Assembly: GCF_001571385.1 (NCBI RefSeq)
Contig: NZ_BCNW01000001.1
Span: 930,001-994,000, forward strand
Length of the DNA: 64,000 nt
DNA from: Methanofollis ethanolicus
Lineage (GTDB): Archaea > Halobacteriota > Methanomicrobia > Methanomicrobiales > Methanofollaceae
Direction: 5' to 3'
Shown here: positions 1 through 64,000 of the stretch, one piece after another
Numbering within the stretch: the stretch's first letter is position 1
Layout of the letters: every line of letters starts with the position of its first letter
Translations under genes and position numbers: made by a program
Notes under the pieces: model-generated
What the model saw: only the letters and a program-made list of their open reading frames with translations
Told to the model about the DNA's origin: nothing
Databases searched by the model: none

Positions 1-2472
1 CACCCTCTCGCCCTCTCTCCGGACCTCTTCGGGCAGGAGGATGCTGGTGCTACCGTCGTCGCCGATGCGCACGACTCTGATGTTTGCGACGCCGCCGCAG
101 GCATCCACCCATGCGGCCGGGACACTCATCGTCACCGTGGCATTCCTGATCTCGCTCCCGTCCGTAAGGTTGGTCGTCCTGACTTCAAGGGACGCGGCAA
201 GAGCGTCGATCTGCAGTCTGTTCTCCGCGGCACCCTGCTGGAAGGCGCTCATGGTCTCTGCAGATGCATTGTTCCCGAGGACCGTGGAGATTGCCGCTCC
301 TGCTGGCAGACTGGAAAGTTCCGCGCTGACGCCTGCCGAAACTTCACCGGCGCCCTCTGAAACGACCGAGACAGCCCGTGTCTCCAGGATGATCCCCTGG
401 ATGGTGCCGGTGATGGTGCCGTTTTCCTCGACGGCGTCGCCCGGCGTGATGAAGGTCAGGTTGAAGGTGTCTCCCGCGACCCGGATCCTCTTCCCGTCGT
501 CGGAGACTGACGTCCGGCCGGACGCGTTCACCGAGACATTCTGCCCGGTGACGGTGCACCCGGGCACGTCCAGGGAGGCCTTTATTCCCTGTTTATCCGT
601 GCCAGACGGGCTGACCGCGACGCTGCTCGTGTTTGACCTGGTGGTGACCAGGCAACCGTCGTCGCCGTCGACCTGCCGCACGGCGATCCTGAGGTTCGAA
701 GTTCCGCCCAGGAGGCCTTTCACCCTGACCGTGCCGAGCACGACGTTCGTGTCGCCTGCACGGACAGTGTCGTCGAGGTCGACGGCCCGCATCATGACGC
801 CGCCGTCGGTCTCACGGGAAAGGTTGAACCTCGCCCAGTCGGGGAAGGAGGCGCCGGTGACCGTGGCGACCTCCGGGTCGGCGACCGAGACGTCCATCTC
901 ATACCCGGCAAGACCCCAGGGGGCGCGGTTCATGGTGATGACGACCTCGGTCTCCTCACCTGCATTCAGAGACGAGTGTTCGGTGCTGAAAGAGAGTCTC
1001 GGCTCCTCGTAGACGGTGTAGGCCTTCAGGCAGACATTTGTGTCCGGCATCTGGGTGGTGAGGTCTTCCCACGCGACGCCGTCGGCACTGATATAACTCT
1101 CGCCGGCCGCCGCCTTTGCGCTCATCGAGAAATCTGCGATCGGTTTCTCGACCGCGAGGGGCTGGTAGTAGTCGGGCGTCGTGAGTTTGACGACCACCGA
1201 GAATCTCTGGCCGGGCCTCAGGGGCACGGGCGCCGCAAGTGGGAAGGTGTGGTAACCGGGCAGGACCTGGGTGCCGGAGATTGTCGTCACCGGACCGTCG
1301 GCTGAGATGGGGCCGTCTGCCGGGTCAAGGTAGACCGAGATCTCGTAGGCGGCGTTCGGTGCCGTCGTGAAAAATCCGACCGCGCCCAGGCTGTTGCCCG
1401 ACGTGGCGGTGAAGACGTTGGCGGCGTACGCCGTCTCGCTCCCGAGACCGACCGCAGCGGTCCAGCCCAGGGGGTCGTGGAGGTAGACGTCCCGGTAGTT
1501 GTCCGTATCCTCTGCCGTGAAGACCGCCTTGCAGCCGCGGTCGGCGTCATAGTACGACTGGTAGAAGTAGCCGTCGTCGCCCCAGTCGGCGTTCCACGAG
1601 TTCCTCACGATGAACGCACCGTCGCCCGGCGGGGTGAAGGTGAAGTTCTCCTTGCTGTAGGTGTCGTCCCAGCCGACGATCAGGACGGCATGACCGTCGC
1701 CGACGAGCCAGGGATCATAATAACTGGCATATTCCTCGTTGTAAAAACCGTTCGACCAGTACATCGAGGAATACACGCCGCCGTACTCCTTGACAGCCTG
1801 CTTGATCAGGGTGACATTGGAGCGGTCTGTCCGCGCGGGGAAGAAATCCACGTCCTGGACATGCTTCTGGACGGTAAGCCCCTCAGGGGAGACGCCGGAG
1901 ACCTCGCTGTATGGATCGTCCGACTCGTTCACCGGGCCCGACCAGCGGGAGAAGTAGGCGGTTGCCATGTAGGCGTTTCCGCCTTCGTCGTGGGTATAGT
2001 CCAGGCCGTGGGTGTTTTTCAGGTTGTTCTCGGAGAAGTCCCAGGTCTCCTCGGGGAGAAGGGTGGACTCCAGGGAGCCGAGGGCCGCAAACGCCCAGCA
2101 GCTGCCGCACTCTCCCTGGTCCTTCACCGACCCGACTCGCCCTTCGTCACGGAGGTCAAAACGGCTCTCCGAGGGTGCGGGCCTGAAGGCCGAGGTGGTC
2201 TGCACCTCACTGCCCTCGGGCCAGGCGACCGTCACCGGCGAAGGTATCTCGCCGCAGATATCGTCTGTGCTCTCGCCTTCTTCGATGGAGGCGGCGGCCG
2301 ACATCATCATGCGGTCGGCCGGTGCCTCTTTTTCCTCAAGATATTTGACATACTCCGGGTTGAGCGGCGCCTCGGTCATCTCCAGTGCGGAGGCTGCAGG
2401 GGCCGCGGCCCCGAGAAGCAGGAAGGCGCAGAGGAATGCGCCTGCCAGACCTTTCAGTATTCTGTTATCCAT
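1..2472 (-). CDS. Secreted papain-like (C1A) cysteine peptidase, C-terminus outside the window
   Basis: The reading frame runs from ATG at 2472 to the left edge without a stop. Residues 1-29 are a Sec signal peptide with a hydrophobic core and an A-rich end. A papain catalytic core follows: nucleophile Cys125 in GECGSCWAF, His261 in GDGHAVLIVGW and Asn291 in VRNSWNADWG. After it comes a beta-rich lectin-like part, a cohesin-like stretch similar to that in the neighbouring dockerin protein, and near the edge a region resembling the PGF-pre-PGF domain, which often precedes a PGF-CTERM surface-sorting signal; that end is not in the window. An in-frame ATG at 2493 overlaps the stop of the upstream gene, but 2472 places the signal peptide at the N-terminus. 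It probably works outside the cell on peptides or surface proteins. The peptidase call is firm; substrate and anchoring are inference. Confidence 0.88.
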   Translation of the reverse strand, partial: MDNRILKGLAGAFLCAFLLLGAAAPAASALEMTEAPLNPEYVKYLEEKEAPADRMMMSAAASIEEGESTDDICGEIPSPVTVAWPEGSEVQTTSAFRPAPSESRFDLRDEGRVGSVKDQGECGSCWAFAALGSLESTLLPEETWDFSENNLKNTHGLDYTHDEGGNAYMATAYFSRWSGPVNESDDPYSEVSGVSPEGLTVQKHVQDVDFFPARTDRSNVTLIKQAVKEYGGVYSSMYWSNGFYNEEYASYYDPWLVGDGHAVLIVGWDDTYSKENFTFTPPGDGAFIVRNSWNADWGDDGYFYQSYYDADRGCKAVFTAEDTDNYRDVYLHDPLGWTAAVGLGSETAYAANVFTATSGNSLGAVGFFTTAPNAAYEISVYLDPADGPISADGPVTTISGTQVLPGYHTFPLAAPVPLRPGQRFSVVVKLTTPDYYQPLAVEKPIADFSMSAKAAAGESYISADGVAWEDLTTQMPDTNVCLKAYTVYEEPRLSFSTEHSSLNAGEETEVVITMNRAPWGLAGYEMDVSVADPEVATVTGASFPDWARFNLSRETDGGVMMRAVDLDDTVRAGDTNVVLGTVRVKGLLGGTSNLRIAVRQVDGDDGCLVTTRSNTSSVAVSPSGTDKQGIKASLDVPGCTVTGQNVSVNASGRTSVSDDGKRIRVAGDTFNLTFITPGDAVEENGTITGTIQGIILETRAVSVVSEGAGEVSAGVSAELSSLPAGAAISTVLGNNASAETMSAFQQGAAENRLQIDALAASLEVRTTNLTDGSEIRNATVTMSVPAAWVDACGGVANIRVVRIGDDGSTSILLPEEVRREGERV

Positions 2473-2489
2473 ATCTCCAGCCACCTGTC

Positions 2490-5400
2490 TCATGTTCTGT
2501 CGGTCTCCATGTACCGGTGAACGGTCACGACGTCGTCGAAGTCGATCCTGCCGTTACCGTTGTAATCGAAGACCCGGGAGTTCTTCTGCGAGGTGATGGT
2601 CTCGAAGTGTTCGAAGTAGGCGCTGATATCGCCGAAGTCCAGGGTACCGTCGCCGTTCACGTCCTCGAAGAGGCCGTCGCCGTCACCGTCGCCCGGGATG
2701 CCGACGCCACCGGGGAGGGGCGAGAGGCCGACGACGTCGATGACGCCCGGTCTGCAGATCACGGCCGTCTCTTCGCCGTTGTCCGCGTAGACCACGACGT
2801 CTCTGGCCGTGATCCCGGCCGTACCGTCGGTGAGGCCCCTGATCTTCAGGGTGGCGAGGACGACGTTCTCCGCACCTGCTTCGACGGTGTTGCCGTCGTC
2901 GGTCGCGTCGAAGGTGATGGTGGTGCCGGGTACGCCCGACCCCCCGTATGCGCCCGCAAGGAAGGCAAAGTCGACGCCGGTGATCATGGCGTTCGTTCCT
3001 TCAAGGCTGACCGTGAGGCTGACATTTTTCAGGCCGTCAGGGAGATGGTCGGCGACGATGGCGACCTCACGCTCTGTCCCGGCGGCAACGGTTGTTTTGA
3101 GCGGGGCGAACGAGATCACCGGTGCGATATCGGTGAAGGTGACATTGTCGAGCCAGCCGCAGTCATCCCCTCCAGAGGTGTACGCACGCTTCTCGTACGT
3201 CCACCGGAGGGTGTGCTCGCCCTTCTCCAGGGTGTAGTGCATATCCTGCCAGCCGTCGTCCTTGCCTGCGATCTCCTCCTGCATCTCGCCGTCGACGGAG
3301 AAGGCGAGGACGTCGGAGTACTTCATCGAGTCACTGTCATAGGAGGAGACCTGCCAGTCGAAGGTGAGGTTCTTCGGACCGGTGACGGTGGTTTCGATCC
3401 ATGACTGCTGGCTGCGTTTGATAGCACCGGTGTGGCCGCAGCTGCCGTGGATGTAGGTCTCGTTTACGTCGACGAACCAGGAGGCGTCGCCGCCTGTCGT
3501 CCAGGCGAGGCCTTCTGCGTCGAGGGCCTCTTCGAAGGTCGGGGTGACGGTGATGTAGCCGTTCTTGACCTCCATCTGCCCGTCAGGGGCGGTGTCCTTC
3601 TGCACGATGAGGGTGACATTGTAGACGCCGGGTCTGGTGTAGGTGTGCGTCTGGTTCCGGCCGACTGCCGACGCCCCGTCGCCGAAGTCCCAGGCCCAGT
3701 GGGTCGCGGTGCCGGTCGTGTACCCGGTGAAGTCCACGGTGAGCGGGACCTCGCCCCGCGTCACGTTGCCGACAAAGTCGGTGTCGTCGACGGGCGTGAA
3801 GGTGACGTTGTCAAGCCACCCGCAGTCTTTCATCATGCCCTCACCAGAACCCTTCTCATACACCCACCTGACGGCATGCGTGCCGAACCCGAGCCTGTAC
3901 CCCTCTTCAGACCAGTTTCTGGGGAAACTGCAGATTTTCTTCTCCTCTTCACCGTCAATGAGGAACCTCAGGTAGTCATAACTGGGTTCAGAGGAGACGT
4001 TCCATGCAAAGGTGAGGTAGCCGGGGCCGGTGATGTTTGCCTGGAGCCATGACTGCTGGTTTTCGCCGATGGCGCCGCTCCGTCCCGAGGTGGTGCCGGT
4101 GTGGACGCAGTCGACGTCGACGAACCAGGGTGCGTTCCCGCCGGTGGACCAATCGAGGTCGGGTGCCTCGACGGCCTCAGGAAGGGTGGCGAAGGGAACG
4201 GTCGTTACGGTCTCTGTCGCGGTGCTGGTGCCGGCGTCGTTGGTGACCGTCAGGGTGACAGTGTACTCTCTGACCTCCTCGAAGGTGTGGACAGGGTTCT
4301 GCTCGTCTGATGTTGCGCCGTCGCCGAAGACCCAGGACCACGCGGTCGGGCACCCTGCCGAGGTGTCGTTGAATTGCACCGTCGCCGGGGCCATCGCCCG
4401 CGTCACATTGGCCTTGAAGGCGGCCGTCGGCTGGATGGCGCCGTAGGTGTAGGTGACGTTGTCGAGGTGGCCGCAGTGTTCGGGGGAGAAATAATACTCG
4501 TTGGTGTAGGTCCACCTGAGGGCGTGTTCGCCGGGCGGGACTTCATAGTACACGCCGGGCCAGGACGTGCCCTCTCTGGTACCCTTGATGCTGTTCAGGG
4601 ATCTGCCGTCGGTCGAGAACGCCAGCTGCCCGTCGTAGGTGAAGGAGCTGGAGTTGATGTTCCAGTTGAAAGTGAGGACGCCCGGGCCGGTGACCGTCGC
4701 CTCGATCCAGGAAGTGTTGCTGCTGGATGAGATGACGCCGCTCCTCGCGGAACTCCCGCCCTTCAGGAAGCAGTAGATATCGGTGGACCAGTCGGCGTCG
4801 CCGCCGGTCGTCCAGACAAGGTCAGAGGCGTCGACCGCTGTGCTGAGGGCGATGGGCTCGATGACTTTCACCGTCTTCGTCACCGTGTCGGTGCCGAGGA
4901 CGGCCCTGCCGTCGGTGTCCTTCCCGACGATGTTGGTGACCGTCAGGGTGACCGGGTATTCGCCCGCGTTCTCGTAGACGTGGGTCGGGTTCTGTTCAAC
5001 AGAGGTTTTGCCGTCGCCGAAGTCCCAGTCCCATGCGGTCGGGAATCCTGTGGAGTTGTCGGTAAACTGGACGGCCAGGGGTGCCATGCCGCGGTCCTCG
5101 GTCACGTTGGTGACGATGTCCGCGACAGGTTCGCCGCCGCCGTAGGTGCAGGTGACATTGTCGAGCCACCCGCCGTTCTCCGCGGCCTCGGTCATCAACG
5201 TGGAGTAGGTCCAGGTGACGGTGTGGGTGCCGTGGCCGATCCTGTACGTCTCATGGGACCAGTCTGAGCCCCACTGAATCTTCTTGTACAGGTTGTCGTA
5301 CTGATCTGCATCGTCGACAGCGAACTCCAACTTACCCATCGGCATTCCGTAGATTTTGCCGGGGTTCACCTTCCAGTCAAAGGAAAGGATACAGGGGCCT

Positions 5401-7415
5401 TCGACAGTGGTCTGGACCCAGGAGTTCTCGCCTGCGTTCAGCGCACCGGCGCTCTTTGCCGCGGCGTAGTCGACATACTCCGGCCCTTTCACGACCGACC
5501 AGGTGGCGTTGCCGCCGGTGGTCCATGCGAGGTCGGGAGCGTCGACGGACTCCGCGAGGCTGACCTCGCCGACTGATCTGATGTATCCGGTTTTTGTTAC
5601 GGTGTCTTCCACGCCGTCTCTGGTAACGGTGAGGGAGATGTCGTACGTGCCGACATCAAAGGTGTGGGCCGGGTTCTGCTCCTCGGAGGTGGTGCCGTCG
5701 CCGAAGTCCCAGTGCCGGTCGGTGATCGCGCCGGTGCTCTGGTCGGTGAACTGCACGGTCAGGGGTGCGTCGCCGGCGGTGGTGCTGGCGGTGAAGGCGG
5801 TGGCGATATGCTGGGTGTAGGAGACGTTGTCGAGCCAGCCGCAACTCTTGCCGTCAGATTCGTCGTCATTCCAGTTGTTTTTCCAGTATGACCATGTGAG
5901 AACGTGTTCTCCTGGCCCGACCTCGAATGTCGCGTTTTTCCACGTCTCGTCCAGTCCATCGATCTGCATCTGGTCTTTGCCGTCGAGGGCAAAATAGAGG
6001 GCTTCGTTGTATTCATCGCACGAGACCTTCCAGGAGAAGGTCAGGGTGCCGGGACCGGTGACTCCTGTCTGCAGGTCCGAGAAGCCGACTTCCCATTCAT
6101 CAGCGGAGAACGTGCCGCTCCGGGCGCAGCCGCCGCCGATGCCGTCACCGACCTCGACTGTCCAGTCCTTGTCGCCTGTGTTCACCCATGCGAGGCCCGG
6201 GGCGTCGAGGGCCTCCTTCAGGTTCGTGGGGACGGGAACTGCCTTCGGGGTGAAGGTGAGGTTGTCGAGCCACCCGCCGTTCTCAGGATTGTCCGACGAC
6301 TTCGTGGAGTAGGTCCATCTGAGGGTGTGCTTACCGTCGCCGAGGTCGAAGGTCTCGCGGTGCCAGCCGTCGTCTGTCCTGATCTTCTTATAGAGGTCGT
6401 CCGAGGAGGTGGCGCCGTCGACCGCGAACTCGAGTTCGCCGTATGTGGACCACATCACCTTCTGGGGCTTGACCTTCCAGTCGAAGGAGAGTTTCCCGGC
6501 TCCGGTGACCGTGGTCTCTATCCAGGTCGACTGGGAACTTGCAAGCAGGCCGCTCCTGACACTGGTCTCGCCGGCGACACTCTCGGCGGTCTCGACAGCC
6601 CATTCTGCGTCGCCGCCCGTGGTCAGGGTGAGGGAGGGTGCGTCCACGGCCTCGGCAAGGGTCTGGCTCTTGAGGACGTTGAGGTACCCGGTCTTCGTCT
6701 CGGTCTCAGGCGTTCCGGCCCTCTGGATGGTCAGGGAGACGTCATAGGTCCCGGCCTTCTCGTAGATGTGGGTGACGTTCTGCGTGGTGGCGTGCCCTGA
6801 GCCGTCGCCGAAGTCCCACTCCCATCCGCTCACACCGCCGGTGGAGAGGTCGTTGAACTGCACGGCCAGGGGCACCATGCCGGTAGTGACATTTGCGGAA
6901 AAGTCGGTGTAATCGCCCCCGGTAAAGGATACTGCATCGAGCCAGCCACCATTCTGGCCATTGACGCCCATGCTGCCCTTGTGGTAGGTCCATCTAAGGG
7001 TGTGTTCCCCGGAAGATATCCTGACCGACTCCTCTATCCAGGGCTGTTCGGTGCCTGAGATCTGCTTCTGCTCTGTCCCGTCAAGAAAGAACCTGTAATA
7101 GTCGCCTGAGGGACACGAGACATCCCAGGAGAAGTTCAGGGTACCAGGACCGGTGACTTTTGTCTCGATTTTCGAGTCGCCAAAGCTCAATCCCGGGTTG
7201 CTCCGTGCAGCACTTCCGCCTGTCACGGCGTGTTCTGTATCGACCGTCCATGCCTTCGTGGAGGTGTCGGTCGTCCATACAAGGTCCGGGGCGTCGACTG
7301 CGGCCTCGAGGCCTGTGTCTTCTGCGGCCGCGGGCATCGCCATCAGGCAGAGAAGGCCGATGGCAATGACCGCAATGATCGCATCGTTTTTCAAACGTGA
7401 TTTACTTTGTGACAT
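2490..7415 (-). CDS. Large secreted PKD-repeat surface protein with cohesin-like domain and C-terminal dockerin
   Basis: 1641 residues starting with a signal peptide (about 34 residues ending PAAAEDTG). Seven tandem modules begin with variants of DAPDLAWTTGG and end GWLDNVTFT; each looks like a jelly-roll carbohydrate or adhesion module. Five PKD domains with the WDFGDG signature and a HTYE..G.Y.VTLTV end follow modules 1, 3, 4, 5 and 6. After module 7 comes a cohesin-like beta domain, then a type I dockerin-like pair of calcium loops (DVNGDGTLDFGD and DYNGNGRIDFDD) at the extreme C-terminus. Its stop overlaps the upstream in-frame ATG of the papain-like gene, so the two are probably co-transcribed. 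A likely role is a modular cell-surface adhesin or scaffold that could recruit cohesin-bearing partners; partner and ligand are unknown. Confidence 0.9.
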   Translation of the reverse strand: MSQSKSRLKNDAIIAVIAIGLLCLMAMPAAAEDTGLEAAVDAPDLVWTTDTSTKAWTVDTEHAVTGGSAARSNPGLSFGDSKIETKVTGPGTLNFSWDVSCPSGDYYRFFLDGTEQKQISGTEQPWIEESVRISSGEHTLRWTYHKGSMGVNGQNGGWLDAVSFTGGDYTDFSANVTTGMVPLAVQFNDLSTGGVSGWEWDFGDGSGHATTQNVTHIYEKAGTYDVSLTIQRAGTPETETKTGYLNVLKSQTLAEAVDAPSLTLTTGGDAEWAVETAESVAGETSVRSGLLASSQSTWIETTVTGAGKLSFDWKVKPQKVMWSTYGELEFAVDGATSSDDLYKKIRTDDGWHRETFDLGDGKHTLRWTYSTKSSDNPENGGWLDNLTFTPKAVPVPTNLKEALDAPGLAWVNTGDKDWTVEVGDGIGGGCARSGTFSADEWEVGFSDLQTGVTGPGTLTFSWKVSCDEYNEALYFALDGKDQMQIDGLDETWKNATFEVGPGEHVLTWSYWKNNWNDDESDGKSCGWLDNVSYTQHIATAFTASTTAGDAPLTVQFTDQSTGAITDRHWDFGDGTTSEEQNPAHTFDVGTYDISLTVTRDGVEDTVTKTGYIRSVGEVSLAESVDAPDLAWTTGGNATWSVVKGPEYVDYAAAKSAGALNAGENSWVQTTVEGPCILSFDWKVNPGKIYGMPMGKLEFAVDDADQYDNLYKKIQWGSDWSHETYRIGHGTHTVTWTYSTLMTEAAENGGWLDNVTCTYGGGEPVADIVTNVTEDRGMAPLAVQFTDNSTGFPTAWDWDFGDGKTSVEQNPTHVYENAGEYPVTLTVTNIVGKDTDGRAVLGTDTVTKTVKVIEPIALSTAVDASDLVWTTGGDADWSTDIYCFLKGGSSARSGVISSSSNTSWIEATVTGPGVLTFNWNINSSSFTYDGQLAFSTDGRSLNSIKGTREGTSWPGVYYEVPPGEHALRWTYTNEYYFSPEHCGHLDNVTYTYGAIQPTAAFKANVTRAMAPATVQFNDTSAGCPTAWSWVFGDGATSDEQNPVHTFEEVREYTVTLTVTNDAGTSTATETVTTVPFATLPEAVEAPDLDWSTGGNAPWFVDVDCVHTGTTSGRSGAIGENQQSWLQANITGPGYLTFAWNVSSEPSYDYLRFLIDGEEEKKICSFPRNWSEEGYRLGFGTHAVRWVYEKGSGEGMMKDCGWLDNVTFTPVDDTDFVGNVTRGEVPLTVDFTGYTTGTATHWAWDFGDGASAVGRNQTHTYTRPGVYNVTLIVQKDTAPDGQMEVKNGYITVTPTFEEALDAEGLAWTTGGDASWFVDVNETYIHGSCGHTGAIKRSQQSWIETTVTGPKNLTFDWQVSSYDSDSMKYSDVLAFSVDGEMQEEIAGKDDGWQDMHYTLEKGEHTLRWTYEKRAYTSGGDDCGWLDNVTFTDIAPVISFAPLKTTVAAGTEREVAIVADHLPDGLKNVSLTVSLEGTNAMITGVDFAFLAGAYGGSGVPGTTITFDATDDGNTVEAGAENVVLATLKIRGLTDGTAGITARDVVVYADNGEETAVICRPGVIDVVGLSPLPGGVGIPGDGDGDGLFEDVNGDGTLDFGDISAYFEHFETITSQKNSRVFDYNGNGRIDFDDVVTVHRYMETDRT

Positions 7416-7803
7416 GGTTCAATCAGTTCTTTAAAGTGTATGGTGGTGAGGTGCGTTTTGAATCATGAAAAAAGATACTGATGAACTTTGATTGCTGTTT
7501 AAATCTTAAAATGGGGTCTAATATATGGTCGTTGCGTTTGTTAAATCTCTTTAACGTGTTGAACTTCAGGACACACCGTGATAAACCTTATCCCCCGGTA
7601 GAAGTCGTTGCACCGTCATGATCTCTCTCTGGTATGCCGGGACAACCCCGGGCGAGGATAGATCGAATTTATGGGATTATTTGAGAAAAATAGGGCCTGA
7701 AATCACATGGTATGGTGTCGGTGCCGTGGCCGGGAGCGCGGGGCCGCTTGCCCCTGCACTCTCCCGGGGAATGCCAGAAAAAGAGGGTTATTCCGGGGCC
7801 GAC
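7416..7803. other. Intergenic region between glnA and the dockerin protein gene
   Basis: No convincing gene. It holds the leader and promoter of the dockerin-protein gene: on the minus strand an AT-rich TATA-like element CATATATTAG near 7520-7529 and a second candidate ACTTTAAAGAAC near 7429-7440. An A-run at 7777-7785 (T-run on the minus strand) just past the glnA stop may serve as the glnA terminator. Local GC drops sharply compared with the flanking coding DNA. Confidence 0.6.
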
Positions 7804-9135
7804 TCAGTGCTGGTAGAAGTACCGGTCGATCTCCCAGGGGTGGACCGTCGTCCTGAAGGAGTCCCACTCCATCTTCGTGATCCGGTCGATGTTCTCGACG
7901 ACGTGGCGGCCGAGGACATTACAGAGCAGGTCGTCCTCCAGCAGGTACTGGTTCGCTTCGAGGAGAGTGCCCGGCAGGGTGTGGATGCCCGCCTCCTCCC
8001 TCTCGGCCTCGGTGAGTTCGAAGATGTTCAGCTTCGTACTCGCGGGCGGTTCGATCCTGTTCCTCACGCCGTCCATGCCCGCGGCGAGGATGCAGGCAAA
8101 GGTGAGGTAGGGATTGCAGGTCGGGTCAGGGCTGCGGAGTTCCATCCTGGTGGACTTGCCGCGGGGCGCCGGGACACGGCAGAGGGCCGTCCTGTTCGAG
8201 GCGCTCCAGGAGATGTAGACCGGGGCCTCGTACCCGGGCACGAGGCGCTTGTACGAGTTGATCGTCGGGTTCGCAAGCCTGGTGATGCCGCGGACGTGCT
8301 TCAGGACGCCGCCGATGAAGTGCAGGGCCGTCTCCGAGAGTTCGAGGGGTGCATAGGGATCGTAGAAGGCGTTCTGGCCGTCCTTGAAGAGGGAACAGTT
8401 GGTGTGCATGCCGCTCCCGTTGATCCCGTAGATGGGCTTCGCCATGAAGGTGGCGTGGAGGCCGCGCTGGAGGGCGATCGTCTTCGTGGCGAACTTGAAG
8501 GTAACGACATTGTCGGCGGTCTGGAGGGCGGGACCGTACTTGAAGTCGATCTCGTGCTGGCTCTCGGCCACCTCGTGGTGGGAGGCCTCGACCACGAAGC
8601 CCATCTCGGTCAGGGCGAGGACAATGTCCCGGCGCACGTCCTCCGCAAGGTCGGTGGGGGCGAGGTCGAAGTAGCCGCCGCGGTCCTGGAACTCGAGGGA
8701 CGGCCTGCCGTTGATCATCTTGAAGAGGAAAAATTCGAGTTCGGGGCCGGTGTTGAACTCGAACCCGTCCTTTGCGGCGTCGGCGATGACCTGCTTGAGG
8801 ATATACCGCGGGTCGCCCTCGAAAGGTTTCTTGTTCGGCATGTAGACGTCGCAGATGAAACGGGCCGCCCGACCCTCCCCTTCCTTCCGCCAGGGCAGGA
8901 GGGTGTAGGTCGCCGGGTCGGGCTTCAGCACCATGTCGGACTCCTCGATACGGGCGAAGCCTTCGATCGACGACCCGTCGAATGATATCCCATCGGTCAG
9001 GGCCTTCTCAGCCTGGACGGGCGGGATGGCCACGTTTTTCGGCTGGCCCAGGAGGTCGGAAAATTGCAGGCGGATGAATTTGACGTTATCCCTTTCGATT
9101 CTCTCCAGGAGTGCTGATACCTCGTCGGCTGGCAT
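7804..9135 (-). CDS. glnA: Glutamine synthetase type I (alpha subtype)
   Basis: Condenses ammonium with glutamate using ATP, cytoplasmic, dodecameric in its family. 443 residues from ATG at 9135, the usual GSI-alpha length. Visible motifs: the N-terminal beta-grasp region with FIRLQFSDLLGQPKN, the DGSSIEGFARIEESDM metal-site region, NGSGMHTN, the ATP/glutamate-binding stretch PTINSYKRLVPGYEAPVYISW, and a C-terminal NIFEL where adenylylated beta-type enzymes carry NLYDL with the modified Tyr. Adenylylation is therefore not expected. The start is set by promoter geometry: a TATA box at 9161-9168 and a GGAA-N6-TTCC operator at 9139-9152 put the transcript start within a few bases of the ATG. It diverges from the glutamate synthase operon, together forming the GS-GOGAT pathway. 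Confidence 0.96.
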   Translation of the reverse strand: MPADEVSALLERIERDNVKFIRLQFSDLLGQPKNVAIPPVQAEKALTDGISFDGSSIEGFARIEESDMVLKPDPATYTLLPWRKEGEGRAARFICDVYMPNKKPFEGDPRYILKQVIADAAKDGFEFNTGPELEFFLFKMINGRPSLEFQDRGGYFDLAPTDLAEDVRRDIVLALTEMGFVVEASHHEVAESQHEIDFKYGPALQTADNVVTFKFATKTIALQRGLHATFMAKPIYGINGSGMHTNCSLFKDGQNAFYDPYAPLELSETALHFIGGVLKHVRGITRLANPTINSYKRLVPGYEAPVYISWSASNRTALCRVPAPRGKSTRMELRSPDPTCNPYLTFACILAAGMDGVRNRIEPPASTKLNIFELTEAEREEAGIHTLPGTLLEANQYLLEDDLLCNVLGRHVVENIDRITKMEWDSFRTTVHPWEIDRYFYQH

Positions 9136-9138
9136 AAT

Positions 9139-9152
9139 GGAAACATGGTTCC
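9139..9152. promoter_or_regulatory. Predicted NrpR operator at the glnA promoter
   Basis: The 14-bp sequence GGAAACATGGTTCC is a perfect match to GGAA-N6-TTCC, the operator consensus of the archaeal nitrogen repressor NrpR. It lies between the glnA TATA box and ATG, over the expected transcription start, where bound repressor would block polymerase. An identical-class site lies at amt. Confidence 0.85.
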
Positions 9153-9159
9153 ACCCAAT

Positions 9160-9170
9160 AGTATATATGG
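9160..9170. promoter_or_regulatory. Shared bidirectional TATA element of glnA and the glutamate synthase operon
   Basis: AGTATATATGG is near-symmetric, so it can act as a TATA box both ways. On the minus strand it lies about 26 bp before the glnA start (near-leaderless). On the plus strand it would start transcription near 9190, giving the synthase operon a leader of about 45 nt with a strong ribosome binding site. Confidence 0.65.
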
Positions 9171-9234
9171 CTAATGGGTACACCATTTTGCGACAGCCGC
9201 CGCCAGAGGATACCTGACGGTGGTGGAGTAGACC

Positions 9235-10284
9235 ATGTGTGGAATTATCAGCGTCGTCGACCGCTCGGGGGCGGTGATGGACGGCGCACGGATCAGGGAC
9301 GCGCTTTCGATGATGGACGAGCGCGGCAGCGGGGAGGGTGCGGGGTATGCAGCCTACGGCGTCTACCCCGAGTTCGCCGACTGCTATGCAATCCATGTCT
9401 TCTTCGACAATATCGTGGAAACAAAAGCGCCGGTGGACGCCCTCCTCGAAACCTGGGGGACCATCGTCCATGACGAGGAGATCCCGACCTATGAGCAGGC
9501 GCACCTGAGGAAGATCCATACTCCCTGGCGCTACTTCTTCAGGCCAGACCCCACCCTCATGACCGGGACGCCGTCGCCTGAGGACGACATCGTCACCTAT
9601 CTGGTGATGAAGGTGAACACGACGATGCGGGGGGCGCTGATCTACTCGTCAGGGAAGAACATCGGGGTCTTCAAGGCCGCGGGGTGGCCGGAGGACGTCG
9701 CCGACTTCTACCGCATCCAGGACTACAAGGGCTACATCTGGCTCGCCCACAACCGGTACCCGACCAACACCCGCGGCTGGTGGGGCGGCGCCCACCCCTT
9801 CAACCTCCTGGACTGGAGCGTCGTCCACAACGGCGAGATCACAAGTTACGGCACGAACCGGCGGTACATCGAGAGTTACGGCTATAAGTGCACGATGTTC
9901 ACCGACACCGAGGTGGTCGCCTATCTCGTCGACCTTCTGGCACGGAAGCACGGCCTGGACGAAGAACTCGTGGTGCGTGCCCTCGCCCCGCCCTTCTGGG
10001 ACGAGATCGACCGCATGCCCGAAAAGGAGCGGGAACTCAACCGCGCCATCCGCCTCGCCTACGGGTCGGCGATGATGAACGGGCCCTTTGCGATCGTCGT
10101 CGCAAACCATGACGGCATCGCCGGTTTCACCGACCGGATCAAGCTGCGGCCCCTCGTCGCCGCGGAGGAGGGTGATCGGATGTACATCTCCTCCGAAGAG
10201 GCGGCGATACGGCGGATCGCCCCTGAACTGGACCGGGTGTGGATGCCGCGGGCCGGGGAACCTGTCATCGGGAGGGTCCGCTGA
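9235..10284 (+). CDS. Archaeal glutamate synthase, glutamine amidotransferase subunit (domain 1)
   Basis: 349 residues beginning MCGIISVVD, so Cys2 is the class II (Ntn) amidotransferase nucleophile after Met removal. Motifs [21 protein letters not shown] and [17 protein letters not shown] match the glutamine-binding part of GltB. It hydrolyses glutamine and passes ammonia to the FMN domain encoded by the next gene. In bacteria these domains are fused in one large subunit; here, as in many archaea, they are separate genes. The start is preceded by GGTGGTGGAG at 9219-9228. The stop overlaps the next start (TGATG), indicating translational coupling. Confidence 0.93.
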
Positions 10285-11795
10285 TGGCGATCGGGAGCGT
10301 GCCCCTGCGATACAAGATCACGATCGACCCTGACCGGTGCATGGAGTGCGGGCGGTGCATCGAGAACTGTCCGTACGGGACCTTCCGGAAGGAGGGCGAC
10401 CGTATCGTCGCCGTCTCCCGGAACTGCACCGCCTGTCACCGGTGCATCGCCATGTGCCCGCGGGACGCGATCACGCTCGTGGAGCACCCGGTGGACTACA
10501 GGTCTCACCCCCTCTGGACACCTGAGGCCAGGGAGGCGATCTACAACCAGGCGCGGACAGGCGGGATCATCCTCGCGGGCATGGGCAATGCGATGCCCCT
10601 CCCTTCGATCTTCGACCGTCTCCTCCTCGACGCCTGCCAGGTGACCAACCCCTCCATCGACCCCCTCAGGGAACCGATGGAACTGCGGACCTATCTCGGC
10701 AAGAAGCCGTCGAAGCTCGCGTTCAGGAGGACGGAGGCCGGGGACGTCGAACTGGAGACGAAGATCGCCCCGAACCTGATGATCGAGACGCCGATCATGA
10801 TCGGGCACATGAGTTACGGGGCGATCTCTCTCAACGCGCAACTCGCCCTGGCGCGGGCAGCGCACACGGCCGGGACTTTCATGGGGACAGGGGAGGGCGG
10901 GATGCACCCTGACCTCTACCCGTACCAGAAACGGTTGATCGTGCAGGTGGCCTCCGGTCGTTTCGGCGTGGACATCGACTACCTCAACAGGGGTGCGGCC
11001 ATCGAGATCAAGATCGGCCAGGGCGCGAAGCCCGGCATCGGCGGCCACCTCCCCGGCGAGAAGGTCGGCCCGGACGTCTCCCGGACCCGGATGATCCCTG
11101 AGGGGAGCGACGCGATCAGCCCGGCGCCGCACCACGACATCTACTCGATCGAAGACCTCGCTCAACTCGTCCGCTCCCTCAAGGAGGCGACAGAGTGGCA
11201 GAAACCGGTCTTCGTGAAGATCGCCGCGGTCCACAACGCCGCGGCGGTCGCGGCCGGTATAGCGCGGTCGGGTGCCGACGCCGTCGTCGTGGACGGGTTC
11301 CGCGGCGGGACGGGCGCGGCCCCGAAGGTCTTCCGGGACCACGTGGGCATCCCCATCGAGGCGGCGATCTCGGCCGTCGACCAGAAACTCCGGTCCCAGG
11401 GGATCAGGAACGAGGTCTCGGTCATCGCAAGCGGCGGCATCAGGGACGCCGCCGACGTGACGAAGGCGATCGCTCTCGGCGCCGACGCGGTCTATATCGG
11501 GACCGCGGCCCTGGTGGCAATGGGGTGCCGGGTCTGCGGCACCTGTTACCGCGGCCTCTGCCCCTGGGGGATCGCCACGCAGCGCCCCGACCTTGTCGCC
11601 CGCCTCGACCCGGTGCGGGAAGGGGAGCATGTGGCCAACCTCATCCATGCATGGACGATGGAGGTCTCCGAACTGATGGGGGCGGCGGGCATCAATGCGA
11701 TCGAGAGTCTCCGGGGCAACCGCGACCGTCTGCGGGGCTACATGCTCGACGAGGGGATGTTGCAGGTGCTGGACGTCAAGACGGTGGGGGCGTGA
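10284..11795 (+). CDS. Archaeal glutamate synthase, FMN-binding catalytic subunit with N-terminal 2x[4Fe-4S] ferredoxin domain
   Basis: 503 residues from ATG at 10284, with GGGAGG 9-13 bases upstream. Residues about 10-60 hold two ferredoxin motifs (CMECGRCIENCP and CTACHRCIAMCP). The rest is the GltB central FMN/TIM-barrel domain: MSYGAISLNAQLALARAA, GEGGMHPD, GAKPGIGGHLPGEKV, SPAPHHDIYSIEDLAQL, VVVDGFRGGTGAAP and the cluster cysteines CRVCGTCYRGLCPWGIAT. It reductively aminates 2-oxoglutarate to glutamate using ammonia from the upstream subunit. The ferredoxin domain is the electron entry, probably from the FrhB-like protein two genes downstream. Confidence 0.94.
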   Translation: MAIGSVPLRYKITIDPDRCMECGRCIENCPYGTFRKEGDRIVAVSRNCTACHRCIAMCPRDAITLVEHPVDYRSHPLWTPEAREAIYNQARTGGIILAGMGNAMPLPSIFDRLLLDACQVTNPSIDPLREPMELRTYLGKKPSKLAFRRTEAGDVELETKIAPNLMIETPIMIGHMSYGAISLNAQLALARAAHTAGTFMGTGEGGMHPDLYPYQKRLIVQVASGRFGVDIDYLNRGAAIEIKIGQGAKPGIGGHLPGEKVGPDVSRTRMIPEGSDAISPAPHHDIYSIEDLAQLVRSLKEATEWQKPVFVKIAAVHNAAAVAAGIARSGADAVVVDGFRGGTGAAPKVFRDHVGIPIEAAISAVDQKLRSQGIRNEVSVIASGGIRDAADVTKAIALGADAVYIGTAALVAMGCRVCGTCYRGLCPWGIATQRPDLVARLDPVREGEHVANLIHAWTMEVSELMGAAGINAIESLRGNRDRLRGYMLDEGMLQVLDVKTVGA

Positions 11796-11797
11796 CG

Positions 11798-12535
11798 ATG
11801 GCGACCCATATCGATGCGGCAGGGGTGCACTACACGCCCCTGAACAAAGAGGTGAGGGCGGCGGTGGCCGCGGGCGAGACCGAGATCGTCCTCGACAATG
11901 TCCTGGGCCAGCGCTTTATCGCGGACGGTCTCGTGGGCGAGGTGACGATCACGGTCAACGGGGTTGCCGGCGGCGACCTCGGCATGTTCATGCGTGGCCC
12001 GACTGTCGTCGTCCACGGCAATGCCGACCATGCCCCCGGCAACACGATGGAGGCGGGGACGATCGTCATCCACGGGAGCGCCGGGGACGCGGTCGCCCAC
12101 TCGATGCGCGGTGGGAAGGTCTTTGTCAGGGACGATATCGGCTACCGCGGCGGGATCCACATGAAGGCCTATCATGAGAGGAGGCCGTACCTGGTCGTCG
12201 GTGGGGAGGCCAGGCCGTTCCTGGGCGAGTACATGGCCGGGGGCATGATCCTCCTCCTCCGCCTGAACGCTGTCGGCCCCTTTGCCGAGCGCGGGCTTGC
12301 AAGCGGGATCCACGGCGGCGAGGTCTTCATCAGGGGCGAGGTGGAGGACCGTTGCCTGGCGGTCGGGGCGGTCAGGATGCCCTTCGGGGAGGAGGACCGC
12401 GCCCGGATACGGCCTCTCGTCGAGGAGTACTGCCGGTACTTCGGGGCCGACGCCGAGTCCATCCTTGCCGACGACTATACCCGGATCGGTCCGGCGGGCA
12501 CGAGGCCTTTTGCCGGAAAATACACGTGGGAGTGA
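11798..12535 (+). CDS. Archaeal glutamate synthase, GXGXG structural subunit (domain 3)
   Basis: 245 residues. The body is the right-handed beta-helix of the GltB C-terminal domain, seen as repeating glycine-rich turns: GDLGMFMRGPTVVVHGNADHAPGNTMEAGTIVIHG... and then GGKVFVRDDIGYRGGIH. In bacterial GltB this domain braces the amidotransferase and FMN domains. It starts 2 nt after the stop of the FMN subunit and ends 5 nt before the FrhB-like gene, so the four genes form one operon. Confidence 0.92.
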   Translation: MATHIDAAGVHYTPLNKEVRAAVAAGETEIVLDNVLGQRFIADGLVGEVTITVNGVAGGDLGMFMRGPTVVVHGNADHAPGNTMEAGTIVIHGSAGDAVAHSMRGGKVFVRDDIGYRGGIHMKAYHERRPYLVVGGEARPFLGEYMAGGMILLLRLNAVGPFAERGLASGIHGGEVFIRGEVEDRCLAVGAVRMPFGEEDRARIRPLVEEYCRYFGADAESILADDYTRIGPAGTRPFAGKYTWE

Positions 12536-12540
12536 GAGAG

Positions 12541-13566
12541 ATGGCGGAAAAGAGTTACAAGGACCTTGAAGCCGAGGTCTGGGAGACGGGCCGCTGTGCA
12601 CGCTGCGGTGCCTGCATCGCGGTCTGCCCGGCCGACGCGCTCTCGTTCCCGGAGAATGCGCACGGCCACCCTGTGTTGTCGAGTTACTGCAAGATGGAGT
12701 GCGACGGCGTGCCGTGCGGCGCATGCTACCTGGCGTGTCCGCGCGTCGGCGACGGCGCCGACCCGGCACAACCCCTGGGCGACTATATCTCGGCGGTCTC
12801 GGCGCGGGCGACCTTCCCGGTGCCGGGCAAACAGAGCGGCGGCGCGGTGACGGCGATTCTGGTCCACGCCCTTGAGGCGGGCCTGGTCGACGCGGTGGTC
12901 ACGGTCTCCGAGGACCGCTGGACGAGAAAGCCGCAGTCGGTGGTGATCACCGACCGCGAGGCGCTCGTCGCCCAGGCAGGGAGTCGGTACAACTGGTGGG
13001 TGCCCCTCCTCGCCGCCCTGAAGGAGGCTGTGGTCGTGCGGAAGTACCGCCGGGTGGCGGTGGTGGCGGTGCCCTGTGCGGCCGAGGCCGTCGCCCTGAT
13101 ACGGGCGAGCGGTTTCGACCTCCACGGCCCGTACGCACGGGCGATCCGCCTGCTTGTCGGCCTCTTCTGCACGGAGAGTTTCGACTACGCGGCGCTGATG
13201 GAGGGGAAGATCCGGGGCGACCTCGGGATCGAGCCCTGGGAGGTCGGCCGCATGGACGTGAAGGGGTATCTCGAGGTCACCCGTGTCGGCGGCGGCACGG
13301 AGACCGTTCCCCTTGCCGACCTGGAGGGCTGCATCCCGGAGGGGTGCCGGCACTGCACCGACTTTGCCGCGGTCCACGCCGACATCTCGGCCGGTGCTGT
13401 CGGGAGTCCGAAGGGCTACTCGACCATCCTCGTCAGGACGGAGGCGGGCCGGGGCTTTGTCGCCGGTGCGGTCGCCTCGGGCCTTCTTGTCGTCGACGGC
13501 GAGGCGGACATTGCAAAGGTCGAGGCCCTGGCAAAGAAGAAACTGGTACGGGGCCGGCAGGAGTAG
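12541..13566 (+). CDS. FrhB/FpoF-family F420 oxidoreductase subunit, probable electron donor to glutamate synthase
   Basis: 341 residues from ATG at 12541, preceded by GAGAG. The N-terminus carries a [4Fe-4S] motif (CARCGACIAVCP) and further cysteines (CGACYLACP), followed by an FrhB-type body including GKQSGGAVTAIL, SRYNWW, VAVPCAAEAVALI and GLFCTESF, and a later Cys motif EGCRHCTDF. Family members are FAD and iron-sulfur proteins that exchange electrons with coenzyme F420. Its place as last gene of the glutamate synthase operon suggests it oxidises F420H2 and feeds the ferredoxin domain of the FMN subunit, replacing the NADPH-dependent GltD. F420 specificity is inferred from family and context. 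Confidence 0.9.
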   Translation: MAEKSYKDLEAEVWETGRCARCGACIAVCPADALSFPENAHGHPVLSSYCKMECDGVPCGACYLACPRVGDGADPAQPLGDYISAVSARATFPVPGKQSGGAVTAILVHALEAGLVDAVVTVSEDRWTRKPQSVVITDREALVAQAGSRYNWWVPLLAALKEAVVVRKYRRVAVVAVPCAAEAVALIRASGFDLHGPYARAIRLLVGLFCTESFDYAALMEGKIRGDLGIEPWEVGRMDVKGYLEVTRVGGGTETVPLADLEGCIPEGCRHCTDFAAVHADISAGAVGSPKGYSTILVRTEAGRGFVAGAVASGLLVVDGEADIAKVEALAKKKLVRGRQE

Positions 13567-13595
13567 GGCGGTTTCGCATCGTATCTCCTGCACAG

Positions 13596-13616
13596 TCCCG
13601 GATCTATTTTTTCCGG
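13596..13616 (+). terminator. Probable T-rich terminator after the glutamate synthase operon
   Basis: A short inverted repeat CCGGA...TCCGG (13598-13602/13612-13616) encloses TCTATTTTTT, giving a six-T run 40-46 bases past the stop of the FrhB-like gene. T-runs are the main archaeal termination signal. Confidence 0.5.
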
Positions 13617-13773
13617 AGGATCGCGGAGTCCTCCCGGTCTGTGGTTTGGAGAAGGTGGGGGGTCCGCGCTATCGCTCCATGGGATCAGGGGAGAGACATC
13701 GGTCCGACCATGGGGTTTCCTCCATCTCTTCACGAAAAGAATATGGTGCGCACGCCCCCATTCTGGTGAGAGG

Positions 13774-13804
13774 GCCTCCGGCAATACCCCCCGGTCCCGG
13801 AGGC
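13774..13804 (+). promoter_or_regulatory. Perfect 8-bp stem just upstream of the small membrane protein gene
   Basis: GCCTCCGG (13774-13781) pairs exactly with CCGGAGGC (13797-13804) across a 15-base loop. It ends 13 bases before the ATG at 13818 and immediately before the ribosome binding site AGGTGA. It could be a terminator remnant or a hairpin controlling translation. Confidence 0.45.
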
Positions 13805-13817
13805 ATCAGGTGAGTCG

Positions 13818-14084
13818 ATGGAATATCGTCATGTTGCAACACTGCTCGTCGGGGCTGCGATGCTCTTCTGCGGGGCGTGCTGTATGGCCCTGCTCGTCGG
13901 CGGCCTTCTCTCCATCAATATCCAGGCAGTCCCCTGGTTGTTCCACTACCTTGCGGCACTGGTGGTGATGCTGGTCGTCCTCGCGTGGTTGATGACGTAC
14001 CTCGAACGCATCGCAAAGGCCCTGGAGGAGACGGAACAGAGGGTCGAGAGGATCGAGAGCGCCCTGGAAAAAATTTCCCGGTAG
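13818..14084 (+). CDS. Small membrane protein with two TM helices and a coiled-coil tail
   Basis: 88 residues. Two hydrophobic segments (about 5-30 and 40-60) are followed by a charged heptad-like tail (ERIAKALEETEQRVERIESALEKIS) predicted to be a cytoplasmic coiled coil. AGGTGA at about 13808-13813 supports the start. Convergent with the zinc-ribbon gene, 4 bp apart. No family recognised; the architecture suggests an oligomerising membrane accessory protein. Confidence 0.7.
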   Translation: MEYRHVATLLVGAAMLFCGACCMALLVGGLLSINIQAVPWLFHYLAALVVMLVVLAWLMTYLERIAKALEETEQRVERIESALEKISR

Positions 14085-14088
14085 GTCT

Positions 14089-14358
14089 TCAGGCCCTCCA
14101 TCGTTTGAGGGTGGGGAGGAAGGCGTCCATCATCGTCTTCGCCTTGTCGAGGGGCATGATGTCCATGTCGGCCATTGTCTTGGCGCAGAATGCGGCCATC
14201 TCCTCCATTGTGATCGCCGGGTCGGTGAACGCACCCTTCTGGTAGCAGTAGGTGCAGTAGTCGTGGGACGGGGACCCGTCCATTTCTGTTCCAGGATCTG
14301 CTGGAGTCCTCAGCGGCATGCCGCAACTCTGGCAGAATGGTCCGTGATGCTCTTCCAT
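14089..14358 (-). CDS. Small zinc-ribbon protein
   Basis: 89 residues. Two Cys pairs, CQSCGMPL (about residues 9-12) and CTYCYQKGAF, make a classic zinc ribbon; the spacing GTEMDGS..HDYCTYCYQKGAFT matches the family of small proteins annotated as putative zinc ribbon domain. The C-terminal half is a helical region ending in PTLKRWRA. AGGAG sits 6-10 bases before ATG, and a minus-strand TATA-like AAAAAATATATT lies near 14409-14420. No specific function known. Confidence 0.8.
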   Translation of the reverse strand: MEEHHGPFCQSCGMPLRTPADPGTEMDGSPSHDYCTYCYQKGAFTDPAITMEEMAAFCAKTMADMDIMPLDKAKTMMDAFLPTLKRWRA

Positions 14359-14650
14359 GATATCTCCTGCCCCGGTGCGGGGGCATATCTGTCACTGGGT
14401 GTGTCGGGCAATATATTTTTTCAATTGAAACCTTGCTGCGCACCCGATACTCCTGCGGCCGCACACTCTCCCGAGGTCTGATCCCGTCGGGTTCGTACTC
14501 TTCTCTCCGTTCCGCTCGCTCGAACCTGCATGGAGGAGGCGGCACCCTCGCATAAAACCCATTATTTTGAGCGCATCGCGATTGTGTCTGTTTAAGTGGG
14601 CAGGAATCGAAAATTAGTCTCCATATGGGCTTTATGTTGGAATAAGGCCG

Positions 14651-14673
14651 GTATGGGCGTTACATTCCCATAC
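14651..14673. promoter_or_regulatory. Inverted repeat upstream of amt
   Basis: GTATGGG (14651-14657) and CCCATAC (14667-14673) are perfect inverted arms separated by 9 bases, the geometry of a dimeric regulator site. It is unlike the NrpR consensus, so if functional it binds another factor. Confidence 0.4.
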
Positions 14674-14757
14674 ATCTCTTCTTTATTCGTGATTTCCCCT
14701 CCTGTCATGCCCGTCCATCTGGTTCCGGGGCGCTGTTTCTCCGATCTATGGATTAAA

Positions 14758-14765
14758 TTTATAAG
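14758..14765 (+). promoter_or_regulatory. amt TATA box
   Basis: TTTATAAG preceded by an A-rich stretch, about 55 bases before the amt ATG. Predicted start of transcription is near 14785, just at the end of the NrpR-like site. Confidence 0.65.
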
Positions 14766-14773
14766 TGAAGGAA

Positions 14774-14787
14774 GGAAATGTTGTTCC
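14774..14787. promoter_or_regulatory. Predicted NrpR operator at the amt-glnK promoter
   Basis: GGAAATGTTGTTCC matches GGAA-N6-TTCC exactly. It lies immediately downstream of the TATA box, across the predicted transcription start, the normal position for repression by NrpR under ammonium sufficiency. Confidence 0.85.
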
Positions 14788-14817
14788 AACTCCTCGAGTA
14801 CGGGAGCAGTGAAAACC

Positions 14818-16517
<1,700 letters not shown>

Positions 16518-16604
16518 CCTCTTTTAACGCCGGGGGGTATGGAGGTAGGGCGGGATCGTGCCGCCTCCCCCTGCCGGGGTCGTGCGATTATCGAGGTTTT
16601 CCAC

Positions 16605-17303
16605 GTGACAGACGCAGTTATTATCCAGCACATCGGCGGCGAGGGCCCGGGCCCTCTCCTCCTGTCCCTCCTCGAAGAGTGCGGTCTAGAATGCACCATC
16701 GCCAGAATGGACGAAGGCGACGCCGTTCCCCGCCATGCAGAGGTCATGATCGTCCTCGGCGGGCCGATGAACGTCTACGAGGAGGAGACCCACCCCTATC
16801 TGGCCGACCTCGACCGTGCGGTCCGCGGGCACGTCCGTGCGGGCGGCCATTATCTCGGCCTCTGTCTCGGGGGCCAGGTCCTCGCAAAGGCCCTCGGCGC
16901 CCCGGTGACCCGTGCACCTCTCCCCGAGTTCGGGGTGCACACCCTCTCCCTCACGCGGGAGGGCCGGCAGGACTCTCTCTTTGCAGGCGTGCCGCGGTCC
17001 TTCCCCACCCTCGAGTGGCACCGCGACACCTTCGCCGTCCCCTGCGGGGCGACCCTCCTTGCCACCTCGGCGTCCTGCAGGAACCAGGCTTTCAGGTTCA
17101 GGAACGCCTACGGCCTCCAGTTCCACCCGGAGATGACCGTCGGGACCTTTGAGACGATGGCCGACGACTACGACCTCGACCTCCGGAGAGCGGGCTTTTC
17201 CGCCGACGCCGTCGTCGCCTATGCACGGGGATGGGAGGAGGAGATGGATCAGCATTCCCGGCAGATCCTCGGGAACTTCCTGGACGGCGTGGTCACGGGG
17301 TAG
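16605..17303 (+). CDS. Class I glutamine amidotransferase-like protein (GMP synthase GATase-related)
   Basis: 232 residues from GTG at 16605, chosen because GAGGT lies 9-13 bases upstream; the frame opens earlier at 16539. Rossmann-like core with VLGGPMNVYEEE, the nucleophile elbow GLCLGGQ (catalytic Cys) and the His-Glu pair in LQFHPEM, so the triad is complete. Family members hydrolyse glutamine or act on related gamma-glutamyl amides. The substrate is unknown, and proximity to glnK may be incidental. Confidence 0.82.
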   Translation: MTDAVIIQHIGGEGPGPLLLSLLEECGLECTIARMDEGDAVPRHAEVMIVLGGPMNVYEEETHPYLADLDRAVRGHVRAGGHYLGLCLGGQVLAKALGAPVTRAPLPEFGVHTLSLTREGRQDSLFAGVPRSFPTLEWHRDTFAVPCGATLLATSASCRNQAFRFRNAYGLQFHPEMTVGTFETMADDYDLDLRRAGFSADAVVAYARGWEEEMDQHSRQILGNFLDGVVTG

Positions 17304-17438
17304 GGGGGCGGGTCGGCTCCCTCTCCGGGACGACCAATGATGACGGGGTCGAAAATCTGGTGGTGCGCTCCCCGTCCCGACAGGGCGTATGCGGGGAGAT
17401 AAATCCTGTTCTGTGTGGGTAAATGTCGATTTTATCCA

Positions 17439-17448
17439 AGTATATATG
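17439..17448 (+). promoter_or_regulatory. TATA box of the MFS exporter gene
   Basis: AGTATATATG centred about 30 bases before ATG at 17476; predicted leader is only a few bases and no ribosome binding site is visible, so a near-leaderless transcript is likely. Confidence 0.65.
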
Positions 17449-17475
17449 AAATTCGCCACGCCACCCTAGACTGGA

Positions 17476-18891
17476 ATGACATCTGTAATCACCGATCCCC
17501 TCCACCAGAAACTCCTCCTCGGGGCGGTCGCTCTCGGCACAATTATGGACGGACTCGACGGCTCGATCGTGAACGTCGCTCTCCCGACAATCGCCGCAGA
17601 CTTCGACACAGACATCGGGACAATTGCCTGGGTTATCATCACCTATCTGCTTATGATGGCAGGTTTCCTCCTCGTCTTCGGAAAGATCGCGGACCGCGGC
17701 CTCATGAAAATGATCTTCATCAGCGGATTCATCATATTCACCCTCGCATCAGCCGCCTGCGGTCTCTCCCCCGCCCTTCCCATCCTCCTTGCCTCACGGA
17801 TCGTCCAGGGGACCGGTGCCGCCATGATCGCCGCCGTTGCGCCGCTCCTCTGTGTCAGATATCTTCCGCCGCGGATGCTTGGCATCGCTCTTGGCGTCCT
17901 CACTGCCGCGAGTTCGATCGGCTTTGCCGCAGGCCCCGCCATCGGAGGAATTCTCACCCATTACCTCTCCTGGCACTGGATCTTCCTGATCAACATCCCG
18001 ATAGGGATCATCGGCATCCTCTTCGCCTCCAGGGTCATCCCCACGGACCACAAGATAGAGGAAAAAACGCCGTTCGACTTTGCCGGAGCTGCCACGCTCT
18101 TTGGCGCAATGGTCTCCGGCATCTTCGTGCTCGAGGAAGTCATGGCCCTCGGCATAACCGACCCGCTGATCCTCGTCTGCGCAACACTCTGCGTGCTTTT
18201 TGCATCACTCTTCATCATCAGGGAACTGAAGACGCCAGCGCCCCTCATCAACATCCGCGTCTTCGGCACATGGCGGTTCACCTCCGTCCTGACCGCATTT
18301 CTGCTCGTCAACGTCGTATATATGGGAGTGCTGTACCTCCTGCCCTTCTACCTCACCGCGGAAATGGAGTTTACCATGGCAACGAGCGGCATGTACCTCT
18401 TAATTCCCCCGGCGATCACAGCCCTCCTCGGTATCACGTTCGGCAGATTGTCTGACAGGTACGGTCGCAGGTGGTTTGTTGTCGCCGCGTGCCTGGTGAT
18501 CATCGTTTTCAACGGCATCTTCGCCACATATGTCCCTGAAGCAGGAGTTGTCCCTCTGCTTTTCGCCCTTGTCCTGATGGGGGCCGCCTTCGGGATTGTC
18601 GGCGGGCCTGCATCGAGCAGAATTATCGAATGCGCCCCTGAAGGCGAGGAGGGGACCGGCTCCTCGCTCATGATCACCACCGTCTACCTCGGCGGTGTAC
18701 TCGGAACAGCCCTGTATGCAACGATCTTCACCATCATAACGGCCTCCGACGGTCTGGTGTCATTCACCGACCTTGACTCCGCAACCTTCCTTTCCGGGTT
18801 CCACTCCACGATTTCTATCGGGCTTATCCTCTCGGTACTCTCGCTGGTACTCTCTGCAGTTGTCAGAGATGAGAAGAGGCATATGGCGTGA
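17476..18891 (+). CDS. MFS drug exporter of the DHA2 (EmrB/QacA) family
   Basis: 471 residues with about 14 hydrophobic segments. Features of the 14-TM antiporter family: LDGSIVNVALPTIAADF in TM1, GKIADRG (motif A) and GPAIGGIL (motif C), plus LINIPIGIIGIL after it. It probably exports toxic amphiphiles using the proton or sodium gradient. Codon usage is richer in ATC/ATA and less GC-extreme than neighbours, which could indicate acquisition, but this is weak. A dispersed repeat follows immediately downstream. Confidence 0.9.
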   Translation: MTSVITDPLHQKLLLGAVALGTIMDGLDGSIVNVALPTIAADFDTDIGTIAWVIITYLLMMAGFLLVFGKIADRGLMKMIFISGFIIFTLASAACGLSPALPILLASRIVQGTGAAMIAAVAPLLCVRYLPPRMLGIALGVLTAASSIGFAAGPAIGGILTHYLSWHWIFLINIPIGIIGILFASRVIPTDHKIEEKTPFDFAGAATLFGAMVSGIFVLEEVMALGITDPLILVCATLCVLFASLFIIRELKTPAPLINIRVFGTWRFTSVLTAFLLVNVVYMGVLYLLPFYLTAEMEFTMATSGMYLLIPPAITALLGITFGRLSDRYGRRWFVVAACLVIIVFNGIFATYVPEAGVVPLLFALVLMGAAFGIVGGPASSRIIECAPEGEEGTGSSLMITTVYLGGVLGTALYATIFTIITASDGLVSFTDLDSATFLSGFHSTISIGLILSVLSLVLSAVVRDEKRHMA

Positions 18892-18935
18892 ACTCTGCCA
18901 TGGGGGAGACGGCGATGTCTCGCCCCTTTAACCGG

Positions 18936-19293
18936 GAGGTCATCCCAAAACGGATCCGAACCTTCATGCACGCCGATGAAAGGACTCACATTCGGTTCTG
19001 AAAAATCCTGTTCTGGCGTCCTGTCCGGGGGGTTTCACCCCCCGATCCCCCCCTCATTGCGATAGGGGGTGGATGGCAATCTCCGTCATCAGGATCTCTG
19101 GTCTCTCTTCCCCGGCCCTATCCCGTTTCGGGGGTCCGGGGGCGTTAGTCCCCCGGCAGAGAGGTGGGGGAAGGCAGTGGTTTCGCACGATTCTTCAGGG
19201 AATTCAGGAAGACATCGACCCGATCATGATCTTTTCTCCCGATCCCTCCATGCAGAGATGGGGGGAGTGAACGAGTGTTTTGGGATATGCTCC
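18936..19293 (+). repeat. Dispersed ~357-bp repeat, copy A
   Basis: Matches the reverse complement of 59835-60191 with only scattered substitutions over the full length. Both copies hold two G/C-rich hairpins: CCGGGGGGTTTCACCCCCCGATC at about 19024-19046, and GGGGGTCCGGGGGCGTTAGTCCCCC at about 19130-19154. No terminal transposase gene, target-site duplication or obvious terminal inverted repeat was seen by eye. Confidence 0.9.
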
Positions 19294-19295
19294 GG

Positions 19296-19310
19296 AAAAA
19301 AAGAGAAAAG
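19296..19310 (-). terminator. Poly-T terminator of the thpR-cca operon
   Basis: On the minus strand CTTTTCTCTTTTTTT lies about 45-58 bases past the cca stop, just at the edge of the dispersed repeat. Confidence 0.5.
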
Positions 19311-19353
19311 TTCCCGGAAAACTATCGGGCGGAAGATTCTCTCCCCGCCCTTT

Positions 19354-20721
19354 TCAGGACCTCCCCCGCAGGACCCCGGTCAGGGCCGTCTCCTTCCGGA
19401 GGAACGCCGTGAGGAAGGCGGCGAACTCCTCGTCCCAGCACGCCGTCCCTTCGAGCACCTGCCACTCGTTGTCCATCGCCTTCTTGACGTGCTTGCCCAG
19501 GCCCACGCCGAGCACCTCAGGCGACCGGAGGAGGTCGGCGGCCCGCGTGTACTTCCGGGCGATCTCGACGACATAACGGCCGTCCTCGATGTACGGCCCG
19601 GCGAACCGCTCCTCTTCACGCCACTTCGCGGCGAACTTCGCCGCATTCTCCCGGCTCCAGACAGGCGGGCCGAAGTGCCGCACGATCCCCGGCATATCGT
19701 CGCAGAAAAGTTCGAAGACGAGGATACACCTCTCCTCCCCCATCGCCTCCTCGGCCCGGTTCACCACAAATCCCGAGCGTTCGAGGAGGGCACGGATGCC
19801 GTCCAGACTCCGGCGGAGTTGCGGGACGACGACGTCCGGGATGAAGGGCGGCGTCGCGAACGAGACCGCGTACAGTTTCGTCCCCCGCCGTGTACATTCG
19901 GCGGCAAAGCCCTCACTGTCGAGCGCCTCTCGGCGGGGCGGGAAGAAGAAAGTCTCCGACGGCATCTCCAGGTACCCCCGGCAGAGCTCCACAAAGGAGA
20001 ACATCTGGGTGATCGAGACAGACGCCGCCACATTCCTCTTCGGGTCCACCGGGTCGACGACGATCATCGGCTCGGAGAACTCGCGCACCGCGTGGTGCTC
20101 GATATCGATACACAGTCCTGGCTTCCACCGCGCCGCCGTCGTCACGAGAGGCGTGAAGCCGCCATAGTGCAGGACCAGGAGTTCGCAGAGATAGCCCGCA
20201 AATCCCTCTGTCATCTGGTCGGAGCCATAGACCCCGCCGGCCTTCGCGAACTGTTTCAGCAGGAGGACATCGTCGGCAAACGGCCTGATCCTTTCCCTGA
20301 TATACCGGGTGTGGAAGGGCGTCCTGTCCACCGCGCTCCTGATCTCGGCCCCGCTCGCCACCTTGTAGCAGGGGACCAGGTCGACGTCGAGACCCCGGAT
20401 CGTGGCGTTGATGTACGGGTGCTCGGCATACTTCTCCCGCCAGCTCTCCCCGAACTTTTTTGCGACATCCCGTGCGAGGGTGAGCCCCTCCTTCTCCAGG
20501 TACTCGCGGGGGAGTGCCGGGTCGTGGAGCATGAAGATGTCGAGGTCGCGGTCGCCCCGCACCCACGTGCCCCGCGCCACCGAACCGACGAGCATCGCCT
20601 CGGCTCTTCCCGACCTGTTGATCGCATCGATGATCTCCTCAGCGATGCCGAGGATCTCATCTTCCTCGCCCGGCATGGGCCTGATCCGGGCGAGCACACT
20701 CTCCTCGACCTCATTCCTCAC
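19354..20721 (-). CDS. cca: CCA-adding tRNA nucleotidyltransferase (archaeal class I)
   Basis: 455 residues. Adds or repairs the 3' CCA of tRNAs without a nucleic-acid template. Nucleotidyltransferase core GSVARGTWVRGDRDLDIF (residues 46-63) supplies the helix-turn and two catalytic acids (DLD), and the third acid lies in LDVDLVPCYK. HTRYIRERI, LLKQFAKAGGVYGSD and GFAGYLCELLVLHYGGF are typical of the archaeal enzyme. It overlaps the upstream thpR by 11 bp. It is needed here because tRNA-Lys in this window lacks an encoded CCA. Confidence 0.95.
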   Translation of the reverse strand: MRNEVEESVLARIRPMPGEEDEILGIAEEIIDAINRSGRAEAMLVGSVARGTWVRGDRDLDIFMLHDPALPREYLEKEGLTLARDVAKKFGESWREKYAEHPYINATIRGLDVDLVPCYKVASGAEIRSAVDRTPFHTRYIRERIRPFADDVLLLKQFAKAGGVYGSDQMTEGFAGYLCELLVLHYGGFTPLVTTAARWKPGLCIDIEHHAVREFSEPMIVVDPVDPKRNVAASVSITQMFSFVELCRGYLEMPSETFFFPPRREALDSEGFAAECTRRGTKLYAVSFATPPFIPDVVVPQLRRSLDGIRALLERSGFVVNRAEEAMGEERCILVFELFCDDMPGIVRHFGPPVWSRENAAKFAAKWREEERFAGPYIEDGRYVVEIARKYTRAADLLRSPEVLGVGLGKHVKKAMDNEWQVLEGTACWDEEFAAFLTAFLRKETALTGVLRGRS

Positions 20722-21259
20722 CGAGAGGCACCTCCAGAAGTGTCTCGTAGACCGGGCCTTTCGGCGTCAGGGTCGATTTTTTCAGGGCGATACGGTCGAT
20801 CGTGCAGGTGCCCATGCCGGTCGCGGCAAGGTCCTGGACCGATTCGAGCAGGGACGGATCGAACTCCTTCACCCGCGCCAGGGTGACATGGGGCGTGAAG
20901 GCCCGCTTCTCCCGCGGGAAACCGAGAGGACCGAGAGCCTTTTCGACCGTATTGGCAAGACGTGCGGTCTCTCCGCCGTCGTCCACCGCACACCAGACGA
21001 CCCGCGGCCGCCTGGGGTTGTTCCCACCGACACCGCCGACCGTCAGGGCGTACGACCTCCCCCGCACGCCGCGCAGGGCGTCCTCCACGGCCCCGATCCG
21101 CTCCTCTTCCACCTCGCCGAGGAACTTGAGCGTGATGTGCGCCAGCGCCGGGTTCACCAGGCTCAGCCTGGCCGTGCTCATGCGGAGCCGGTCCTGCGCC
21201 GCGCGCAGGCTCTCCCTGACCTCGTCAGAGAGTTCGATCGCGACAAAAGCCCGCACCAT
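20711..21259 (-). CDS. thpR: RNA 2',3'-cyclic phosphodiesterase (LigT/ThpR)
   Basis: 182 residues from ATG at 21259 (MVRAFVAIEL); an in-frame ATG seven codons earlier is less likely, because family proteins begin at MVRAFVAI. The two active-site HxTx motifs are present: HITLKFLG and HVTLARVK. The 2H family hydrolyses 2',3'-cyclic phosphates on RNA ends. Its overlap with cca suggests co-transcription for tRNA end processing or repair. Confidence 0.93.
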   Translation of the reverse strand: MVRAFVAIELSDEVRESLRAAQDRLRMSTARLSLVNPALAHITLKFLGEVEEERIGAVEDALRGVRGRSYALTVGGVGGNNPRRPRVVWCAVDDGGETARLANTVEKALGPLGFPREKRAFTPHVTLARVKEFDPSLLESVQDLAATGMGTCTIDRIALKKSTLTPKGPVYETLLEVPLGEE

Positions 21260-21350
21260 AGTATCTCCACTATATCGCAACCATGCTACAAAGCACCATC
21301 GGACGAAATCATAAACTTGATTCTCTCTGACAGTGAAGGTCTTCCATTCC

Positions 21351-21392
21351 TATGGGATCAATCCATATGGGATCATCCCGATACTATACGGG
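21351..21392. promoter_or_regulatory. Direct and inverted repeats upstream of the nrd operon
   Basis: TATGGGATCA occurs twice (21351-21360 and 21366-21375), 15 bp centre to centre, followed by CCCG-ATACTATA-CGGG (21377-21392), an inverted repeat with an AT-rich core. All lie 41-82 bp before the redoxin ATG. They could be regulator sites for ribonucleotide reductase expression. Confidence 0.45.
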
Positions 21393-21432
21393 CTGAACCG
21401 ATCGCCAGAACCAGGATCGTGGGAGTGTTTTC

Positions 21433-21705
21433 ATGGCTGATTATCCGCAATTCATCGTATATACTCTCGAATGCTGTCCGCACTGCGAACTCCTGAAGGA
21501 CTATCTTACGGCACGGGGCTACCCCTTCGTCGAGGAGGACATGTCCTCAGCCGAATCCCTCACCGAACTCCGGGTGAACGGCGTCTTTGTGAACGAGGCG
21601 CCCGTTCTGCGGTGCGGTGAAGACGATTTTTACACCTCTTCCGACCTCTTCGAGAAGGGCCTTCTGCGGGAGGACGTCGTCGACCGGATTGCCGCGGGTG
21701 AGTGA
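21433..21705 (+). CDS. Glutaredoxin/NrdH-like redoxin, probable reductant of the ribonucleotide reductase
   Basis: 90 residues with a thioredoxin fold: IVYTLECCPHCELLKDYL gives a CPHC redox motif (plus an extra preceding Cys), and VNEAPVLRCGEDDFYTSSDLF holds the cis-Pro. GGGAG lies 8-12 bases upstream. Its stop overlaps the nrdD start (GTGA). Redoxin-dependent class III reductases use such proteins in place of formate, so the pairing implies it reduces NrdD or an accessory disulfide. Confidence 0.88.
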   Translation: MADYPQFIVYTLECCPHCELLKDYLTARGYPFVEEDMSSAESLTELRVNGVFVNEAPVLRCGEDDFYTSSDLFEKGLLREDVVDRIAAGE

Positions 21706-24700
21706 CGGTGGAGACGCAGAAGAGGCAGGGCTCGGGCATGCCCGGAAAGAACAGTCCCCGGTCCTCCCTGTCCCGGCAGGCGACCCTTGACGGTGTCTTC
21801 CTCCCCCCTCTCCCGAAGGTCAGGTCGTCCGAGGGCCATATCTTCGAGTGGGACAGGTCGAAGATCATCGCCCAGATCGAGAAGGAGACAAAACTGGTCG
21901 AGGACTTCTACGGCTACGGCGGGGCGACGCCCGAGCAGGCCGGGGAGATCGCAAAGGAGGTCGAGGAGAGGATCAGGAAACTGGGCCTCCGTTCCCTCTC
22001 CGGCCCCCTGATCCGCGAGATCGTGAACATGACTTTCCTGGAGAAGGGGATGGTCCAGTACAGGAACGTCTGCACACGCGTCGGCACCCCGGTCTTCGAC
22101 GCCCATCTCATCGACGTCGGCCGCGGTTTCGAGGCCCACGACAATGCGAACCTCCAGGAGAACGCCGAGACCTCGCACAAGAAGAAGGCCGACAAGATCT
22201 CCAAGGAGCAGTACCTCCTCCAGCTCCCGCCTGAACTCGCCGACCGCCACCTCGCGGGCGACCTCCATGTCCACGACCTCGAATATTTCGGTACGCGGCC
22301 CTTCTGTCTCGACGGGAGCACGGTCGTTCCTTTCCGCGTCTCCGGGCGGCACCTGACGATGCGGCTGGACGAACTGCCTCTCGACGGCGACGCATATCTC
22401 CCGGCCGACCTCGCCGCCCTCACCCCGCAGGGCTACCGGCCTGTGCAGAAGGTCACCCGGCGCCTGGTCGGGGAGGGCGAGATGCTCCGCATCCGCACGG
22501 CCACCGGCAAGACCCTCCGCGTCACGCGGGAGCACAGGATTCCTGTTCTGGCAGACGGGACGATTGCGATCACAAAGGCTGGCGAGGTGCAGGAGGGCGA
22601 CCTGCTCTATGGCCCTGACGAGACATTGTCACTCCGCGGCGAGTCCGTCGATACAGTCGACCTGGTCCGGGAACTCTCCGCATCCGTACCCCCCGAAGAC
22701 CTGGAGACAGTCTTTGTGCGGGGTGCACGCCCCATCTTTGATAAACTCTCAGAGGCCGAGGGGAGTTATACCGGGATATCCCGCGCCCTCGGCATCGAGC
22801 ACCGCAAGGAGTGGTTCACCCGCGGCACCATGCCCCTTGCGGTCTTTGTGAAACTCTGCGACCACTACGGCGTCGCCGACTACGGCGACCTGACGGTCGG
22901 CGTCGCCGGCAGCGAGCACGACCTCCCGGCCGTCCTGCCTGTCACCCCGGCCCTCTGCCGTCTCCTCGGTCTCTTTGTCTCCGAGGGGAACTACGACGTC
23001 GTGCCGGGCAGCACCTACAACCTTGCCATCACCGAGAACCACCAGTCTGAGGCGGTCGTCGCCGATGTCAGAGCGGTGCTCGGGGGCTATGCGACCCTTT
23101 CAGGCGGCACGCCCGACGTGACCGAGATCTATGGCGTCAGGGTCGAGCATGACCGGGCGATGCAGGTCTCCTTCGGCGGGAAACTCGGATGGCTCCTCTT
23201 CAGGTACGTCTTTGCCATTCCCGAGGGTGCGACGAAGAAGCGTCTGCCCTGGCTTGTCTGGCACCTGGACGACGCCCTTCTTACGGAGTTCCTCTCGGCA
23301 CTCTTCACCGGCGACGGGTCCGCGTATTACAGGCCGGAAAAGTCCGACTGCATCGTCAATTACACCACAGTCTCGGCCTCCCTGCGGCAGGAACTCTCTC
23401 TCCTCCTCTCCTCGCTTGGCATGCGTCCTCAGGTCGTCGAACTCTACGCCGACGACGACCGCACGACCCTCTACCGCCTCCAGCTTAACGGATCGGCAAA
23501 CATCAGGGCCTTTGCCACATGGGCCAGGTTCCTCGACGACAGGCAGGAGCACGTCGACCGCTTCTGTGCCGCAGTGAACCCGATCGCCCGCACGCCCCGC
23601 GGCGAGGAGGTCGTCGCCATAGGTGAGGTCGCGCCCTCGGGCGAGTATGTCTATGACCTCTTCCTGGACGGGGACGGAACGGAAGAGAGCCACACCTTCT
23701 ATGCCTCTGACGGCCTGCTCGTGCACAACTGCCAGGACTGGGACCTCCGTTACTTCTTCTATTACGGCCTGATGCCCGACGGCAACGGCACGAAGGCTTC
23801 GGTCGCCGGCCCGGCAAAGCGTGCCGAAGTCGCCGTCCTTCACGCGGTCAAGGCACTCGGGAGCGCGCAGACGAACTTTGCGGGTGGCCAGGGCTACTAC
23901 AACTTCCTCACCTTCCTCTCCCCGTACCTCGAGGGGATGGAGTACGGCGAGATGAAACAGCTGATGCAGATGTTCGTCTACGAGATGACCCAGATGATGG
24001 TCGCCCGCGGCGGACAGCTCGTCTTCTCCTCGGTGCAGCTCTCGCCGGGCGTCCCGACCCTCTGGCGGGACAAGCCCTGCGTGTACAAGGGCAAGGTCTG
24101 GGACGGCACCCAGGCGCCCCTCCGGACCTATGGCGAGTTCGAGCGCGAGGTCCGCCTCCTCTTCAAGGCGCTCATTGAGGTGATGCTGGAGGGCGACTAC
24201 TGGGGCAAACCCTTCTCCTTCCCCAAGCCCGAGATCTCCATCGAGCCCGACTTCATGGACGAGGACGAGGAGTTCAACAGGCGGCACCCCGACCTGCCCA
24301 CATACCGTGACCTCTACCTGCTCACCTTCGAACTCGCCTCCAAGTTCGGCACCCCGTACTACGACAACCAGCTCCCCCCCTACAGGGGCGCCGGGAAGGG
24401 GATCTCGTGCTACCAGTGCTGCGCCTACCAGTTCTCCTCCACCATAGAGAAGGACGATTCTTTCGAGGACAAACTCTATTTCAGGGACGCAAAACATTTC
24501 TCGATGGGTTCCTGGCAGGTCGTCTCGGTCAACTGCCCGCGGGCGGCGTACCGTGCCGAAGGTGACGACGAACGCCTCTTTGCCGAACTGAAGGCCCTCA
24601 TGGACGTCGGTGCGGAGGTCTTCCAGATCAAGAGACGGTGGATGGAGACGATCCGGACGAACGGCCGGATGCCCTTTGCGATGCAGAGGCCGAAAGACCC

Positions 24701-25343
24701 GAACACCGGCGAGAGGGGTGCGGTGGCCGTCGACCTCGACAGCCTGGTCTACACGATCGGCGTCGTCGGCGTGAACGAGATGGTCCAGCACCACACAGGC
24801 CAGCAGATCCACGAGAGCAAGAAGGCGTTCAAACTCGCCGTGCGTGCGATGACCGAGATGGAACTCCATGCCCGCGAGATCTCGGAGAAGACCGGGATGA
24901 CCCTCGCCCTGGCTCGGACGCCCGCGGAGACGACGGGCCAGCGCTTCGCGGTCGCCGACATGCTCGACGACCACTTCCGCGAGGCGGCCCTTGCGGTGAT
25001 GCAGGGCGACGTCGAGACCGCGGTGGCCGAGTGCGGGAACACCCGCGACCTTCCGGTCTACTACACGAACGGCACCCATGTCGCGCCGGGCGCAGACGTC
25101 CCCCTCACGAAGAGGATGGAGATCGAGCACGTCTTCTTCCCGATCGTCGACGGCGGCAACATCTTCCATATCTGGCTCGGCGAGGCGCGGCCCGACCCCC
25201 GCGGTCTCTATGACATGGCGATGAACCTCTGCCGGAAGACCCAGATCGGCTACTTCGCCTTCACCCGCGACCTGACCGTCTCCCTGAAGCGCTTCCGGGA
25301 GTACCACGGCGAACCGCTGACAAAGGGGAAACTGGGGGTATAA
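21702..25343 (+). CDS. nrdD: Class III (anaerobic) ribonucleotide reductase NrdD with intein; C-terminal glycyl-radical domain absent
   Basis: 1213 codons: N-extein residues 1-201, intein 202-676, C-extein 677-1213, giving a spliced product of 738 residues. GTG start overlaps the redoxin stop. Extein motifs match NrdD: LAGDLHVHDLEYFGTRPF joined to CQDWDLRYFFYYGL, GGQGYYNFLTFLSPYLEG, the CYQCCAYQF active-site cysteines, and VVSVNCPRAAYRAEGDD. It reduces ribonucleotides to deoxyribonucleotides. Oddly, the protein stops about 20 residues after YFAFTRDLTV. NrdD proteins normally continue with a four-Cys zinc site and an RVxGY glycyl-radical loop; neither is here and none is encoded before the next gene. 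It may need a separate radical-bearing subunit, use another radical source, or be a divergent paralogue. Confidence 0.9.
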   Translation: MTVETQKRQGSGMPGKNSPRSSLSRQATLDGVFLPPLPKVRSSEGHIFEWDRSKIIAQIEKETKLVEDFYGYGGATPEQAGEIAKEVEERIRKLGLRSLSGPLIREIVNMTFLEKGMVQYRNVCTRVGTPVFDAHLIDVGRGFEAHDNANLQENAETSHKKKADKISKEQYLLQLPPELADRHLAGDLHVHDLEYFGTRPFCLDGSTVVPFRVSGRHLTMRLDELPLDGDAYLPADLAALTPQGYRPVQKVTRRLVGEGEMLRIRTATGKTLRVTREHRIPVLADGTIAITKAGEVQEGDLLYGPDETLSLRGESVDTVDLVRELSASVPPEDLETVFVRGARPIFDKLSEAEGSYTGISRALGIEHRKEWFTRGTMPLAVFVKLCDHYGVADYGDLTVGVAGSEHDLPAVLPVTPALCRLLGLFVSEGNYDVVPGSTYNLAITENHQSEAVVADVRAVLGGYATLSGGTPDVTEIYGVRVEHDRAMQVSFGGKLGWLLFRYVFAIPEGATKKRLPWLVWHLDDALLTEFLSALFTGDGSAYYRPEKSDCIVNYTTVSASLRQELSLLLSSLGMRPQVVELYADDDRTTLYRLQLNGSANIRAFATWARFLDDRQEHVDRFCAAVNPIARTPRGEEVVAIGEVAPSGEYVYDLFLDGDGTEESHTFYASDGLLVHNCQDWDLRYFFYYGLMPDGNGTKASVAGPAKRAEVAVLHAVKALGSAQTNFAGGQGYYNFLTFLSPYLEGMEYGEMKQLMQMFVYEMTQMMVARGGQLVFSSVQLSPGVPTLWRDKPCVYKGKVWDGTQAPLRTYGEFEREVRLLFKALIEVMLEGDYWGKPFSFPKPEISIEPDFMDEDEEFNRRHPDLPTYRDLYLLTFELASKFGTPYYDNQLPPYRGAGKGISCYQCCAYQFSSTIEKDDSFEDKLYFRDAKHFSMGSWQVVSVNCPRAAYRAEGDDERLFAELKALMDVGAEVFQIKRRWMETIRTNGRMPFAMQRPKDPNTGERGAVAVDLDSLVYTIGVVGVNEMVQHHTGQQIHESKKAFKLAVRAMTEMELHAREISEKTGMTLALARTPAETTGQRFAVADMLDDHFREAALAVMQGDVETAVAECGNTRDLPVYYTNGTHVAPGADVPLTKRMEIEHVFFPIVDGGNIFHIWLGEARPDPRGLYDMAMNLCRKTQIGYFAFTRDLTVSLKRFREYHGEPLTKGKLGV
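22305..23729 (+). other. Intein with LAGLIDADG homing endonuclease inside nrdD
   Basis: 475 residues (202-676 of the ORF). Splice block A begins CLDGSTVVPF. Block B contains LRVTREHRIPVL with its TxxH. Two LAGLIDADG-type helices are LLGLFVSEGNYD and FLSALFTGDGSAY. The end is block F-like YVYDLFLDGDG and block G LLVHN followed by the +1 residue Cys of CQDWDLR. All splicing nucleophiles (Cys1, terminal His-Asn, Cys+1) are intact. The first LAGLIDADG helix lacks the usual acidic position pattern (VSEG), so endonuclease activity is uncertain. Confidence 0.93.
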
Positions 25344-25345
25344 AG

Positions 25346-26374
25346 GTGAGCGACCGCCGCATTCTTGCGATCGACGTGGGCCGCGGGACGCAGGACGTCA
25401 TCCTGTACGACCCCGGTCAACCGGTCGAGAATTCGGTTAAACTCGTCCTCCCCTCCCCGACGGTCGTTGTCGGCACCGCCATCCGCGAGGCCGCACGCTC
25501 GGGCCGTCCGGTCCACCTGGAAGGCAGGTGCATGGGCGGCGGCGGGACCGTCATGGCGGTGCAGAAGGCCCTTGCCGCCGGCGTCCCTGTCAGCGCCACC
25601 CCTGCGGCCGCGCTCACCATCCACGACGACCCGGCCCGCGTGCGGGCGCTCGGTGTCGGCATTACCGACACGGCGCCGGCAGACGCGGTGACGGTGCGGA
25701 CCGCCGACTACATGGAGAAAGAACTCCGGTCGGCCCTCTCCCTCTTCGGCGTGCCGTACCCGGAAAGGATCGCGATCGCGGTGCAGGACCACGGTTTCGC
25801 GCCGAAGACCTCCAACCGCGTCCACCGCTTTGCGGTCTTCCTGGACCTGCTGGAGAAGGGTGACTGGGACCTCTTCGCCCTTGCCCCGGACCCGCCGCAC
25901 CCCTCGATGTCCCGAATGCGGGCGGTCCTCGAAAGCGCCCCTGGCGCCCTCGTCACCGACACCGGACCGGTGGCGGCGATCGGCACCCTCCTCGACCCGC
26001 GGGTCGCGGAGATGGCGAGGACAGGTGTCACTCTCGTGAATGCCGGCAACGGCCACACCCTCGCCTTCACCCTGAAGGGCGGCCGCGTCTCTGGCATCTT
26101 CGAGCACCACACCTCCTCTCTCGACCCGGAAAAACTCGGGGTGTACATCAGGAAACTCCAGGAGGGCACCCTGACGAACCAGGAGATCTTCGAGGACGGC
26201 GGGCACGGCGCCGCGGTCAGGGAGGCGACGGGCAGAACCCCGGTCGCCGTCACCGGTCCGAACAGGACGTGTCTCCTGCCCGACGCGTACCCGGCGGCAC
26301 CCTTCGGCGACATGATGCTCACCGGGTGCTTCGGCCTCCTCGAAGTCTGGAAGAGGAGACGGGGCGGGATCTGA
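25346..26374 (+). CDS. DUF1786 family protein (actin-like ATPase fold)
   Basis: 342 residues from GTG at 25346, 2 nt after the nrdD stop and next to AAAGGTGA. LAIDVGRGTQDVILYD at the N-terminus is the phosphate-1 loop of ASKHA (actin/Hsp70/sugar kinase) proteins, and VTLVNAGNGHTLAFTLKGG in the C-terminal half resembles the phosphate-2 loop. The family is archaeal and often labelled as a putative pyruvate formate-lyase activating protein; that label lacks support here because no CxxxCxxC radical-SAM motif is present. Operon position suggests a role with the reductase, but this is inference. Confidence 0.82.
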   Translation: MSDRRILAIDVGRGTQDVILYDPGQPVENSVKLVLPSPTVVVGTAIREAARSGRPVHLEGRCMGGGGTVMAVQKALAAGVPVSATPAAALTIHDDPARVRALGVGITDTAPADAVTVRTADYMEKELRSALSLFGVPYPERIAIAVQDHGFAPKTSNRVHRFAVFLDLLEKGDWDLFALAPDPPHPSMSRMRAVLESAPGALVTDTGPVAAIGTLLDPRVAEMARTGVTLVNAGNGHTLAFTLKGGRVSGIFEHHTSSLDPEKLGVYIRKLQEGTLTNQEIFEDGGHGAAVREATGRTPVAVTGPNRTCLLPDAYPAAPFGDMMLTGCFGLLEVWKRRRGGI

Positions 26375-26381
26375 TCCCGTC

Positions 26382-26891
26382 TCATCTCCCCAGCGTGGCG
26401 ACGACATCCACGATCATCTCGTTGAACCTGACGTCGACGGTGTACCGCCCTGCCGCATAGATCGTCATGCCTCCCTTCTCGTTCCGGGCGAAAGACCCCT
26501 TCTCTCCTGCCGGCAGGCCATACCCGTTCTCCGCGACGATGTCGCCCTCGCCGTTGTAGACCCTGACGACGAACCAGGAGTCAGGCGACGGGGAGAGGCG
26601 GGATGTGTCCCCTGTCCGGGCGACCAGCCGCGGCTGCACGGTGTACGCGATCTCCATCGGCGGCGTCGTCAGGTCCACCGGGACGGTGAAAGTCCTGTTC
26701 TCGAAGTCGTCCGAGGTGTACCTGAAGACTTCGCCGGTCGCCGGCGTTGTCGGCGAGGGGAGCGTCGTCTGTGCCGGTGTCGGCACCGGTGTCTCTGCGG
26801 TGCCTCCCCCCTCCGGAGGGGCGGCCAGGACCGCGGCGAGGAGGAGCGCCCCGAAGAGGAGGGCGACGATGGTTTCTGTTCTCCTCTTCAT
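26382..26891 (-). CDS. Exported/anchored protein, last gene of the tubulin-like operon
   Basis: 169 residues. An N-terminal hydrophobic helix (about 7-24) is followed by a Pro/Thr-rich linker (about 30-55) and a beta-rich domain (FTVPVDLTTPPMEIAYTVQP ... WFVVRVYNGEGDIVAENGYG). There is no lipobox Cys, so it is a secreted protein or an N-terminally anchored one with an outward domain. It lies 7 bp after the GTPase-like gene on the minus strand. No family recognised; the fold could bind a surface ligand. Confidence 0.7.
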   Translation of the reverse strand: MKRRTETIVALLFGALLLAAVLAAPPEGGGTAETPVPTPAQTTLPSPTTPATGEVFRYTSDDFENRTFTVPVDLTTPPMEIAYTVQPRLVARTGDTSRLSPSPDSWFVVRVYNGEGDIVAENGYGLPAGEKGSFARNEKGGMTIYAAGRYTVDVRFNEMIVDVVATLGR

Positions 26892-26898
26892 GCCCCCC

Positions 26899-28287
26899 TC
26901 AGAACCCGAACCTCACGACCTCGCCCACTCTCCAGGGATAGATCTGGCGGAGGGCGTCCCTCCCCTCTCCGGGTTCCAGCATTGCGTCGACGCTGACCGC
27001 AAAGAAGGAGACCGGGACCGAGAGGGCGCGGTTATGGATCTCGTGGAAGGTGCTGACCCCGAGGAGGGACTCGTAGATCTCTCTCTCGATCCGCGCCGCC
27101 TCCTCCGAGGTGTCTTCGATGTCCTTGATGTTTGTGATCCTGTCGGTTTTTGTCACGACAAACCCGTATACCCGGTCGCCCCCGAAAAGGTCCATCAGCC
27201 GCGAGTAGTAGCCGAAGAGATGCGTCAACTCCTCCCTCCCCCGTGCATGGAAGTTGACGATCTGGTCGCCGTCGATGAGAAAAAGGATCTTCCCGGCCGT
27301 CTCCATGCGGCGGTACAGGCAGGCCTCGACGACGGCGTCCATGACACCACCGATGGCGCCGCTATGCTCCTCATTCAACCTTTTCAGGTACCGGAAACTG
27401 CCGACCCGTGCCCTGACGCTCTCTTCGTCGACCCCGGTCTCGGCGGCGACCCTGGCGACGGCCGCCGCACGGTGCGCCGGGTCGAGTGCGGCCGTGTATC
27501 GTCCGGCATAGTCGACGACCCCCGCTTCGATGGGGACAAAACCGTATTTTTTTCCGGACAGGAGGTAGAAGGCCAGGTCGTTCTCTCCTGTGGGTTTCGG
27601 GAGGCGCCCGCCTTCCAGGCCCGAGAGGAGGTCTTCGACCCGCATCTCCTCCTCGTCGGGTCCGAGTATCACCTCCTGCCGCCTGCCCGCGAACTCTCTG
27701 ACAAAGAGGCTGTACAGGGCGAGGAAGAGGAGTGTCTTCCCCGAACCGGCAGGGCCGAGGACGACGATCTCCGGGGCCCCCGCGCCCCTGACAGACCACC
27801 CGACAAGGAGGCCGAGAGCGACGAGGGTGGCGATCCCTCCGGCCGTCAGAAGGGCCCGGTCCCACGAGGCGAGGAGAAGGATGGAGACGCCGAGGGTGAC
27901 CAGGAAGAGTTTTGTGGCGAGACGGACGGCGTCGGCGAGAGTGTCGAAGCGGTTCTGGAAAAAGGAGAGGGCCGTTGCCGTCGCGCCTGCAAGCAACCCC
28001 GCGGCGACGGCCGCGGCCGCCGGCGACCCGGCGAGATATGCGGCGGCGATGGGTGCGAGGAGTGCAAGGACGATCTCACCCCCTCTTCTCGACCTCTCCT
28101 CGATCAGGAGGCCGCACGATGCCGGGATAAGAAGGCCGAGGAAGAAACCGAGGGAGTACGATACGAAGGGCGGCAGCGGTCCGGCCAGGGCCGGGGGTGC
28201 GACCAGGAACAGCGCCACAGAGAGGGCGAGGCCGACCGCGGCGATCGCCCCCTCCCTGACCACCCTGTCCCTGTACCGCACCCTCAT
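26899..28287 (-). CDS. Membrane-anchored P-loop GTPase-like protein
   Basis: 462 residues from ATG at 28287, whose ATGA overlaps the stop of the tubulin-like gene; the open frame further upstream is a shadow. Six or so hydrophobic segments fill residues 12-165. A P-loop domain then starts: Walker A LGPAGSGKT (178-185), a DxxG-like VVDYAGRY, and VTKTDRI in the position of NKxD, with FLIDGDQIVNF between. The order matches TRAFAC/Ras-like GTPases with a substituted NKxD motif, so guanine specificity is likely but not certain. It probably faces the cytoplasm and partners the tubulin-like protein. Confidence 0.8.
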   Translation of the reverse strand: MRVRYRDRVVREGAIAAVGLALSVALFLVAPPALAGPLPPFVSYSLGFFLGLLIPASCGLLIEERSRRGGEIVLALLAPIAAAYLAGSPAAAAVAAGLLAGATATALSFFQNRFDTLADAVRLATKLFLVTLGVSILLLASWDRALLTAGGIATLVALGLLVGWSVRGAGAPEIVVLGPAGSGKTLLFLALYSLFVREFAGRRQEVILGPDEEEMRVEDLLSGLEGGRLPKPTGENDLAFYLLSGKKYGFVPIEAGVVDYAGRYTAALDPAHRAAAVARVAAETGVDEESVRARVGSFRYLKRLNEEHSGAIGGVMDAVVEACLYRRMETAGKILFLIDGDQIVNFHARGREELTHLFGYYSRLMDLFGGDRVYGFVVTKTDRITNIKDIEDTSEEAARIEREIYESLLGVSTFHEIHNRALSVPVSFFAVSVDAMLEPGEGRDALRQIYPWRVGEVVRFGF

Positions 28288-31200
28288 CTGGGGAGCGCCT
28301 CCCTGATCTCCCGGATCGTGTACAGCCCCAGGACCGTGCCGGAGACATTCTCCCCTTTCTTCTCCAGGTTCGACATTTTGCCCGCGTCTTTCAGGTCCAG
28401 GACCGCCTTTCTCGTGATATACTCGCCTTCGTGCATCCTGAGGACATGGTGGAGGATGTTGTCCCTGTTCTTCTCGTAGATCTCCCAGTACCCCCCGCCG
28501 GCGATGAGGGGCGAGATGTTGTCCAGGAACCCGGCGGCGACGACGAAGGTGAGGGCGACCTCCCAGGGGCGTGCGTGGCCGTGCGTGACCAGGCGTGAGT
28601 CGTTGATGTTCCGCAGGGCGAGAGTCTCGTTGATCTCGCGGGTCATCTGGTCGCCGACCCGTGCGCTGGCGATGGTCCGCGCGATATAGTCCGAAGGCGT
28701 GGCGATCACAAGCCCCGCCTTCCCGAAGTTCCACCTCTCGGTGGCGCTGATCGGGATCATCAGGTTGTGGATGCCCAGTTTGTAGTTGTCGATGAGGTGC
28801 TTGTAGGTCGCCGTTATCTCGGCGATGAGTTTGTCCAGTTCCCGCCGCCCGTTGTCGTCCCAGTCAAGGTCGCGCAAGGAAGAGTCCTCGCGGATCAGGG
28901 AGAGGATCCGGGGGTTGATCTCCCCGAACCTCGTCATGTACATCCCTTTTTTTGTCATGGTGTCGTGGCTTTTCTGCTCGTTGACACGCACGACCGTCGA
29001 AAAGAAGACCTTGTAGTGTTTGTTGATGTCCCGGCGGTGCGGGAAGGTCCCGTCGGCCACCTCCTCGGTGCGTATCAGGGCGGTCTGGAACGCCTTCTTC
29101 GCGTCGAGGTGCCTTTTGATCTCCAGCACCTCGCCCTCCTGCCCCGAGTATTTCTCCGAAAACTGCTCCTGCACGAGGAGACCTGAGACCAGGCGTTCCC
29201 TGAGGGCCGAGCGGATCGTGCCGCGGTCGCCTGCCTCGAAGATCGCCGCAACGCCGGCGGGGTCGTCGACAGGAACATGCGCGAAGACCGCGTCGGTGAT
29301 CTTTTTCCTGAACTCGTCGGCCCGCTTCCCGAGACTCGAACTGATGAAGTCGCCGGGGAGGTACAGGTCGAAGGGGGCGTCGATCCTGAGGTTCCAGTAG
29401 CGTGCGTTCGCCTTGATGAACTCCTCGTTCTCCCTCCGGAGAGCGTCGTACTTCTTCCTTTCCCGCGCCGGTTTTTTGTTGATGAACCCGATGATCTTCG
29501 ACCCGATGCCGCCTGCGTCGATCCTCCTGACCCGCATGTCGTGGTAATAATAGAGGGCGATCGTCTCGACAAGCTCGGCGAGGCCGGAGAGGTTTTCGTC
29601 GATGTCGTGGGCGACGGCGGCGATGTCGCGCTGGACCTCGGGGACCTCCGCGGCCCGCAGCCACGTATCCCTGTCCGCGGCCTTCACTTCCCCTTTCCTG
29701 AGGGCCGTGATGCCCCTGTTGATCGCCTCTTGCAACCCTTTCTCCGGCCCTTCGACCGCCTGGACCTTTTCCTTCAGGGTGACGTACTGGTCGAGGAGGA
29801 TGTCGGTGCCCGAGAGTGTCTGGTCTGCCGACTTCTCCATGCTCTCCCGGCGGGCGTTCATCCGATCAAGGTCGCCCTGTATCTCCTGCATCCCGGCATC
29901 AAGGAGGTGGATCTCCTCCTGCACCTCTTTCCGGCGGGCGGCGAGGTCGCGGATATAGGGTGCGACCTCCTCTCTCCCTTTCAGTGTCTCCATCAGGGCG
30001 GCGTGCATCGCCTCGTCCTCGACAGCCGCGATCCTCTTGAAGATCCGCGCCGTCGTCTCCAGGGCCTGGAAGGCCTCGGGCAGGATCCTGAAGAGTTTCC
30101 TGTCGATGTCGTCCTTCAGTTCCTCCTCCTTTACCGCCTGGGCGAAGTTCTTGACCCGCGAGATAAACCCGACGAGGTCGTCGAATGTCCTGACCATGTC
30201 CAGGCGGAGTTCCGCGGGGATGTTGTTCTCGATGAAGAACTCGACGGCGATGTTGGTCTGGTAGTCGAGCAGTCTGCCGATCTCGTTCCGCCAGACCTTC
30301 TCGATGGTGCCGAACTCCTTTTTGATGTAGTCGAAGTCGCTCCGCGTCGGCGGGGCCTCCTTTGTCCGCCCGATCTCGTCGAGGAGGTCGCCGACCGCGA
30401 GGTTCAGTCTCTTCCTGCTCGCGGTGATCTCCTCCATCTCGCCGATGATCACCTCGTACTGGTCCTTGAAGGTCCTCAGTTCCTCGACCGGGTAGGTGAT
30501 GATATGTGCATCGGCGAGGATGAACGAGGAATATGGTTTTTTGGCGTCCCCGATGTTGATGTCCCCCTTTTCGAGGTGGAGGAAGTTCGTGAAGATGTAC
30601 GGGAAGACGGCGTCGAACTCGTGCACCTCCTCGCGAGCCTCCTCTCCCTTCTTGTACCCGGTCGGGCCGAGGGAGGTGAGCACGATGTAGTTGAAGAGGC
30701 GCTCTGTCTGGTTGAGGTATTCGAGTTCTGTCAGGGCGACGGCGGCGTTCAACTGCTCTTTCTCCCCCTCGACGGTGGTCGGGAGGACGACGAAGAGCCA
30801 GATCTGCGCGGTCTCGCCGCGCTGCCCCCTGATATACCGGGCGAGGTCGATGAACATCCCCGAACCCGTCCCGCCGCCGAGGCCGACGACGATGGCGGTC
30901 GTGCCCATCGTGGAGAACATCGGGAAACCGCCGGCCTGGCCCTCGTTGATCACCTTGTAGAAGATCGCCTTGGAGATCGCCCGCCGCCGGTGCACCCCGC
31001 CGCCGAAGTCGTCGGTGACGAAGGGGTCGATCGATCTGATCTCGTCGAAGTGCAGGCCCTTCTCGGAGGGGTCGTTCAGCCACCAGATCTTCGTCCCCGG
31101 CTCCGATTTGGTGGCCTTGATCTTCTCGGCGATGTCGAGGCCGGCGAGGTCGGAGACCTGGCTGATGTTTGCCAGGTTCGGGAGGTACAGGGTGTCGTAT

Positions 31201-31457
31201 TCGACGTTGCCCCGCCCGCCGAAGGACTCCACCGTGCCGAGCACCTCGTCGCGCTGCCGTTCGTCCTGGTACCTCTCGTTGGCGTCGGTGTCCATCGTGT
31301 ACACCGAAAGGTGCCTGCCGCCCAGGGAGTAGTGCTGCAGAAACCATTCCTGCCTGCAGATCTCCCCGACAAGTTTCTTCCCGCACCCCCCGAGGCCGCA
31401 GATCGTCAGGTCTGTCGGCAACTGGAGGGGCGGCCCTGAAGGTTGTGCCCCGTTCAT
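28284..31457 (-). CDS. Large tubulin/FtsZ-like GTPase
   Basis: 1057 residues. The N-terminal domain has a nucleotide-binding loop GLGGCGKKL (21-29) and the tubulin signature GGGTGSG (194-200), preceded by VVGL; GGVHRRRAISKAIFYKVINEG resembles the corresponding region of the prokaryotic Tubulin-like family. The middle (about 480-640) is strongly helical with coiled-coil character (RRKEVQEEIHLLDAGMQEIQGDLDRM), and the C-terminal third is a long alpha/beta region unlike FtsZ. At three times FtsZ length it is not the division FtsZ. Start and stop both overlap neighbours by 4 nt. Predicted role: a nucleotide-dependent polymer or switch working at the membrane with its operon partners. Confidence 0.85.
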   Translation of the reverse strand: MNGAQPSGPPLQLPTDLTICGLGGCGKKLVGEICRQEWFLQHYSLGGRHLSVYTMDTDANERYQDERQRDEVLGTVESFGGRGNVEYDTLYLPNLANISQVSDLAGLDIAEKIKATKSEPGTKIWWLNDPSEKGLHFDEIRSIDPFVTDDFGGGVHRRRAISKAIFYKVINEGQAGGFPMFSTMGTTAIVVGLGGGTGSGMFIDLARYIRGQRGETAQIWLFVVLPTTVEGEKEQLNAAVALTELEYLNQTERLFNYIVLTSLGPTGYKKGEEAREEVHEFDAVFPYIFTNFLHLEKGDINIGDAKKPYSSFILADAHIITYPVEELRTFKDQYEVIIGEMEEITASRKRLNLAVGDLLDEIGRTKEAPPTRSDFDYIKKEFGTIEKVWRNEIGRLLDYQTNIAVEFFIENNIPAELRLDMVRTFDDLVGFISRVKNFAQAVKEEELKDDIDRKLFRILPEAFQALETTARIFKRIAAVEDEAMHAALMETLKGREEVAPYIRDLAARRKEVQEEIHLLDAGMQEIQGDLDRMNARRESMEKSADQTLSGTDILLDQYVTLKEKVQAVEGPEKGLQEAINRGITALRKGEVKAADRDTWLRAAEVPEVQRDIAAVAHDIDENLSGLAELVETIALYYYHDMRVRRIDAGGIGSKIIGFINKKPARERKKYDALRRENEEFIKANARYWNLRIDAPFDLYLPGDFISSSLGKRADEFRKKITDAVFAHVPVDDPAGVAAIFEAGDRGTIRSALRERLVSGLLVQEQFSEKYSGQEGEVLEIKRHLDAKKAFQTALIRTEEVADGTFPHRRDINKHYKVFFSTVVRVNEQKSHDTMTKKGMYMTRFGEINPRILSLIREDSSLRDLDWDDNGRRELDKLIAEITATYKHLIDNYKLGIHNLMIPISATERWNFGKAGLVIATPSDYIARTIASARVGDQMTREINETLALRNINDSRLVTHGHARPWEVALTFVVAAGFLDNISPLIAGGGYWEIYEKNRDNILHHVLRMHEGEYITRKAVLDLKDAGKMSNLEKKGENVSGTVLGLYTIREIREALPR

Positions 31458-32185
31458 TCTTCATTCCCCCCTGATTCCCGTCCGCCTATCCATATCCCGG
31501 CGATCAGTGCCAGGACGGCGGTGAGGACGATCCCGCCGACCGTCCAGATGAGCGGCACCCCCGCGCCGCGTGACATTTCGTAGTCGGCGAGGGCGTTCGC
31601 CTCATTGACAAGGCCCTTCTCGAAGAGGTCCTGGAGGTACGTCCTCATGAAGGGGTCCGAGATCTGGTTCAGTTTGGCCCTGAACTCGTCCACGGCGTCG
31701 ACCGCGATGGAAAAGAGTCTGGTGTCGCTCTCCGTGAGGGGACGTCCTTTATCGTCGGTGAACCGCACCCGGTAATAGGCATACCCGCTCCTCTTCGGGT
31801 CGTAGGTGGTGAGCGTCACCGCCCCGCACTGGGTGACCGTTGTGACCGTCGGGGCCTGGCCGTGGATGCGGATGGAGAGGCCGCTTCCCCCTGCCGGCAC
31901 AGGGAGGGAGGCGGGCGTGGTGTTGGTGGCATTCCCTCCCCCTCCCGACGGCGAGAGAAGGGGCGTGTCTCCCTGTTGCACGAGGTCGGTGTCAACGATG
32001 ACCGTGTCGGCCGCGGGCGGGATCCCCGAGAGCGTGATCGTGAAGTCGACGACCTCTTCCTCCGCGACCGTGTCGGGCGGCGCTTCCTCAACGCCGACCT
32101 GCAGGCCCGCCACCCCTGCCGGTATGCAGAGCAGCGCCAGGAGAAGAAGCAGGCATGCTCCTGCGGTGTTTGCCTGTGCTGTCAT
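31454..32185 (-). CDS. Single-pass exported protein, first gene of the tubulin-like operon
   Basis: 243 residues. Signal peptide (residues 1-27, LLLLLALLCIPAGVAG), an extracytoplasmic beta domain with a Gly/Asn/Thr-rich insert (SGGGGNATNTT, possible N-glycosylation sequons), a helical region, and a C-terminal TM helix (PLIWTVGGIVLTAVLALIAGIWIGG) with a short acidic tail. This type I topology presents a sensor or adhesin domain outside. A G-run lies about 9 bases before ATG, and a TATA-like GATTTAATCC at 32232-32241 is the operon promoter. Confidence 0.75.
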   Translation of the reverse strand: MTAQANTAGACLLLLLALLCIPAGVAGLQVGVEEAPPDTVAEEEVVDFTITLSGIPPAADTVIVDTDLVQQGDTPLLSPSGGGGNATNTTPASLPVPAGGSGLSIRIHGQAPTVTTVTQCGAVTLTTYDPKRSGYAYYRVRFTDDKGRPLTESDTRLFSIAVDAVDEFRAKLNQISDPFMRTYLQDLFEKGLVNEANALADYEMSRGAGVPLIWTVGGIVLTAVLALIAGIWIGGRESGGNEE

Positions 32186-32231
32186 GGAAAGTACCCCCCC
32201 ATCCGGAACATACCCGTGAAAGGAGCACCAT

Positions 32232-32241
32232 GGATTAAATC
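32232..32241 (-). promoter_or_regulatory. Promoter of the tubulin-like operon
   Basis: Minus-strand GATTTAATCC, about 50 bp before the first ATG; predicted transcript start near 32211 leaves a leader of about 25 nt containing a G-rich ribosome binding site. Confidence 0.5.
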
Positions 32242-32345
32242 ATTTCTCTCCGCGGCGCGATATTTTCTCGCATCTCCGTGGACATTCCTTCACTTTTCGG
32301 GCGATCCCCGGGGGCCAGGCTGTTGAAAATCTCGTGCACCCTGCC

Positions 32346-33293
32346 CTACTCTGCAATGCCGAGGCGGGCGAAGAGCCCGGGGGCGGCGCCCGAGATCCAG
32401 AGGCCGAGGGCTGCGGCCCGGAGGTAGGTGGCTGCCGAAACTGCCGGTCCCGGTTCTGCCGCGATGAGAGGGATCGTTACGGCCCAGATGAGGGCCGCCC
32501 CCGCGGTCCCGATGATCAGTCGTGCGGCACGCTGGTGGGGTCCTCCTCTGGCCGTGAACCTCCCTCCATCCCATGCCGCCCCGGCGCCGATGCCGAAGAC
32601 GGCGCCGGCCGCGTACAGGGCATTCGAGAGGTCCCAGGGATCGACGGGCGGGGCGGCCGTCAGCATCCAGGCCTCGGGGATCGGCGCCCTGAAGAGGAGA
32701 AAGGGGATTGCCGACGGCGCAAGGAGGAGGAGAGACCCGGAGAATGCAAGCCCTGCCTGCTTTGCAGGGGAAAATTTTCCGATCCGGGCTGCGGCGGGAT
32801 CCTCCAGAACGATAAAGACGAGGAGGACCGCGGCCCCGAGAACCCACCCGACAAGGACGTCGCCCGGGAAGTGGACGCCGAGGACGACGCGGGAGATGCC
32901 GGTAAGGGCGACGATGCCGACGACAACGGCAGAAAACCACCTTTCCCGCACGAGGAAGGCCGTATATCCCCAGAAACAGACCGCATTCTGGGCATGACCC
33001 GAGGGCATGGAGAAGGTGGGTTCGACGGCACGGGCCTGCACCTCCGCGCTCAGCCAGTATGGCCGCGGCGTGTGGAAAAAGAGTTTTGCGGCGGCATTGA
33101 TCCCCCCGGAGATTGCGAGGAGAAGGCCGAGCCTCAGGCCTGCCCGCGGGCTTGCACACCACCAGACCGCCGCGGTCACGAAGAAGAAAAAGGGGATCCC
33201 GAGCGCTGAGACGGCATGCATCAGGGGTTCGAGGCCGCCGAGATATGCCTGTGCCAGGACGACCCATCCGATCTCTGTCGTTGCCGGGTCCAT
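32346..33293 (-). CDS. PAP2-family membrane phosphatase
   Basis: 315 residues from ATG at 33293, with GGGAGGAGAG 6-15 bases upstream; the frame is open to 33347 but lacks a better start. All three PAP2 motifs are present: KLFFHTPRPYW, PSGHAQNA and SRVVLGVHFPGD. About eight TM helices. It dephosphorylates lipid phosphates such as polyprenyl diphosphate or phosphatidate analogues on the outer membrane face. The start is divergent from the COG1361-type gene. Confidence 0.9.
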   Translation of the reverse strand: MDPATTEIGWVVLAQAYLGGLEPLMHAVSALGIPFFFFVTAAVWWCASPRAGLRLGLLLAISGGINAAAKLFFHTPRPYWLSAEVQARAVEPTFSMPSGHAQNAVCFWGYTAFLVRERWFSAVVVGIVALTGISRVVLGVHFPGDVLVGWVLGAAVLLVFIVLEDPAAARIGKFSPAKQAGLAFSGSLLLLAPSAIPFLLFRAPIPEAWMLTAAPPVDPWDLSNALYAAGAVFGIGAGAAWDGGRFTARGGPHQRAARLIIGTAGAALIWAVTIPLIAAEPGPAVSAATYLRAAALGLWISGAAPGLFARLGIAE

Positions 33294-33389
33294 GGTCTCT
33301 CCTCCCTTGGAGGGGATCGGGTATAGTGCTTCCTCCGGGCGGCGCAACTCCTATATGCCTGCCCTGTCCATGCGGGTGCGGGGGAGATT

Positions 33390-34613
33390 TTGAGAGGATG
33401 CGCCGTCATCGTGTCGGTCCTGGTCCTGCTGCTGGCAGCCCATGCCGCCGCCCAGGAACCGACCGTGGTCGTCACCGGCTACACCGTCACCCCGGAGGTG
33501 CTCATGCCCGGCGGGCAGGGCACGATCGCGGTGAACCTCACGAACACTGCAGGGCAGGCGACGCAGACAGAGACCGATACCTCCACCGGAACCGGCACCG
33601 GGACCAGGACAGAGACGAGGAGCACCGCCATCAACGCCTTTATCGAGAGCGTCTACCTCAAGGGTGAAGGCCTGAAGGTGATCTCCGGGGACTACGGGGA
33701 CGTCGGCGAGGTCGGGCCCGGCCAGTCAGTCACCCTCACCTTCCTTGTGCAGGCGCCCGAGGAGGAGGGCCTCTACTTCCCCGAGGTCTGGGTCAGGGTC
33801 CCGGGGGCGAGGGGCGTCACATATCCCGTCCCGGTGAACGTGAACTCCCGGTACGCCCTCATCGCGCAACCTGCCATCTCCGTCGTGCGGGCCGCTCCCG
33901 ACCGGGTGGTGCCCGGCGAGACCTTCTCCCTCTCTCTCCTCCTCGAAAACACCGGGCTCTCACGGGCAAACGACCTCTCCGTGCAGGTCTCGCCGTCCAA
34001 CGCCACGTCCATCGTCTCCCTCTCCCCCGAACACTACTATGTCGAGCAACTCGAACCAGGCGGCGCCGTGCGCTTCAACCTCTCCTTCGCGACAGACAGG
34101 AAGACGCCGACAGGCCTGCAGGTGATCCCGGTCTCCCTCACGTACTTCACGCCCGACGCCGCAAAAGTCTCCAGGACCGAGTCGGTCGGCGTGCAGGTGA
34201 CAGGGCAGGCCGAGATGGGGATCGCCTCCCTCTCCACCGACCCGGTGCGCCCCTCTGCCGGCAGTCCCTTCACCCTGGTCCTCAGGATCGAGAACACCGG
34301 CACCGACGACGCCACCTCGGTGCGGGCGACCGTCGACCTCCCCTTCGAGGGGACGAAAGAGGCCTTTGTCGGGACGATCGAACCCGACAACGACGCCCCC
34401 GCCGTCTTCAACCTCCGTGCCGGCGAGGCGGGAGATCGGCCGTACACCCTCACCGTCGCGTGGCGCGACGACCGGGGGGAGCACACCATGACCGAGGCCC
34501 TCGGGATCTCCGTCGAGGCGCCCGACAGGACGCCCCTCGTCGTCGGGGCTTTCGTTCTGATCGCGGCCGCCGTCGTCGCCGTCTGGTGGCTGCGGCGGAG
34601 GAAGGAGGAATAA
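33390..34613 (+). CDS. Exported COG1361/NEW3-like beta-domain protein of an ABC operon
   Basis: 407 residues from TTG at 33390 (GGGGAG 4-9 bases upstream; the nearby ATG at 33398 is in another frame). Signal peptide, then three or more Ig-like repeats with CARDB/NEW3 features (VNLTNTAGQ, SLLLENTGLSRANDLSV, LVLRIENTGTDDATSVRATV), a Thr-rich hypervariable insert near residue 55, and a C-terminal TM helix with RRRKEE. Coupled to the permease gene 2 nt downstream. Likely the extracytoplasmic partner of the FtsX-type transporter. Confidence 0.85.
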   Translation: MRGCAVIVSVLVLLLAAHAAAQEPTVVVTGYTVTPEVLMPGGQGTIAVNLTNTAGQATQTETDTSTGTGTGTRTETRSTAINAFIESVYLKGEGLKVISGDYGDVGEVGPGQSVTLTFLVQAPEEEGLYFPEVWVRVPGARGVTYPVPVNVNSRYALIAQPAISVVRAAPDRVVPGETFSLSLLLENTGLSRANDLSVQVSPSNATSIVSLSPEHYYVEQLEPGGAVRFNLSFATDRKTPTGLQVIPVSLTYFTPDAAKVSRTESVGVQVTGQAEMGIASLSTDPVRPSAGSPFTLVLRIENTGTDDATSVRATVDLPFEGTKEAFVGTIEPDNDAPAVFNLRAGEAGDRPYTLTVAWRDDRGEHTMTEALGISVEAPDRTPLVVGAFVLIAAAVVAVWWLRRRKEE

Positions 34614-34615
34614 GG

Positions 34616-35815
34616 ATGTCCGATATCGGCGTCTCCCTCTTCCTTGCGTCCCGTTCGATCCGGCGGGGGAACAGGGGGACCTTCGTCCTCACCGTCATGA
34701 TCATCGCCCTGGTCTTCGTGAACCTCGTCTTTCTCCCCTCCATCATCTCCGGTGTCGTCGAGATCTTCAACAGGCAGTCGATCGACTACACCTACGGCAA
34801 CCTGGTCGTCGAACCGAAGGAGAACGACCTCTATATCGACGACGTCGCCGCCCTGAAGAGGAAGATCGACCGCGTCCCCGGCGTCGCAGGGTCGTCCCCT
34901 CATATCCAGGTCGGCGCCACCTTCACCTACAAGGGGAAGGCGATCCCCGGCACAGTCGTCGCCTTCACGCCGCAGTACGAGAAGGAGGTGACCACCCTTC
35001 ATACCGCCGTCACGTCGGGTGACTTCCTCTCCGACGGGGACAGGGACAGGATCGTCCTCGGCGTTCTCCTTGCCGGCGAGGAGGACGAGTCGAAGGACAG
35101 GATCGAGTCCCTCGGCGGCGTGAAGGTCGGCGACTCCGTGCTCGTCACCTTCGTGAACGGGGAGACGCGGGAGATGCGGGTGAAGGGTATCATCGAGACG
35201 ATGGCGGTCCAGGCAGACAGGCAGGCCTATATCACCACTGCTGAGATGGAAGACGTCCTCGGCATCTCCGACCGGGCCAACCAGGTCCTGGTCCGCACCG
35301 CGGAGGAAGGGAACGAGGAGGAGATGAAGGTCGCCCTCATGCGTTTCGGCGTCCAGGAGACGATCAAGACCTACGAGGAGAAGGCGCAGGGCTTCGTGAC
35401 CGACGCCATCCGGAGCTTCGACATCATCAACGCGATCTCGACCGTAGTCTCTCTCGTCATTGCCGTCGTCGTCGTCTTCATCGTCATATTCATCAGCACG
35501 GTGGGCAAGCGCAAGCAGATCGGGATCCTCAAGGCGATCGGGATAGACGAGCGGATCATCGTCAACTCCTATGTGATCCAGGTGGCGGTCATCGCCTCTC
35601 TCGGGACGGTCGTCGGCCTCGCCTTTACCGCTCTCCTCACCCTGTACCTCACCGCGAACCCCCTCATCTTTCCCGGCGGCGCCGTCAGACCGGTGCTCGA
35701 AGCCGGGCAGATCCTCCGGAGCATAGCGGGCCTCTTTGTCGTTTCTCTTGTCTCCGGCTATATCCCCGCATGGAAGACGGCGCAGGAACCGATCCTGGAC
35801 GCGGTGAGGGGATAG
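34616..35815 (+). CDS. FtsX/MacB-type ABC transporter permease
   Basis: 399 residues from ATG at 34616, preceded by GGAGGAATAAGG. N-terminal TM helix (VLTVMIIALVFVNLVFLP), a large extracytoplasmic MacB_PCD-like domain (about 45-260), then three TM helices in the FtsX domain (IVFISTVGKRKQIGILKAIGIDERIIVNSYV is the coupling-helix region). Such permeases move lipoproteins or peptides, or transmit mechanical signals, rather than importing solutes. Followed 2 nt later by its ATPase. Confidence 0.9.
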   Translation: MSDIGVSLFLASRSIRRGNRGTFVLTVMIIALVFVNLVFLPSIISGVVEIFNRQSIDYTYGNLVVEPKENDLYIDDVAALKRKIDRVPGVAGSSPHIQVGATFTYKGKAIPGTVVAFTPQYEKEVTTLHTAVTSGDFLSDGDRDRIVLGVLLAGEEDESKDRIESLGGVKVGDSVLVTFVNGETREMRVKGIIETMAVQADRQAYITTAEMEDVLGISDRANQVLVRTAEEGNEEEMKVALMRFGVQETIKTYEEKAQGFVTDAIRSFDIINAISTVVSLVIAVVVVFIVIFISTVGKRKQIGILKAIGIDERIIVNSYVIQVAVIASLGTVVGLAFTALLTLYLTANPLIFPGGAVRPVLEAGQILRSIAGLFVVSLVSGYIPAWKTAQEPILDAVRG

Positions 35816-35817
35816 GC

Positions 35818-36582
35818 ATGATCGTCGTCCGCGACCTCACAAGGACGTACATGCTCGGGAAGGTGCCTGTCCGCGCCCTGCGGGGAGTCTCCTTCACCAT
35901 CGAGAGGGGGGAGTTCGTCGGGATCATGGGGGCGAGCGGGTCGGGGAAGTCCACCCTCCTCCACGCGATGGGACTCCTCGATGTCCCGACCGCGGGCACG
36001 ATCACGATCGATGGGACGGACGTCCTCGCTCTATCCGGGAGGGAGAAGACGCGGTTCCGGCTGAACAGACTGGGTTATGTCTTCCAGGACTATGCCCTCA
36101 TCCCCGAACTGACGGTGGAGGAGAACGTCGTCCTCCCCTGCCTGGTGCGGGGCGTGCCCCGCGAGGAGTGCCTCGGCCTGAGCAGGGAGGTCCTCCGGGA
36201 CGTCGGCCTGGAGGGGCGGATGGACCACCGTCCCGCCGAACTCTCCGGCGGCGAGCAGCAGAGGGTGGCGATCGCACGGGCGCTGGTGAACAGGCCGTCC
36301 ATCCTCTTTGCCGACGAACCCTGCGCGAACCTCGACTCGGCGACATCGACGACGATCCTGGACCTCTTCGCACGCCTGAACGAGGAGTTCGGGCAGACGA
36401 TCGTGATGGTGACCCACGAGGACTGGCATATCAGGTACTTCTGCCGGGTGATCTACCTCCGCGACGGCCTGGTCGAGAAGGAAGAACCGTGCAGGACGAA
36501 AAATGGGCGGCGTGCCTCACCGGATCGAGAGACCGCCGTCGACGACGATCGCCTGCCCGGTGACATAGGAGGCGGCGTCTGA
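35818..36582 (+). CDS. LolD/MacB-type ABC transporter ATPase
   Basis: 254 residues. Complete ATPase: Walker A GASGSGKST, Q-loop YVFQDYALIP, signature LSGGEQQRVAIARAL, Walker B ILFADEP, and H-loop MVTHEDW. Energises the adjacent FtsX-type permease. The last 25 or so codons (from KNGRRASPD) run antisense into the 3' end of the SDR gene, a 66-bp convergent overlap beyond the usual end of LolD proteins. Confidence 0.93.
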   Translation: MIVVRDLTRTYMLGKVPVRALRGVSFTIERGEFVGIMGASGSGKSTLLHAMGLLDVPTAGTITIDGTDVLALSGREKTRFRLNRLGYVFQDYALIPELTVEENVVLPCLVRGVPREECLGLSREVLRDVGLEGRMDHRPAELSGGEQQRVAIARALVNRPSILFADEPCANLDSATSTTILDLFARLNEEFGQTIVMVTHEDWHIRYFCRVIYLRDGLVEKEEPCRTKNGRRASPDRETAVDDDRLPGDIGGGV

Positions 36583-37302
36583 GCAGAGCCAGAGGACGGC
36601 GGCGGCCACCTCGCCGGGACGCCCCAGGCGTCCGGCCGGGACCTCCTGCATGGCCTGCTTCTTCGCCCCCTCGATGGAGACGCCCGGGATCGTCTGCCAT
36701 GCCCGATCAAGCCCCTCTGTCTGGATGACGCCCGGACAGACGGCATTGACCCGTATCCCTGACCCGGCAAATTCCAGTGCGGCCGCACGCGTGAGGGCGA
36801 GGTTCGCGCTCTTCGTCGCCGCATAGATCGAGGCCCCGGGCGACCCGAAAATGCCGGAGACGGCCGAGATGTTCACGATCGCCCCCCCGCCGTGCTGGAC
36901 CATCGCCGGGATCTCGTACTTCAGGGAGAGGAAGACCCCTTTCAGGTTTGTCCCGACGGTGCTGTCGAAGTCGCCGCCGCTCTGCATCGGGATGAACCGT
37001 ATGGCGCCGGAAACCCCGGCGGCATTGAAGGCGTAGTCGATCCTGCCGAACGTGTCTGTCACTGCGGCGACGAGACTCTCGACGTCCTCGTCTCTGGATA
37101 CGTCGGCCCTGATCCAGAGCGCCTCCCCGCCGGCGTCCCGGATCATCGCCGCCGCCTGCTCCCCTGTCTCGTGGTGGCGGCTCCCGATCACGACCCGCGC
37201 CCCCTCCGCGGCGAAGGCGGCTGCTGTAGCCCGCCCGATCCCCGAACTCCCCCCGGTGACGAGGGCGACCCGGTTCTTGAACTCTTCGTATCTTGTGCCC
37301 AT
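36517..37302 (-). CDS. Short-chain dehydrogenase/reductase (SDR)
   Basis: 261 residues from ATG at 37302 with GGAGGAGGGACAG upstream; the open frame upstream of this is a shadow of the DUF475 gene. Classical SDR: cofactor loop TGGSSGIG, NAAG, catalytic Ser in ISAVSG and YAATK, and C-terminal CSDAASYVTGQAIVVDGG. NAD(P)-dependent alcohol/ketone oxidoreductase of unknown substrate. SRHH after the second beta strand suggests NADP preference. Confidence 0.9.
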   Translation of the reverse strand: MGTRYEEFKNRVALVTGGSSGIGRATAAAFAAEGARVVIGSRHHETGEQAAAMIRDAGGEALWIRADVSRDEDVESLVAAVTDTFGRIDYAFNAAGVSGAIRFIPMQSGGDFDSTVGTNLKGVFLSLKYEIPAMVQHGGGAIVNISAVSGIFGSPGASIYAATKSANLALTRAAALEFAGSGIRVNAVCPGVIQTEGLDRAWQTIPGVSIEGAKKQAMQEVPAGRLGRPGEVAAAVLWLCSDAASYVTGQAIVVDGGLSIR

Positions 37303-37428
37303 TCCTGTCCCTCCTCCTGATCCTCCTCCTTCATGTGCTTTGTGGAGGGAGGCGATCTTTGTGGTATGGACCTCCCGCTCCTTTTTTCCGGGGCCAACCG
37401 AGTTGGGAAAGAGCGATAGCGACCTTGA

Positions 37429-37445
37429 GAAAACCGTAGGTTTTC
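37429..37445. repeat. Short palindrome GAAAACC-GTA-GGTTTTC
   Basis: Perfect 7-bp arms with a 3-base loop, in the gap between the SDR and DUF475 genes. The reverse complement of 37400-37475 resembles 43800-43925, including TCTGGCGTGTCTGTGC and GCTCGAAAACCTACGGTTTTCTC, so it belongs to a dispersed element. Confidence 0.75.
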
Positions 37446-37541
37446 GAGCGGCAGCCCCCAGGCACAGACACGCCAGAAGAGGTACTCTCCAGAGACGAAA
37501 ATGAGAGGAGTACGGGGCCCGGCCCCCTCCCCGCATTACCC

Positions 37542-38477
37542 TTAATTCCCGTGCCGCAGGTCCATGTACCGGGCGAACTTGACCGACTTGTAGAGGAAGT
37601 AGCCGACGACGCCGAAGGTGATCACCGGCGAGACGAAGGACGGGATGTGGAAGCCGAAGGCGTCGAGGAGCATGATCGCGCCCAGACAGAGGATGGAGTA
37701 CATCGCACCGTTCTTGAGGAAGACATAGCGCTTGATCTGGTCGACGTTCCTGATGGTGAGTTCCCGCACCACAAAGGCGCCGAGGCCGTTGCCGATGATG
37801 ATGAGGGGGACGGAGAGGGTGAACGCGAAGGCGCCGAGGACGCCGTCGATGGAGAAGGTGGCGTCTATCACTTCGAGGTAGCAGATCTTGCTGATGTCGG
37901 AGAGGTGCTGCTCCTTGAGCTGCTGCTCCTTCAGGTCGGCGTTCATCCTGAAGCCCTGGACGATGAAGAAGGCCGTCGAGCCCATGACGGCCCCGAAGGC
38001 CATGAGGGGCCGCACCCCGAGGGCGAACCAGACGATGGCGGCGAGGGTCACCGAGACGGCGGCATAGAACCAGACCCCTTTCTCCGCGAAGTAGCGTTCG
38101 CCCCGGATGCCGAACTCCTTGGGCTCGAGAAAGAGCCAGTGAAGGAAGAGAAAGAGGAGGAAGGTGCCGCCGCCGATGAGGAGGATGGGCGCCGAGTCCT
38201 CGATCGCGGCGATGACCGCCGGGTCGTTGGAGAAGGTGGCGGTCAGGGCGCCGATGGGGCCGAGGGAGGGTGTCGTCGCCCAGACGATGAGCCAGGGCAG
38301 GACGCCTCGCACGACGAAGACCGCAAAGAGGAGGCCCCAGACGAGGAACCACCGCCGCGCCCTCTCCCCCATCGTGCCGAGCACCTCGGCGTTGATGATC
38401 GCATTGTCGATCGACGAGATCGTCTCGAAGAGACAGAGACCGGCGATCGTGAGGAGAATGGCGAAGAGGTCGAGCAT
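37542..38477 (-). CDS. DUF475/TerC-family integral membrane protein
   Basis: 311 residues with 8-9 TM helices. Two acidic membrane motifs, FETISSIDNAIINAEVLG near the N-terminus and EVIDATFSIDGVLGAFAF in the second half, match the TerC/DUF475 family, whose buried Asp/Glu residues are thought to bind metal. Family members are linked to tellurite resistance and manganese export. Substrate here is unknown. Confidence 0.88.
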   Translation of the reverse strand: MLDLFAILLTIAGLCLFETISSIDNAIINAEVLGTMGERARRWFLVWGLLFAVFVVRGVLPWLIVWATTPSLGPIGALTATFSNDPAVIAAIEDSAPILLIGGGTFLLFLFLHWLFLEPKEFGIRGERYFAEKGVWFYAAVSVTLAAIVWFALGVRPLMAFGAVMGSTAFFIVQGFRMNADLKEQQLKEQHLSDISKICYLEVIDATFSIDGVLGAFAFTLSVPLIIIGNGLGAFVVRELTIRNVDQIKRYVFLKNGAMYSILCLGAIMLLDAFGFHIPSFVSPVITFGVVGYFLYKSVKFARYMDLRHGN

Positions 38478-38590
38478 TGCCGGGGTCCGGGTTTGGGCGG
38501 GGAAGGTATAAAGAATGCGGGAGAAGCAGGAACCCCCCGTTCTTCACCGCCTGGAGATAAGCATATATTTCACGTATCAGGAGGGGCGGT

Positions 38591-39052
38591 TCAGGCCATC
38601 CCCCGCTTCCCGGTCATGGCGCGGACCCTGACCCTGAACACGGCGAGATGGGCAAGCTGGCTCTCGGTGAAGACATGGTCGCCCTTCCCCGAGTATTTCC
38701 TCATGAGCAGGTTCAGGGCCCATGCCTTCTCGGCGGGATCGCCAACGACCTCCGCGGTCCCCGAACCGTTCACGCTGCGGTAGCGCATATCCCAAACACA
38801 CGGAGTCCCGGCAGGCGTGAGTTCTGCGCCGACGACCGCACTGAAACAGACCGACGGGTTTCGCCCGAGGATATCCACCTTTCTCCCCTCGCAAGCCGAA
38901 TGGACGTACACGATTCCATCGTGATAGGCGAAGTTCAGCGGCACCGCATAGGGCTCATCCCCGTCGCAGAGGGCAAAGGTGGCATAGACCGCCTCGTTCA
39001 GGACCGCCTCTATCTCGGCCCGATCCGTTATCTCCCTGTCAGTCCGTCGCAT
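38591..39052 (-). CDS. Pyridoxamine 5'-phosphate oxidase-like flavin protein
   Basis: 153 residues from ATG at 39052; a GGATATATCTCC element at 39082-39093 places the transcript start a few bases upstream and there is no ribosome binding site. Split-barrel features: AVYATFALCDGDEPYAVPLNFAYHDGIVYVHSACEGRKVD, then GRNPSVCFSAV and YRSVNGSGTAEVV. Related proteins bind FMN or F420 and act as small reductases or antibiotic-resistance proteins (NimA-like). Exact substrate unknown. Confidence 0.85.
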   Translation of the reverse strand: MRRTDREITDRAEIEAVLNEAVYATFALCDGDEPYAVPLNFAYHDGIVYVHSACEGRKVDILGRNPSVCFSAVVGAELTPAGTPCVWDMRYRSVNGSGTAEVVGDPAEKAWALNLLMRKYSGKGDHVFTESQLAHLAVFRVRVRAMTGKRGMA

Positions 39053-39138
39053 AGAATATCGGAAAAGGTTCGGTGTCCGGGGAGATATATCCGGGTGCCC
39101 GATCTTTGATGCGCAGGGGCGGAGTTTTCCTCGCCCGA

Positions 39139-39993
39139 TCACGGCGCCGGGCCCGAAAGGAGACGGGCGAGAACACGCACCCCGGTACAGAAAGGCGAGT
39201 CCTGGTCAAGGAGGGGGGTGACGTCGGGCTCGGTCCTGACGACGGCCCGGTCGTACGGGAGCCAGGTGACCGAGGCGAACCGGCCGGTGTCGCCGATCAG
39301 ATCCCCGGCGCGGCCCCTGTCGGCATCGTCCCGGACGCGGTTTACGACCAGGTGGACGGCCGGGATCCCGAGGTCGGCGGCGAGGGCCGCGGCGTGCAGG
39401 GCGACAGAGACGGCATTGTATGAGGGGTCAGCGACCACGACCGCGTCGGAAAAACCGTCGGCAAGGGCGCGACCAAAGTGCTCCACCCCGGCCTGCGTGT
39501 CCATGACCACCACATCCTCCTCGCCAAGCGCCACCGACCTGACCAGCCCCTGCAGCAGGGCGTTCTCCGGGCAGAGGCACCCGCTCCCGGCGCGGCCGAC
39601 CGTCCCCATCACCAGGAGGGAGAGGCCGTCAGAGAACCTGACCCCGAAACGGTCGACGGCGTCCCCGGTATCAGGGTTGAGGGTGAGGAGCCCGCCCCAC
39701 CTGCCGGGCCGCGCCCCGACCTTCTCCTCAATGTAGTTGGCGTTCTCCGCAAGCGGAACGATCCGTTCCCCCGGAGGCCAGCCGAGGGCGCAGGCGAGGT
39801 TCTCCTGCGGGTCGGCGTCCACGGCGAGGACCCGGCCCCCCTCCGCGGCGAGGACGCGGGCGAGCAGGGCGGCGATCGTGGTCTTGCCCACGCCGCCCTT
39901 CCCGGCGATCACCACTCGCAGCCCCGCGGCACCGGGCCGCGGCCTTCTCTCCAGGGCACCGGCCGCCCTCCTGACGTCTGACTTTTCCGTCAT
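39139..39993 (-). CDS. cooC: CooC-type nickel insertion ATPase for carbon monoxide dehydrogenase
   Basis: 284 residues from ATG at 39993, 1 nt past the cooS stop. Deviant Walker A GKGGVGKTT, VDADPQENLACALG switch region, VVVMDTQAGVEHFGRAL and VNRVRDD typical of CooC. A CxC motif (GSGCLCPENALL) matches the metal-binding pair at the CooC dimer interface. It uses ATP to load nickel into the CooS C-cluster. The N-terminal 20 residues are Arg-rich and not conserved. Confidence 0.9.
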   Translation of the reverse strand: MTEKSDVRRAAGALERRPRPGAAGLRVVIAGKGGVGKTTIAALLARVLAAEGGRVLAVDADPQENLACALGWPPGERIVPLAENANYIEEKVGARPGRWGGLLTLNPDTGDAVDRFGVRFSDGLSLLVMGTVGRAGSGCLCPENALLQGLVRSVALGEEDVVVMDTQAGVEHFGRALADGFSDAVVVADPSYNAVSVALHAAALAADLGIPAVHLVVNRVRDDADRGRAGDLIGDTGRFASVTWLPYDRAVVRTEPDVTPLLDQDSPFCTGVRVLARLLSGPAP

Positions 39994-39994
39994 C

Positions 39995-41950
39995 TCAGAT
40001 CCCGAGCCCGCTACGCCTTTCCCTGATGTGCGCCTCGATGAGGTCGGCCGCCCGCACCGGATCGGGCTCGACTGCAAATGAGGCGTGGACGAGATCGTTG
40101 AGCCCCCGGGTAAGGAGATCGACGACGTTCCCGCTCCCCGTGATCTTCGGCATCACCCCGAGGACCGTAAAAACGCCCGAGGCCACGAAGTAGGAGGCGA
40201 TGGAGACCGCTTTCTGGGAATACCACTCCGGGGCGGCGCCGGCGATCGGGAGCTGGTGGATGCCCACGCCGAGTTCACGCGCCAGCCCGGCGGCAAGCAC
40301 CAGGATCCGGGAGCAGTCGACGCACGAGCCCATGTGGAGCACCGGCGGGATCCCGAACGTCCGGCAGACATTCGCAAGGCCGGGGGCGGCGAGGGAGGCC
40401 GCCTCCGGACGAAGAAGACCGGCCTTCCCCGAGGCGATGGCGGCACACCCGGTCTCGACCACCAGGATGCCCCGCCTGATCAGCTCCTTCGTGAGAGTGA
40501 CGTGCCCCTCGTCCTGGCGCACCTTCGGGTTGTTGCAGCCGACGACGCCGGCGGCGCCGAGAATGGAGCCCTCGGCGATCGCGTCGATGACCGGTTTGAA
40601 CCCGCCGAAGAGGTGGCCGATCGCCTCCACCGAGAACCCTGTCATCGCCTCCACCGGCTCTCCGGGAATGAGCACCTTGCCGGGCTCGCGGTTCGGGAAG
40701 TTCGCGACCGCCAGACCGACGATCTCCCGTGCCGTCTCAAGCGCCGATTCGGGGTAGAAGGGATAGTAGAGCGAGCCCGGCACCTTCGACTTCGGGCTCG
40801 TGGAGACGATGTGGGTGTGGAAACAGCTCGCCGTCCTGGGCAGGGACGGGAAGATGCACTGGTAATCGACGATCATCACTTCAAGCGCCCCGGTGGCGAT
40901 GATCAGCTCCTGGTTGAGGTGGTTGCCGGCCTGCGGGATCCCCTTGCGCATCAGGAGTTCGTTGCCGGTGCAGCAGAGCCCGACCAGGTTGATCCCCTCG
41001 GAGCCGGCCTCTTCGGCAAGCGCAAGCATTTCGGGTTCGCGCGCCGCCCGCACGATCATCTCGGAGAGCACCGGGTTGTGGCCGTGGAGGGCGATGTTCA
41101 CCTGGTCGTCCTTCAGCACGGCGAGGTTCACCTTCGAGGTGTTCACCGCGGGCGTCCCGAATAGGATGTCAGAGGTCTCGGTCGCCATCAGGGAGCCGCC
41201 CCAGCCGTCGCCGAGTGAGGCCCGCAGCCCCTGCAGGAGGACGGTGGCGTAGTCGGCCCCCACACCCATCTGGACGCGGTGCATCGCCTCCACGATCTCG
41301 CGGTCCACGCTCCTGGGCGTGATCCCGGCCGCCTCCCAGCATTCGAGGGTCTGCGGCGGCGCCCGCTGCACGAACTGGATCGCGTTTTTCACCGTCCCGA
41401 ACTCTTCGAGCATGGCGAGGGCGACATCGCCCGCAACGGCGGCATCGCCCCGCTCGCCGGTATCGATGCCGTACTCCTCCGCGATACGCCGGAGTTTCGC
41501 GGGATCGCTGATCACATAGCCTTCGGCCTCTCCCCGGGCGGCCTTATACAGGGTCTCCACGATCTCGCGGCCGTGGTCAGAGTGCGCCGCCGCACCGGTG
41601 GCGATCATGTCCAGCAGGTTCCTGGCGACGACCAGGTCGCCGTCGGCCCCGCAGACGCCGCGGAGGCGCTGATGTTCCGGGATGATCCGGCACGGCCCCA
41701 TGGCGCACCGGTTGCACGAGAGCCCGGAGGCGCAGTACCGGCACGGCGGCTGCTGCAGTTCATAGCGGTCCCAGACCGTCTCGACCCCTTCTTCGAGGGC
41801 GAGTTTGATGAGCGGTTTCGCCGTCTCGTCGATCGTCCGCTCCTCCACCTTCGCCTCGATCAGTGCCGGGTTCATCAGGGAGAGTTTCGCCCGTTCCAGA
41901 ATCGTGCAGGCGATTCTCTCCCTGACATACGTTCCTCTCTTCTCCTCCAT
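39995..41950 (-). CDS. cooS: Monofunctional Ni-Fe carbon monoxide dehydrogenase CooS
   Basis: 651 residues. Oxidises CO to CO2 or the reverse. N-terminal cluster cysteines CRYCASGLSCNRCAMGPC supply the D and B clusters; C-cluster ligands include the His in HGHNPVLSEM, LCCTGNE, VVGCNNPK, ETGCAA and MGSCVDCSR. It is the bacterial-type single-subunit enzyme, not the Cdh/ACDS alpha subunit of methanogens. Paired with cooC but with no CooF ferredoxin or CO-dependent hydrogenase in the window, so the electron acceptor is unknown (ferredoxin likely). The archaeal hosts of this type often acquired it by transfer. Confidence 0.95.
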   Translation of the reverse strand: MEEKRGTYVRERIACTILERAKLSLMNPALIEAKVEERTIDETAKPLIKLALEEGVETVWDRYELQQPPCRYCASGLSCNRCAMGPCRIIPEHQRLRGVCGADGDLVVARNLLDMIATGAAAHSDHGREIVETLYKAARGEAEGYVISDPAKLRRIAEEYGIDTGERGDAAVAGDVALAMLEEFGTVKNAIQFVQRAPPQTLECWEAAGITPRSVDREIVEAMHRVQMGVGADYATVLLQGLRASLGDGWGGSLMATETSDILFGTPAVNTSKVNLAVLKDDQVNIALHGHNPVLSEMIVRAAREPEMLALAEEAGSEGINLVGLCCTGNELLMRKGIPQAGNHLNQELIIATGALEVMIVDYQCIFPSLPRTASCFHTHIVSTSPKSKVPGSLYYPFYPESALETAREIVGLAVANFPNREPGKVLIPGEPVEAMTGFSVEAIGHLFGGFKPVIDAIAEGSILGAAGVVGCNNPKVRQDEGHVTLTKELIRRGILVVETGCAAIASGKAGLLRPEAASLAAPGLANVCRTFGIPPVLHMGSCVDCSRILVLAAGLARELGVGIHQLPIAGAAPEWYSQKAVSIASYFVASGVFTVLGVMPKITGSGNVVDLLTRGLNDLVHASFAVEPDPVRAADLIEAHIRERRSGLGI

Positions 41951-41977
41951 GACTCGTCCCCCCCATCGGCCGCACGG

Positions 41978-41994
41978 TGCGGCCCCGGCACTCC
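41978..41994. promoter_or_regulatory. Perfect palindrome in the cooS promoter/leader
   Basis: GGCCGCAC-G-GTGCGGCC: 8-bp arms around a single base, 28-44 bp before the cooS ATG and overlapping the expected transcript start. Either an operator or an mRNA hairpin near the 5' end. Confidence 0.55.
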
Positions 41995-42008
41995 CTTGAC
42001 ACTATCGG

Positions 42009-42018
42009 GATAAAAGAG
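42009..42018 (-). promoter_or_regulatory. cooS TATA box
   Basis: Minus-strand CTCTTTTATC about 20-25 bp upstream of the palindrome, putting transcription start near 41990. Confidence 0.5.
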
Positions 42019-42063
42019 CTCGGATGACCCGGAGAGGGGGAGGAGAGCGGGATCAGGAAAATT

Positions 42064-43242
42064 TCACACGAAACCCCGGACCACCCGGGCGAGCCGCGCC
42101 ATCCCCTCCTTGATACTGTCCTCGTTGGCGCAGGAGAAGTTCAGGCGGATGGTGCTCTCCCCGCCGCCGTTTGCGTAGAAGGGGACGCCGGGCAGGACGG
42201 CGACGCCCTGCCTGACACCTTCGTGGAAGACGTCCATCGCCGAGACGCTGTCAGGCAGGCAAACCGTCATGAACATCCCGCCCTGCGGTGTCGTGTGGGT
42301 GACCCCGGTCGGGAAACCATCGTCGAGGAGGTCGCACATCAGGCGGCAGCGCCCGCCGTACACCGCGGAGATCCGCCTCACATGCGCGTCGAGGTCGGTC
42401 TCTGTCAGGTAGCGGTGAAGGATCATCTGGCAGAGGACGTTGGAGTGGAGGTCGGCCGCCTGCTTCGCTACATTGAACTGTTTGAGGACAGGCGCCGGAG
42501 CGAGGATCCACCCGATCCGCATGCCCGGAGCGACGGTCTTCGAGAACGAACCGGAGAGCACAGCACCGTCCGGGAGGTACTTCTTCACCGGGAGGCGCGG
42601 GCGGTGGTCGAAGAAAAGTTCGCCGAAGGCGTCGTCTTCGTAGAAGACCGTCCCGGTCCCTTCGAGGATCCCGGCGATCGCCTTCCTCTTTTCCTCGGAG
42701 TAGGTGAGGCCCGACGGGTTCTGGGAGTTCGGGATGCCATAAAAATATTTGGGGGCATGGTCCCTGACGAGCGCCGCGAAGGCGTCGAGGTCCGGACCGT
42801 CCTCTTGGAGGGGAACGGCATGGATCGCAGGTTCGTAGAGGGAGAACGCCTCGATGGCGCCGAGGTACCCCGGCCCCTCCACGCCGACGGCGTCGCCGGG
42901 GTTGAGGAAGATCTTTGCCATCAGGTCGAGGCACTGCTGCGATCCGTTGACGATCTGGATGTCGTCGGCGTCCGCAGGGATCCCGAGGCGCCGGCGGTAG
43001 CGTGCGGCGATGAACTCCCGCAGAGGGAGGTAGCCGTCTGTCGTCGAGTACTGGAGGGCGCAGGCCCCCTCCTCCTCCATCACCACAGAGGCGGCTTTTC
43101 TGATCCCCTCCACGTCGATGAGGGCGGCGTCGGGGAGTCCCCCGGCGAACGAGATGACGCCGGGAACGCCCGAGACCCGGAAGAGTTCTTCGATAAACGA
43201 TTCAGGAGCATGATACATCCGGTCTGCAAAATGGTATTCCAT
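42064..43242 (-). CDS. PLP-dependent aminotransferase, class I/II (LysN/MocR-like)
   Basis: 392 residues from ATG at 43242. The PLP lysine lies in LSGSFSKTVAPGMRIGW; NSQNPSGLTYS and YEDDAFGEL are the family's Asn and Asp contacts, and GSQQCLDLMAKIFLNPGD is typical of the alanine/2-aminoadipate aminotransferase subgroup. FSCANEDSIKEGMARLA closes the protein. Probably an aromatic, branched-chain or 2-aminoadipate transaminase; specificity cannot be read from sequence. Confidence 0.9.
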   Translation of the reverse strand: MEYHFADRMYHAPESFIEELFRVSGVPGVISFAGGLPDAALIDVEGIRKAASVVMEEEGACALQYSTTDGYLPLREFIAARYRRRLGIPADADDIQIVNGSQQCLDLMAKIFLNPGDAVGVEGPGYLGAIEAFSLYEPAIHAVPLQEDGPDLDAFAALVRDHAPKYFYGIPNSQNPSGLTYSEEKRKAIAGILEGTGTVFYEDDAFGELFFDHRPRLPVKKYLPDGAVLSGSFSKTVAPGMRIGWILAPAPVLKQFNVAKQAADLHSNVLCQMILHRYLTETDLDAHVRRISAVYGGRCRLMCDLLDDGFPTGVTHTTPQGGMFMTVCLPDSVSAMDVFHEGVRQGVAVLPGVPFYANGGGESTIRLNFSCANEDSIKEGMARLARVVRGFV

Positions 43243-43416
43243 CACGGTTCCGACCTTTCGTCTGTGTCTCCGGCGCACCGAAAGAGGCGGGGCCGGAGCT
43301 TCCGCAGCCGCCCGGGTCAGGGCGGTGCAGGAGATAGAGGTCAGGTTTGTGTACAGGGGGCAAAAACCTATGCCGGCGCCGGAAGGCTTATGCCCCGGGC
43401 AGGCAGATGCCGGGCG

Positions 43417-43773
43417 ATGAAGTTTCAGGTCGCCATCGGCCTCCTTGTCCTCGCCGTCTGTATTGCGGGCTGCACCGGCGCCCCCGATACGGTCAGGGTC
43501 GGGGAGGAGGAGAACGGGAGCACGGTCACGGTCGGCCAGGGAGGGCGGGTGATCGTCACCCTCCCGTACGACACCATCGACAGGTACGAGTGGAGGACAG
43601 ACCTCAGCAGCGGCCTCGTCGTCACCGACGAGCAGACGGCACCGGGGACACAGGAATGGACCGTGGAGCCGCTCACAACCGGCACTTTCACCTTCAGGGC
43701 CCTGTGGGTGAAGGTCGGGGCACCGGACGCCGCGGCCGAAAAGACCTTCACCGTGACGATACGGGCGGAATGA
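43417..43773 (+). CDS. Small lipoprotein, possibly chagasin-like (I42) protease inhibitor fold
   Basis: 118 residues with a lipoprotein signal (IGLLVLAVCIAGC; acylated Cys after residue 18). The mature part is a single beta domain: a start strand with VGQGGRVIVTLPYDTIDRYEW, GLVVTDEQ and a closing FTVTIRA. The order resembles chagasin-family inhibitors of papain-like proteases, but the NPTTGY and GxGG loop motifs are degenerate, so the match is tentative. An in-frame ATG at 43390 with GGAAGG upstream is an alternative start that would lengthen the signal by nine residues. Confidence 0.65.
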   Translation: MKFQVAIGLLVLAVCIAGCTGAPDTVRVGEEENGSTVTVGQGGRVIVTLPYDTIDRYEWRTDLSSGLVVTDEQTAPGTQEWTVEPLTTGTFTFRALWVKVGAPDAAAEKTFTVTIRAE

Positions 43774-43882
43774 GGCGCCATCTCGACTCTGTTGCAAACC
43801 TTTTCTGGTGTGCCTGTGCGGGGGACTACGCCGAAAATCAGAGATTTTCTTGTGCTCACCCCGTTCGCAGCCCCCGGACCTC

Positions 43883-43899
43883 GAAAACCTACGGTTTTC
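43883..43899. repeat. Short palindrome GAAAACC-TAC-GGTTTTC
   Basis: Perfect 7-bp arms and 3-base loop, flanked by CTC...CTCG. Reverse complement of the element at 37429-37445. Confidence 0.8.
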
Positions 43900-43924
43900 T
43901 CGAACTCGCTAACGCTCGCACCTC

Positions 43925-43939
43925 GAAGACTTCGTCTTC
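43925..43939. repeat. Short palindrome GAAGAC-TTC-GTCTTC
   Basis: Perfect 6-bp arms and 3-base loop, 26 bp after the previous palindrome, with the same CTC...CTCG flanks. Confidence 0.75.
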
Positions 43940-43999
43940 TCGACTCCCTTCGGTCGTCCTCGCTCAGGATTGGCAGAGATACGGCAATTTCCTTCCTCT

Positions 44000-44130
44000 G
44001 AATATCCTGTTCGCTCTTCCCGGAGCCAATCCTAATTTCGGGGGTCCGGGGGCAGCGAGAAGACCGAAGGTCTTCGAGGTAGTCCCCCGCCGATCAGTAG
44101 AGGGAAGGCGGGGGATCCATGTCTACTCTC
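44000..44130 (+). repeat. Degenerate partial third copy of the long repeat, interrupted by a palindrome
   Basis: TCTTCCCCGGAGCCAATCC...TTTCGGGGGTCCGGGGGC then AGTCCCCCG and AGGGAAGGCGGGG parallel the central part of copy A (about 19105-19180). Where copies A and B have a 3-base loop (GTT/GTC), this copy has about 27 extra bases holding the palindrome GAAGACC-GAA-GGTCTTC (44059-44075). Confidence 0.7.
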
Positions 44131-44221
44131 ATAGAAGGGAGAAGGACATCAACCGGAACATGAGGATTTCAGCAAAGCCGCTATCTCCAAACTTTTTCAT
44201 CACACGGCATCAGGACGCCTT

Positions 44222-44743
44222 TTACCTCCGTCTCCCCTCCACCGCCGCGACAAAACCCTCAGGGTCGTGACTGCCAAAGAGGATCTTTCTCCCGTCCCGC
44301 AGGTACACCCGCACCCCGCGGTCGCCCCCGGTCGTATAGGCCCGCCATCCCCCGGCGCCCCACCTGATGCCCCATCCGCCGAACTCTGCCATGGGGCGGT
44401 AGGTGCAGGCCTCCAGGCGTTCGATCTCCTCCGCGGGGATCAGCCTGAAACCGATATGGAGAGGGAAGAAGCGGTAGGCGATCCCGTCCCCCCGCACCTC
44501 CAGAGTGAGGTGGAGGGCGGCAAAGAAGAGGGGGAAGAGCACCCCGAAGACGAGGGCGATGAGCGCCATCGCCCAGTCCGGCGCCGGCCTGTTCCCGAAG
44601 GGGACACCGAGGAGCAACTGCTGGACCGCCCCCCACCAGGCGACCCCTGCAATGAGGGCGAGGATCGCCCACATCCAGATCTGGGTGAAGTGCTGCCTCT
44701 CCCGGTAGAGGACCGGGGAGGCGGCGACGTCGTTTCGCACCAT
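44222..44743 (-). CDS. Membrane protein with PH-like domain (DUF6141-like)
   Basis: 173 residues. YRERQHFTQIWMWAILALIAGVAWWG forms TM1 and WAMALIALVFGVLFPLFFAALHL TM2; the remaining half is a beta domain (LEVRGDGIAYRFFPLHIGFRLIPAEEIERLEA ... RVYLRDGRKILFGSHDPEGFVAAVEG) that resembles the PH-like fold of small bacterial membrane proteins. Family assignment is tentative; function unknown. Confidence 0.75.
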   Translation of the reverse strand: MVRNDVAASPVLYRERQHFTQIWMWAILALIAGVAWWGAVQQLLLGVPFGNRPAPDWAMALIALVFGVLFPLFFAALHLTLEVRGDGIAYRFFPLHIGFRLIPAEEIERLEACTYRPMAEFGGWGIRWGAGGWRAYTTGGDRGVRVYLRDGRKILFGSHDPEGFVAAVEGRRR

Positions 44744-44796
44744 GCTCTTTCATGTTCTCTTCTCAGACACATAAAATGACGGCGATGCCGGGCACC

Positions 44797-46041
44797 TTAT
44801 TCGGTCCTCAATTTCGCCGTGAGAGGGAGTAAAACCACGAGCATCGCTCCGAAGGAGATCCAGATCGTCTGATAGGTCCCCTGCAAAAGCAGCAGGCCTC
44901 CTGCCATGCTGCCCAGCCCGCCGCCGCAGAAAAGCCCCAGGCCGATCAGCCCGGACGGAAGTCCGGTGGCACCGGCGGTGATGTCGAGTGCGATCGTCGC
45001 CAGCGTGGACTGGACCGAGATATAACCCAGGCCCAGGCAGATCGTCGCCGCCAGCGCAATCTGCCAGGACGGATACCAGGAGGTCGAGCACAGCAGTACG
45101 GCCGCGATCACCGCAAAACATTCACCCGCGAGCACGACCTCCTTTTTCCCGATTTTTTTCGCCAGCGCCCCGATCTTCGAACCGCCGAAAAGACAGGCAA
45201 ACCCATAGAACATGACGACGGCTCCAGACTGCATATAGCTCAGATCGAGGTATTCATGAAGGAACGAGCCCAGGTAACCGTAGATGCCGAGCACCAGAAA
45301 CCCGACGAGAAATGCCAGCGGGAAGATCACCTTTCCCTCAGGTGAAAAGAGCGCACGTCTGCACTGGGGAAGGAAGCGAGCGTCTTCCCTGCGGACCTGA
45401 GAGGGGCCGGCCGGCAGCGTATACAGAAGCGCCGTCGCACACAACGCCACGACCGCGAAAAAAAGGAATGCCCCGCGCCAGTCCAGAGACTGAATCAACA
45501 CGCAACCAAGACCAGAACTCAACCCCTGTCCCGCAAAGACGATCCCCATGAACCGGCCCACATAGGTCTGCTGCTCGGCATGAGGCACCGTGTCGCCGAT
45601 GAGGGAGAGGGACACGGCGATGATTCCGGCGGCGAAAAAGCCCGTGAGCACGCGCCAGGCACACAATATCGTCAGAGAATTCGATAAGGCACTGCCTGCG
45701 GTCCCGATCGCAAGCCCGAAGACGATGACCCGCAGAAGTTTCACCTTGCTCCGACCGTCGCTGAAAAAGCCGTATATCGGCTGCATAAAACCGTACGGTA
45801 TCATGTATGCCGTCAGAATGGTGCCGGCAACGGCGACCGAAACGCCGAACCCCAGAGCGATCGCGGGAAGCGCCGGAGACACGAACCAGTTGTCCGCAGC
45901 CGACACAAACCCTGCGAGCCCGAGGATCAGCACCAGCTTCCTGTACGTATTTGTGCCGGAAGCCGGAGACTCCCTCACCAGTCGCCGGGACAATTCTTCA
46001 GCAGTCCCGGGAACAGCATGCGAAGCAGCACCGCTCGCCAT
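44797..46041 (-). CDS. MFS transporter, 12-TM DHA1-like
   Basis: 414 residues, 12 hydrophobic segments after a 33-residue polar N-terminus. MFS features: SPALPAIALGFGVS, YGFMQPIYGFFSDGRSKVKLL (motif A-like), RVLTGFFAAGIIAVSLSLIGD (motif B) and GRFMGIVFAGQGLSSGLG (motif C-like). Probable efflux of small molecules. A TATA-like GATTTTATAG lies only about 10 bp before the annotated ATG (46039-46041), so the true start may be further downstream. Confidence 0.88.
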   Translation of the reverse strand: MASGAASHAVPGTAEELSRRLVRESPASGTNTYRKLVLILGLAGFVSAADNWFVSPALPAIALGFGVSVAVAGTILTAYMIPYGFMQPIYGFFSDGRSKVKLLRVIVFGLAIGTAGSALSNSLTILCAWRVLTGFFAAGIIAVSLSLIGDTVPHAEQQTYVGRFMGIVFAGQGLSSGLGCVLIQSLDWRGAFLFFAVVALCATALLYTLPAGPSQVRREDARFLPQCRRALFSPEGKVIFPLAFLVGFLVLGIYGYLGSFLHEYLDLSYMQSGAVVMFYGFACLFGGSKIGALAKKIGKKEVVLAGECFAVIAAVLLCSTSWYPSWQIALAATICLGLGYISVQSTLATIALDITAGATGLPSGLIGLGLFCGGGLGSMAGGLLLLQGTYQTIWISFGAMLVVLLPLTAKLRTE

Positions 46042-46152
46042 ACACTATAAAATCGATTTCCGAGACGATGATGGTTTGTCTGGAACAGGAATCCTGAAAG
46101 AAAAATATCCTTCGAGACCGGCCAGACGCCGTTCTCCACGAAGAGCACCATC

Positions 46153-46641
46153 TCAGTCACAGCACTCATTTCCCAGCATCGCCGCAACGACCTGCCGGGG
46201 CAGAGTCGTCCGCTCGCTGATCGCGGCATCGGACAACCCTTCAGCCGCGAGGCGTGCGACCACCGCCGGCATCGGCTCTGCCGCCTCGACCAGATGGCCG
46301 TCGGGGTCGAAGAACCGGATCGCACGCTGTGCCCACGGCTGCTCTTTCAGGGGGTGGAGGAGACGGACGCCCGCCTCTGCGACCCGTCCGGCCAGCGCCT
46401 CGACCTCCGCCGTCTCGAAATAGACCTCCATCGGCGGTGCCGCCGCCTCGCCCGGCGGCATCTTCCCCGCGTACAGCAGGTCGTTCACGTAGGCGCGGTC
46501 CCAGAGGGCAAGCCCGCCGACAAACCCGACATTCACGCCGAGGTCAAGTTCCACTTTCTGCCCGAGCACGTCGGTGTAGAAGGCCTTTGATATTTCCATA
46601 TCCCTGACAAAGAGAACCATACTTCTGAAGGTGATATCCAT
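46153..46641 (-). CDS. VOC (glyoxalase/bleomycin-resistance) family protein
   Basis: 162 residues from ATG at 46641 with GAGGT 8-12 bases upstream. One VOC repeat pair: MVLFVRDMEISKAFYTDVLGQKVELDLG, then MEVYFETAEVEALAGRVAEAGVRLLHP and IRFFDPDGHLVEAAEP with metal ligands in the H and E positions. A C-terminal extension (about 35 residues, AISERTTLPRQVVAAMLGNECCD) resembles a helix-turn-helix tail. Metal-dependent isomerase or binding protein. Confidence 0.85.
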   Translation of the reverse strand: MDITFRSMVLFVRDMEISKAFYTDVLGQKVELDLGVNVGFVGGLALWDRAYVNDLLYAGKMPPGEAAAPPMEVYFETAEVEALAGRVAEAGVRLLHPLKEQPWAQRAIRFFDPDGHLVEAAEPMPAVVARLAAEGLSDAAISERTTLPRQVVAAMLGNECCD

Positions 46642-46697
46642 CAGGATGACCTCTGCACCGCGGGATAAAAGATATCCGGTCTATCCCGGACTGCGGA

Positions 46698-46713
46698 CCA
46701 AAAAAAGAGAAAG
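46698..46713 (-). terminator. Poly-T terminator of the RNA polymerase operon
   Basis: Minus-strand CCTTTCTCTTTTTTT starts 3 bases past the nusA stop. Matches the T-run signals used for archaeal termination. Confidence 0.6.
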
Positions 46714-46715
46714 GT

Positions 46716-47168
46716 TTAGAAACCCTCGTCGTCCTGGACGAGCTGCACATCAGCGATGTCGTGCTGCCGGCCGGCGAGCTTCTTTGCCTTGAAGATGTTC
46801 TTTCCTTCCTTGCCGATCGCAAGGCCACGGTCATCGGGCTTGACGTCGATGAGGGCGACCTTCTCTCCGTCTTCGTTCGTGGCGAAGGTGATCGAAGTGA
46901 CCTGCGCCGGGAGGAAACAGTTCTTCAGGAACTGTTCGGGGTCAGCCGAATACTCGACGACCTCGATCCTCTTGCCGAAGGCGTCGGAGGCCTTCTTGAT
47001 CGTCGTCCCCTTCTTCCCGATCGCGAGCCCCATGTCGCCAGGATTGATGACGAAGATGATGCGGTCATTCCTCTCGTCGATGATGCAGTCCCGGCTTCCC
47101 GCGCCGGTCATATTCTCGAACTTGGAGATCAACTGCATGCAGTCTTCAGTGAGTTTTATTTCCGCCAT
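46716..47168 (-). CDS. nusA: NusA-like transcription factor (two KH domains)
   Basis: 150 residues, the short archaeal form without the bacterial N-terminal and S1 domains. GXXG loops of the two KH domains are IGKKG and IGKEG (in MGLAIGKKGTTIKK and RGLAIGKEGKNIFK). It binds nascent RNA and modulates elongation or termination. Start is adjacent to the rpl30e stop, and it is the last gene of the polymerase operon in its conserved place. Confidence 0.95.
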   Translation of the reverse strand: MAEIKLTEDCMQLISKFENMTGAGSRDCIIDERNDRIIFVINPGDMGLAIGKKGTTIKKASDAFGKRIEVVEYSADPEQFLKNCFLPAQVTSITFATNEDGEKVALIDVKPDDRGLAIGKEGKNIFKAKKLAGRQHDIADVQLVQDDEGF

Positions 47169-47459
47169 CTAGGCCCTCTTGATGCTGAGGATGTCTGAGT
47201 CGCCCGGTTCGACAACCGCAAGCGCACTGACAACGAACGGCTTGCCGCAGGCCTTTCCGAGTTCGACACCAGAATCATTGTACACGTAACTTACAACACT
47301 CTCTCTGGCCAGCATGGCCTCTTTGAATGCTGCAGGGCAGTTTTTGGCGATGACGACAAGTTGGGCCTTACCAGCCTTGACACATTCTTCAGTTGCGTTC
47401 TGTCCAAGGAAGACCTTGCCGGTTTTGATGGCTCTTCTCAAAGACTCGTTAAAGTCCAT
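47169..47459 (-). CDS. rpl30e: Ribosomal protein L30e
   Basis: 96 residues. L7Ae/L30e fold: LRRAIKTGKVFLGQNATEECVKAGKAQLVVIAKNCP, VVSYVYNDSGVELGKACGKPF, VSALAVVEPGDSDIL. Part of the archaeal large ribosomal subunit. Sits between rpoA2 and nusA, the standard archaeal order, with 2-bp spacing on both sides. Confidence 0.95.
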   Translation of the reverse strand: MDFNESLRRAIKTGKVFLGQNATEECVKAGKAQLVVIAKNCPAAFKEAMLARESVVSYVYNDSGVELGKACGKPFVVSALAVVEPGDSDILSIKRA

Positions 47460-47461
47460 AA

Positions 47462-48631
47462 TTAATTCTCCTGGTTTAAGGGTTTTGCAATCAATCTGAT
47501 ATCCCCGGTTCCGAGCTGGATTGGCTGACCGACAATGACGTTCTCGGTCACACCGTTGAGAATATCAGATTCTCTTGCGACCGCGGCGTCGAGGAGGTGG
47601 TTGACCGTCACTTCGAAGGCTGCACGGGAGAGAACACTCTCCTTCTCGCCTGCGATACCGTGACGGCCGATCTGCTTGACCTCTCCGTCCATGCACATCA
47701 TGTCAGCGATGAGCATGATGTGCCGCACGTCCACCGAGATACCCTGTTCCCCGAGCGTGTTCTTCATTTCGTCGATGATCGCATTTCTTGCGGCCTCGAT
47801 CCCGAGGATCTGGGAAATCTCGTTGATATTGTTTGTGCGGGTACGGGAGGTGTCAACGCCCTCGACCTCGAACACATCCTTTAGGTTGGAGCCTTCAGTA
47901 TAAAGTATATACTCTCCTCCCTCCTTCCGGACAACCACCCGCTCGATATCATCGATCCCCTGCACGATCACGTTCCTGATATGGTCGGCAAGCTGGAAGA
48001 GGTTCTGGTAACTCTCGTTCTTCGGGGTGAAGGTAATCACCCCGTCTGCGGCGTTCCCTTCGGACTCGAAGTCACGGTAATGGCGGCGCTCCCGGATCTT
48101 CTGCGGCGCCCTTTCCATGATCTCGGCCAGGGAGATCTTCCTCTTGTCGCAGACCTCCTTTTTGACGTGCATCTCCACCCTCATGTTCGCCATGTCGGTG
48201 ACGATGTCGCCGAACTCGTGGAGAGGTGCCGCTTCGATCTGCCAGGAGACTTCACGGGCCTTGTCACGGTCGGCCAGGTAATCGGGCTCCAGGTGGATCG
48301 TCATCGTCGGGGTCGAGGGTTCCTTCCTGGCGTCCATGATCTCGATAAGACGGGGCAGACCGAGGGTAACGTTAATCTCGGCCACACCGGCGTAGTGGAA
48401 GGTACGCATCGTCATCTGGGTACCGGGCTCGCCCAGGGACTGGGCGGCGATGACCCCACAGGCCTCGCAGGGCTCGATCCTTGTCAGTCTGTACTCGCGC
48501 TCCACGCTCTCCATGATCGCCGCAAACTGTTCTGCGGTGATCTCCTTCCCTTCAAGGTCCTTGATCAGTTCTTCCTTTGTCCTTTCCGGGAGATCGGCCG
48601 CGTGGATCACGGTCAGCATCGATTCGTCCAT
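47462..48631 (-). CDS. rpoA2: RNA polymerase subunit A'' (Rpo1C)
   Basis: 389 residues. C-terminal part of the split largest subunit: [25 protein letters not shown] (trigger loop/bridge region), [21 protein letters not shown], and the late block [14 protein letters not shown]. Start overlaps the rpoA1 stop by 1 nt. Shares the catalytic cleft with A'. Confidence 0.97.
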
Positions 48632-51285
48632 CAGACCTCCTCCTTGAGCACGTTCTCGATCGCGCCTTTCACGTCCACAGGTTCGCCATAACTGCTCTTT
48701 GTCGGGTCGGTGCCGTCCTCGCCGTACTGGAACTGGAGGATCCGCCCGCCGGTCGTCCTGACAGACCGGTCATATTCGACCTTCAGGTCCTGCAGGGCGT
48801 TGATCATCCGCCTCTGCAGGTACCCGCTCTGCGACGTTCTGACTGCGGTATCGACGAGACCTTCACGGCCACCGATGGCGTGGAAGAAGAACTCGGTCGG
48901 GTTGAGCCCCTTCTTGTACGACGACCTGACAAAACCGTGGGCAGGTGCACCGCGGTCGTCCCTCTTGAAGTGCGGGAGGGTACGCCTGTCGTACCCACGG
49001 ACGATACGCTCACCACGGACAGACTGCTGTCCGACACACCCCGCCATCTGGGTCAGGTTCAGGATAGAACCACGGGCACCAGAGACTGCCATCACCACTG
49101 CCGAGTTCGAGAGGCCGAGGTGGCGGGACGCGATCTCACCGGTGCTGTCACGGGCCTTGCCGAGCACCTGCATGATCTGCATTTCCAGGGTTTCTTCCTC
49201 GGTACGGCCTGGCATCGGTTCGAGCTGGCCTTCCTCGTAGATCTGGATGCGGCGACGGACGTCACGCTCGGCGTTATCGAGCACTTCTTCGATCTGGCCG
49301 TAATCGGTCTTGGACAGGTCTTCGTCGTCGATGGCGAAGGAGAAGCCGTCGAACATGATGGCCCTGATCGAGAGGCGGGTCACGTCGTTGATGAACTGCG
49401 CCGCCCGCTTCTGCGAATACTGGCGGATGATCCTGTTCACGATCTCGCCGTCGAATGCACCGATCGCCTTCTTGTCGATGGTGCCGGTGACAAGCTCGCC
49501 GTCTTTGATCTTTACGTAGGTATCCCGGTCGCAGAGCTCTTTCTTGCAGGTATCGCAGTGCTGACAGGACGACGCCTTGAAGATCATGTTGATGTCGTCA
49601 GGGATGATCACGGAGAAGACCTGCTTGTTGCTCCAGTAGGGCACGCCGTTCTCGACCCTGCCGGGTTCGGGCAGGTGCTCGACGCCCGTGTGTTTGAGGA
49701 GGTAGAGGGCCTCGGACTTGGTGAACCAGCGCACTTCGTGAGTCAGCAGGAAGATCCCTGAGATGTGGTCGTGGATGCCGCCGATGATCGGACCGCCGAA
49801 ACGGGGCGAGAGAATGTTTTCCTGCACATTGACCAGGATCTCGACCTCGGCCATTGCCTCCTCGGTCTGCGGCACATGCAGGTTCATCTCGTCGCCATCG
49901 AAGTCGGCGTTGTACGGGGGACAGACGGCCGGGTTCAGCCGGAAGGTCTTCCCGTCCATGATCTTGACGTGGTGGCCCATGATCGACATCCGGTGCAGGG
50001 ACGGCTGTCTGTTGAAGAGCACGATATCCCCGTCACGCATCTGCCTCTCCACTGTCCAGCCCAACTCGAGCTGGTCGGCGACGTCGTCCTTGTTCTCATC
50101 GGAGATACGGATGCGCCGTTCGTCCGACCGGATCACGTAGTTCGCGCCGGGCGGGTCGGTGAGGGCCTTCCGGCCGGTCCCGTTCCGCACGTACACGCGG
50201 GCGACGTCGATGTTCTGCGAGGTCACCCGCACCGGGATGGTCATCTCGTTGGCGATTGCCATGGGGATCCCGACCTCGTTCACGCTGAGGAAGGGACTTG
50301 GCGAGATGACGGTACGGGCCGAGAAGTTCACGCGCTTGCCGGAGAGAGAGCCACGGAACCGGCCGTCCTTACCCTTCAGGCGCTGTGAGAGGGTCTTTAA
50401 CGGGCGGCCCGAGCGGTGGCGAGCCGGCGGGCAGCCTGCCACCTCATTGTCCATATAGGTGGTGACATGGTACTGGAGAAGTTCCCAGAGGTCCTCGATG
50501 ATCAACTGCGGGGCACCGGCGTCCTGGTTTTCCTTGAAGCGCTGGTTGATCCTGATGATGTCCACGAGCTTGTGGGTCAGGTCGTCCTCAGAACGCTGGC
50601 CGTTCTCCAGAATGATCGACGGGCGCATGGTCACCGGGGGCACAGGGAGCACGGTGAGGATCGTCCACTCGGGCCGTGCGACCTCGGGGTCGATGCCGAG
50701 GAGTTTGAGGTCCTCGTTCGGGATACGCTCAAGACGGGCGCGGATGTCGGCCGGCGTCAACTTGTGCTCTTCCTTCTTCTCCTTTCCCTGGTCGTCGGGG
50801 GTGACGACGACCTCGGAGAAGGTCGTCGGTTTCTCGAAGTTGATCTTCAACTGCTGCTCGCCGCAGTACGGGCAAACCCGTTCCTTCTTGATATCTTTCT
50901 CGGTGACCAGGTCGCCACTCTCGTCCTCTTCCGTCCCGACGATCTTCGTGATCTCGTCAGGGGAGAGGAGGAGCCTGCCGCAACTCCGGCAGGTCACACG
51001 GAGAAGTTTCCGGATCAGCCGGGTGTAGCCGACATGGATCACCGGCTTTGCGAGTTCGATGTGGCCGAAGTGACCCGGACAGTCGCTCGCCTTCTGTGTA
51101 CAGGTCTTGCACCGCATCCCCGGATCGATGACGCCGAGGTGGAGGTCCATTAACCCCTGCGAGTACGGATAGCCGTCGTCGTCGTAGGTGTCGGCCCAGA
51201 TGATCTTCCGCACACTCATCTGGCGGATCTCCTTGGGCGAGAGGATACCGAACTCGATCTTTCCAATTCTCTTCGGGCTTGTCAT
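48631..51285 (-). CDS. rpoA1: RNA polymerase subunit A' (Rpo1N)
   Basis: 884 residues. Catalytic Mg site in [16 protein letters not shown]; zinc-binding [18 protein letters not shown] near residues 58-75 and CRSCGR further on; clamp and bridge-helix features in [14 protein letters not shown] and the [19 protein letters not shown] funnel. No intein in the usual RpoA1 sites. 12 bp after rpoB1. Confidence 0.97.
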
Positions 51286-51297
51286 ATCTGTCCCCCC

Positions 51298-53112
51298 TTA
51301 TACCATATCCTCAAGCCGCAGGCGCGGCGCGATGCCCATGCTCTTCATCTCGTCGAGGAGGAGTTTGAACGCGTAACTCATCTCGACCGAGTAGATGTCG
51401 GTCTCGCTGCCGCAGTTCAGGCATCTGGTGACGTTTCTCTTCTTGTCGAGCATCGCCACCATGCCGCAGTGGGCGCAGACGTACTGGTTTACCTTGTCGG
51501 ACTCTTCGAGCAGACGTTCCTTGAGGGCCATCGCAGCGCCGTGGCCGATCATCACATCACGCTCCATCTCACCGAACCGGAGACCGCCTTCACGGGCACG
51601 CCCTTCGGTCGGCTGACGGGTGAGCACCTGGATCGGGCCGCGGGACCGTGCATGCATCTTCGAGGAGACCATGTGGTAGAGTTTCTGGTAATAGATCACG
51701 CCGACATAGATGTCCGCGTGGAACTGCTTGCCTGTGTAGCCGTCGTACAGGATCTCGCGGCCTGTGTGTGCGAAACCGTACTGCTTCAGGGCCTGGCGGA
51801 GTTCCTCCTCTTTCTCCCCCTTGAATGCGGTGGAGTCGATCCGCCGCCCATCGAGGGCGCCCACCTTGCCGCCGAGCATTTCGAGCATGTGTCCGATGGT
51901 CATACGTGACGGGACCGCGTGCGGGTTGATGACCAGGTCGGGGGCGATGCCCATCTCACCGAAGGGCATGTCTTCCTGGGGTACGATCCAGCCGACGACA
52001 CCCTTCTGCCCGTGCCGGGACGCAAACTTGTCGCCTACCTCAGGCACACGGAGGTCGCGGGTCCTGACTTTCACCAGGCGCGAGGAGTTCTCGCCCTCGG
52101 TGATGATCACGGTGTCCACGATGCCGTGCTCGTTACTCCGCATCGTCACCGAGGTGTCGCGCCGCTTTTCAACGGCGATCAGTTCGCCGCTCGGTTCTTC
52201 GAGGAAACGTGGCGGGGAGGTCTTCCCGATAAGGACGTCCTTCTCCTTGACGACCGTCTCGGGGTTGATGACTCCGTCGTCGTCCAGGTTCTGGTAGTAC
52301 TCCGCGCCGTGGGCGCCTGAGACTTCTTCGTCCGGGATCTCGATTCTGTCAACCTGGCCGCCAGGATAGCGCCTTTCTTCGCCCTCGTAGGTCCTGAAGA
52401 AGTGAGAGCGCCCGAGGCCGCGGTCGATCGAGGCCTTGTTGAAGATGAGGGCATCCTCGATGTTGTAGCCTTCGTAGGAAAGGATGCCGACGACGAAGTT
52501 CTGGCCGGCCGGCCGATCGTCGGAACCGATCAGGTCGGAGGCCTGGGTATAGACCATCGGCTTCTGGCAGTAGTGGAGCTGGTTGCCTCTCGTGTCGGGC
52601 CGCAGTTTCGTGTTGGCCGTGGCAAAACCGAGGGCCTGCTTGACCATGCCTGCGCCCATCGTGACACGCGGCGATGCATTGTGTTCGGGGAACGGCACAT
52701 GGGCCGCACCGATGCCCAGGATCAGGGAGGGGTCGATCTCGAGGTGGGTGTGTTCGGGGGTCAGGTCGGCCTCGTTGATTGCGATGTAGAGGTTCTCCTC
52801 CTCCTCCGCGTCGACGAACTCTATGAGGCCTCTCTTGATGAGGTCTTCGAAGGCGATCTCGTTCGCGGCGAGCTGGGCGATCTCGGCGTTCGTGATCACG
52901 GGCTTACCGTCCTTGACGACGATCAGGGGCCTTCTGGCCCGGCCGCGGTCGGTGTTGATGACGACGTCGCCGTTGAACTCCGCGAAGGCGATGTTCACCT
53001 CAGAGGAGATTGCCCCGTGGCGCCGCATGGCCCGCGCTTTTTCTACGATCTCTTGTGGGTTTTCAACGAGTCCGATGAGGGACCCGTCAAGGAATACGCG
53101 TGACTTTTTCAT
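51298..53112 (-). CDS. rpoB1: RNA polymerase subunit B' (Rpo2C)
   Basis: 604 residues. C-terminal half of the split second-largest subunit: [36 protein letters not shown] (catalytic lysine region), [31 protein letters not shown], and a zinc site [10 protein letters not shown]...CLNCGSE. ATGA overlap with rpoB2. Confidence 0.97.
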
Positions 53113-54680
53113 TCCTTCTTCCCCCCGATGATCAGCGGCTCCACGCCGAGGTTATAGAAGATATTCTTGACATCGTCAGTTTTGTCATAGCCCTTTGAGA
53201 TCTCTACCATTTGTGCGAAGTTCTTCACCAGACCACAGTTCGGACCTTCAGGGGTTTCTGACGGGCAGATCCGGCCCCACTGGGTCGGGTGCAGGTCGCG
53301 GGCCTCGAAGTGGGGCTGGGACCGGGACAGCGGCGAGATAACGCGCCGCAGGTGCGAGAGCACGCTCATCCGGTCTGTCCGGTCGAGGAGCTGAGAGACA
53401 CCTGTCCGTCCGCCGACCCAGTTGCCGGTGGCAAGGGGATGGAGGAGGCGCTCGGTGAGGACATCGGCCCGCACGGCTGTGCTGATCGAGAGGTCCCGGT
53501 GGCGCATGCTCGCGCGTTCGAGCTGGTACTTGATATCGCGGGTCAGCCTGTTGAGGGAGATACGGAAGAGGTCCTCCATCAGGTCGCCTGCAAGCTTCAG
53601 CCGTTTGTTCGAGTAGTGGTCCTTGTCGTCGATCTTACGGCGGCCGAGCACGAGGTCGAAGCAGGCTTCTGCCATGCGGCCGAGGAAGTGTGCCTTTGCA
53701 AGTCGCACGCCGATAGCCGTCTGTTCATAGCCCTCGTCGCCTTCCTTGAGGTTCTCGGGCATGAGGTAGTTGAGGTGGGGCAACAGGTAGTTGTCGATAA
53801 CGAACTCGGCCCGTCTCCTCTGGTACTCCCGGGTCTGGTTCGGCGCGAGTTTCTTGCCCACGTACATGACGCCGCTCTCGATAGAGTCGCATTCGCTCTC
53901 TTCGAGGTTTTGCATCATGTAGGTGAGGATCTCCTCGTCTGTTGAGACCGCTTCTACGATCTCCCTGTCGCTCCCGAGGCCCAGGGCCCGCATCAGGTCG
54001 GAGAACTTCAGGTGGCCGGCGACCGATGGGAAGGAGACTTCGAGCAGGTTTTTCTTGTTTTTCTCGACGACGACGAGTGCACGGTACCCCCGGAACTGGG
54101 AGAAGACCTTTGCCACGTAGATCCGCTCGTTGTACCGTTCGGTAAACTCGGTCATGATCTTGTTCGAGGCAAGATCCTCAAGGGTCATGAGGACGCGTTC
54201 AGAGCCGTTCACGACGAAATAGCCGCCCGGATCCCTGGGGTCCTCGCCGTGAGCGACCCGCTCGTTGTCGGAAAGCCCCGCGAGGTTGCAGGCGACTGAC
54301 CCGACCATGACGGGCAGTTGCCCGATCTCGGTCGTGATCGGATCGCCACGCATGTCCCCCTGCACGAGTGCCATGTCGAGTTCGATGGGTGCGGCATAGG
54401 TGAGGTTACGCAGGCGCGCCTCTGTCGGGTAGAGAATGCTCTTCGAACCGTCGGCCTCGCGGACGATCGGTTTCAGGATCCGGATCGTGCCGAGTTCGAC
54501 CCAGACCGCCTCGCTGTTTTTGCCCCGATTTTCGATGTCGGTTTCAATGATCCGCTGTTCGTCCACCACTTTCTGGAGGTTGTGCTCCAGAAAGTGATTG
54601 TACGAATCCAACTGGTGGCGGGCGACGTGCTCTTCTGAGAAGTATGCCCTCGATATAACGCTTCTATCTAACAGATCCAT
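53109..54680 (-). CDS. rpoB2: RNA polymerase subunit B'' (Rpo2N)
   Basis: 523 residues. N-terminal half of the second-largest subunit: [111 protein letters not shown]. The B'/B'' split is typical of Euryarchaeota such as methanogens. Confidence 0.97.
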
Positions 54681-54690
54681 CCGCCCCCGG

Positions 54691-54942
54691 TTACTTCTTT
54701 GGCCTCTTTACTACAGAACGATACGAGTCGGCGAGGCCAGCCGTCTGGCTCTTCCGGACAATCTTGATGACATCCCCGATCTTTGCCCCGGTGGCCTTGA
54801 CGGCCGGGTCATCGCTGTAGATACGCGGAAGCTGGTCGAGTGCGATCTGATAACGGGAAAGGAGCTCTGCAATCTCGCTATCGGTCATCTTCTGATGATC
54901 CGGCACCATTTCATGATCTAAAACATTAAATCTGGTGCTCAT
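54691..54942 (-). CDS. rpoH: RNA polymerase subunit H (Rpo5)
   Basis: 83 residues from ATG at 54942, with GGGGG 8-12 bases upstream; the frame is open 18 bases further but the shorter start is the family's. [43 protein letters not shown] and the C-terminal [23 protein letters not shown] are the jaw subunit signature. First gene of the polymerase operon; 10 bp before rpoB2. Confidence 0.95.
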
Positions 54943-54989
54943 CTTCAATCCCCCGGACAAGAAAGAGTTAAATTCAGATGTATCACCAC

Positions 54990-54997
54990 ATAAAAAC
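54990..54997 (-). promoter_or_regulatory. Promoter of the RNA polymerase operon
   Basis: Minus-strand TTTTTATG between the tRNA gene and rpoH; predicted transcript start near 54968, leader about 25 nt. Confidence 0.5.
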
Positions 54998-55017
54998 CAC
55001 AGACTGCGCCATGGCAG

Positions 55018-55091
55018 CGGGCCTAGAGGGATTTGAACCCCCGACCATCTGGTTAAAAGCCAGACGCTCTACCTAACTGAGCTATGGGCCC
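55018..55091 (-). tRNA. tRNA-Lys (anticodon TTT)
   Basis: Minus-strand cloverleaf: acceptor GGGCCCA/TAGGCCC (one C-A mismatch at pair 6), D-arm GCTC...GAGC, anticodon arm TCTGG-CTTTTAA-CCAGA with anticodon TTT, and T-arm GGGGG-TTCAAAT-CCCTC. Discriminator G. No CCA is encoded, so it is added by the enzyme at 19354-20721. Confidence 0.93.
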
Positions 55092-55235
55092 CGTACGCAG
55101 ACGGCATTATTACAATGATGTTAGAGTTAATATAATTTTCGCTCCCTCGGGACCGTCCGGTCGCTGAAGATTGTCTGGGATGCATCCCTATGCGTTATGA
55201 TAAGATTTAACTGCTCCGATTCAGACGAATGTGTG

Positions 55236-55664
55236 ATGGCTCTCCCTCAGGATGATAATCCGCAGATGCAGTGGGCGATCGCTGCCATCATGCGGGTCAA
55301 CCATGTAATATATCTCTTCATTGCCATCGTGCTCGCCCTCCTTGCGGTGGTATCGTTCTATGATGTGGCGCTCCAGTTCATGGATATCCTGAGGGCCGAT
55401 GTGCCGATGACCGACAGCATCCTCACGGTACTCCACGCCCTCCTGGTCACCATCATCATCATCGAGATCCTGGAGACTGTGACCGCGTATTTCCGGACCA
55501 ACCGTCTGCAGGTGCGCCCGATCCTTATTGCGGGCCTCACCGCTATGGTGCGGAAGGTGCTCGTCTACGGCCTGGAGCCGACCGACATCGTCGACGTGGC
55601 AGGGACGGTGGCGGTCATTGCGGTGCTCACCCTTGCGGTGGTCCTGATTGGAAAAGAGGAGTAA
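55236..55664 (+). CDS. PsiE-like membrane protein
   Basis: 142 residues from ATG at 55236; AAGATTTAAC at about 55203-55212 puts the transcript start at the ATG (leaderless), excluding the longer 55197 frame. Four TM helices (VNHVIYLFIAIVLALLAVVSF; VLHALLVTIIIIEILETV; RPILIAGLTAMVRKVLVYG; DVAGTVAVIAVLTLAVVLIG) match the phosphate-starvation-inducible PsiE family. Function unknown. Confidence 0.85.
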   Translation: MALPQDDNPQMQWAIAAIMRVNHVIYLFIAIVLALLAVVSFYDVALQFMDILRADVPMTDSILTVLHALLVTIIIIEILETVTAYFRTNRLQVRPILIAGLTAMVRKVLVYGLEPTDIVDVAGTVAVIAVLTLAVVLIGKEE

Positions 55665-55698
55665 TGCCCCTGGTGGACCGGGCATCGAAGAAACGGAT

Positions 55699-56328
55699 TT
55701 ATTTTTTCTGCTGAAGGGTGTCGATCTCTTCCTTGATCTGGGCAAGGCGTTCCTGCTGGAACCTGATGCTGTTTTCCATGGTCTTGATCGCAAGGGAGAC
55801 TTTCTCGCTCGCCTTGCTGTCATTGATATTGTAGGTCGTCTCAAGGATGCGGAGGAGGCGGTTGTTCACGTCGACCCCTTTTGCGAGCCGCGCGTATTCG
55901 TCGACAAGGCGCTGGTCGAGTCCGACCTCCTTCGCCCTTTCGACATCGTCCCTGATCATCTCACGGCGCTTGAGCACGCGCTCGATCGCGTCATAGAGTT
56001 CCCGATGGGTGATGGGCTTTAAGATGTAGTCTTCGATATATGAGCCGTACCCTTCTGCTTCATCTGGCGTGAGTTGTTTTGCTGTCAGCATCAATACCGG
56101 GATGTCGCGCGTCTTCGGGTTGATCTTGATATTTTCGAGAGTCTCCCAGCCGTCCATCGGCTCCATCATGATGTCGAGAAGGATGAGGTCGGGTGTGACG
56201 GTAGTGAGGATCTCAAGGGCCTCCTCGCCGCCGTATGCCGCGATTGACTGGTACCCTCCCCTCTCCAGCATGGTGACGAAGACATCCACGATGAATGGGC
56301 TGTCGTCCACCACCAGAACCGTGTACAT
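55699..56328 (-). CDS. Response regulator with C-terminal helical output domain
   Basis: 209 residues. Receiver domain (1-120): acidic pocket Asp8-Asp9, phospho-acceptor Asp52 in LILLDIMMEPMDG, Thr in VLMLTAK and Lys in YILKPITH. The rest (about 125-209) is helical, ending in a coiled-coil-like ENSIRFQQERLAQIKEEIDTLQQ, not a DNA-binding domain. Its ATG overlaps the Roadblock stop by 1 nt. Probably signals through protein contacts. Confidence 0.92.
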   Translation of the reverse strand: MYTVLVVDDSPFIVDVFVTMLERGGYQSIAAYGGEEALEILTTVTPDLILLDIMMEPMDGWETLENIKINPKTRDIPVLMLTAKQLTPDEAEGYGSYIEDYILKPITHRELYDAIERVLKRREMIRDDVERAKEVGLDQRLVDEYARLAKGVDVNNRLLRILETTYNINDSKASEKVSLAIKTMENSIRFQQERLAQIKEEIDTLQQKK

Positions 56329-56702
56329 TATAGTACCTCCGCGATCTCAGCCGCGATCTTGGTGAATAACTTGTAGGCTGCCTCTGTGTCTGCCGTGGGA
56401 TCGAGGACGACCGCAAGGAGCGTCCGGTCTCCGGCACCCATGACAAGCATCGAGGCGTCGTCTGAGGTGACCAGTACCTTCCCTGGTGGCTGGATATGTG
56501 ATATGCTCGCCGCGGCCTCGGCCGCTGCCAGCATGGTCGCGCTCATGGCAGCGAAAGAAGGTACGGATACCCCTGCTGCGAACGATTTGCCCATCAGGAT
56601 CCCGTCGCGGGAGGCGAGCACGCAGGCTGAAACGCCCCTGACCTCCATGATCTCCCTGATGAACGAATTTATTCTCTCTTTTAATCCCTGATGTTCTGTC
56701 AT
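56328..56702 (-). CDS. Roadblock/LC7 domain protein
   Basis: 124 residues from ATG at 56702; the GTG at 56708 is an alternative. The fold shows GVSACVLASRDGILMGKSF, the MSATMLAAAEAAASI helix and ASMLVMGAGDRTLLAVVLDP, as in MglB-type Roadblock proteins that dimerise and regulate small GTPases. The promoter is a TATATAAG element at 56726-56734, giving a leaderless transcript. Co-transcribed with the response regulator. Confidence 0.9.
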   Translation of the reverse strand: MTEHQGLKERINSFIREIMEVRGVSACVLASRDGILMGKSFAAGVSVPSFAAMSATMLAAAEAAASISHIQPPGKVLVTSDDASMLVMGAGDRTLLAVVLDPTADTEAAYKLFTKIAAEIAEVL

Positions 56703-57055
56703 GCCCACCGTGTATCTTACTTCATCTTATATATCATATTTTGGTTTCTCTTGCGCCTGATATCTGGTAATCTCACCAATATGGGCATGTTATGGGGTTC
56801 TTGTCGACGGGTTCCGAACATTTTGATTTTTTTTCTCGTGCATCTGTCCGGGACGAATGTTCTGTTCGGTGCATGTGCGGTCTGTTAAAATTCGCCGTTT
56901 GTGCCGGTTTTTCAGAATCGGGTGTGACATCTCCTGCAGGAGATATCGATATATTTTAATGGCGATCTTGATGCTGTCTTGTGATGTAATATTATCTTTT
57001 CTATTTCTCACCATTAACATAGGGTTATAATATTCCTAAACACTACACCATATTA
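56703..57055. promoter_or_regulatory. Divergent promoter region between two signalling operons
   Basis: 353 bp without a credible gene (the two small ORFs are low-quality and AT-rich). TATATAAG at 56726-56734 (minus) and GTTATAATATT at 57024-57034 (plus) drive the two operons, each about 25 bp before an ATG. The middle is AT-rich, contains TCGATATATTTTAATGGCG near 56948-56966, and could hold shared operators. Confidence 0.65.
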
Positions 57056-58096
57056 ATGGATATTCCGAGAGGTACCTTCTCTACAATCAGACGAGATACC
57101 GCCATATCTGCTGTTCTTGCAGAGATCCGGGATACATCATTCAGCGGATATGCGATGGTGAGCCACGGAGGCGGCCTGATCTCACTTGTCTTCTCCGAAG
57201 GTGCCTGCATACTCGCAGAGTACCAGGGCCTGCTTGGCGCCGCAGCCTTGCAGGCAGTCCAGTCAATGGGGGAGGAGACGGCAGAGATCGGGCTTTATCT
57301 TCTCACACGCCAGCAGCTTCGGCTGGCAGACGAATTCAACAGAAATGCCCGGGTCAGTATTGGCGAACCCCCTGTACGGAGTGGGGGGGCGCCGGCGGCA
57401 CGGGGCGCCGTGAAGACACAGCAGGTCGCGCCGGCCTCTCCCGGGAAAGAGCGCCTCGTCGTTCCCAGGGGGGAACTTTGCGAGGTAAAAAAGGATGTGA
57501 CGATTGCAGGGATGCTTGAAAACCTGAATGAGCGCGCATTCACTGGCTATGGTCTCTTTACGCTGGCTTCGGTCGGCTTTACCCTTGTTTTTTCCGGGGG
57601 GTCCTGTATTCTTGCCGCGTATGGCAGGGAGCGCGGCGCTGCCGCTCTGGAAAAAGCGAAGGCATCGGGTGGGCCGGGTGATGTCGGTCTCTATACCCTC
57701 ACTCTCCAGCAGATCGCCCTCTCTCTCGAGTTCAACGGAGGGTACCGTGTCGAAGGTCTGCCCCGGACAGAGGTCCGCTCTATGGCTGACGGCCCTTCTC
57801 TTTCTCAGAAAGGGGTGGAGGCACCTGCCCCGAAGAACCGGTCGCCGCTGCCTCCCTTGAAGGGGGGTGCGGCAGGGCCTGCTGTCCCCTCCCCGGCACC
57901 ACCGGTACGGGAGGATCTGAAGGGAACCGACTCTGACTCCTCAATGGTGACCGCTGCCGTCATGAGAGACCTCGACGCCCTTGATGCGATCGATCCCGTA
58001 CAAATGGCGGCAAACCTGAAGACCGGTTATGTCTCGATACTGGACCGCCTCCAGCTCGGGCATCTGGTCGATGAAAAGAAGAAAAAGGAAGCGTGA
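57056..58096 (+). CDS. DUF2226-like protein with two tandem repeat domains
   Basis: 346 residues; leaderless start at ATG 57056, 26 bp after a TATAATATT box. Two copies of one domain: repeat 1 about 1-95 (MDIPRGTFSTIRRDTAISAVL... FSGYAMVSHGGGLISLVFSEGACILAEYQGLLGAAAL) and repeat 2 about 135-240 (LVVPRGELCEVKKDVTIAGML... FTGYGLFTLASVGFTLVFSGGSCILAAYGRERGAAAL). A Pro-rich linker and a C-terminal helix ending KKKKEA follow. The family is found in methanogens and has no known role; here it leads a MinD-containing operon. Confidence 0.78.
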   Translation: MDIPRGTFSTIRRDTAISAVLAEIRDTSFSGYAMVSHGGGLISLVFSEGACILAEYQGLLGAAALQAVQSMGEETAEIGLYLLTRQQLRLADEFNRNARVSIGEPPVRSGGAPAARGAVKTQQVAPASPGKERLVVPRGELCEVKKDVTIAGMLENLNERAFTGYGLFTLASVGFTLVFSGGSCILAAYGRERGAAALEKAKASGGPGDVGLYTLTLQQIALSLEFNGGYRVEGLPRTEVRSMADGPSLSQKGVEAPAPKNRSPLPPLKGGAAGPAVPSPAPPVREDLKGTDSDSSMVTAAVMRDLDALDAIDPVQMAANLKTGYVSILDRLQLGHLVDEKKKKEA

Positions 58097-58103
58097 TAGT
58101 CAC

Positions 58104-58697
58104 ATGGATGATGGAACAACGTTCATTGCACTGGGACAGATCATCGTCGTCCTCCTTGCATTGATAGGTCTGGGTGTTGCCGGCTGTGTCCTCTATCTGG
58201 TGAGAGTTCAGGACCAGCTGGCGGCGATACGAAAAGATTCGCAGGAAAGGCAGCAGTATGCCCAGCTGCGGAACATCATCGGCGGGACAGCACAGGCGCC
58301 GGTGGACATGTTCACGCTCTTCAAGCATATCCAGCGGTCTCGTGAGGTTGAATGGGAAAAGCCTCCCCTTGCTCTCAGCCTCTTTGATGGACGCACCGAT
58401 ATTGCGGGGAGCATGCAGGCGATGTGTGAAAAGTACTATCTGGATGCATTCACGATCGCCACCGACGATGGTCTTGTGGTCGCCTCCTCGGAGGACGACG
58501 CATCTACCGATGCGGCAAAGTACAGTTACCTCTTTACCGAGGGGAAACTTCCCGACGATCCGAAGGTGATGCTCTTTGGTATCCAGCACAAGGGATCGAA
58601 CCTTGTCGGCATCCTCAGAACCGAACACAACATCCCCGATGCCTGGGTCAAAGACATGGAAAGCGACGCGGTGTCCGTTCTGAGGAACTGGCTGTGA
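58104..58697 (+). CDS. Membrane-anchored Roadblock/LC7-like protein
   Basis: 197 residues from ATG at 58104. N-terminal TM helix (IIVVLLALIGLGVAGCVLYLV, about 13-33) plus a short coiled coil (RVQDQLAAIRKDSQERQQ), then a Roadblock-like domain: LDAFTIATDDGLVVASSEDD, the central helices, and KVMLFGIQHKGSNLVGILRTEH. It could recruit MinD or the soluble Roadblock protein to the membrane. Eight bp after the DUF2226-like gene. Confidence 0.78.
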   Translation: MDDGTTFIALGQIIVVLLALIGLGVAGCVLYLVRVQDQLAAIRKDSQERQQYAQLRNIIGGTAQAPVDMFTLFKHIQRSREVEWEKPPLALSLFDGRTDIAGSMQAMCEKYYLDAFTIATDDGLVVASSEDDASTDAAKYSYLFTEGKLPDDPKVMLFGIQHKGSNLVGILRTEHNIPDAWVKDMESDAVSVLRNWL

Positions 58698-58755
58698 GGA
58701 TAGTGTGGAGGTCGGACAGAATGAGTCGAACCGAAGCATGGTTACGAGGAATGAG

Positions 58756-59541
58756 ATGATACGAGCATACACAATAGCATCCGGTAAGGGCGGGACGGGG
58801 AAAACGACCTTCACGGTCAATCTCGGCACCGCACTTGCTCAGCTCGGCAAAGAGACCTATATTCTTGATGCTGACGTCGGGATGGCGAATATCGGGATCC
58901 TGCTTGGCCTGGAGAATGTGCCGGTGACCCTCCATGAGGTACTTGCCGGAAAAGCAACTATTGATGAAGCGATCTATGACGGCCCTGCCGGTCTGAAGGT
59001 GGTCCCGAGCGGTATCTCCCTCCAGGGGTTTCAGGATGCAAATCCTGACCGTTTGAGGGAAGTTATGCATGACCTTGTCGACCGGTGCGATTACCTGCTG
59101 ATCGATGCCCCGGCAGGCATCAGCAGAGACGGTGTGGTCCCGCTTGCAGTTGCCGATGAGGTGATCCTGGTCGTCAATCCGGAGCTCTCCTCCATTGTCG
59201 ACGCGCTGAAGACCAAGATCCTCACCGAACTTGTCGGGGGCCATGTCCAGCATGCGATCATCAACAGGGCCGGCAGGGACAACCTTGATTTCGTCGAGCA
59301 CAAGATTGAAAAGTCTCTGGGTGTCACCTCACTGGGCGTCATCCCCGAAGACACCTATGTCAGGGAATCGGCGGCGTACAAAATGCCGGTGGTGATCAAG
59401 CACCCGACCTCGGGCGCTGCACGAGCGATCAAGAAGATCGCCGCGGAGATCGCCGGTTGCGAGTATCACGACGATGTCGCCGCAACACGTGAAGGATTCA
59501 TTGATCGTCTTGCAAGAACACTCTTCAGGGGGAATCGGTAA
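58756..59541 (+). CDS. MinD/ParA-like ATPase
   Basis: 261 residues from ATG at 58756 (GAGGA 6-10 bases upstream; two earlier in-frame starts, GTG at 58705 and ATG at 58738, only add a polar tail). Deviant Walker A ASGKGGTGKTT (residues 9-18), LDADVGMANIGILLGL switch I, LLIDAPAGISRDGV switch II and INRAGR are MinD hallmarks. The C-terminal EGFIDRLARTLFRGNR is an amphipathic helix like the membrane-targeting sequence of MinD. No MinC/MinE partner is present; Roadblock-like proteins replace them in this operon. Confidence 0.9.
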   Translation: MIRAYTIASGKGGTGKTTFTVNLGTALAQLGKETYILDADVGMANIGILLGLENVPVTLHEVLAGKATIDEAIYDGPAGLKVVPSGISLQGFQDANPDRLREVMHDLVDRCDYLLIDAPAGISRDGVVPLAVADEVILVVNPELSSIVDALKTKILTELVGGHVQHAIINRAGRDNLDFVEHKIEKSLGVTSLGVIPEDTYVRESAAYKMPVVIKHPTSGAARAIKKIAAEIAGCEYHDDVAATREGFIDRLARTLFRGNR

Positions 59542-59542
59542 A

Positions 59543-59749
59543 ATGGAACCATTCGACATGGGAGGCATCCTCCTCATTATTCTGGGCTGCGTGATTGTCA
59601 TCCAGCTCTTCATCATGTATATCATGTATGTCAGAATTCAGCAGCTGCTGACAGAAGTCGACGCCATCGGTAGCAAGATGAAGATCACGGACACCGAACT
59701 TGAAGCACTCACCAAGAATGTTGAAAAGTTCAAGCAGTTACGGATCTGA
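59543..59749 (+). CDS. Small single-TM protein with coiled-coil tail
   Basis: 68 residues, ATG 59543, 2 nt after the MinD stop with AGGGGGAA upstream. TM helix ILLIILGCVIVIQLFIMYIMYV followed by a heptad-patterned tail (IQQLLTEVDAIGSKM...LEALTKNVEKFKQL). Fits a membrane anchor or adaptor for the operon's ATPase. A T-rich terminator follows. Confidence 0.72.
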   Translation: MEPFDMGGILLIILGCVIVIQLFIMYIMYVRIQQLLTEVDAIGSKMKITDTELEALTKNVEKFKQLRI

Positions 59750-59834
59750 ATTTATTTTACTTTTTTAGTCTCTAATGAATCGCTCCTGAAACGAAGTTTC
59801 AGGCGGTTCTTTGAAACCATCTCGGGGTTTTCAT

Positions 59835-60191
59835 GGAGCATGTCCCAAAACTCTCGTTCACTCCCCCCATCTCTGCATGCAGGGATCGTGAGATAATATC
59901 ATGATCGGGTCGATATCTTCCCAAATTCCCTGAAGAATCGTGCGAAACCACCGCCTTCCCTACCTCTCTGCCGGGGGACTGACGCCCCCGGACCCCCGAA
60001 ACAGGATAGGGTCGGGGAAGAGAGACCAGAGGTCCTGATGAAGGAGATTGCCCTCCACCTCCTATCGCAATGAGGGGGGGATCGGGGGGTGAAACCCCCC
60101 GGACAAGACACCAGAACAGGATTTTTCAGAACCGAATGTGAGTCCTTTCATCGGCGCGCATGAAGGTTCGGATCAGTTCTGGGATGACCTC
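59835..60191 (-). repeat. Dispersed ~357-bp repeat, copy B
   Basis: Reverse complement of copy A (18936-19293) over its whole length with a few per cent substitutions. Boundaries are sharp at both ends (GGAGCAT... and ...GATGACCTC) and the flanks are unrelated. Orientation is inverted relative to copy A, about 41 kb away. Confidence 0.9.
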
Positions 60192-60503
60192 ATGGTAAAT
60201 CTTTTACCTGTCTTCTCATGCTCCCTTCGGTCGTAGACCCCAGACCCCTGATGTACGATAGGGCGGGGACGACAGAACAGGAAATCCCGGGAAGAGATTG
60301 CCATCCCATCCTCCTGATGTCTGGGGTTTTAGGGTGAAAGCCCCGGTGAATTATGCCCGTACACTACCTTCCCCGTACTGCTGCGTTCTCCGGGGGCGGC
60401 GATACACCTCTTCTCCTCCACCTCCTCCCGCTCCAGTCCTCTGCTCGCGAGTCGTCCCTGTCACCGCCCTCTGGCCCTCATTCGAATGCTCCTGACGGAA
60501 GAG

Positions 60504-60512
60504 TACATATAG
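60504..60512 (+). promoter_or_regulatory. tRNA-Pro promoter
   Basis: TACATATAG about 30 bp before the first base of the tRNA. Confidence 0.6.
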
Positions 60513-60540
60513 CGTGACGTCCCAACATATACAGTCGGTT

Positions 60541-60617
60541 GGGGTCATAGGGTAGCCTGGCCATCCTAGGAGACTGGGGGTCTTCTGACCCGCGTTCAAA
60601 TCGCGGTGACCCCACCA
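60541..60617 (+). tRNA. tRNA-Pro (anticodon GGG) with encoded CCA
   Basis: Cloverleaf: acceptor GGGGTCA/TGACCCC, D-arm with GGGTAGCCTGG..CCATCC, anticodon arm GGAGA-CTGGGGG-TCTTC with anticodon GGG, variable TGAC, T-arm CCGCG-TTCAAAT-CGCGG, discriminator A and then CCA at 60615-60617. Unlike tRNA-Lys here, CCA is encoded. Confidence 0.93.
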
Positions 60618-60636
60618 CCTTATTCTTGGTGCTTTT

Positions 60637-61497
60637 ATGAAATTTCAGCCACGGTGTACTGAATGTCTTCTCTCCCGTGTGGGATATGAGGCCGGGCTTG
60701 TGCTCGACGATCCCGCAGCGATCGAGGAGGTGCGGCGTGCGGCGGCGGCAGTGCTCGCCGCGGGACAGGATGACCCGGCGGTGCCGGCGCCGGTGCTTGC
60801 AGGTGCTGTCCACCGGTGCGCGTATAGTCTGATCGGTGTCGATGACCCGTACCTGGACCTTAAGAAGCAGAACAACAGGGACGCCCTCCTTGCCGTCGAA
60901 ATGGTCGCGCCCGACCTCGTGACTTTCAGGGATTATGTCACTGCCGCGGTGCTCGGCAACACCTTTGACTACGGTGTCCAGTCCCACCAGGTGACCGGAG
61001 ACTTTCTCTCGTTCTTTGCGACAGAGTTCCCGAAAGGCCTTGCAATCGACGACACCGACAGGATCCTCCCGCTCTGCCGCGATATCGTCTATTTCACTGA
61101 CAATTGCGGGGAGATTGTCTTCGACCGCCTCCTTCTCAGGTACCTGAAGGCACAGGGTGCGACGGTGACCGTCGTCGTGCGCGGCGCTCCCATTCTCAAT
61201 GACGCTACCATGGAAGACGCCCTCACCCTCGGCCTTGACGCCATTGCCGACCACGTGACCACGACAACCCGCGGCGAGCGTGAACTCGGCGTGAACCTCT
61301 CTCTCATCCCTGACGACCTTGCGATGGCCCTCGAAGGATGCAGCCTTGTCATTGCAAAGGGGATGGCAAACTACGAAGCTCTCACCGAATATGACGATTT
61401 CCCGCCGACCGCCTTCCTGATGGCTGTCAAGTGCGAGACGATCGCTGGTATGGTCGGCGTCCCGAAGGGATCGAAGGTGGCGCTGCTCAGGGACTGA
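60637..61497 (+). CDS. DUF89 (ARMT1-like) metal-dependent phosphatase
   Basis: 286 residues. N-terminal CTECLLSRVGYE gives the CxxC of the archaeal subgroup. The core motifs DNCGEIVFDRLLLRYL, VVVRGAPILNDATMEDAL and IAKGMANYEAL are the conserved metal/phosphate residues of damage-control phosphatases, which act on phosphorylated metabolite by-products. Physiological substrate unknown. It begins 20 bp after the tRNA. Confidence 0.9.
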   Translation: MKFQPRCTECLLSRVGYEAGLVLDDPAAIEEVRRAAAAVLAAGQDDPAVPAPVLAGAVHRCAYSLIGVDDPYLDLKKQNNRDALLAVEMVAPDLVTFRDYVTAAVLGNTFDYGVQSHQVTGDFLSFFATEFPKGLAIDDTDRILPLCRDIVYFTDNCGEIVFDRLLLRYLKAQGATVTVVVRGAPILNDATMEDALTLGLDAIADHVTTTTRGERELGVNLSLIPDDLAMALEGCSLVIAKGMANYEALTEYDDFPPTAFLMAVKCETIAGMVGVPKGSKVALLRD

Positions 61498-62200
61498 TCT
61501 CGTCCTTCTCCCGGATCATTCCTTCCATGCACCGTTTAATGAGATCTTCGGTTCGTGGATTGCCCGGGCACCGGGCCCCGGCGCGCGTGCAGAAGGCGGC
61601 GGCCTCCTCATAATGGCCGAGTGCGATGAGACGTTCGGCCATCTCATGGAGGAGGTCGACGTTGGTCGGGTCAAGGCGGCACCCGCGGGTCAGAAACTCC
61701 AGTGCTTCCCTCTCGTTTCTGGCCGTCTTTGCAAGATAATACAGTAACTCCGGCTGGTTCGGCTTTTTTCTCAGGGCCTGCCAGAAGGCCTCCCGGGCCT
61801 CTTCTTTCCTGCCGAGGTTGTAGAGCGCCGCCCCGTGGCCGAACCAGGCCTCGCCGTCGTACCTGTTGAGGGTGAGGGCTGCAAGGAAGGCCTCGTCGGC
61901 GGGCCCGGGCGTGTCGAGTTTGAGAAGTGAACTCCCCAGGAGAACAAGGGCCTTCAGGTTCCCGGGCTCACGGGTGGCGGCCATAAGGAAGTGCTGGTAT
62001 GCCCGGGTGTACTGGCCTGTCGCCATCAGCACCTCCCCCTTGCCGATCAGGAAGTCAGGGTGGTCGGGCACCACCTTGAGTGCACGCTCGAAAAAAGAGA
62101 GCGCTTCCTCGTATTCGTGCATGGAGAGGTGTGTGATGCCCTCGTTGTACCATCCGAGAGCATATCTTTTCTGTCGGGGTATATCCTGCATGGCGATCAC
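61487..62200 (-). CDS. TPR-repeat protein
   Basis: 237 residues. Five or six tetratricopeptide repeats are visible (ALGWYNEGITHLSMHEYEEALSFFERALKVVPDHP; LIGKGEVLMATGQYTRAYQHFLMAATREPGNL; AWFGHGAALYNLGRKEEAREAFWQALRKKPNQP; LLHEMAERLIALGHYEEAAAF). Soluble scaffold for protein interactions. GTG at 62200 or ATG at 62191 is possible; an AAATATAATAAATAG promoter lies near 62232-62246. Overlaps the DUF89 gene end by 11 bp, convergent. Confidence 0.88.
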   Translation of the reverse strand: MIAMQDIPRQKRYALGWYNEGITHLSMHEYEEALSFFERALKVVPDHPDFLIGKGEVLMATGQYTRAYQHFLMAATREPGNLKALVLLGSSLLKLDTPGPADEAFLAALTLNRYDGEAWFGHGAALYNLGRKEEAREAFWQALRKKPNQPELLYYLAKTARNEREALEFLTRGCRLDPTNVDLLHEMAERLIALGHYEEAAAFCTRAGARCPGNPRTEDLIKRCMEGMIREKDEISP

Positions 62201-62517
62201 GGGCGGTGCGACGAATGATCAAATACTATTTATTATATTTATTTGTTTTCCTGGATCCAGGGGAACAATAATACTGAATTCATAATATAATCATATATTT
62301 TTGTAATGTGTGAGAAAATAGTGGTTATTTGTTGGTGGATCTCTCCCGCCTTTCTCGTCCCTGCCTCTCTCTGGCGAGGGCGTCCATTAAAGAGGTGATG
62401 ACCTGGCATGGAAGAATATTTTTTGCCAGAAAAAAAGCCTTTAATGGAACATTCGGCACGATCAAAACTCTGTATATCTCCAGACAGGTTTATATGCGGC
62501 CTCTCCGTATTCTTCGT
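62201..62517. other. Divergent promoter region of TPR and NfeD genes
   Basis: 317 bp, no gene (the open frame starting at TTG 62329 is an artefact; the promoter lies inside it). Contains an AT-rich block 62219-62325 and the two promoters: minus near 62232-62246, plus TTTATATG at 62489-62496. Confidence 0.65.
62489..62496 (+). promoter_or_regulatory. TATA box of the nfeD-SPFH operon
   Basis: TTTATATG centred 26 bp before ATG at 62518; predicts a leaderless transcript. Confidence 0.7.
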
Positions 62518-62976
62518 ATGGATCCTGTGCTGGGCATCTCCCTTGGCTGGGTTCTGATCGTGCTCGGGGCCCTCCTGCTCGTTATCGAAGCCACGAATCC
62601 CGGCTTCTTCGTCGCCGTCCCCGGGACCGTGATGATCATCCTGGGTGTTCTCTTTGTGCTGGGCGTCGATGTTTTCGGGTCGACCCTCGGCGTCGTCGTC
62701 GGGGTGGTGACTGCCCTTGCGGCGGCCGCGGTCACGGTCTGGCTCTACTCCCGGATCACTCCCCAGGAAAAGCCGACGACGATCAGCCGCGACTCCGTCG
62801 TCGGCCAGGAGGGGCATGTTGTCAGGGACGTGGACCCTGACTCCATCGCGGGGAAGGTCAGGATCGGTGGTGTCGAGTGGAGCGCCAGCTCGGCCTCCGC
62901 CCCTCTCAGGGTGGGGACGAGAGTCGTCGTCGTCCGTTCCGAGGGCGTGCATGTCGTTGTCGATGAGGTGAAATGA
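62518..62976 (+). CDS. NfeD-like membrane protein with C-terminal OB domain
   Basis: 152 residues from ATG at 62518. Three TM helices (GWVLIVLGALLLVIEAT; GFFVAVPGTVMIILGVLFVLG; LGVVVGVVTALAAAAVTVWLY), then an OB-fold domain (DSVVGQEGHVVRDVDPDSIAGKVRIGGVEWSASS... VVVVRSEGVHVVVDEV) typical of NfeD. It partners with the SPFH protein encoded immediately downstream, the standard nfeD-stomatin pair in membrane microdomain organisation. Confidence 0.9.
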   Translation: MDPVLGISLGWVLIVLGALLLVIEATNPGFFVAVPGTVMIILGVLFVLGVDVFGSTLGVVVGVVTALAAAAVTVWLYSRITPQEKPTTISRDSVVGQEGHVVRDVDPDSIAGKVRIGGVEWSASSASAPLRVGTRVVVVRSEGVHVVVDEVK

Positions 62977-64000
62977 ATGGTGGTTGAAGAAATACTCAAC
63001 AATCTGGTCACGATCTTCCTGATCCTCGTGGTTATCTATATTATGTCGCGGGGGGTCGTGATCATCCAGCCCTATGAACAGGGGCTGCAGATCAGGCTTG
63101 GAAAGTATATTGGAAGGCTGAACCCGGGTTTCCGGTGGGTCATCCCCCTGATCACGTTTGTCCAGAAGATCGACCTCCGCACTCAGGTGATGGATGTCCC
63201 GTCGCAGGAGGTGATCACCAAGGACAACTCCCCGACCAATGTCGACGCCATCGTGTACACCCGTGTGGTGGACCCGGAGAAGGCCTTCTTCGAGGTCGCG
63301 AACTACCGGATGGCGACGGTTGCCCTTGCCCAGACAAGCCTTCGCGGCATCATCGGCGATATGGAGCTTGACGAGGTGCTCTACAACCGCGACCTGATCA
63401 ACACGAAGCTGCGTGACATCCTGGACAGGGAGACCGACCAGTGGGGTGTGAAGGTTGAGCGCGTGGAGATCAAGGAGGTCGACCCTGTCGGTGCGGTGAA
63501 GCAGGCGATGACCGAGCAGACTGCCGCGGAGAGGGAACGGCGCGCGGCGATCCTCCGCGCCGAGGGTGACAAGCGCTCGGCGATTCTCCGCGCCGAGGGT
63601 GAGAGGCAGTCCGTGATCCTCCAGGCCGAGGGCGAGCGGCAGAGCAAGGTCCTCCGTGCCGAGGGTGAACGGCTCTCCAGGATCCTCCAGGCGCAGGGTG
63701 AGGCCCAGGGGCTGCGCATCCTCTCCCTTGGCTCCCGGCCGCTGGACAAGAAGACGATCACCGTCCTCTCCCTCGACGCCCTGAAGCAGATGGCAGACGG
63801 GCAGGCGACGAAGATCATCTTCCCCTTCGAGGTGTCGAGTCTGATCAAGCAGAGCGCGCGCTTCCTCGGGGCGACCGACGAGATGCCCGATGTCGAGGGT
63901 GCCGCAGAGGCTGGAGAGATCGACGACTCGATCCTCGGCGAGGTGCCGAAGCCTGAAGAGATTGCAAAACTCCTCGAACGCCTCGAAGAGAAACTGGAAA
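62977..64000 (+). CDS. SPFH/stomatin-like (band 7) protein, cut by the right edge
   Basis: 341 codons seen from ATG at 62977 (GAGGTG a few bases upstream) without a stop. N-terminal TM hairpin (LVTIFLILVVIYIMSRGVVII), then the SPFH domain: GLQIRLGKYIGRLNPGFRWVIPLI, VDAIVYTRVVDPEKAFFEVANY, and RDILDRETDQWGVKVERVEIKEVDP. A coiled-coil flotillin-like section follows with five 11-residue repeats (residues 192-246). The C-terminal part is acidic. It oligomerises on membranes and is usually coupled to NfeD. Confidence 0.92.
   Translation, partial: MVVEEILNNLVTIFLILVVIYIMSRGVVIIQPYEQGLQIRLGKYIGRLNPGFRWVIPLITFVQKIDLRTQVMDVPSQEVITKDNSPTNVDAIVYTRVVDPEKAFFEVANYRMATVALAQTSLRGIIGDMELDEVLYNRDLINTKLRDILDRETDQWGVKVERVEIKEVDPVGAVKQAMTEQTAAERERRAAILRAEGDKRSAILRAEGERQSVILQAEGERQSKVLRAEGERLSRILQAQGEAQGLRILSLGSRPLDKKTITVLSLDALKQMADGQATKIIFPFEVSSLIKQSARFLGATDEMPDVEGAAEAGEIDDSILGEVPKPEEIAKLLERLEEKLE

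Follow-up and report, generated by a model that had tools for sequence, protein, structure and literature searches.

Glycyl radical enzymes normally carry the radical glycine on the catalytic chain. Within the class III ribonucleotide reductases (NrdD), a subtype with a QCC finger-loop motif has been named NrdD3 (PMC9669993). Small autonomous glycyl radical domains (GRDs) are known from another enzyme: YfiD/GrcA and Y06I of phage T4 are spare-part proteins of pyruvate formate-lyase (PMC8683613), replacing the domain lost when oxygen cleaves an enzyme that is encoded whole. Finally, a split class II reductase, NrdJa/NrdJb, is cited in PMC9669993. In this case, one chain of the reductase is catalytic and a second one holds the zinc-finger part of the C-terminus; the separated piece bears no radical residue, since class II enzymes have no glycyl radical. 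A description of a split NrdD, or of any split glycyl radical enzyme, was not found in the open-access literature searched, subscription papers such as the M. barkeri NrdD3 study lying outside the scope of that search.

The nrdD gene considered here belongs to Methanofollis ethanolicus and lies in a window of 64,000 nucleotides (the whole stretch of DNA that was analysed). The features of the locus are as follows.

21433..21705, + strand: NrdH-like glutaredoxin, 90 aa, CPHC motif (weak Glutaredoxin/YruB matches, below curated cut-offs)
21702..25343, + strand: nrdD, encoding the catalytic part of a class III ribonucleotide reductase; lacks the GRD and contains an intein (PF13597, TIGR02487)
21816..22061, + strand: ATP-cone region, a weak match (PF03477, residues 39-120, E 1.7e-4, below gathering score)
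22305..23729, + strand: intein with LAGLIDADG domain, residues ~202-676 (TIGR01445, TIGR01443, PF14528)
25281..25343, + strand: variable 20-residue tail after TRDLTV (C-termini of 51 truncated and 34 fused NrdDs compared)
25346..26374, + strand: DUF1786 protein, directly downstream and in another frame than nrdD (PF08735, E 9.8e-78)

The NrdD protein has 1213 aa, including 475 aa of intein, and starts at a GTG codon that overlaps the stop of the NrdH-like gene. It possesses the catalytic barrel typical of NrdD, with PF13597 and TIGR02487 both above cut-off, and, as CYQCCA, the active-site QCC motif of NrdD3, which is invariant in 14/14 aligned cores. The intein, which the earlier note on this DNA did not mention, is complete and sits in the middle of the core, just ahead of a conserved cysteine; it is missing in many relatives whose NrdD is equally truncated.

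The earlier note had described an NrdD ending about 20 residues after YFAFTRDLTV, without a GRD. The profiles bear this out: PF13597 is covered at positions 1-60 and 53-510 of 562, and coverage of TIGR02487 ends at 529 of 581. Likewise, in none of the frames is there an RVxGY-type loop close to the gene; the sole match to this motif in the window is at position 4945, in an unrelated frame. The next gene does start after a gap of 2 nt, as had been stated, but in a different frame (offset +2) and not in-frame. No GRD is encoded near the gene in any frame, in agreement with the claim that there is no frameshift tail. The rest of the enzyme, namely ATP-cone, barrel, QCC motif and NrdH partner, looks intact, also as claimed.

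A single genome could be wrong, and a missing domain might then come from faulty sequencing or assembly, or from a gene that has recently decayed into a pseudogene. However, the end point of nrdD is identical in each of the 20 relatives whose genomes were looked at closely, and the profile limit of ~510 holds throughout the order, single-contig genomes included. The same truncation at the same place in 20/20 genomes is neither chance nor an assembly error. This order-wide conservation, together with the lack of a GRD near the gene in any frame, rules out an assembly error or a frameshift, and the probability of an artefact or a recent pseudogene becomes negligible. In fused NrdDs, the chain runs on after the TRDLTV position into the zinc site and the glycine loop. 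The first zinc cysteine, which directly follows the TKDMTV strand in the fused enzymes, is a serine in 38/51 truncated cores and still a cysteine in 8/51. The statement of the earlier note that class III reductases normally have four zinc cysteines does not extend to many fused relatives in the phylum, which keep three of the four (C...CxxC).

A PF13597 search of the window's own genome gave a second match (C1:120253-120405, profile 507-562). The genes concerned lie outside the window.

C1:120055-120417 (L004:5056-5418): standalone GRD gene, 120 aa (P0001; PF13597 506-562)
C1:767041-769554: class II reductase, a long ORF
C1:1678036-1678596: NrdG2-type activase (TIGR02495 above curated cut-off)

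The GRD protein comprises an N-terminal segment, a zinc-ribbon-like CHTC...CPVC region and then, in a stretch of 44 residues (sequence not shown), the NrdD zinc knuckles (CPLC...CPEC) and an intact RVTGY loop with Gly95. Together, the core (1-510) and the GRD (506-562) tile the NrdD profile. Hence, the claim of an NrdD without GRD is true of the polypeptide and not of the organism. The search for a separate YfiD-like radical subunit, a check proposed in the earlier note, was successful, the 120-aa protein being conserved through the order, and the genome search found no second, full-length NrdD. As for the activase, a radical SAM protein of NrdG type is present, NrdG2 being the matching model; the canonical NrdG model (TIGR02491) gave sub-threshold hits only. 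Core, GRD and activase are thus encoded at three distant loci. The GRD gene lies 0.83 Mb from the nrdD of the window, and in nine cellular genomes compared the distance between core and GRD genes is 0.35-1.3 Mb, a separation that speaks against joint working of the two.

A separate GRD in the same genome, conserved in the order, points to one half of a split enzyme and not to an NrdD that dispenses with the glycyl radical. Very probably, the product of the window gene is the catalytic core in a class III reductase of NrdD3 type that consists of two proteins and whose radical glycine would reside on a separate subunit docking in trans. That the two proteins assemble, that the radical forms in trans and that the enzyme is active are predictions from homology. 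As the domain does in fused enzymes, the GRD protein would fit into the NrdD barrel at its open end, which would bring the glycine loop next to the active-site cysteine. The activase NrdG2 would then form the glycyl radical on Gly95, and the core would reduce ribonucleotides, with the adjacent NrdH re-reducing the active-site cysteines, that is, supplying electrons. AlphaFold2 models were too poor to be used, both for the GRD (pLDDT 59, residues 95-120 below 50) and for a viral truncated core (pLDDT 49, built on only 4 sequences). Folding of the glycine-loop part on docking would be compatible with its low confidence in isolation, the model being too poor to count as evidence.

It could also be imagined that a split intein or trans-splicing unites the two halves post-translationally into one ordinary NrdD, all the more so as the core does hold an intein. 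Yet this intein is complete and lies mid-core, apart from its absence, mentioned above, from many equally truncated relatives, and no intein splicing blocks are seen at the C-terminus of the core or at the N-terminus of the GRD. Moreover, the GRD protein comes with a start and an N-terminal region of its own and with all of the zinc site, so that a joined chain would be unlike fused NrdD. Such joining is therefore highly improbable. With regard to the zinc site, the GRD itself supplies a first CxxC, a short distance ahead of the second. Since the first cysteine of the core is mostly replaced by serine and the GRD brings its own CxxC, the break between the two proteins falls within the former zinc site.

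The relatives sampled from elsewhere in the phylum have a fused NrdD (mostly ORFs of ~760-820 aa, profile 1-562). In an unrooted tree, the truncated cores form one clade among the fused NrdDs. The simplest reading is that the fused form is ancestral and the split derived. For the GRD, a tree of 54 columns places all standalone GRDs on one side of a 100/99 branch. A single origin of the standalone GRDs is suggestive only, because the same branch is not resolved with the 40 core columns.

The distribution of the two halves was surveyed in 150 genomes of the order Methanomicrobiales, and counts were made by hand from the search tables for the 108 with at least 90% completeness and at most 5% contamination. 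Truncated core and standalone GRD occur together in 95/108 of these near-complete genomes. A core without detected GRD was found in one (G085, 93% complete), a GRD without core in none of the 108, and neither in 12, all belonging to one genus (g16), which we take to be possibly Methanocorpusculum. Weak GRD matches in this genus (E 1e-5 to 1e-3, ORFs of ~1150 aa), which may be DNA polymerase D, were left out of the counts. Co-occurrence of core and GRD gives a Fisher p of 5e-15 when genomes are taken as independent and kinship is ignored. NrdG2 is present in 95/108 genomes and missing from the same 12 that lack core and GRD. The genus without the three proteins does have a class II reductase, and their co-loss may have been a single event. 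Relatives of the GRD were found in Methanofollis, Methanolinea, Methanospirillum, Methanomicrobium, Methanoregula, Methanogenium and Methanoculleus, all of them Methanomicrobiales, the closest matches being mostly from Methanofollis (89-95%).

Sequence conservation is consistent with function. R-V-T-G-Y, W103, N104 and the cysteine pairs are all invariant in 42 GRD orthologues, and the core is strongly conserved, with the QCCA motif and hundreds of further residues kept. Furthermore, in ten near-complete genomes of the order (G018, G047, G059, G076, G086, G096, G112, G120, G124 and G148), PF02867 found no class I or class II reductase. Each of the ten has one core and one GRD, and the split pair would be the sole ribonucleotide reductase detected there. 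The location of the GRD is identical in G112 and in the complete chromosome CP121470 (Methanoregula sp. SKADARSKE-2). The split enzyme is probably functional, not broken. In the window's genome, a class II reductase is also encoded, so the split enzyme need not be essential there.

This last fact could be turned into a different explanation, in which the GRD is a mere spare part, or belongs to some other glycyl radical enzyme, while the dNTPs come from the class II reductase and the truncated NrdD has no activity or a different mode of action. The small autonomous GRDs that repair pyruvate formate-lyase, YfiD and Y06I, offer a precedent (PMC8683613). In addition, some genomes of another family (f8), as well as two further families, have a standalone GRD alongside a fused NrdD, where it looks like a spare part. 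We assume that this family is probably Methanosarcinaceae. On the other hand, the hits of the GRD protein in Pfam and NCBIfam are to NrdD and zinc-ribbon models, none being to a pyruvate formate-lyase-type model. The order has no intact NrdD to repair, and the ten genomes above lack class I and II reductases. The core is strongly conserved, and in two viral contigs it is encoded beside the GRD. This explanation appears unlikely, and the two-protein reductase is the reading kept below.

A scan of viral contigs gave standalone GRDs of this type on 15 contigs; matches to tail, baseplate, tape-measure and terminase proteins on several examined contigs support their viral nature. On 13/15, the GRD occurs alone, without truncated NrdD. 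The other two (IMGVR_UViG_3300002220_006617 and IMGVR_UViG_3300044712_001062) encode, all on one strand, first the GRD, then NrdH and then the truncated NrdD core; thymidylate synthase is encoded nearby. Of the direct hints that the two proteins may work together, this adjacency is the strongest. Grouping of the viral and host truncated cores as one clade is not rejected (AU p 0.51), and they could share one origin. In annotated phage genomes, the best-scoring GRD relatives fall mostly under annotated NrdD large subunits. A tentative scenario, to which we give somewhat less than even chances, would be that the GRD began as an archaeal, perhaps virus-borne, spare part for NrdD and became an obligatory, separately controlled radical subunit once the NrdD of the Methanomicrobiales ancestor had lost its GRD. 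Viruses infecting these archaea would have a copy of their own, with or without a truncated core, and use it during infection to supply or re-arm the reductase.

With class III NrdD, and NrdD3 in particular, the proposed two-protein enzyme shares the core fold family, the QCCA motif, the NrdH partner, an NrdG2-type activase, the RVTGY loop and the zinc knuckles. It differs in that the GRD is the product of a separate, unlinked gene whereas in fused relatives it belongs to the same chain, and in that the standalone GRD adds an N-terminal zinc-ribbon-like region. As with YfiD and Y06I, a small autonomous GRD would act with a larger chain lacking a working one, and occurrence in viruses is a further likeness. 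In contrast to those proteins, whose partner is encoded with its own GRD, the large chain here lacks a GRD from the outset, and the separate GRD is of NrdD type. With NrdJa/NrdJb, the resemblance lies in the division of a reductase into a catalytic chain and a chain with a C-terminal zinc-finger part.

A whole archaeal order thus appears to keep the radical glycine on a separate small subunit. This natural two-component system would lend itself to the study of activase access to the glycine, of loop movement between activase and active site, and of whether a radical piece cut by oxygen is simply replaceable. It also suggests a route from spare part to essential subunit, and it makes GRD-only viral genes interpretable. 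Annotations should avoid labelling these NrdDs truncated or inactive and should call the product of the 120-aa gene their probable radical subunit.

As to gene neighbourhoods, according to automatic gene calls the NrdH-like gene adjoins nrdD in 18/21 genomes, and its product is the presumed electron donor of the reductase. The DUF1786 gene adjoins nrdD in 9/21 genomes, which makes its product a candidate link to the reductase only, unproven as such. Two conserved, divergently oriented genes also border nrdD in the 20 genomes examined in detail; by eye, we take them to resemble ThpR and the CCA-adding enzyme. The GRD gene keeps a neighbourhood of its own in 21/21 genomes, with genes presumably for deoxyhypusine synthase and pyrF, judged by resemblance, on one flank and, on the same basis, CbiZ and two RPA genes on the other.

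In the probable split class III reductase, the gene directly 3' of the NrdD core gene (nrdD) and the gene that adjoins the one for the standalone glycyl radical domain (GRD) are as follows.

Window 25346-26374: DUF1786 gene, directly 3' of nrdD.
L004 (the GRD locus of the same genome) 5415-6320: CbiZ-like gene with a Cys-rich C-terminus, adjoining the GRD gene.

The DUF1786 gene, labeled in Pfam as a putative pyruvate formate-lyase activating enzyme, directly follows nrdD in 9 of the 21 genomes compared, and a CbiZ-like gene whose C-terminus is rich in Cys comes after the GRD gene in all 21. This latter proximity possibly reflects a tie to B12 and to the class II reductase, which the window's genome also encodes.

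C1:767041-769554: class II reductase, lying within an ORF of 1131 aa.

Because this ORF matches the profile in parts separated by a long gap, it looks as if the class II reductase also carries an intein. Within the order, a class II reductase is present in genus g16 (family f6), apart from one fragmentary genome, and the NrdD core, the GRD and the activase NrdG2 are all missing from this genus. One genome of the order (G001) encodes, in addition to the split pair, a further NrdD that includes a GRD (C1:590703-592373); this protein is 569 aa long and covers profile positions 1-560.

In other families of the phylum, standalone GRDs occur together with fused NrdD (loci L158-L166, L171, and L172). 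Their gene surroundings differ, and the C-terminus of the L172 copy appears degenerate; these GRDs are candidate spare parts for NrdD. Standalone NrdD-type GRDs (ORFs of 109-157 aa) are also found on 15 viral contigs from IMG/VR (L283-L297), two of which encode the truncated core as well. In the L288 copy, an insert interrupts the glycine loop (RVTGSKS...), so that this GRD may be altered. Further viral contigs (L313, L314, L316, and L317) carry a fused archaeal-type NrdD, immediately followed 3' on L314 by a radical-SAM-like gene.

Follow-up and report, generated by a model that had tools for sequence, protein, structure and literature searches.

A giant FtsZl1-family tubulin-like protein of Methanofollis ethanolicus is encoded with a predicted membrane GTPase and a relative of the exported CetZ-adjacent protein

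How archaeal tubulin homologues that do not serve division, such as CetZ and FtsZl1, reach the membrane and affect cell shape is an open question. For CetZ1, a role in cell shape and motility as well as enrichment in extracellular vesicles have been reported (PMC10927574). We describe here four co-directional genes within a window of 64,000 nucleotides (the whole stretch of DNA analysed here) of Methanofollis ethanolicus. All four lie on the (-) strand: A (31454..32185, ORF of 243 aa) encodes an exported type I membrane protein, B (28284..31457, 1057 aa) a giant tubulin-like protein of the FtsZl1 family, C (26899..28287, 462 aa) a protein with six transmembrane (TM) helices and a predicted cytosolic TRAFAC-type GTPase domain, and D (26382..26891, 169 aa) an accessory exported or signal-anchored protein with its domain outside. 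According to the ORF coordinates, A and B overlap by 4 nt (31454-31457), as do B and C (28284-28287), and a spacer of 7 bp (26892-26898) lies between C and D; positions and junctions thus agree with those given in an earlier note on this DNA. The same note had considered the arrangement functionally undescribed. This is only partly right, as a 2010 study already reported that FtsZl1 operons of archaea encode GTPases associated with the membrane alongside other membrane proteins (Makarova & Koonin, PMC2875224), and the tubulin relative and its GTPase link have been known since then. An experimental study of FtsZl1 was not found in our literature search.

The tubulin-like nature of B is supported by both profile and structure comparisons. 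B passes the Pfam family Tubulin_2 (PF13809) with an E-value of 8e-13 (48.8 bits, cut-off 27), and against PF00091 it reaches 26.8 bits, under the cut-off of 33. With the AlphaFold2 model (pLDDT 85.6) as query, Foldseek returns CetZ2 (4b45) as top match, along with tubulin, FtsZ and TubZ, so that the structure-prediction check proposed for the protein carrying GGGTGSG yields a tubulin-like fold. The tubulin-like domain extends to about residue 330 and is followed by a long coiled-coil or helical region (about 324-890, with modelled helices at 324-361, 450-477, 499-549, 552-587 and 766-831) and, C-terminal to these helices, by an alpha/beta part (about 900-1057). Both motifs named earlier for B were recovered at their places on the (-) strand. 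In the T1-like loop GLGGCG (aa 21-26, 31380..31397), G23 and G26, together with the adjoining K27, are invariant in 31 archaeal sequences; in the T4 GTP loop GGGTGSG (aa 194-200, 30858..30878), G194-G198 and G200 are invariant and S199 occurs in at least 90% of the same 31 sequences.

On these features B is a member of the FtsZl1 family (PMC2875224), with which it shares the N-terminal FtsZ/tubulin-like GTPase domain with its GGGTG[ST]G loop, the architecture of about 1000 residues made up of N-domain, extended coiled coil and C-terminal globular domain, a neighbouring predicted membrane GTPase (C), as in archaeal FtsZl1 operons, and the additional presence of conventional FtsZ in the genome. 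PF00091 matches in the same genome comprise two genes of the FtsZ type (422 and 397 aa), a CetZ (391 aa) and one relative of 629 aa. B itself cannot be regarded as CetZ, given its 1057 residues versus about 390, its PF00091 score under the cut-off and the separate CetZ gene elsewhere in the genome. Profile comparison did not detect an FtsZ/CetZ-type C-terminal subdomain in B, and for this reason polymerisation in the manner of FtsZ is not assured, a reservation that Makarova & Koonin voiced for FtsZl1 as well (PMC2875224). B may be capable of GTP-dependent polymer formation. The strand order 913-919/954-959/966-975 in the model had suggested a complete FtsZ fold. Such a fold, whose C-terminal subdomain would be interrupted by the coiled coil, was however not adopted and is left as a hypothesis, since the score against the CetZ profile (14.6) lies below the shuffled maximum (18.9).

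The second GTPase of the operon, C, is confidently modelled by AlphaFold2 (pLDDT 86.0, pTM 0.82), with six TM helices within aa 6-165 and a domain at 174-462 that shows the strand/helix order of G domains. Foldseek matches include Nog1, eEFSec, Arl3, Arl13B and Sar1, and those with E-values up to 0.001 are GTPases. The motifs described earlier, all on the (-) strand, are present and conserved in 29 sequences: the P-loop GPAGSGKT (aa 178-185, 27733..27756; G178, G183, K184 and T185 invariant), the switch II motif VDYAG (aa 258-262, 27502..27516; D259, Y260 and G262 invariant) and the G4 motif TKTD (aa 379-382, 27142..27153; T379, K380 and D382 invariant). C thus displays the P-loop, DxxG, [NT]KxD and Ras-like fold by which TRAFAC P-loop GTPases are recognised, in line with the earlier assignment as a six-TM GTPase.

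What is new here concerns the surface partner, which is related to the protein encoded beside CetZ. A carries an N-terminal signal-like hydrophobic segment (aa 10-28) and a C-terminal TM helix (aa 210-228) with a short tail, as expected for the predicted type I exported protein; between the two, family alignments reveal a beta-rich outside domain and a membrane-proximal "KGLxxEAnxL" segment. Compared by profiles across the whole protein, family A matches the exported protein next to CetZ with an E-value of 1.6e-12. The haloarchaeal CetZ partner has a helical hairpin that matches a PEGA protein, F4, as well, and the outside domain was therefore compared separately. This domain alone still matches (E 1e-7 to 2e-6, scores 39-46 versus a shuffled maximum of 19), which rules out a helical-hairpin artefact; shuffled columns and nine other families, used as controls, all scored low against A. 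Outside-domain similarity, identical topology and an adjacent tubulin-superfamily gene place family A and the CetZ partners in one superfamily. At every one of 17 CetZ loci inspected in Methanomicrobiales, that of the same genome among them, an A homologue directly follows CetZ; about 60% of haloarchaeal genomes carry such a partner, and its gene overlaps CetZ1 at each of 30 haloarchaeal loci inspected. CetZ is nearest to B in fold, and each of the two adjoins a member of the same superfamily, but CetZ has about 390 residues without the giant coiled coil, its loci have no membrane GTPase gene, and its partner follows the tubulin gene, whereas A precedes B. In most CetZ partners, moreover, the cytoplasmic tail is conserved and finishes with WDELG or YDKLG; A lacks this tail, so that it would have to contact its tubulin-like protein differently.

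In a survey of 57 loci, A is present in 51 and C in 50. Almost every archaeal locus with enough sequence has A-B-C in co-linear order, with a 4-nt overlap or near-contact at the A-B and B-C junctions in most of 48 listed loci, a recurrence far above chance. When 147 genomes from across the phylum were compared, strong matches to A and C were confined to 11, and exactly these 11 have a full-length methanogen-type B; distances for the three proteins A, B and C are correlated (r 0.90-0.95). The core is constant across orders, and variable effector genes were not seen. The operon is patchy, with some Methanofollis lacking A-B-C, and the system is dispensable. D, which has one N-terminal hydrophobic segment (aa 7-25), does not belong to the core: it occurs in only 5 of 57 loci (in L052, as here, at the operon end, A-B-C-F3-D), and of 100 Methanomicrobiales genomes 57 encode D-like exported proteins, in many cases without having A-B-C. 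The four-part unit proposed earlier therefore holds for A-B-C, and the core consists of three genes, not four. In most relatives C is followed by a further membrane protein, F3, which was not found anywhere in six Methanofollis genomes with a type-1 operon, while six positive-control genomes gave matches; its relocation elsewhere in the M. ethanolicus genome is rejected accordingly. Compared to the FtsZl1 operons as reported, the present analysis defines A-B-C as the core (joined by F3 in most relatives), connects A with the CetZ partner and recognises D as an addition. The labels A and F3 are those of this analysis and are not equated by name with families A1/A2 of Makarova & Koonin (PMC2875224).

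We propose, with chances that we judge to be about even, that A-B-C shapes the envelope as a tubulin-like scaffold coupled to the surface and switched by a GTPase. B would bind GTP and assemble, or shift its assembly state, beneath the cytoplasmic membrane; A would cross the membrane once and tether B to the cell surface, as its relatives beside CetZ are proposed to tether CetZ; and C, with six TM helices and a TRAFAC GTPase head, would be the membrane switch that recruits B or governs its assembly. As the output, membrane and envelope would be organised or remodelled locally; the two separate FtsZ-type genes in the genome argue against division as the process served. D would be an outside protein with an accessory role in the Methanofollis lineage. 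Contacts between A and B and between B and C, and likewise the direction of signalling, are assumed in this scheme, and the "stoichiometric machine" and "outside sensor" of the earlier note are conceivable in the same sense.

An unlikely alternative is a polymer-free complex for signalling or transport control, in which A (elsewhere also F3/F4) senses the outside, C acts as G-protein and B serves as a GTPase scaffold that forms no filaments and relays the state to targets. Such a role, put forward by a reviewer in 2010 (PMC2875224), would fit the unrecognisable FtsZ polymerisation subdomain in the C-terminal part of B and the several outside domains (A, the F3 tail, the F4 PEGA repeats) around one GTPase. 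It is at odds with the finding that every characterised member of the superfamily forms filaments (Makarova & Koonin, PMC2875224), with CetZ being the closest fold to B, and with the location of A's relatives beside CetZ, a cytoskeletal protein.

Quite improbable is a biological-conflict (defence or self/non-self) system with C as threshold switch and B as polymerising effector. In Firmicutes and Actinobacteria, DO-GTPases are paired with tubulin-domain proteins (Kaur et al. 2020, PMC7159879), and these systems resemble the operon in combining a TRAFAC GTPase, a tubulin domain fused to a coiled-coil/helical region and membrane components. Weak DO-GTPase2 (PF19993) matches in 12 of 12 C-family members scanned (best 1.7e-5), the Geoglobus C aligning across the entire domain (E 5e-4), and the patchy distribution point the same way. 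C itself, however, scores 19.1 bits, under the gathering threshold of 27, and at E 1e-3 DO-GTPase2 had no match in the M. ethanolicus genome or six others. A Pfam scan of A, D, F3 and F4 gave no GAP1 domain, which also disposes of F3 as the GAP1 of such systems. The partners are constant, not variable, and the window neighbours look ordinary. PADLOC gave no match below E 0.01 and a search for viral relatives found none, so that the defence reading is not favoured. No more probable is a platform that assembles or secretes a surface structure (an S-layer patch, or a pilus-like or PEGA-decorated one), with B setting its position, as proposed for CetZ with type IV pili: the F4 PEGA repeats outside the membrane in Methanomicrobiaceae operons, the outside location of D, A and the F3 tails and the type IV pilus regulons adjoining some CetZ genes (PMC9856176) would suit it, but the locus survey showed neither a secretion ATPase or pilin gene nor any other constant gene for a surface structure conserved beside the core.

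Returning to the surface-coupled scaffold, the kinship of A with the CetZ-adjacent protein makes the pairing of tubulin and surface partner testable. In archaea, SepF anchors FtsZ, another tubulin-superfamily protein, to the membrane; this small protein reaches the membrane by a targeting helix and lacks an outside domain, whereas family A proteins are single-pass and have one. Somewhat more tentatively than for the scaffold itself, we suggest that single-pass exported A/CetZ-partner proteins may form a general archaeal family of trans-envelope linkers that join the CetZ and FtsZl1 branches to the cell surface, with CetZ bound via the WDELG/YDKLG tail and the six-TM GTPase switch added in the FtsZl1 branch. 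A conserved exported partner directly beside both kinds of tubulin, with a short conserved tail on the CetZ side, is a named candidate for deletion, tagging and binding tests in haloarchaeal model strains carrying it and in Methanosarcina, and FtsZl1, predicted in 2010, gains a concrete minimal complex, A-B-C, for reconstitution.

Some minor observations concern the neighbourhood. The vWA, OmpA and Ser/Thr kinase domains of bacterial-type FtsZl1 operons were not found by Pfam in A, C, D or the scanned F3/F4 proteins; such neighbours are not a defining feature of the FtsZl1 protein family itself. The main junction outliers among the 48 loci are due to broken reading frames (L071, L077, L079) or to an alternative start that lengthens the C ORF (the window and L028). 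By inspection, the genes around the operon within the window resemble ordinary metabolic and transport genes.

Re-reading the sequence bore out the four ORFs, the gene overlaps and the motifs that the earlier note had described for the operon at 26382-32185 (minus strand). The window covers G000:C1:930001-994000 in the genome of a Methanofollis-type methanogen. It encodes an exported type I membrane protein (A), a 1057-residue tubulin-like protein (B), a six-TM GTPase (C) and an accessory exported protein (D). Topology prediction places a signal-like segment at residues 10-28 and a single TM helix at 210-228 of A, and one N-terminal segment at 7-25 of D.

The proposed tubulin kinship of B was upheld by Pfam Tubulin_2, whose cut-off of 27 is exceeded with 48.8 bits (E 8e-13), while the score with the ordinary Tubulin/FtsZ model lies under the cut-off. 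An AlphaFold2 model, built with an alignment of 31 archaeal homologues (mean pLDDT 85.6, pTM 0.66), opens with an alpha/beta domain at the N terminus, runs on through a long helical/coiled-coil stretch and ends in a second, C-terminal alpha/beta part. Its tubulin-like fold, anticipated from the GGGTGSG motif, is reflected in the Foldseek matches to the PDB, which are headed by CetZ2 of Haloferax volcanii (4b45; E 1.7e-4, probability 1.00, TM-score by target 0.47), with tubulins, FtsZ and TubZ among those below. B, including its architecture, is thus an FtsZl1 protein, a family discovered in archaea and bacteria by Makarova & Koonin in 2010, who proposed a role in membrane remodelling and found the associated GTPases to be membrane-associated in archaea, but not in bacteria (PMC2875224). 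The literature searched yielded no experimental study of FtsZl1. The strand order of the model raises the possibility that the FtsZ activation subdomain corresponds to the C-terminal part, set apart by the giant coiled coil; a profile test of this assignment was negative.

C is a six-TM TRAFAC GTPase. In its model (pLDDT 86.0, pTM 0.82) six TM helices precede a Ras-like G domain, and the P-loop, DYAG and TKTD residues are invariant in an alignment of 29 sequences. In a Foldseek comparison with the PDB, matches at E 0.001 or better are to TRAFAC GTPases (Nog1, eEFSec), and others including Arl3, Arl13B and Sar1 rank below them. Pfam DO-GTPase2 is touched weakly by all 12 C-family members tested (best 1.7e-5), and the Geoglobus protein covers the whole domain (E 5e-4); in none of seven whole genomes was E 1e-3 reached. 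C is therefore similar to the GTPases that Kaur et al. 2020 (PMC7159879) described in tubulin-containing systems, but does not qualify as a member.

A neighbourhood survey of 57 archaeal loci with B supported only part of the suggested four-gene co-conservation: A (51/57) and C (50/57) keep together with B in fixed order, mostly with 4-nt overlaps, but the genes after C vary. Several loci lacking A or C are cut contigs or halophile operons. The survey spans Methanofollis, Methanogenium, Methanoculleus, Methanomicrobium, Methanosarcina, Methanolobus, Methanosalsum and ANME-2, with A-B-C also in Geoglobus and A-B on a short Syntrophoarchaeum contig. Among 147 genomes from across the phylum, the 11 with strong matches to both A and C are the same 11 that hold a full-length methanogen-type B; four more with B have weak C matches directly adjoining it. 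Outside the B genomes we found only one marginal C match (G116) and three weak A matches, traced to CetZ. The three proteins have pairwise distances that correlate with one another at 0.90-0.95. The B tree splits into two clades, one of Methanofollis plus Methanosarcinales and the other of Methanomicrobiaceae; one Methanofollis genome, G007, holds members of both. At locus L130 (G109; 5504-10593) C is split: after A-B come a membrane gene of 178 aa and, as a gene of its own, a soluble GTPase of 317 aa. The unit is A-B-C.

Elsewhere the usual gene after C is F3 (39 loci), with a cytoplasmic N-domain, one TM helix and an outside tail; Methanomicrobiaceae additionally have F4 (23 loci), with PEGA repeats and a TM helix. 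D takes the place of F3 in the window operon. A search of six Methanofollis genomes with the type-1 operon did not find F3, while positive-control genomes gave matches. One locus (L052) reads A-B-C-F3-D. Exported proteins resembling D turn up in 57 of 100 Methanomicrobiales genomes; D is thus one of a wider family of small exported proteins of this order without known domain, which includes G000:C1:1506411-1506848 in the same genome. Besides its window-type operon, G007 carries a second one, A-B-C-F3-F4 (L044, 7771-11028 and 16071-19361), which closes with another, diverged FtsZl1 gene, giving two giant tubulins in one operon. A contig labelled Bacteroidota (L065), with an A-B-C-F3-F4 operon near-identical to that of Methanoculleus L069, is very probably a mis-binned methanogen contig. 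At three halophile loci (L082, L083, L084) B is followed by two C-like membrane-protein genes, one without recognisable P-loop, a pairing that recalls 'double GTPase' systems; L082 has an F3-like gene in addition.

Since all three ORFs with weak A matches directly adjoin a CetZ gene, we followed up the exported protein encoded there. This CetZ partner occurs in 60 of 96 haloarchaeal genomes, its gene overlapping the CetZ1 3' end in 30/30 selected loci; in sampled match-less haloarchaeal genomes of three families no partner was found behind CetZ1. In Methanomicrobiales, an exported type I protein gene lies 3' of CetZ at all 17 loci examined, ending in WDELG (16/17) or YDELF (1/17); the haloarchaeal tail is usually YDKLG. 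At L200 the partner is visible only as a longer ORF. One of the 17 loci is that of the window's own genome, where CetZ (L197 3270-4445, minus strand) overlaps its WDELG-ending type I partner (L197 2146-3273, minus strand) by 4 nt, the pair lying at about G000:C1 2345645-2347944. When the profiles of A and the haloarchaeal partner were compared at full length, E was 1.6e-12, and E 1e-8 to 1e-6 was obtained with CetZ partners after removal of signal and TM. The haloarchaeal partner has a helical hairpin that matches the unrelated F4 as well, so we rely on the outside domain only. This domain of A matches that of the haloarchaeal partner at E 1e-7 to 6e-7 and that of the methanogen partner at E 5e-7 to 2e-6; the scores are 39-46, and shuffled profiles reach 19 at most. 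A is homologous to the CetZ partner, a gene that the consulted sections of the CetZ neighbourhood paper (PMC9856176) do not mention.

Gene order, conservation, predicted folds, topology and this homology are observed; binding, polymerisation, the direction of signalling and the process served we infer. Most likely, A would link B with the cell outside and C would act on B as a membrane switch, the outcome being a locally organised envelope. Division is an unlikely role, given that two FtsZ-type genes are present in the genome besides B. Alternatively, the proteins could form a signalling complex that works without polymerisation, or a platform for a surface structure. A biological-conflict system is weakened as an explanation by the lack of a convincing PADLOC match, of viral relatives, of GAP1 among the operon partners scanned and of variable effectors at the surveyed loci.

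The genome further encodes a 627-aa CetZ-like protein (L217 4299-6182, about G000:C1 623298-625181, minus strand) with a degenerate GTP loop, GLGGTMID in place of GGGTGSG, and a long charged C-terminal tail; this tubulin-superfamily member is probably unable to bind GTP normally. In the window, a 1213-aa ORF at 21702-25343 (plus strand) resembles, on visual inspection, an anaerobic ribonucleotide reductase with an intein-like insert from about CLDGSTVVPF to LLVHNC.
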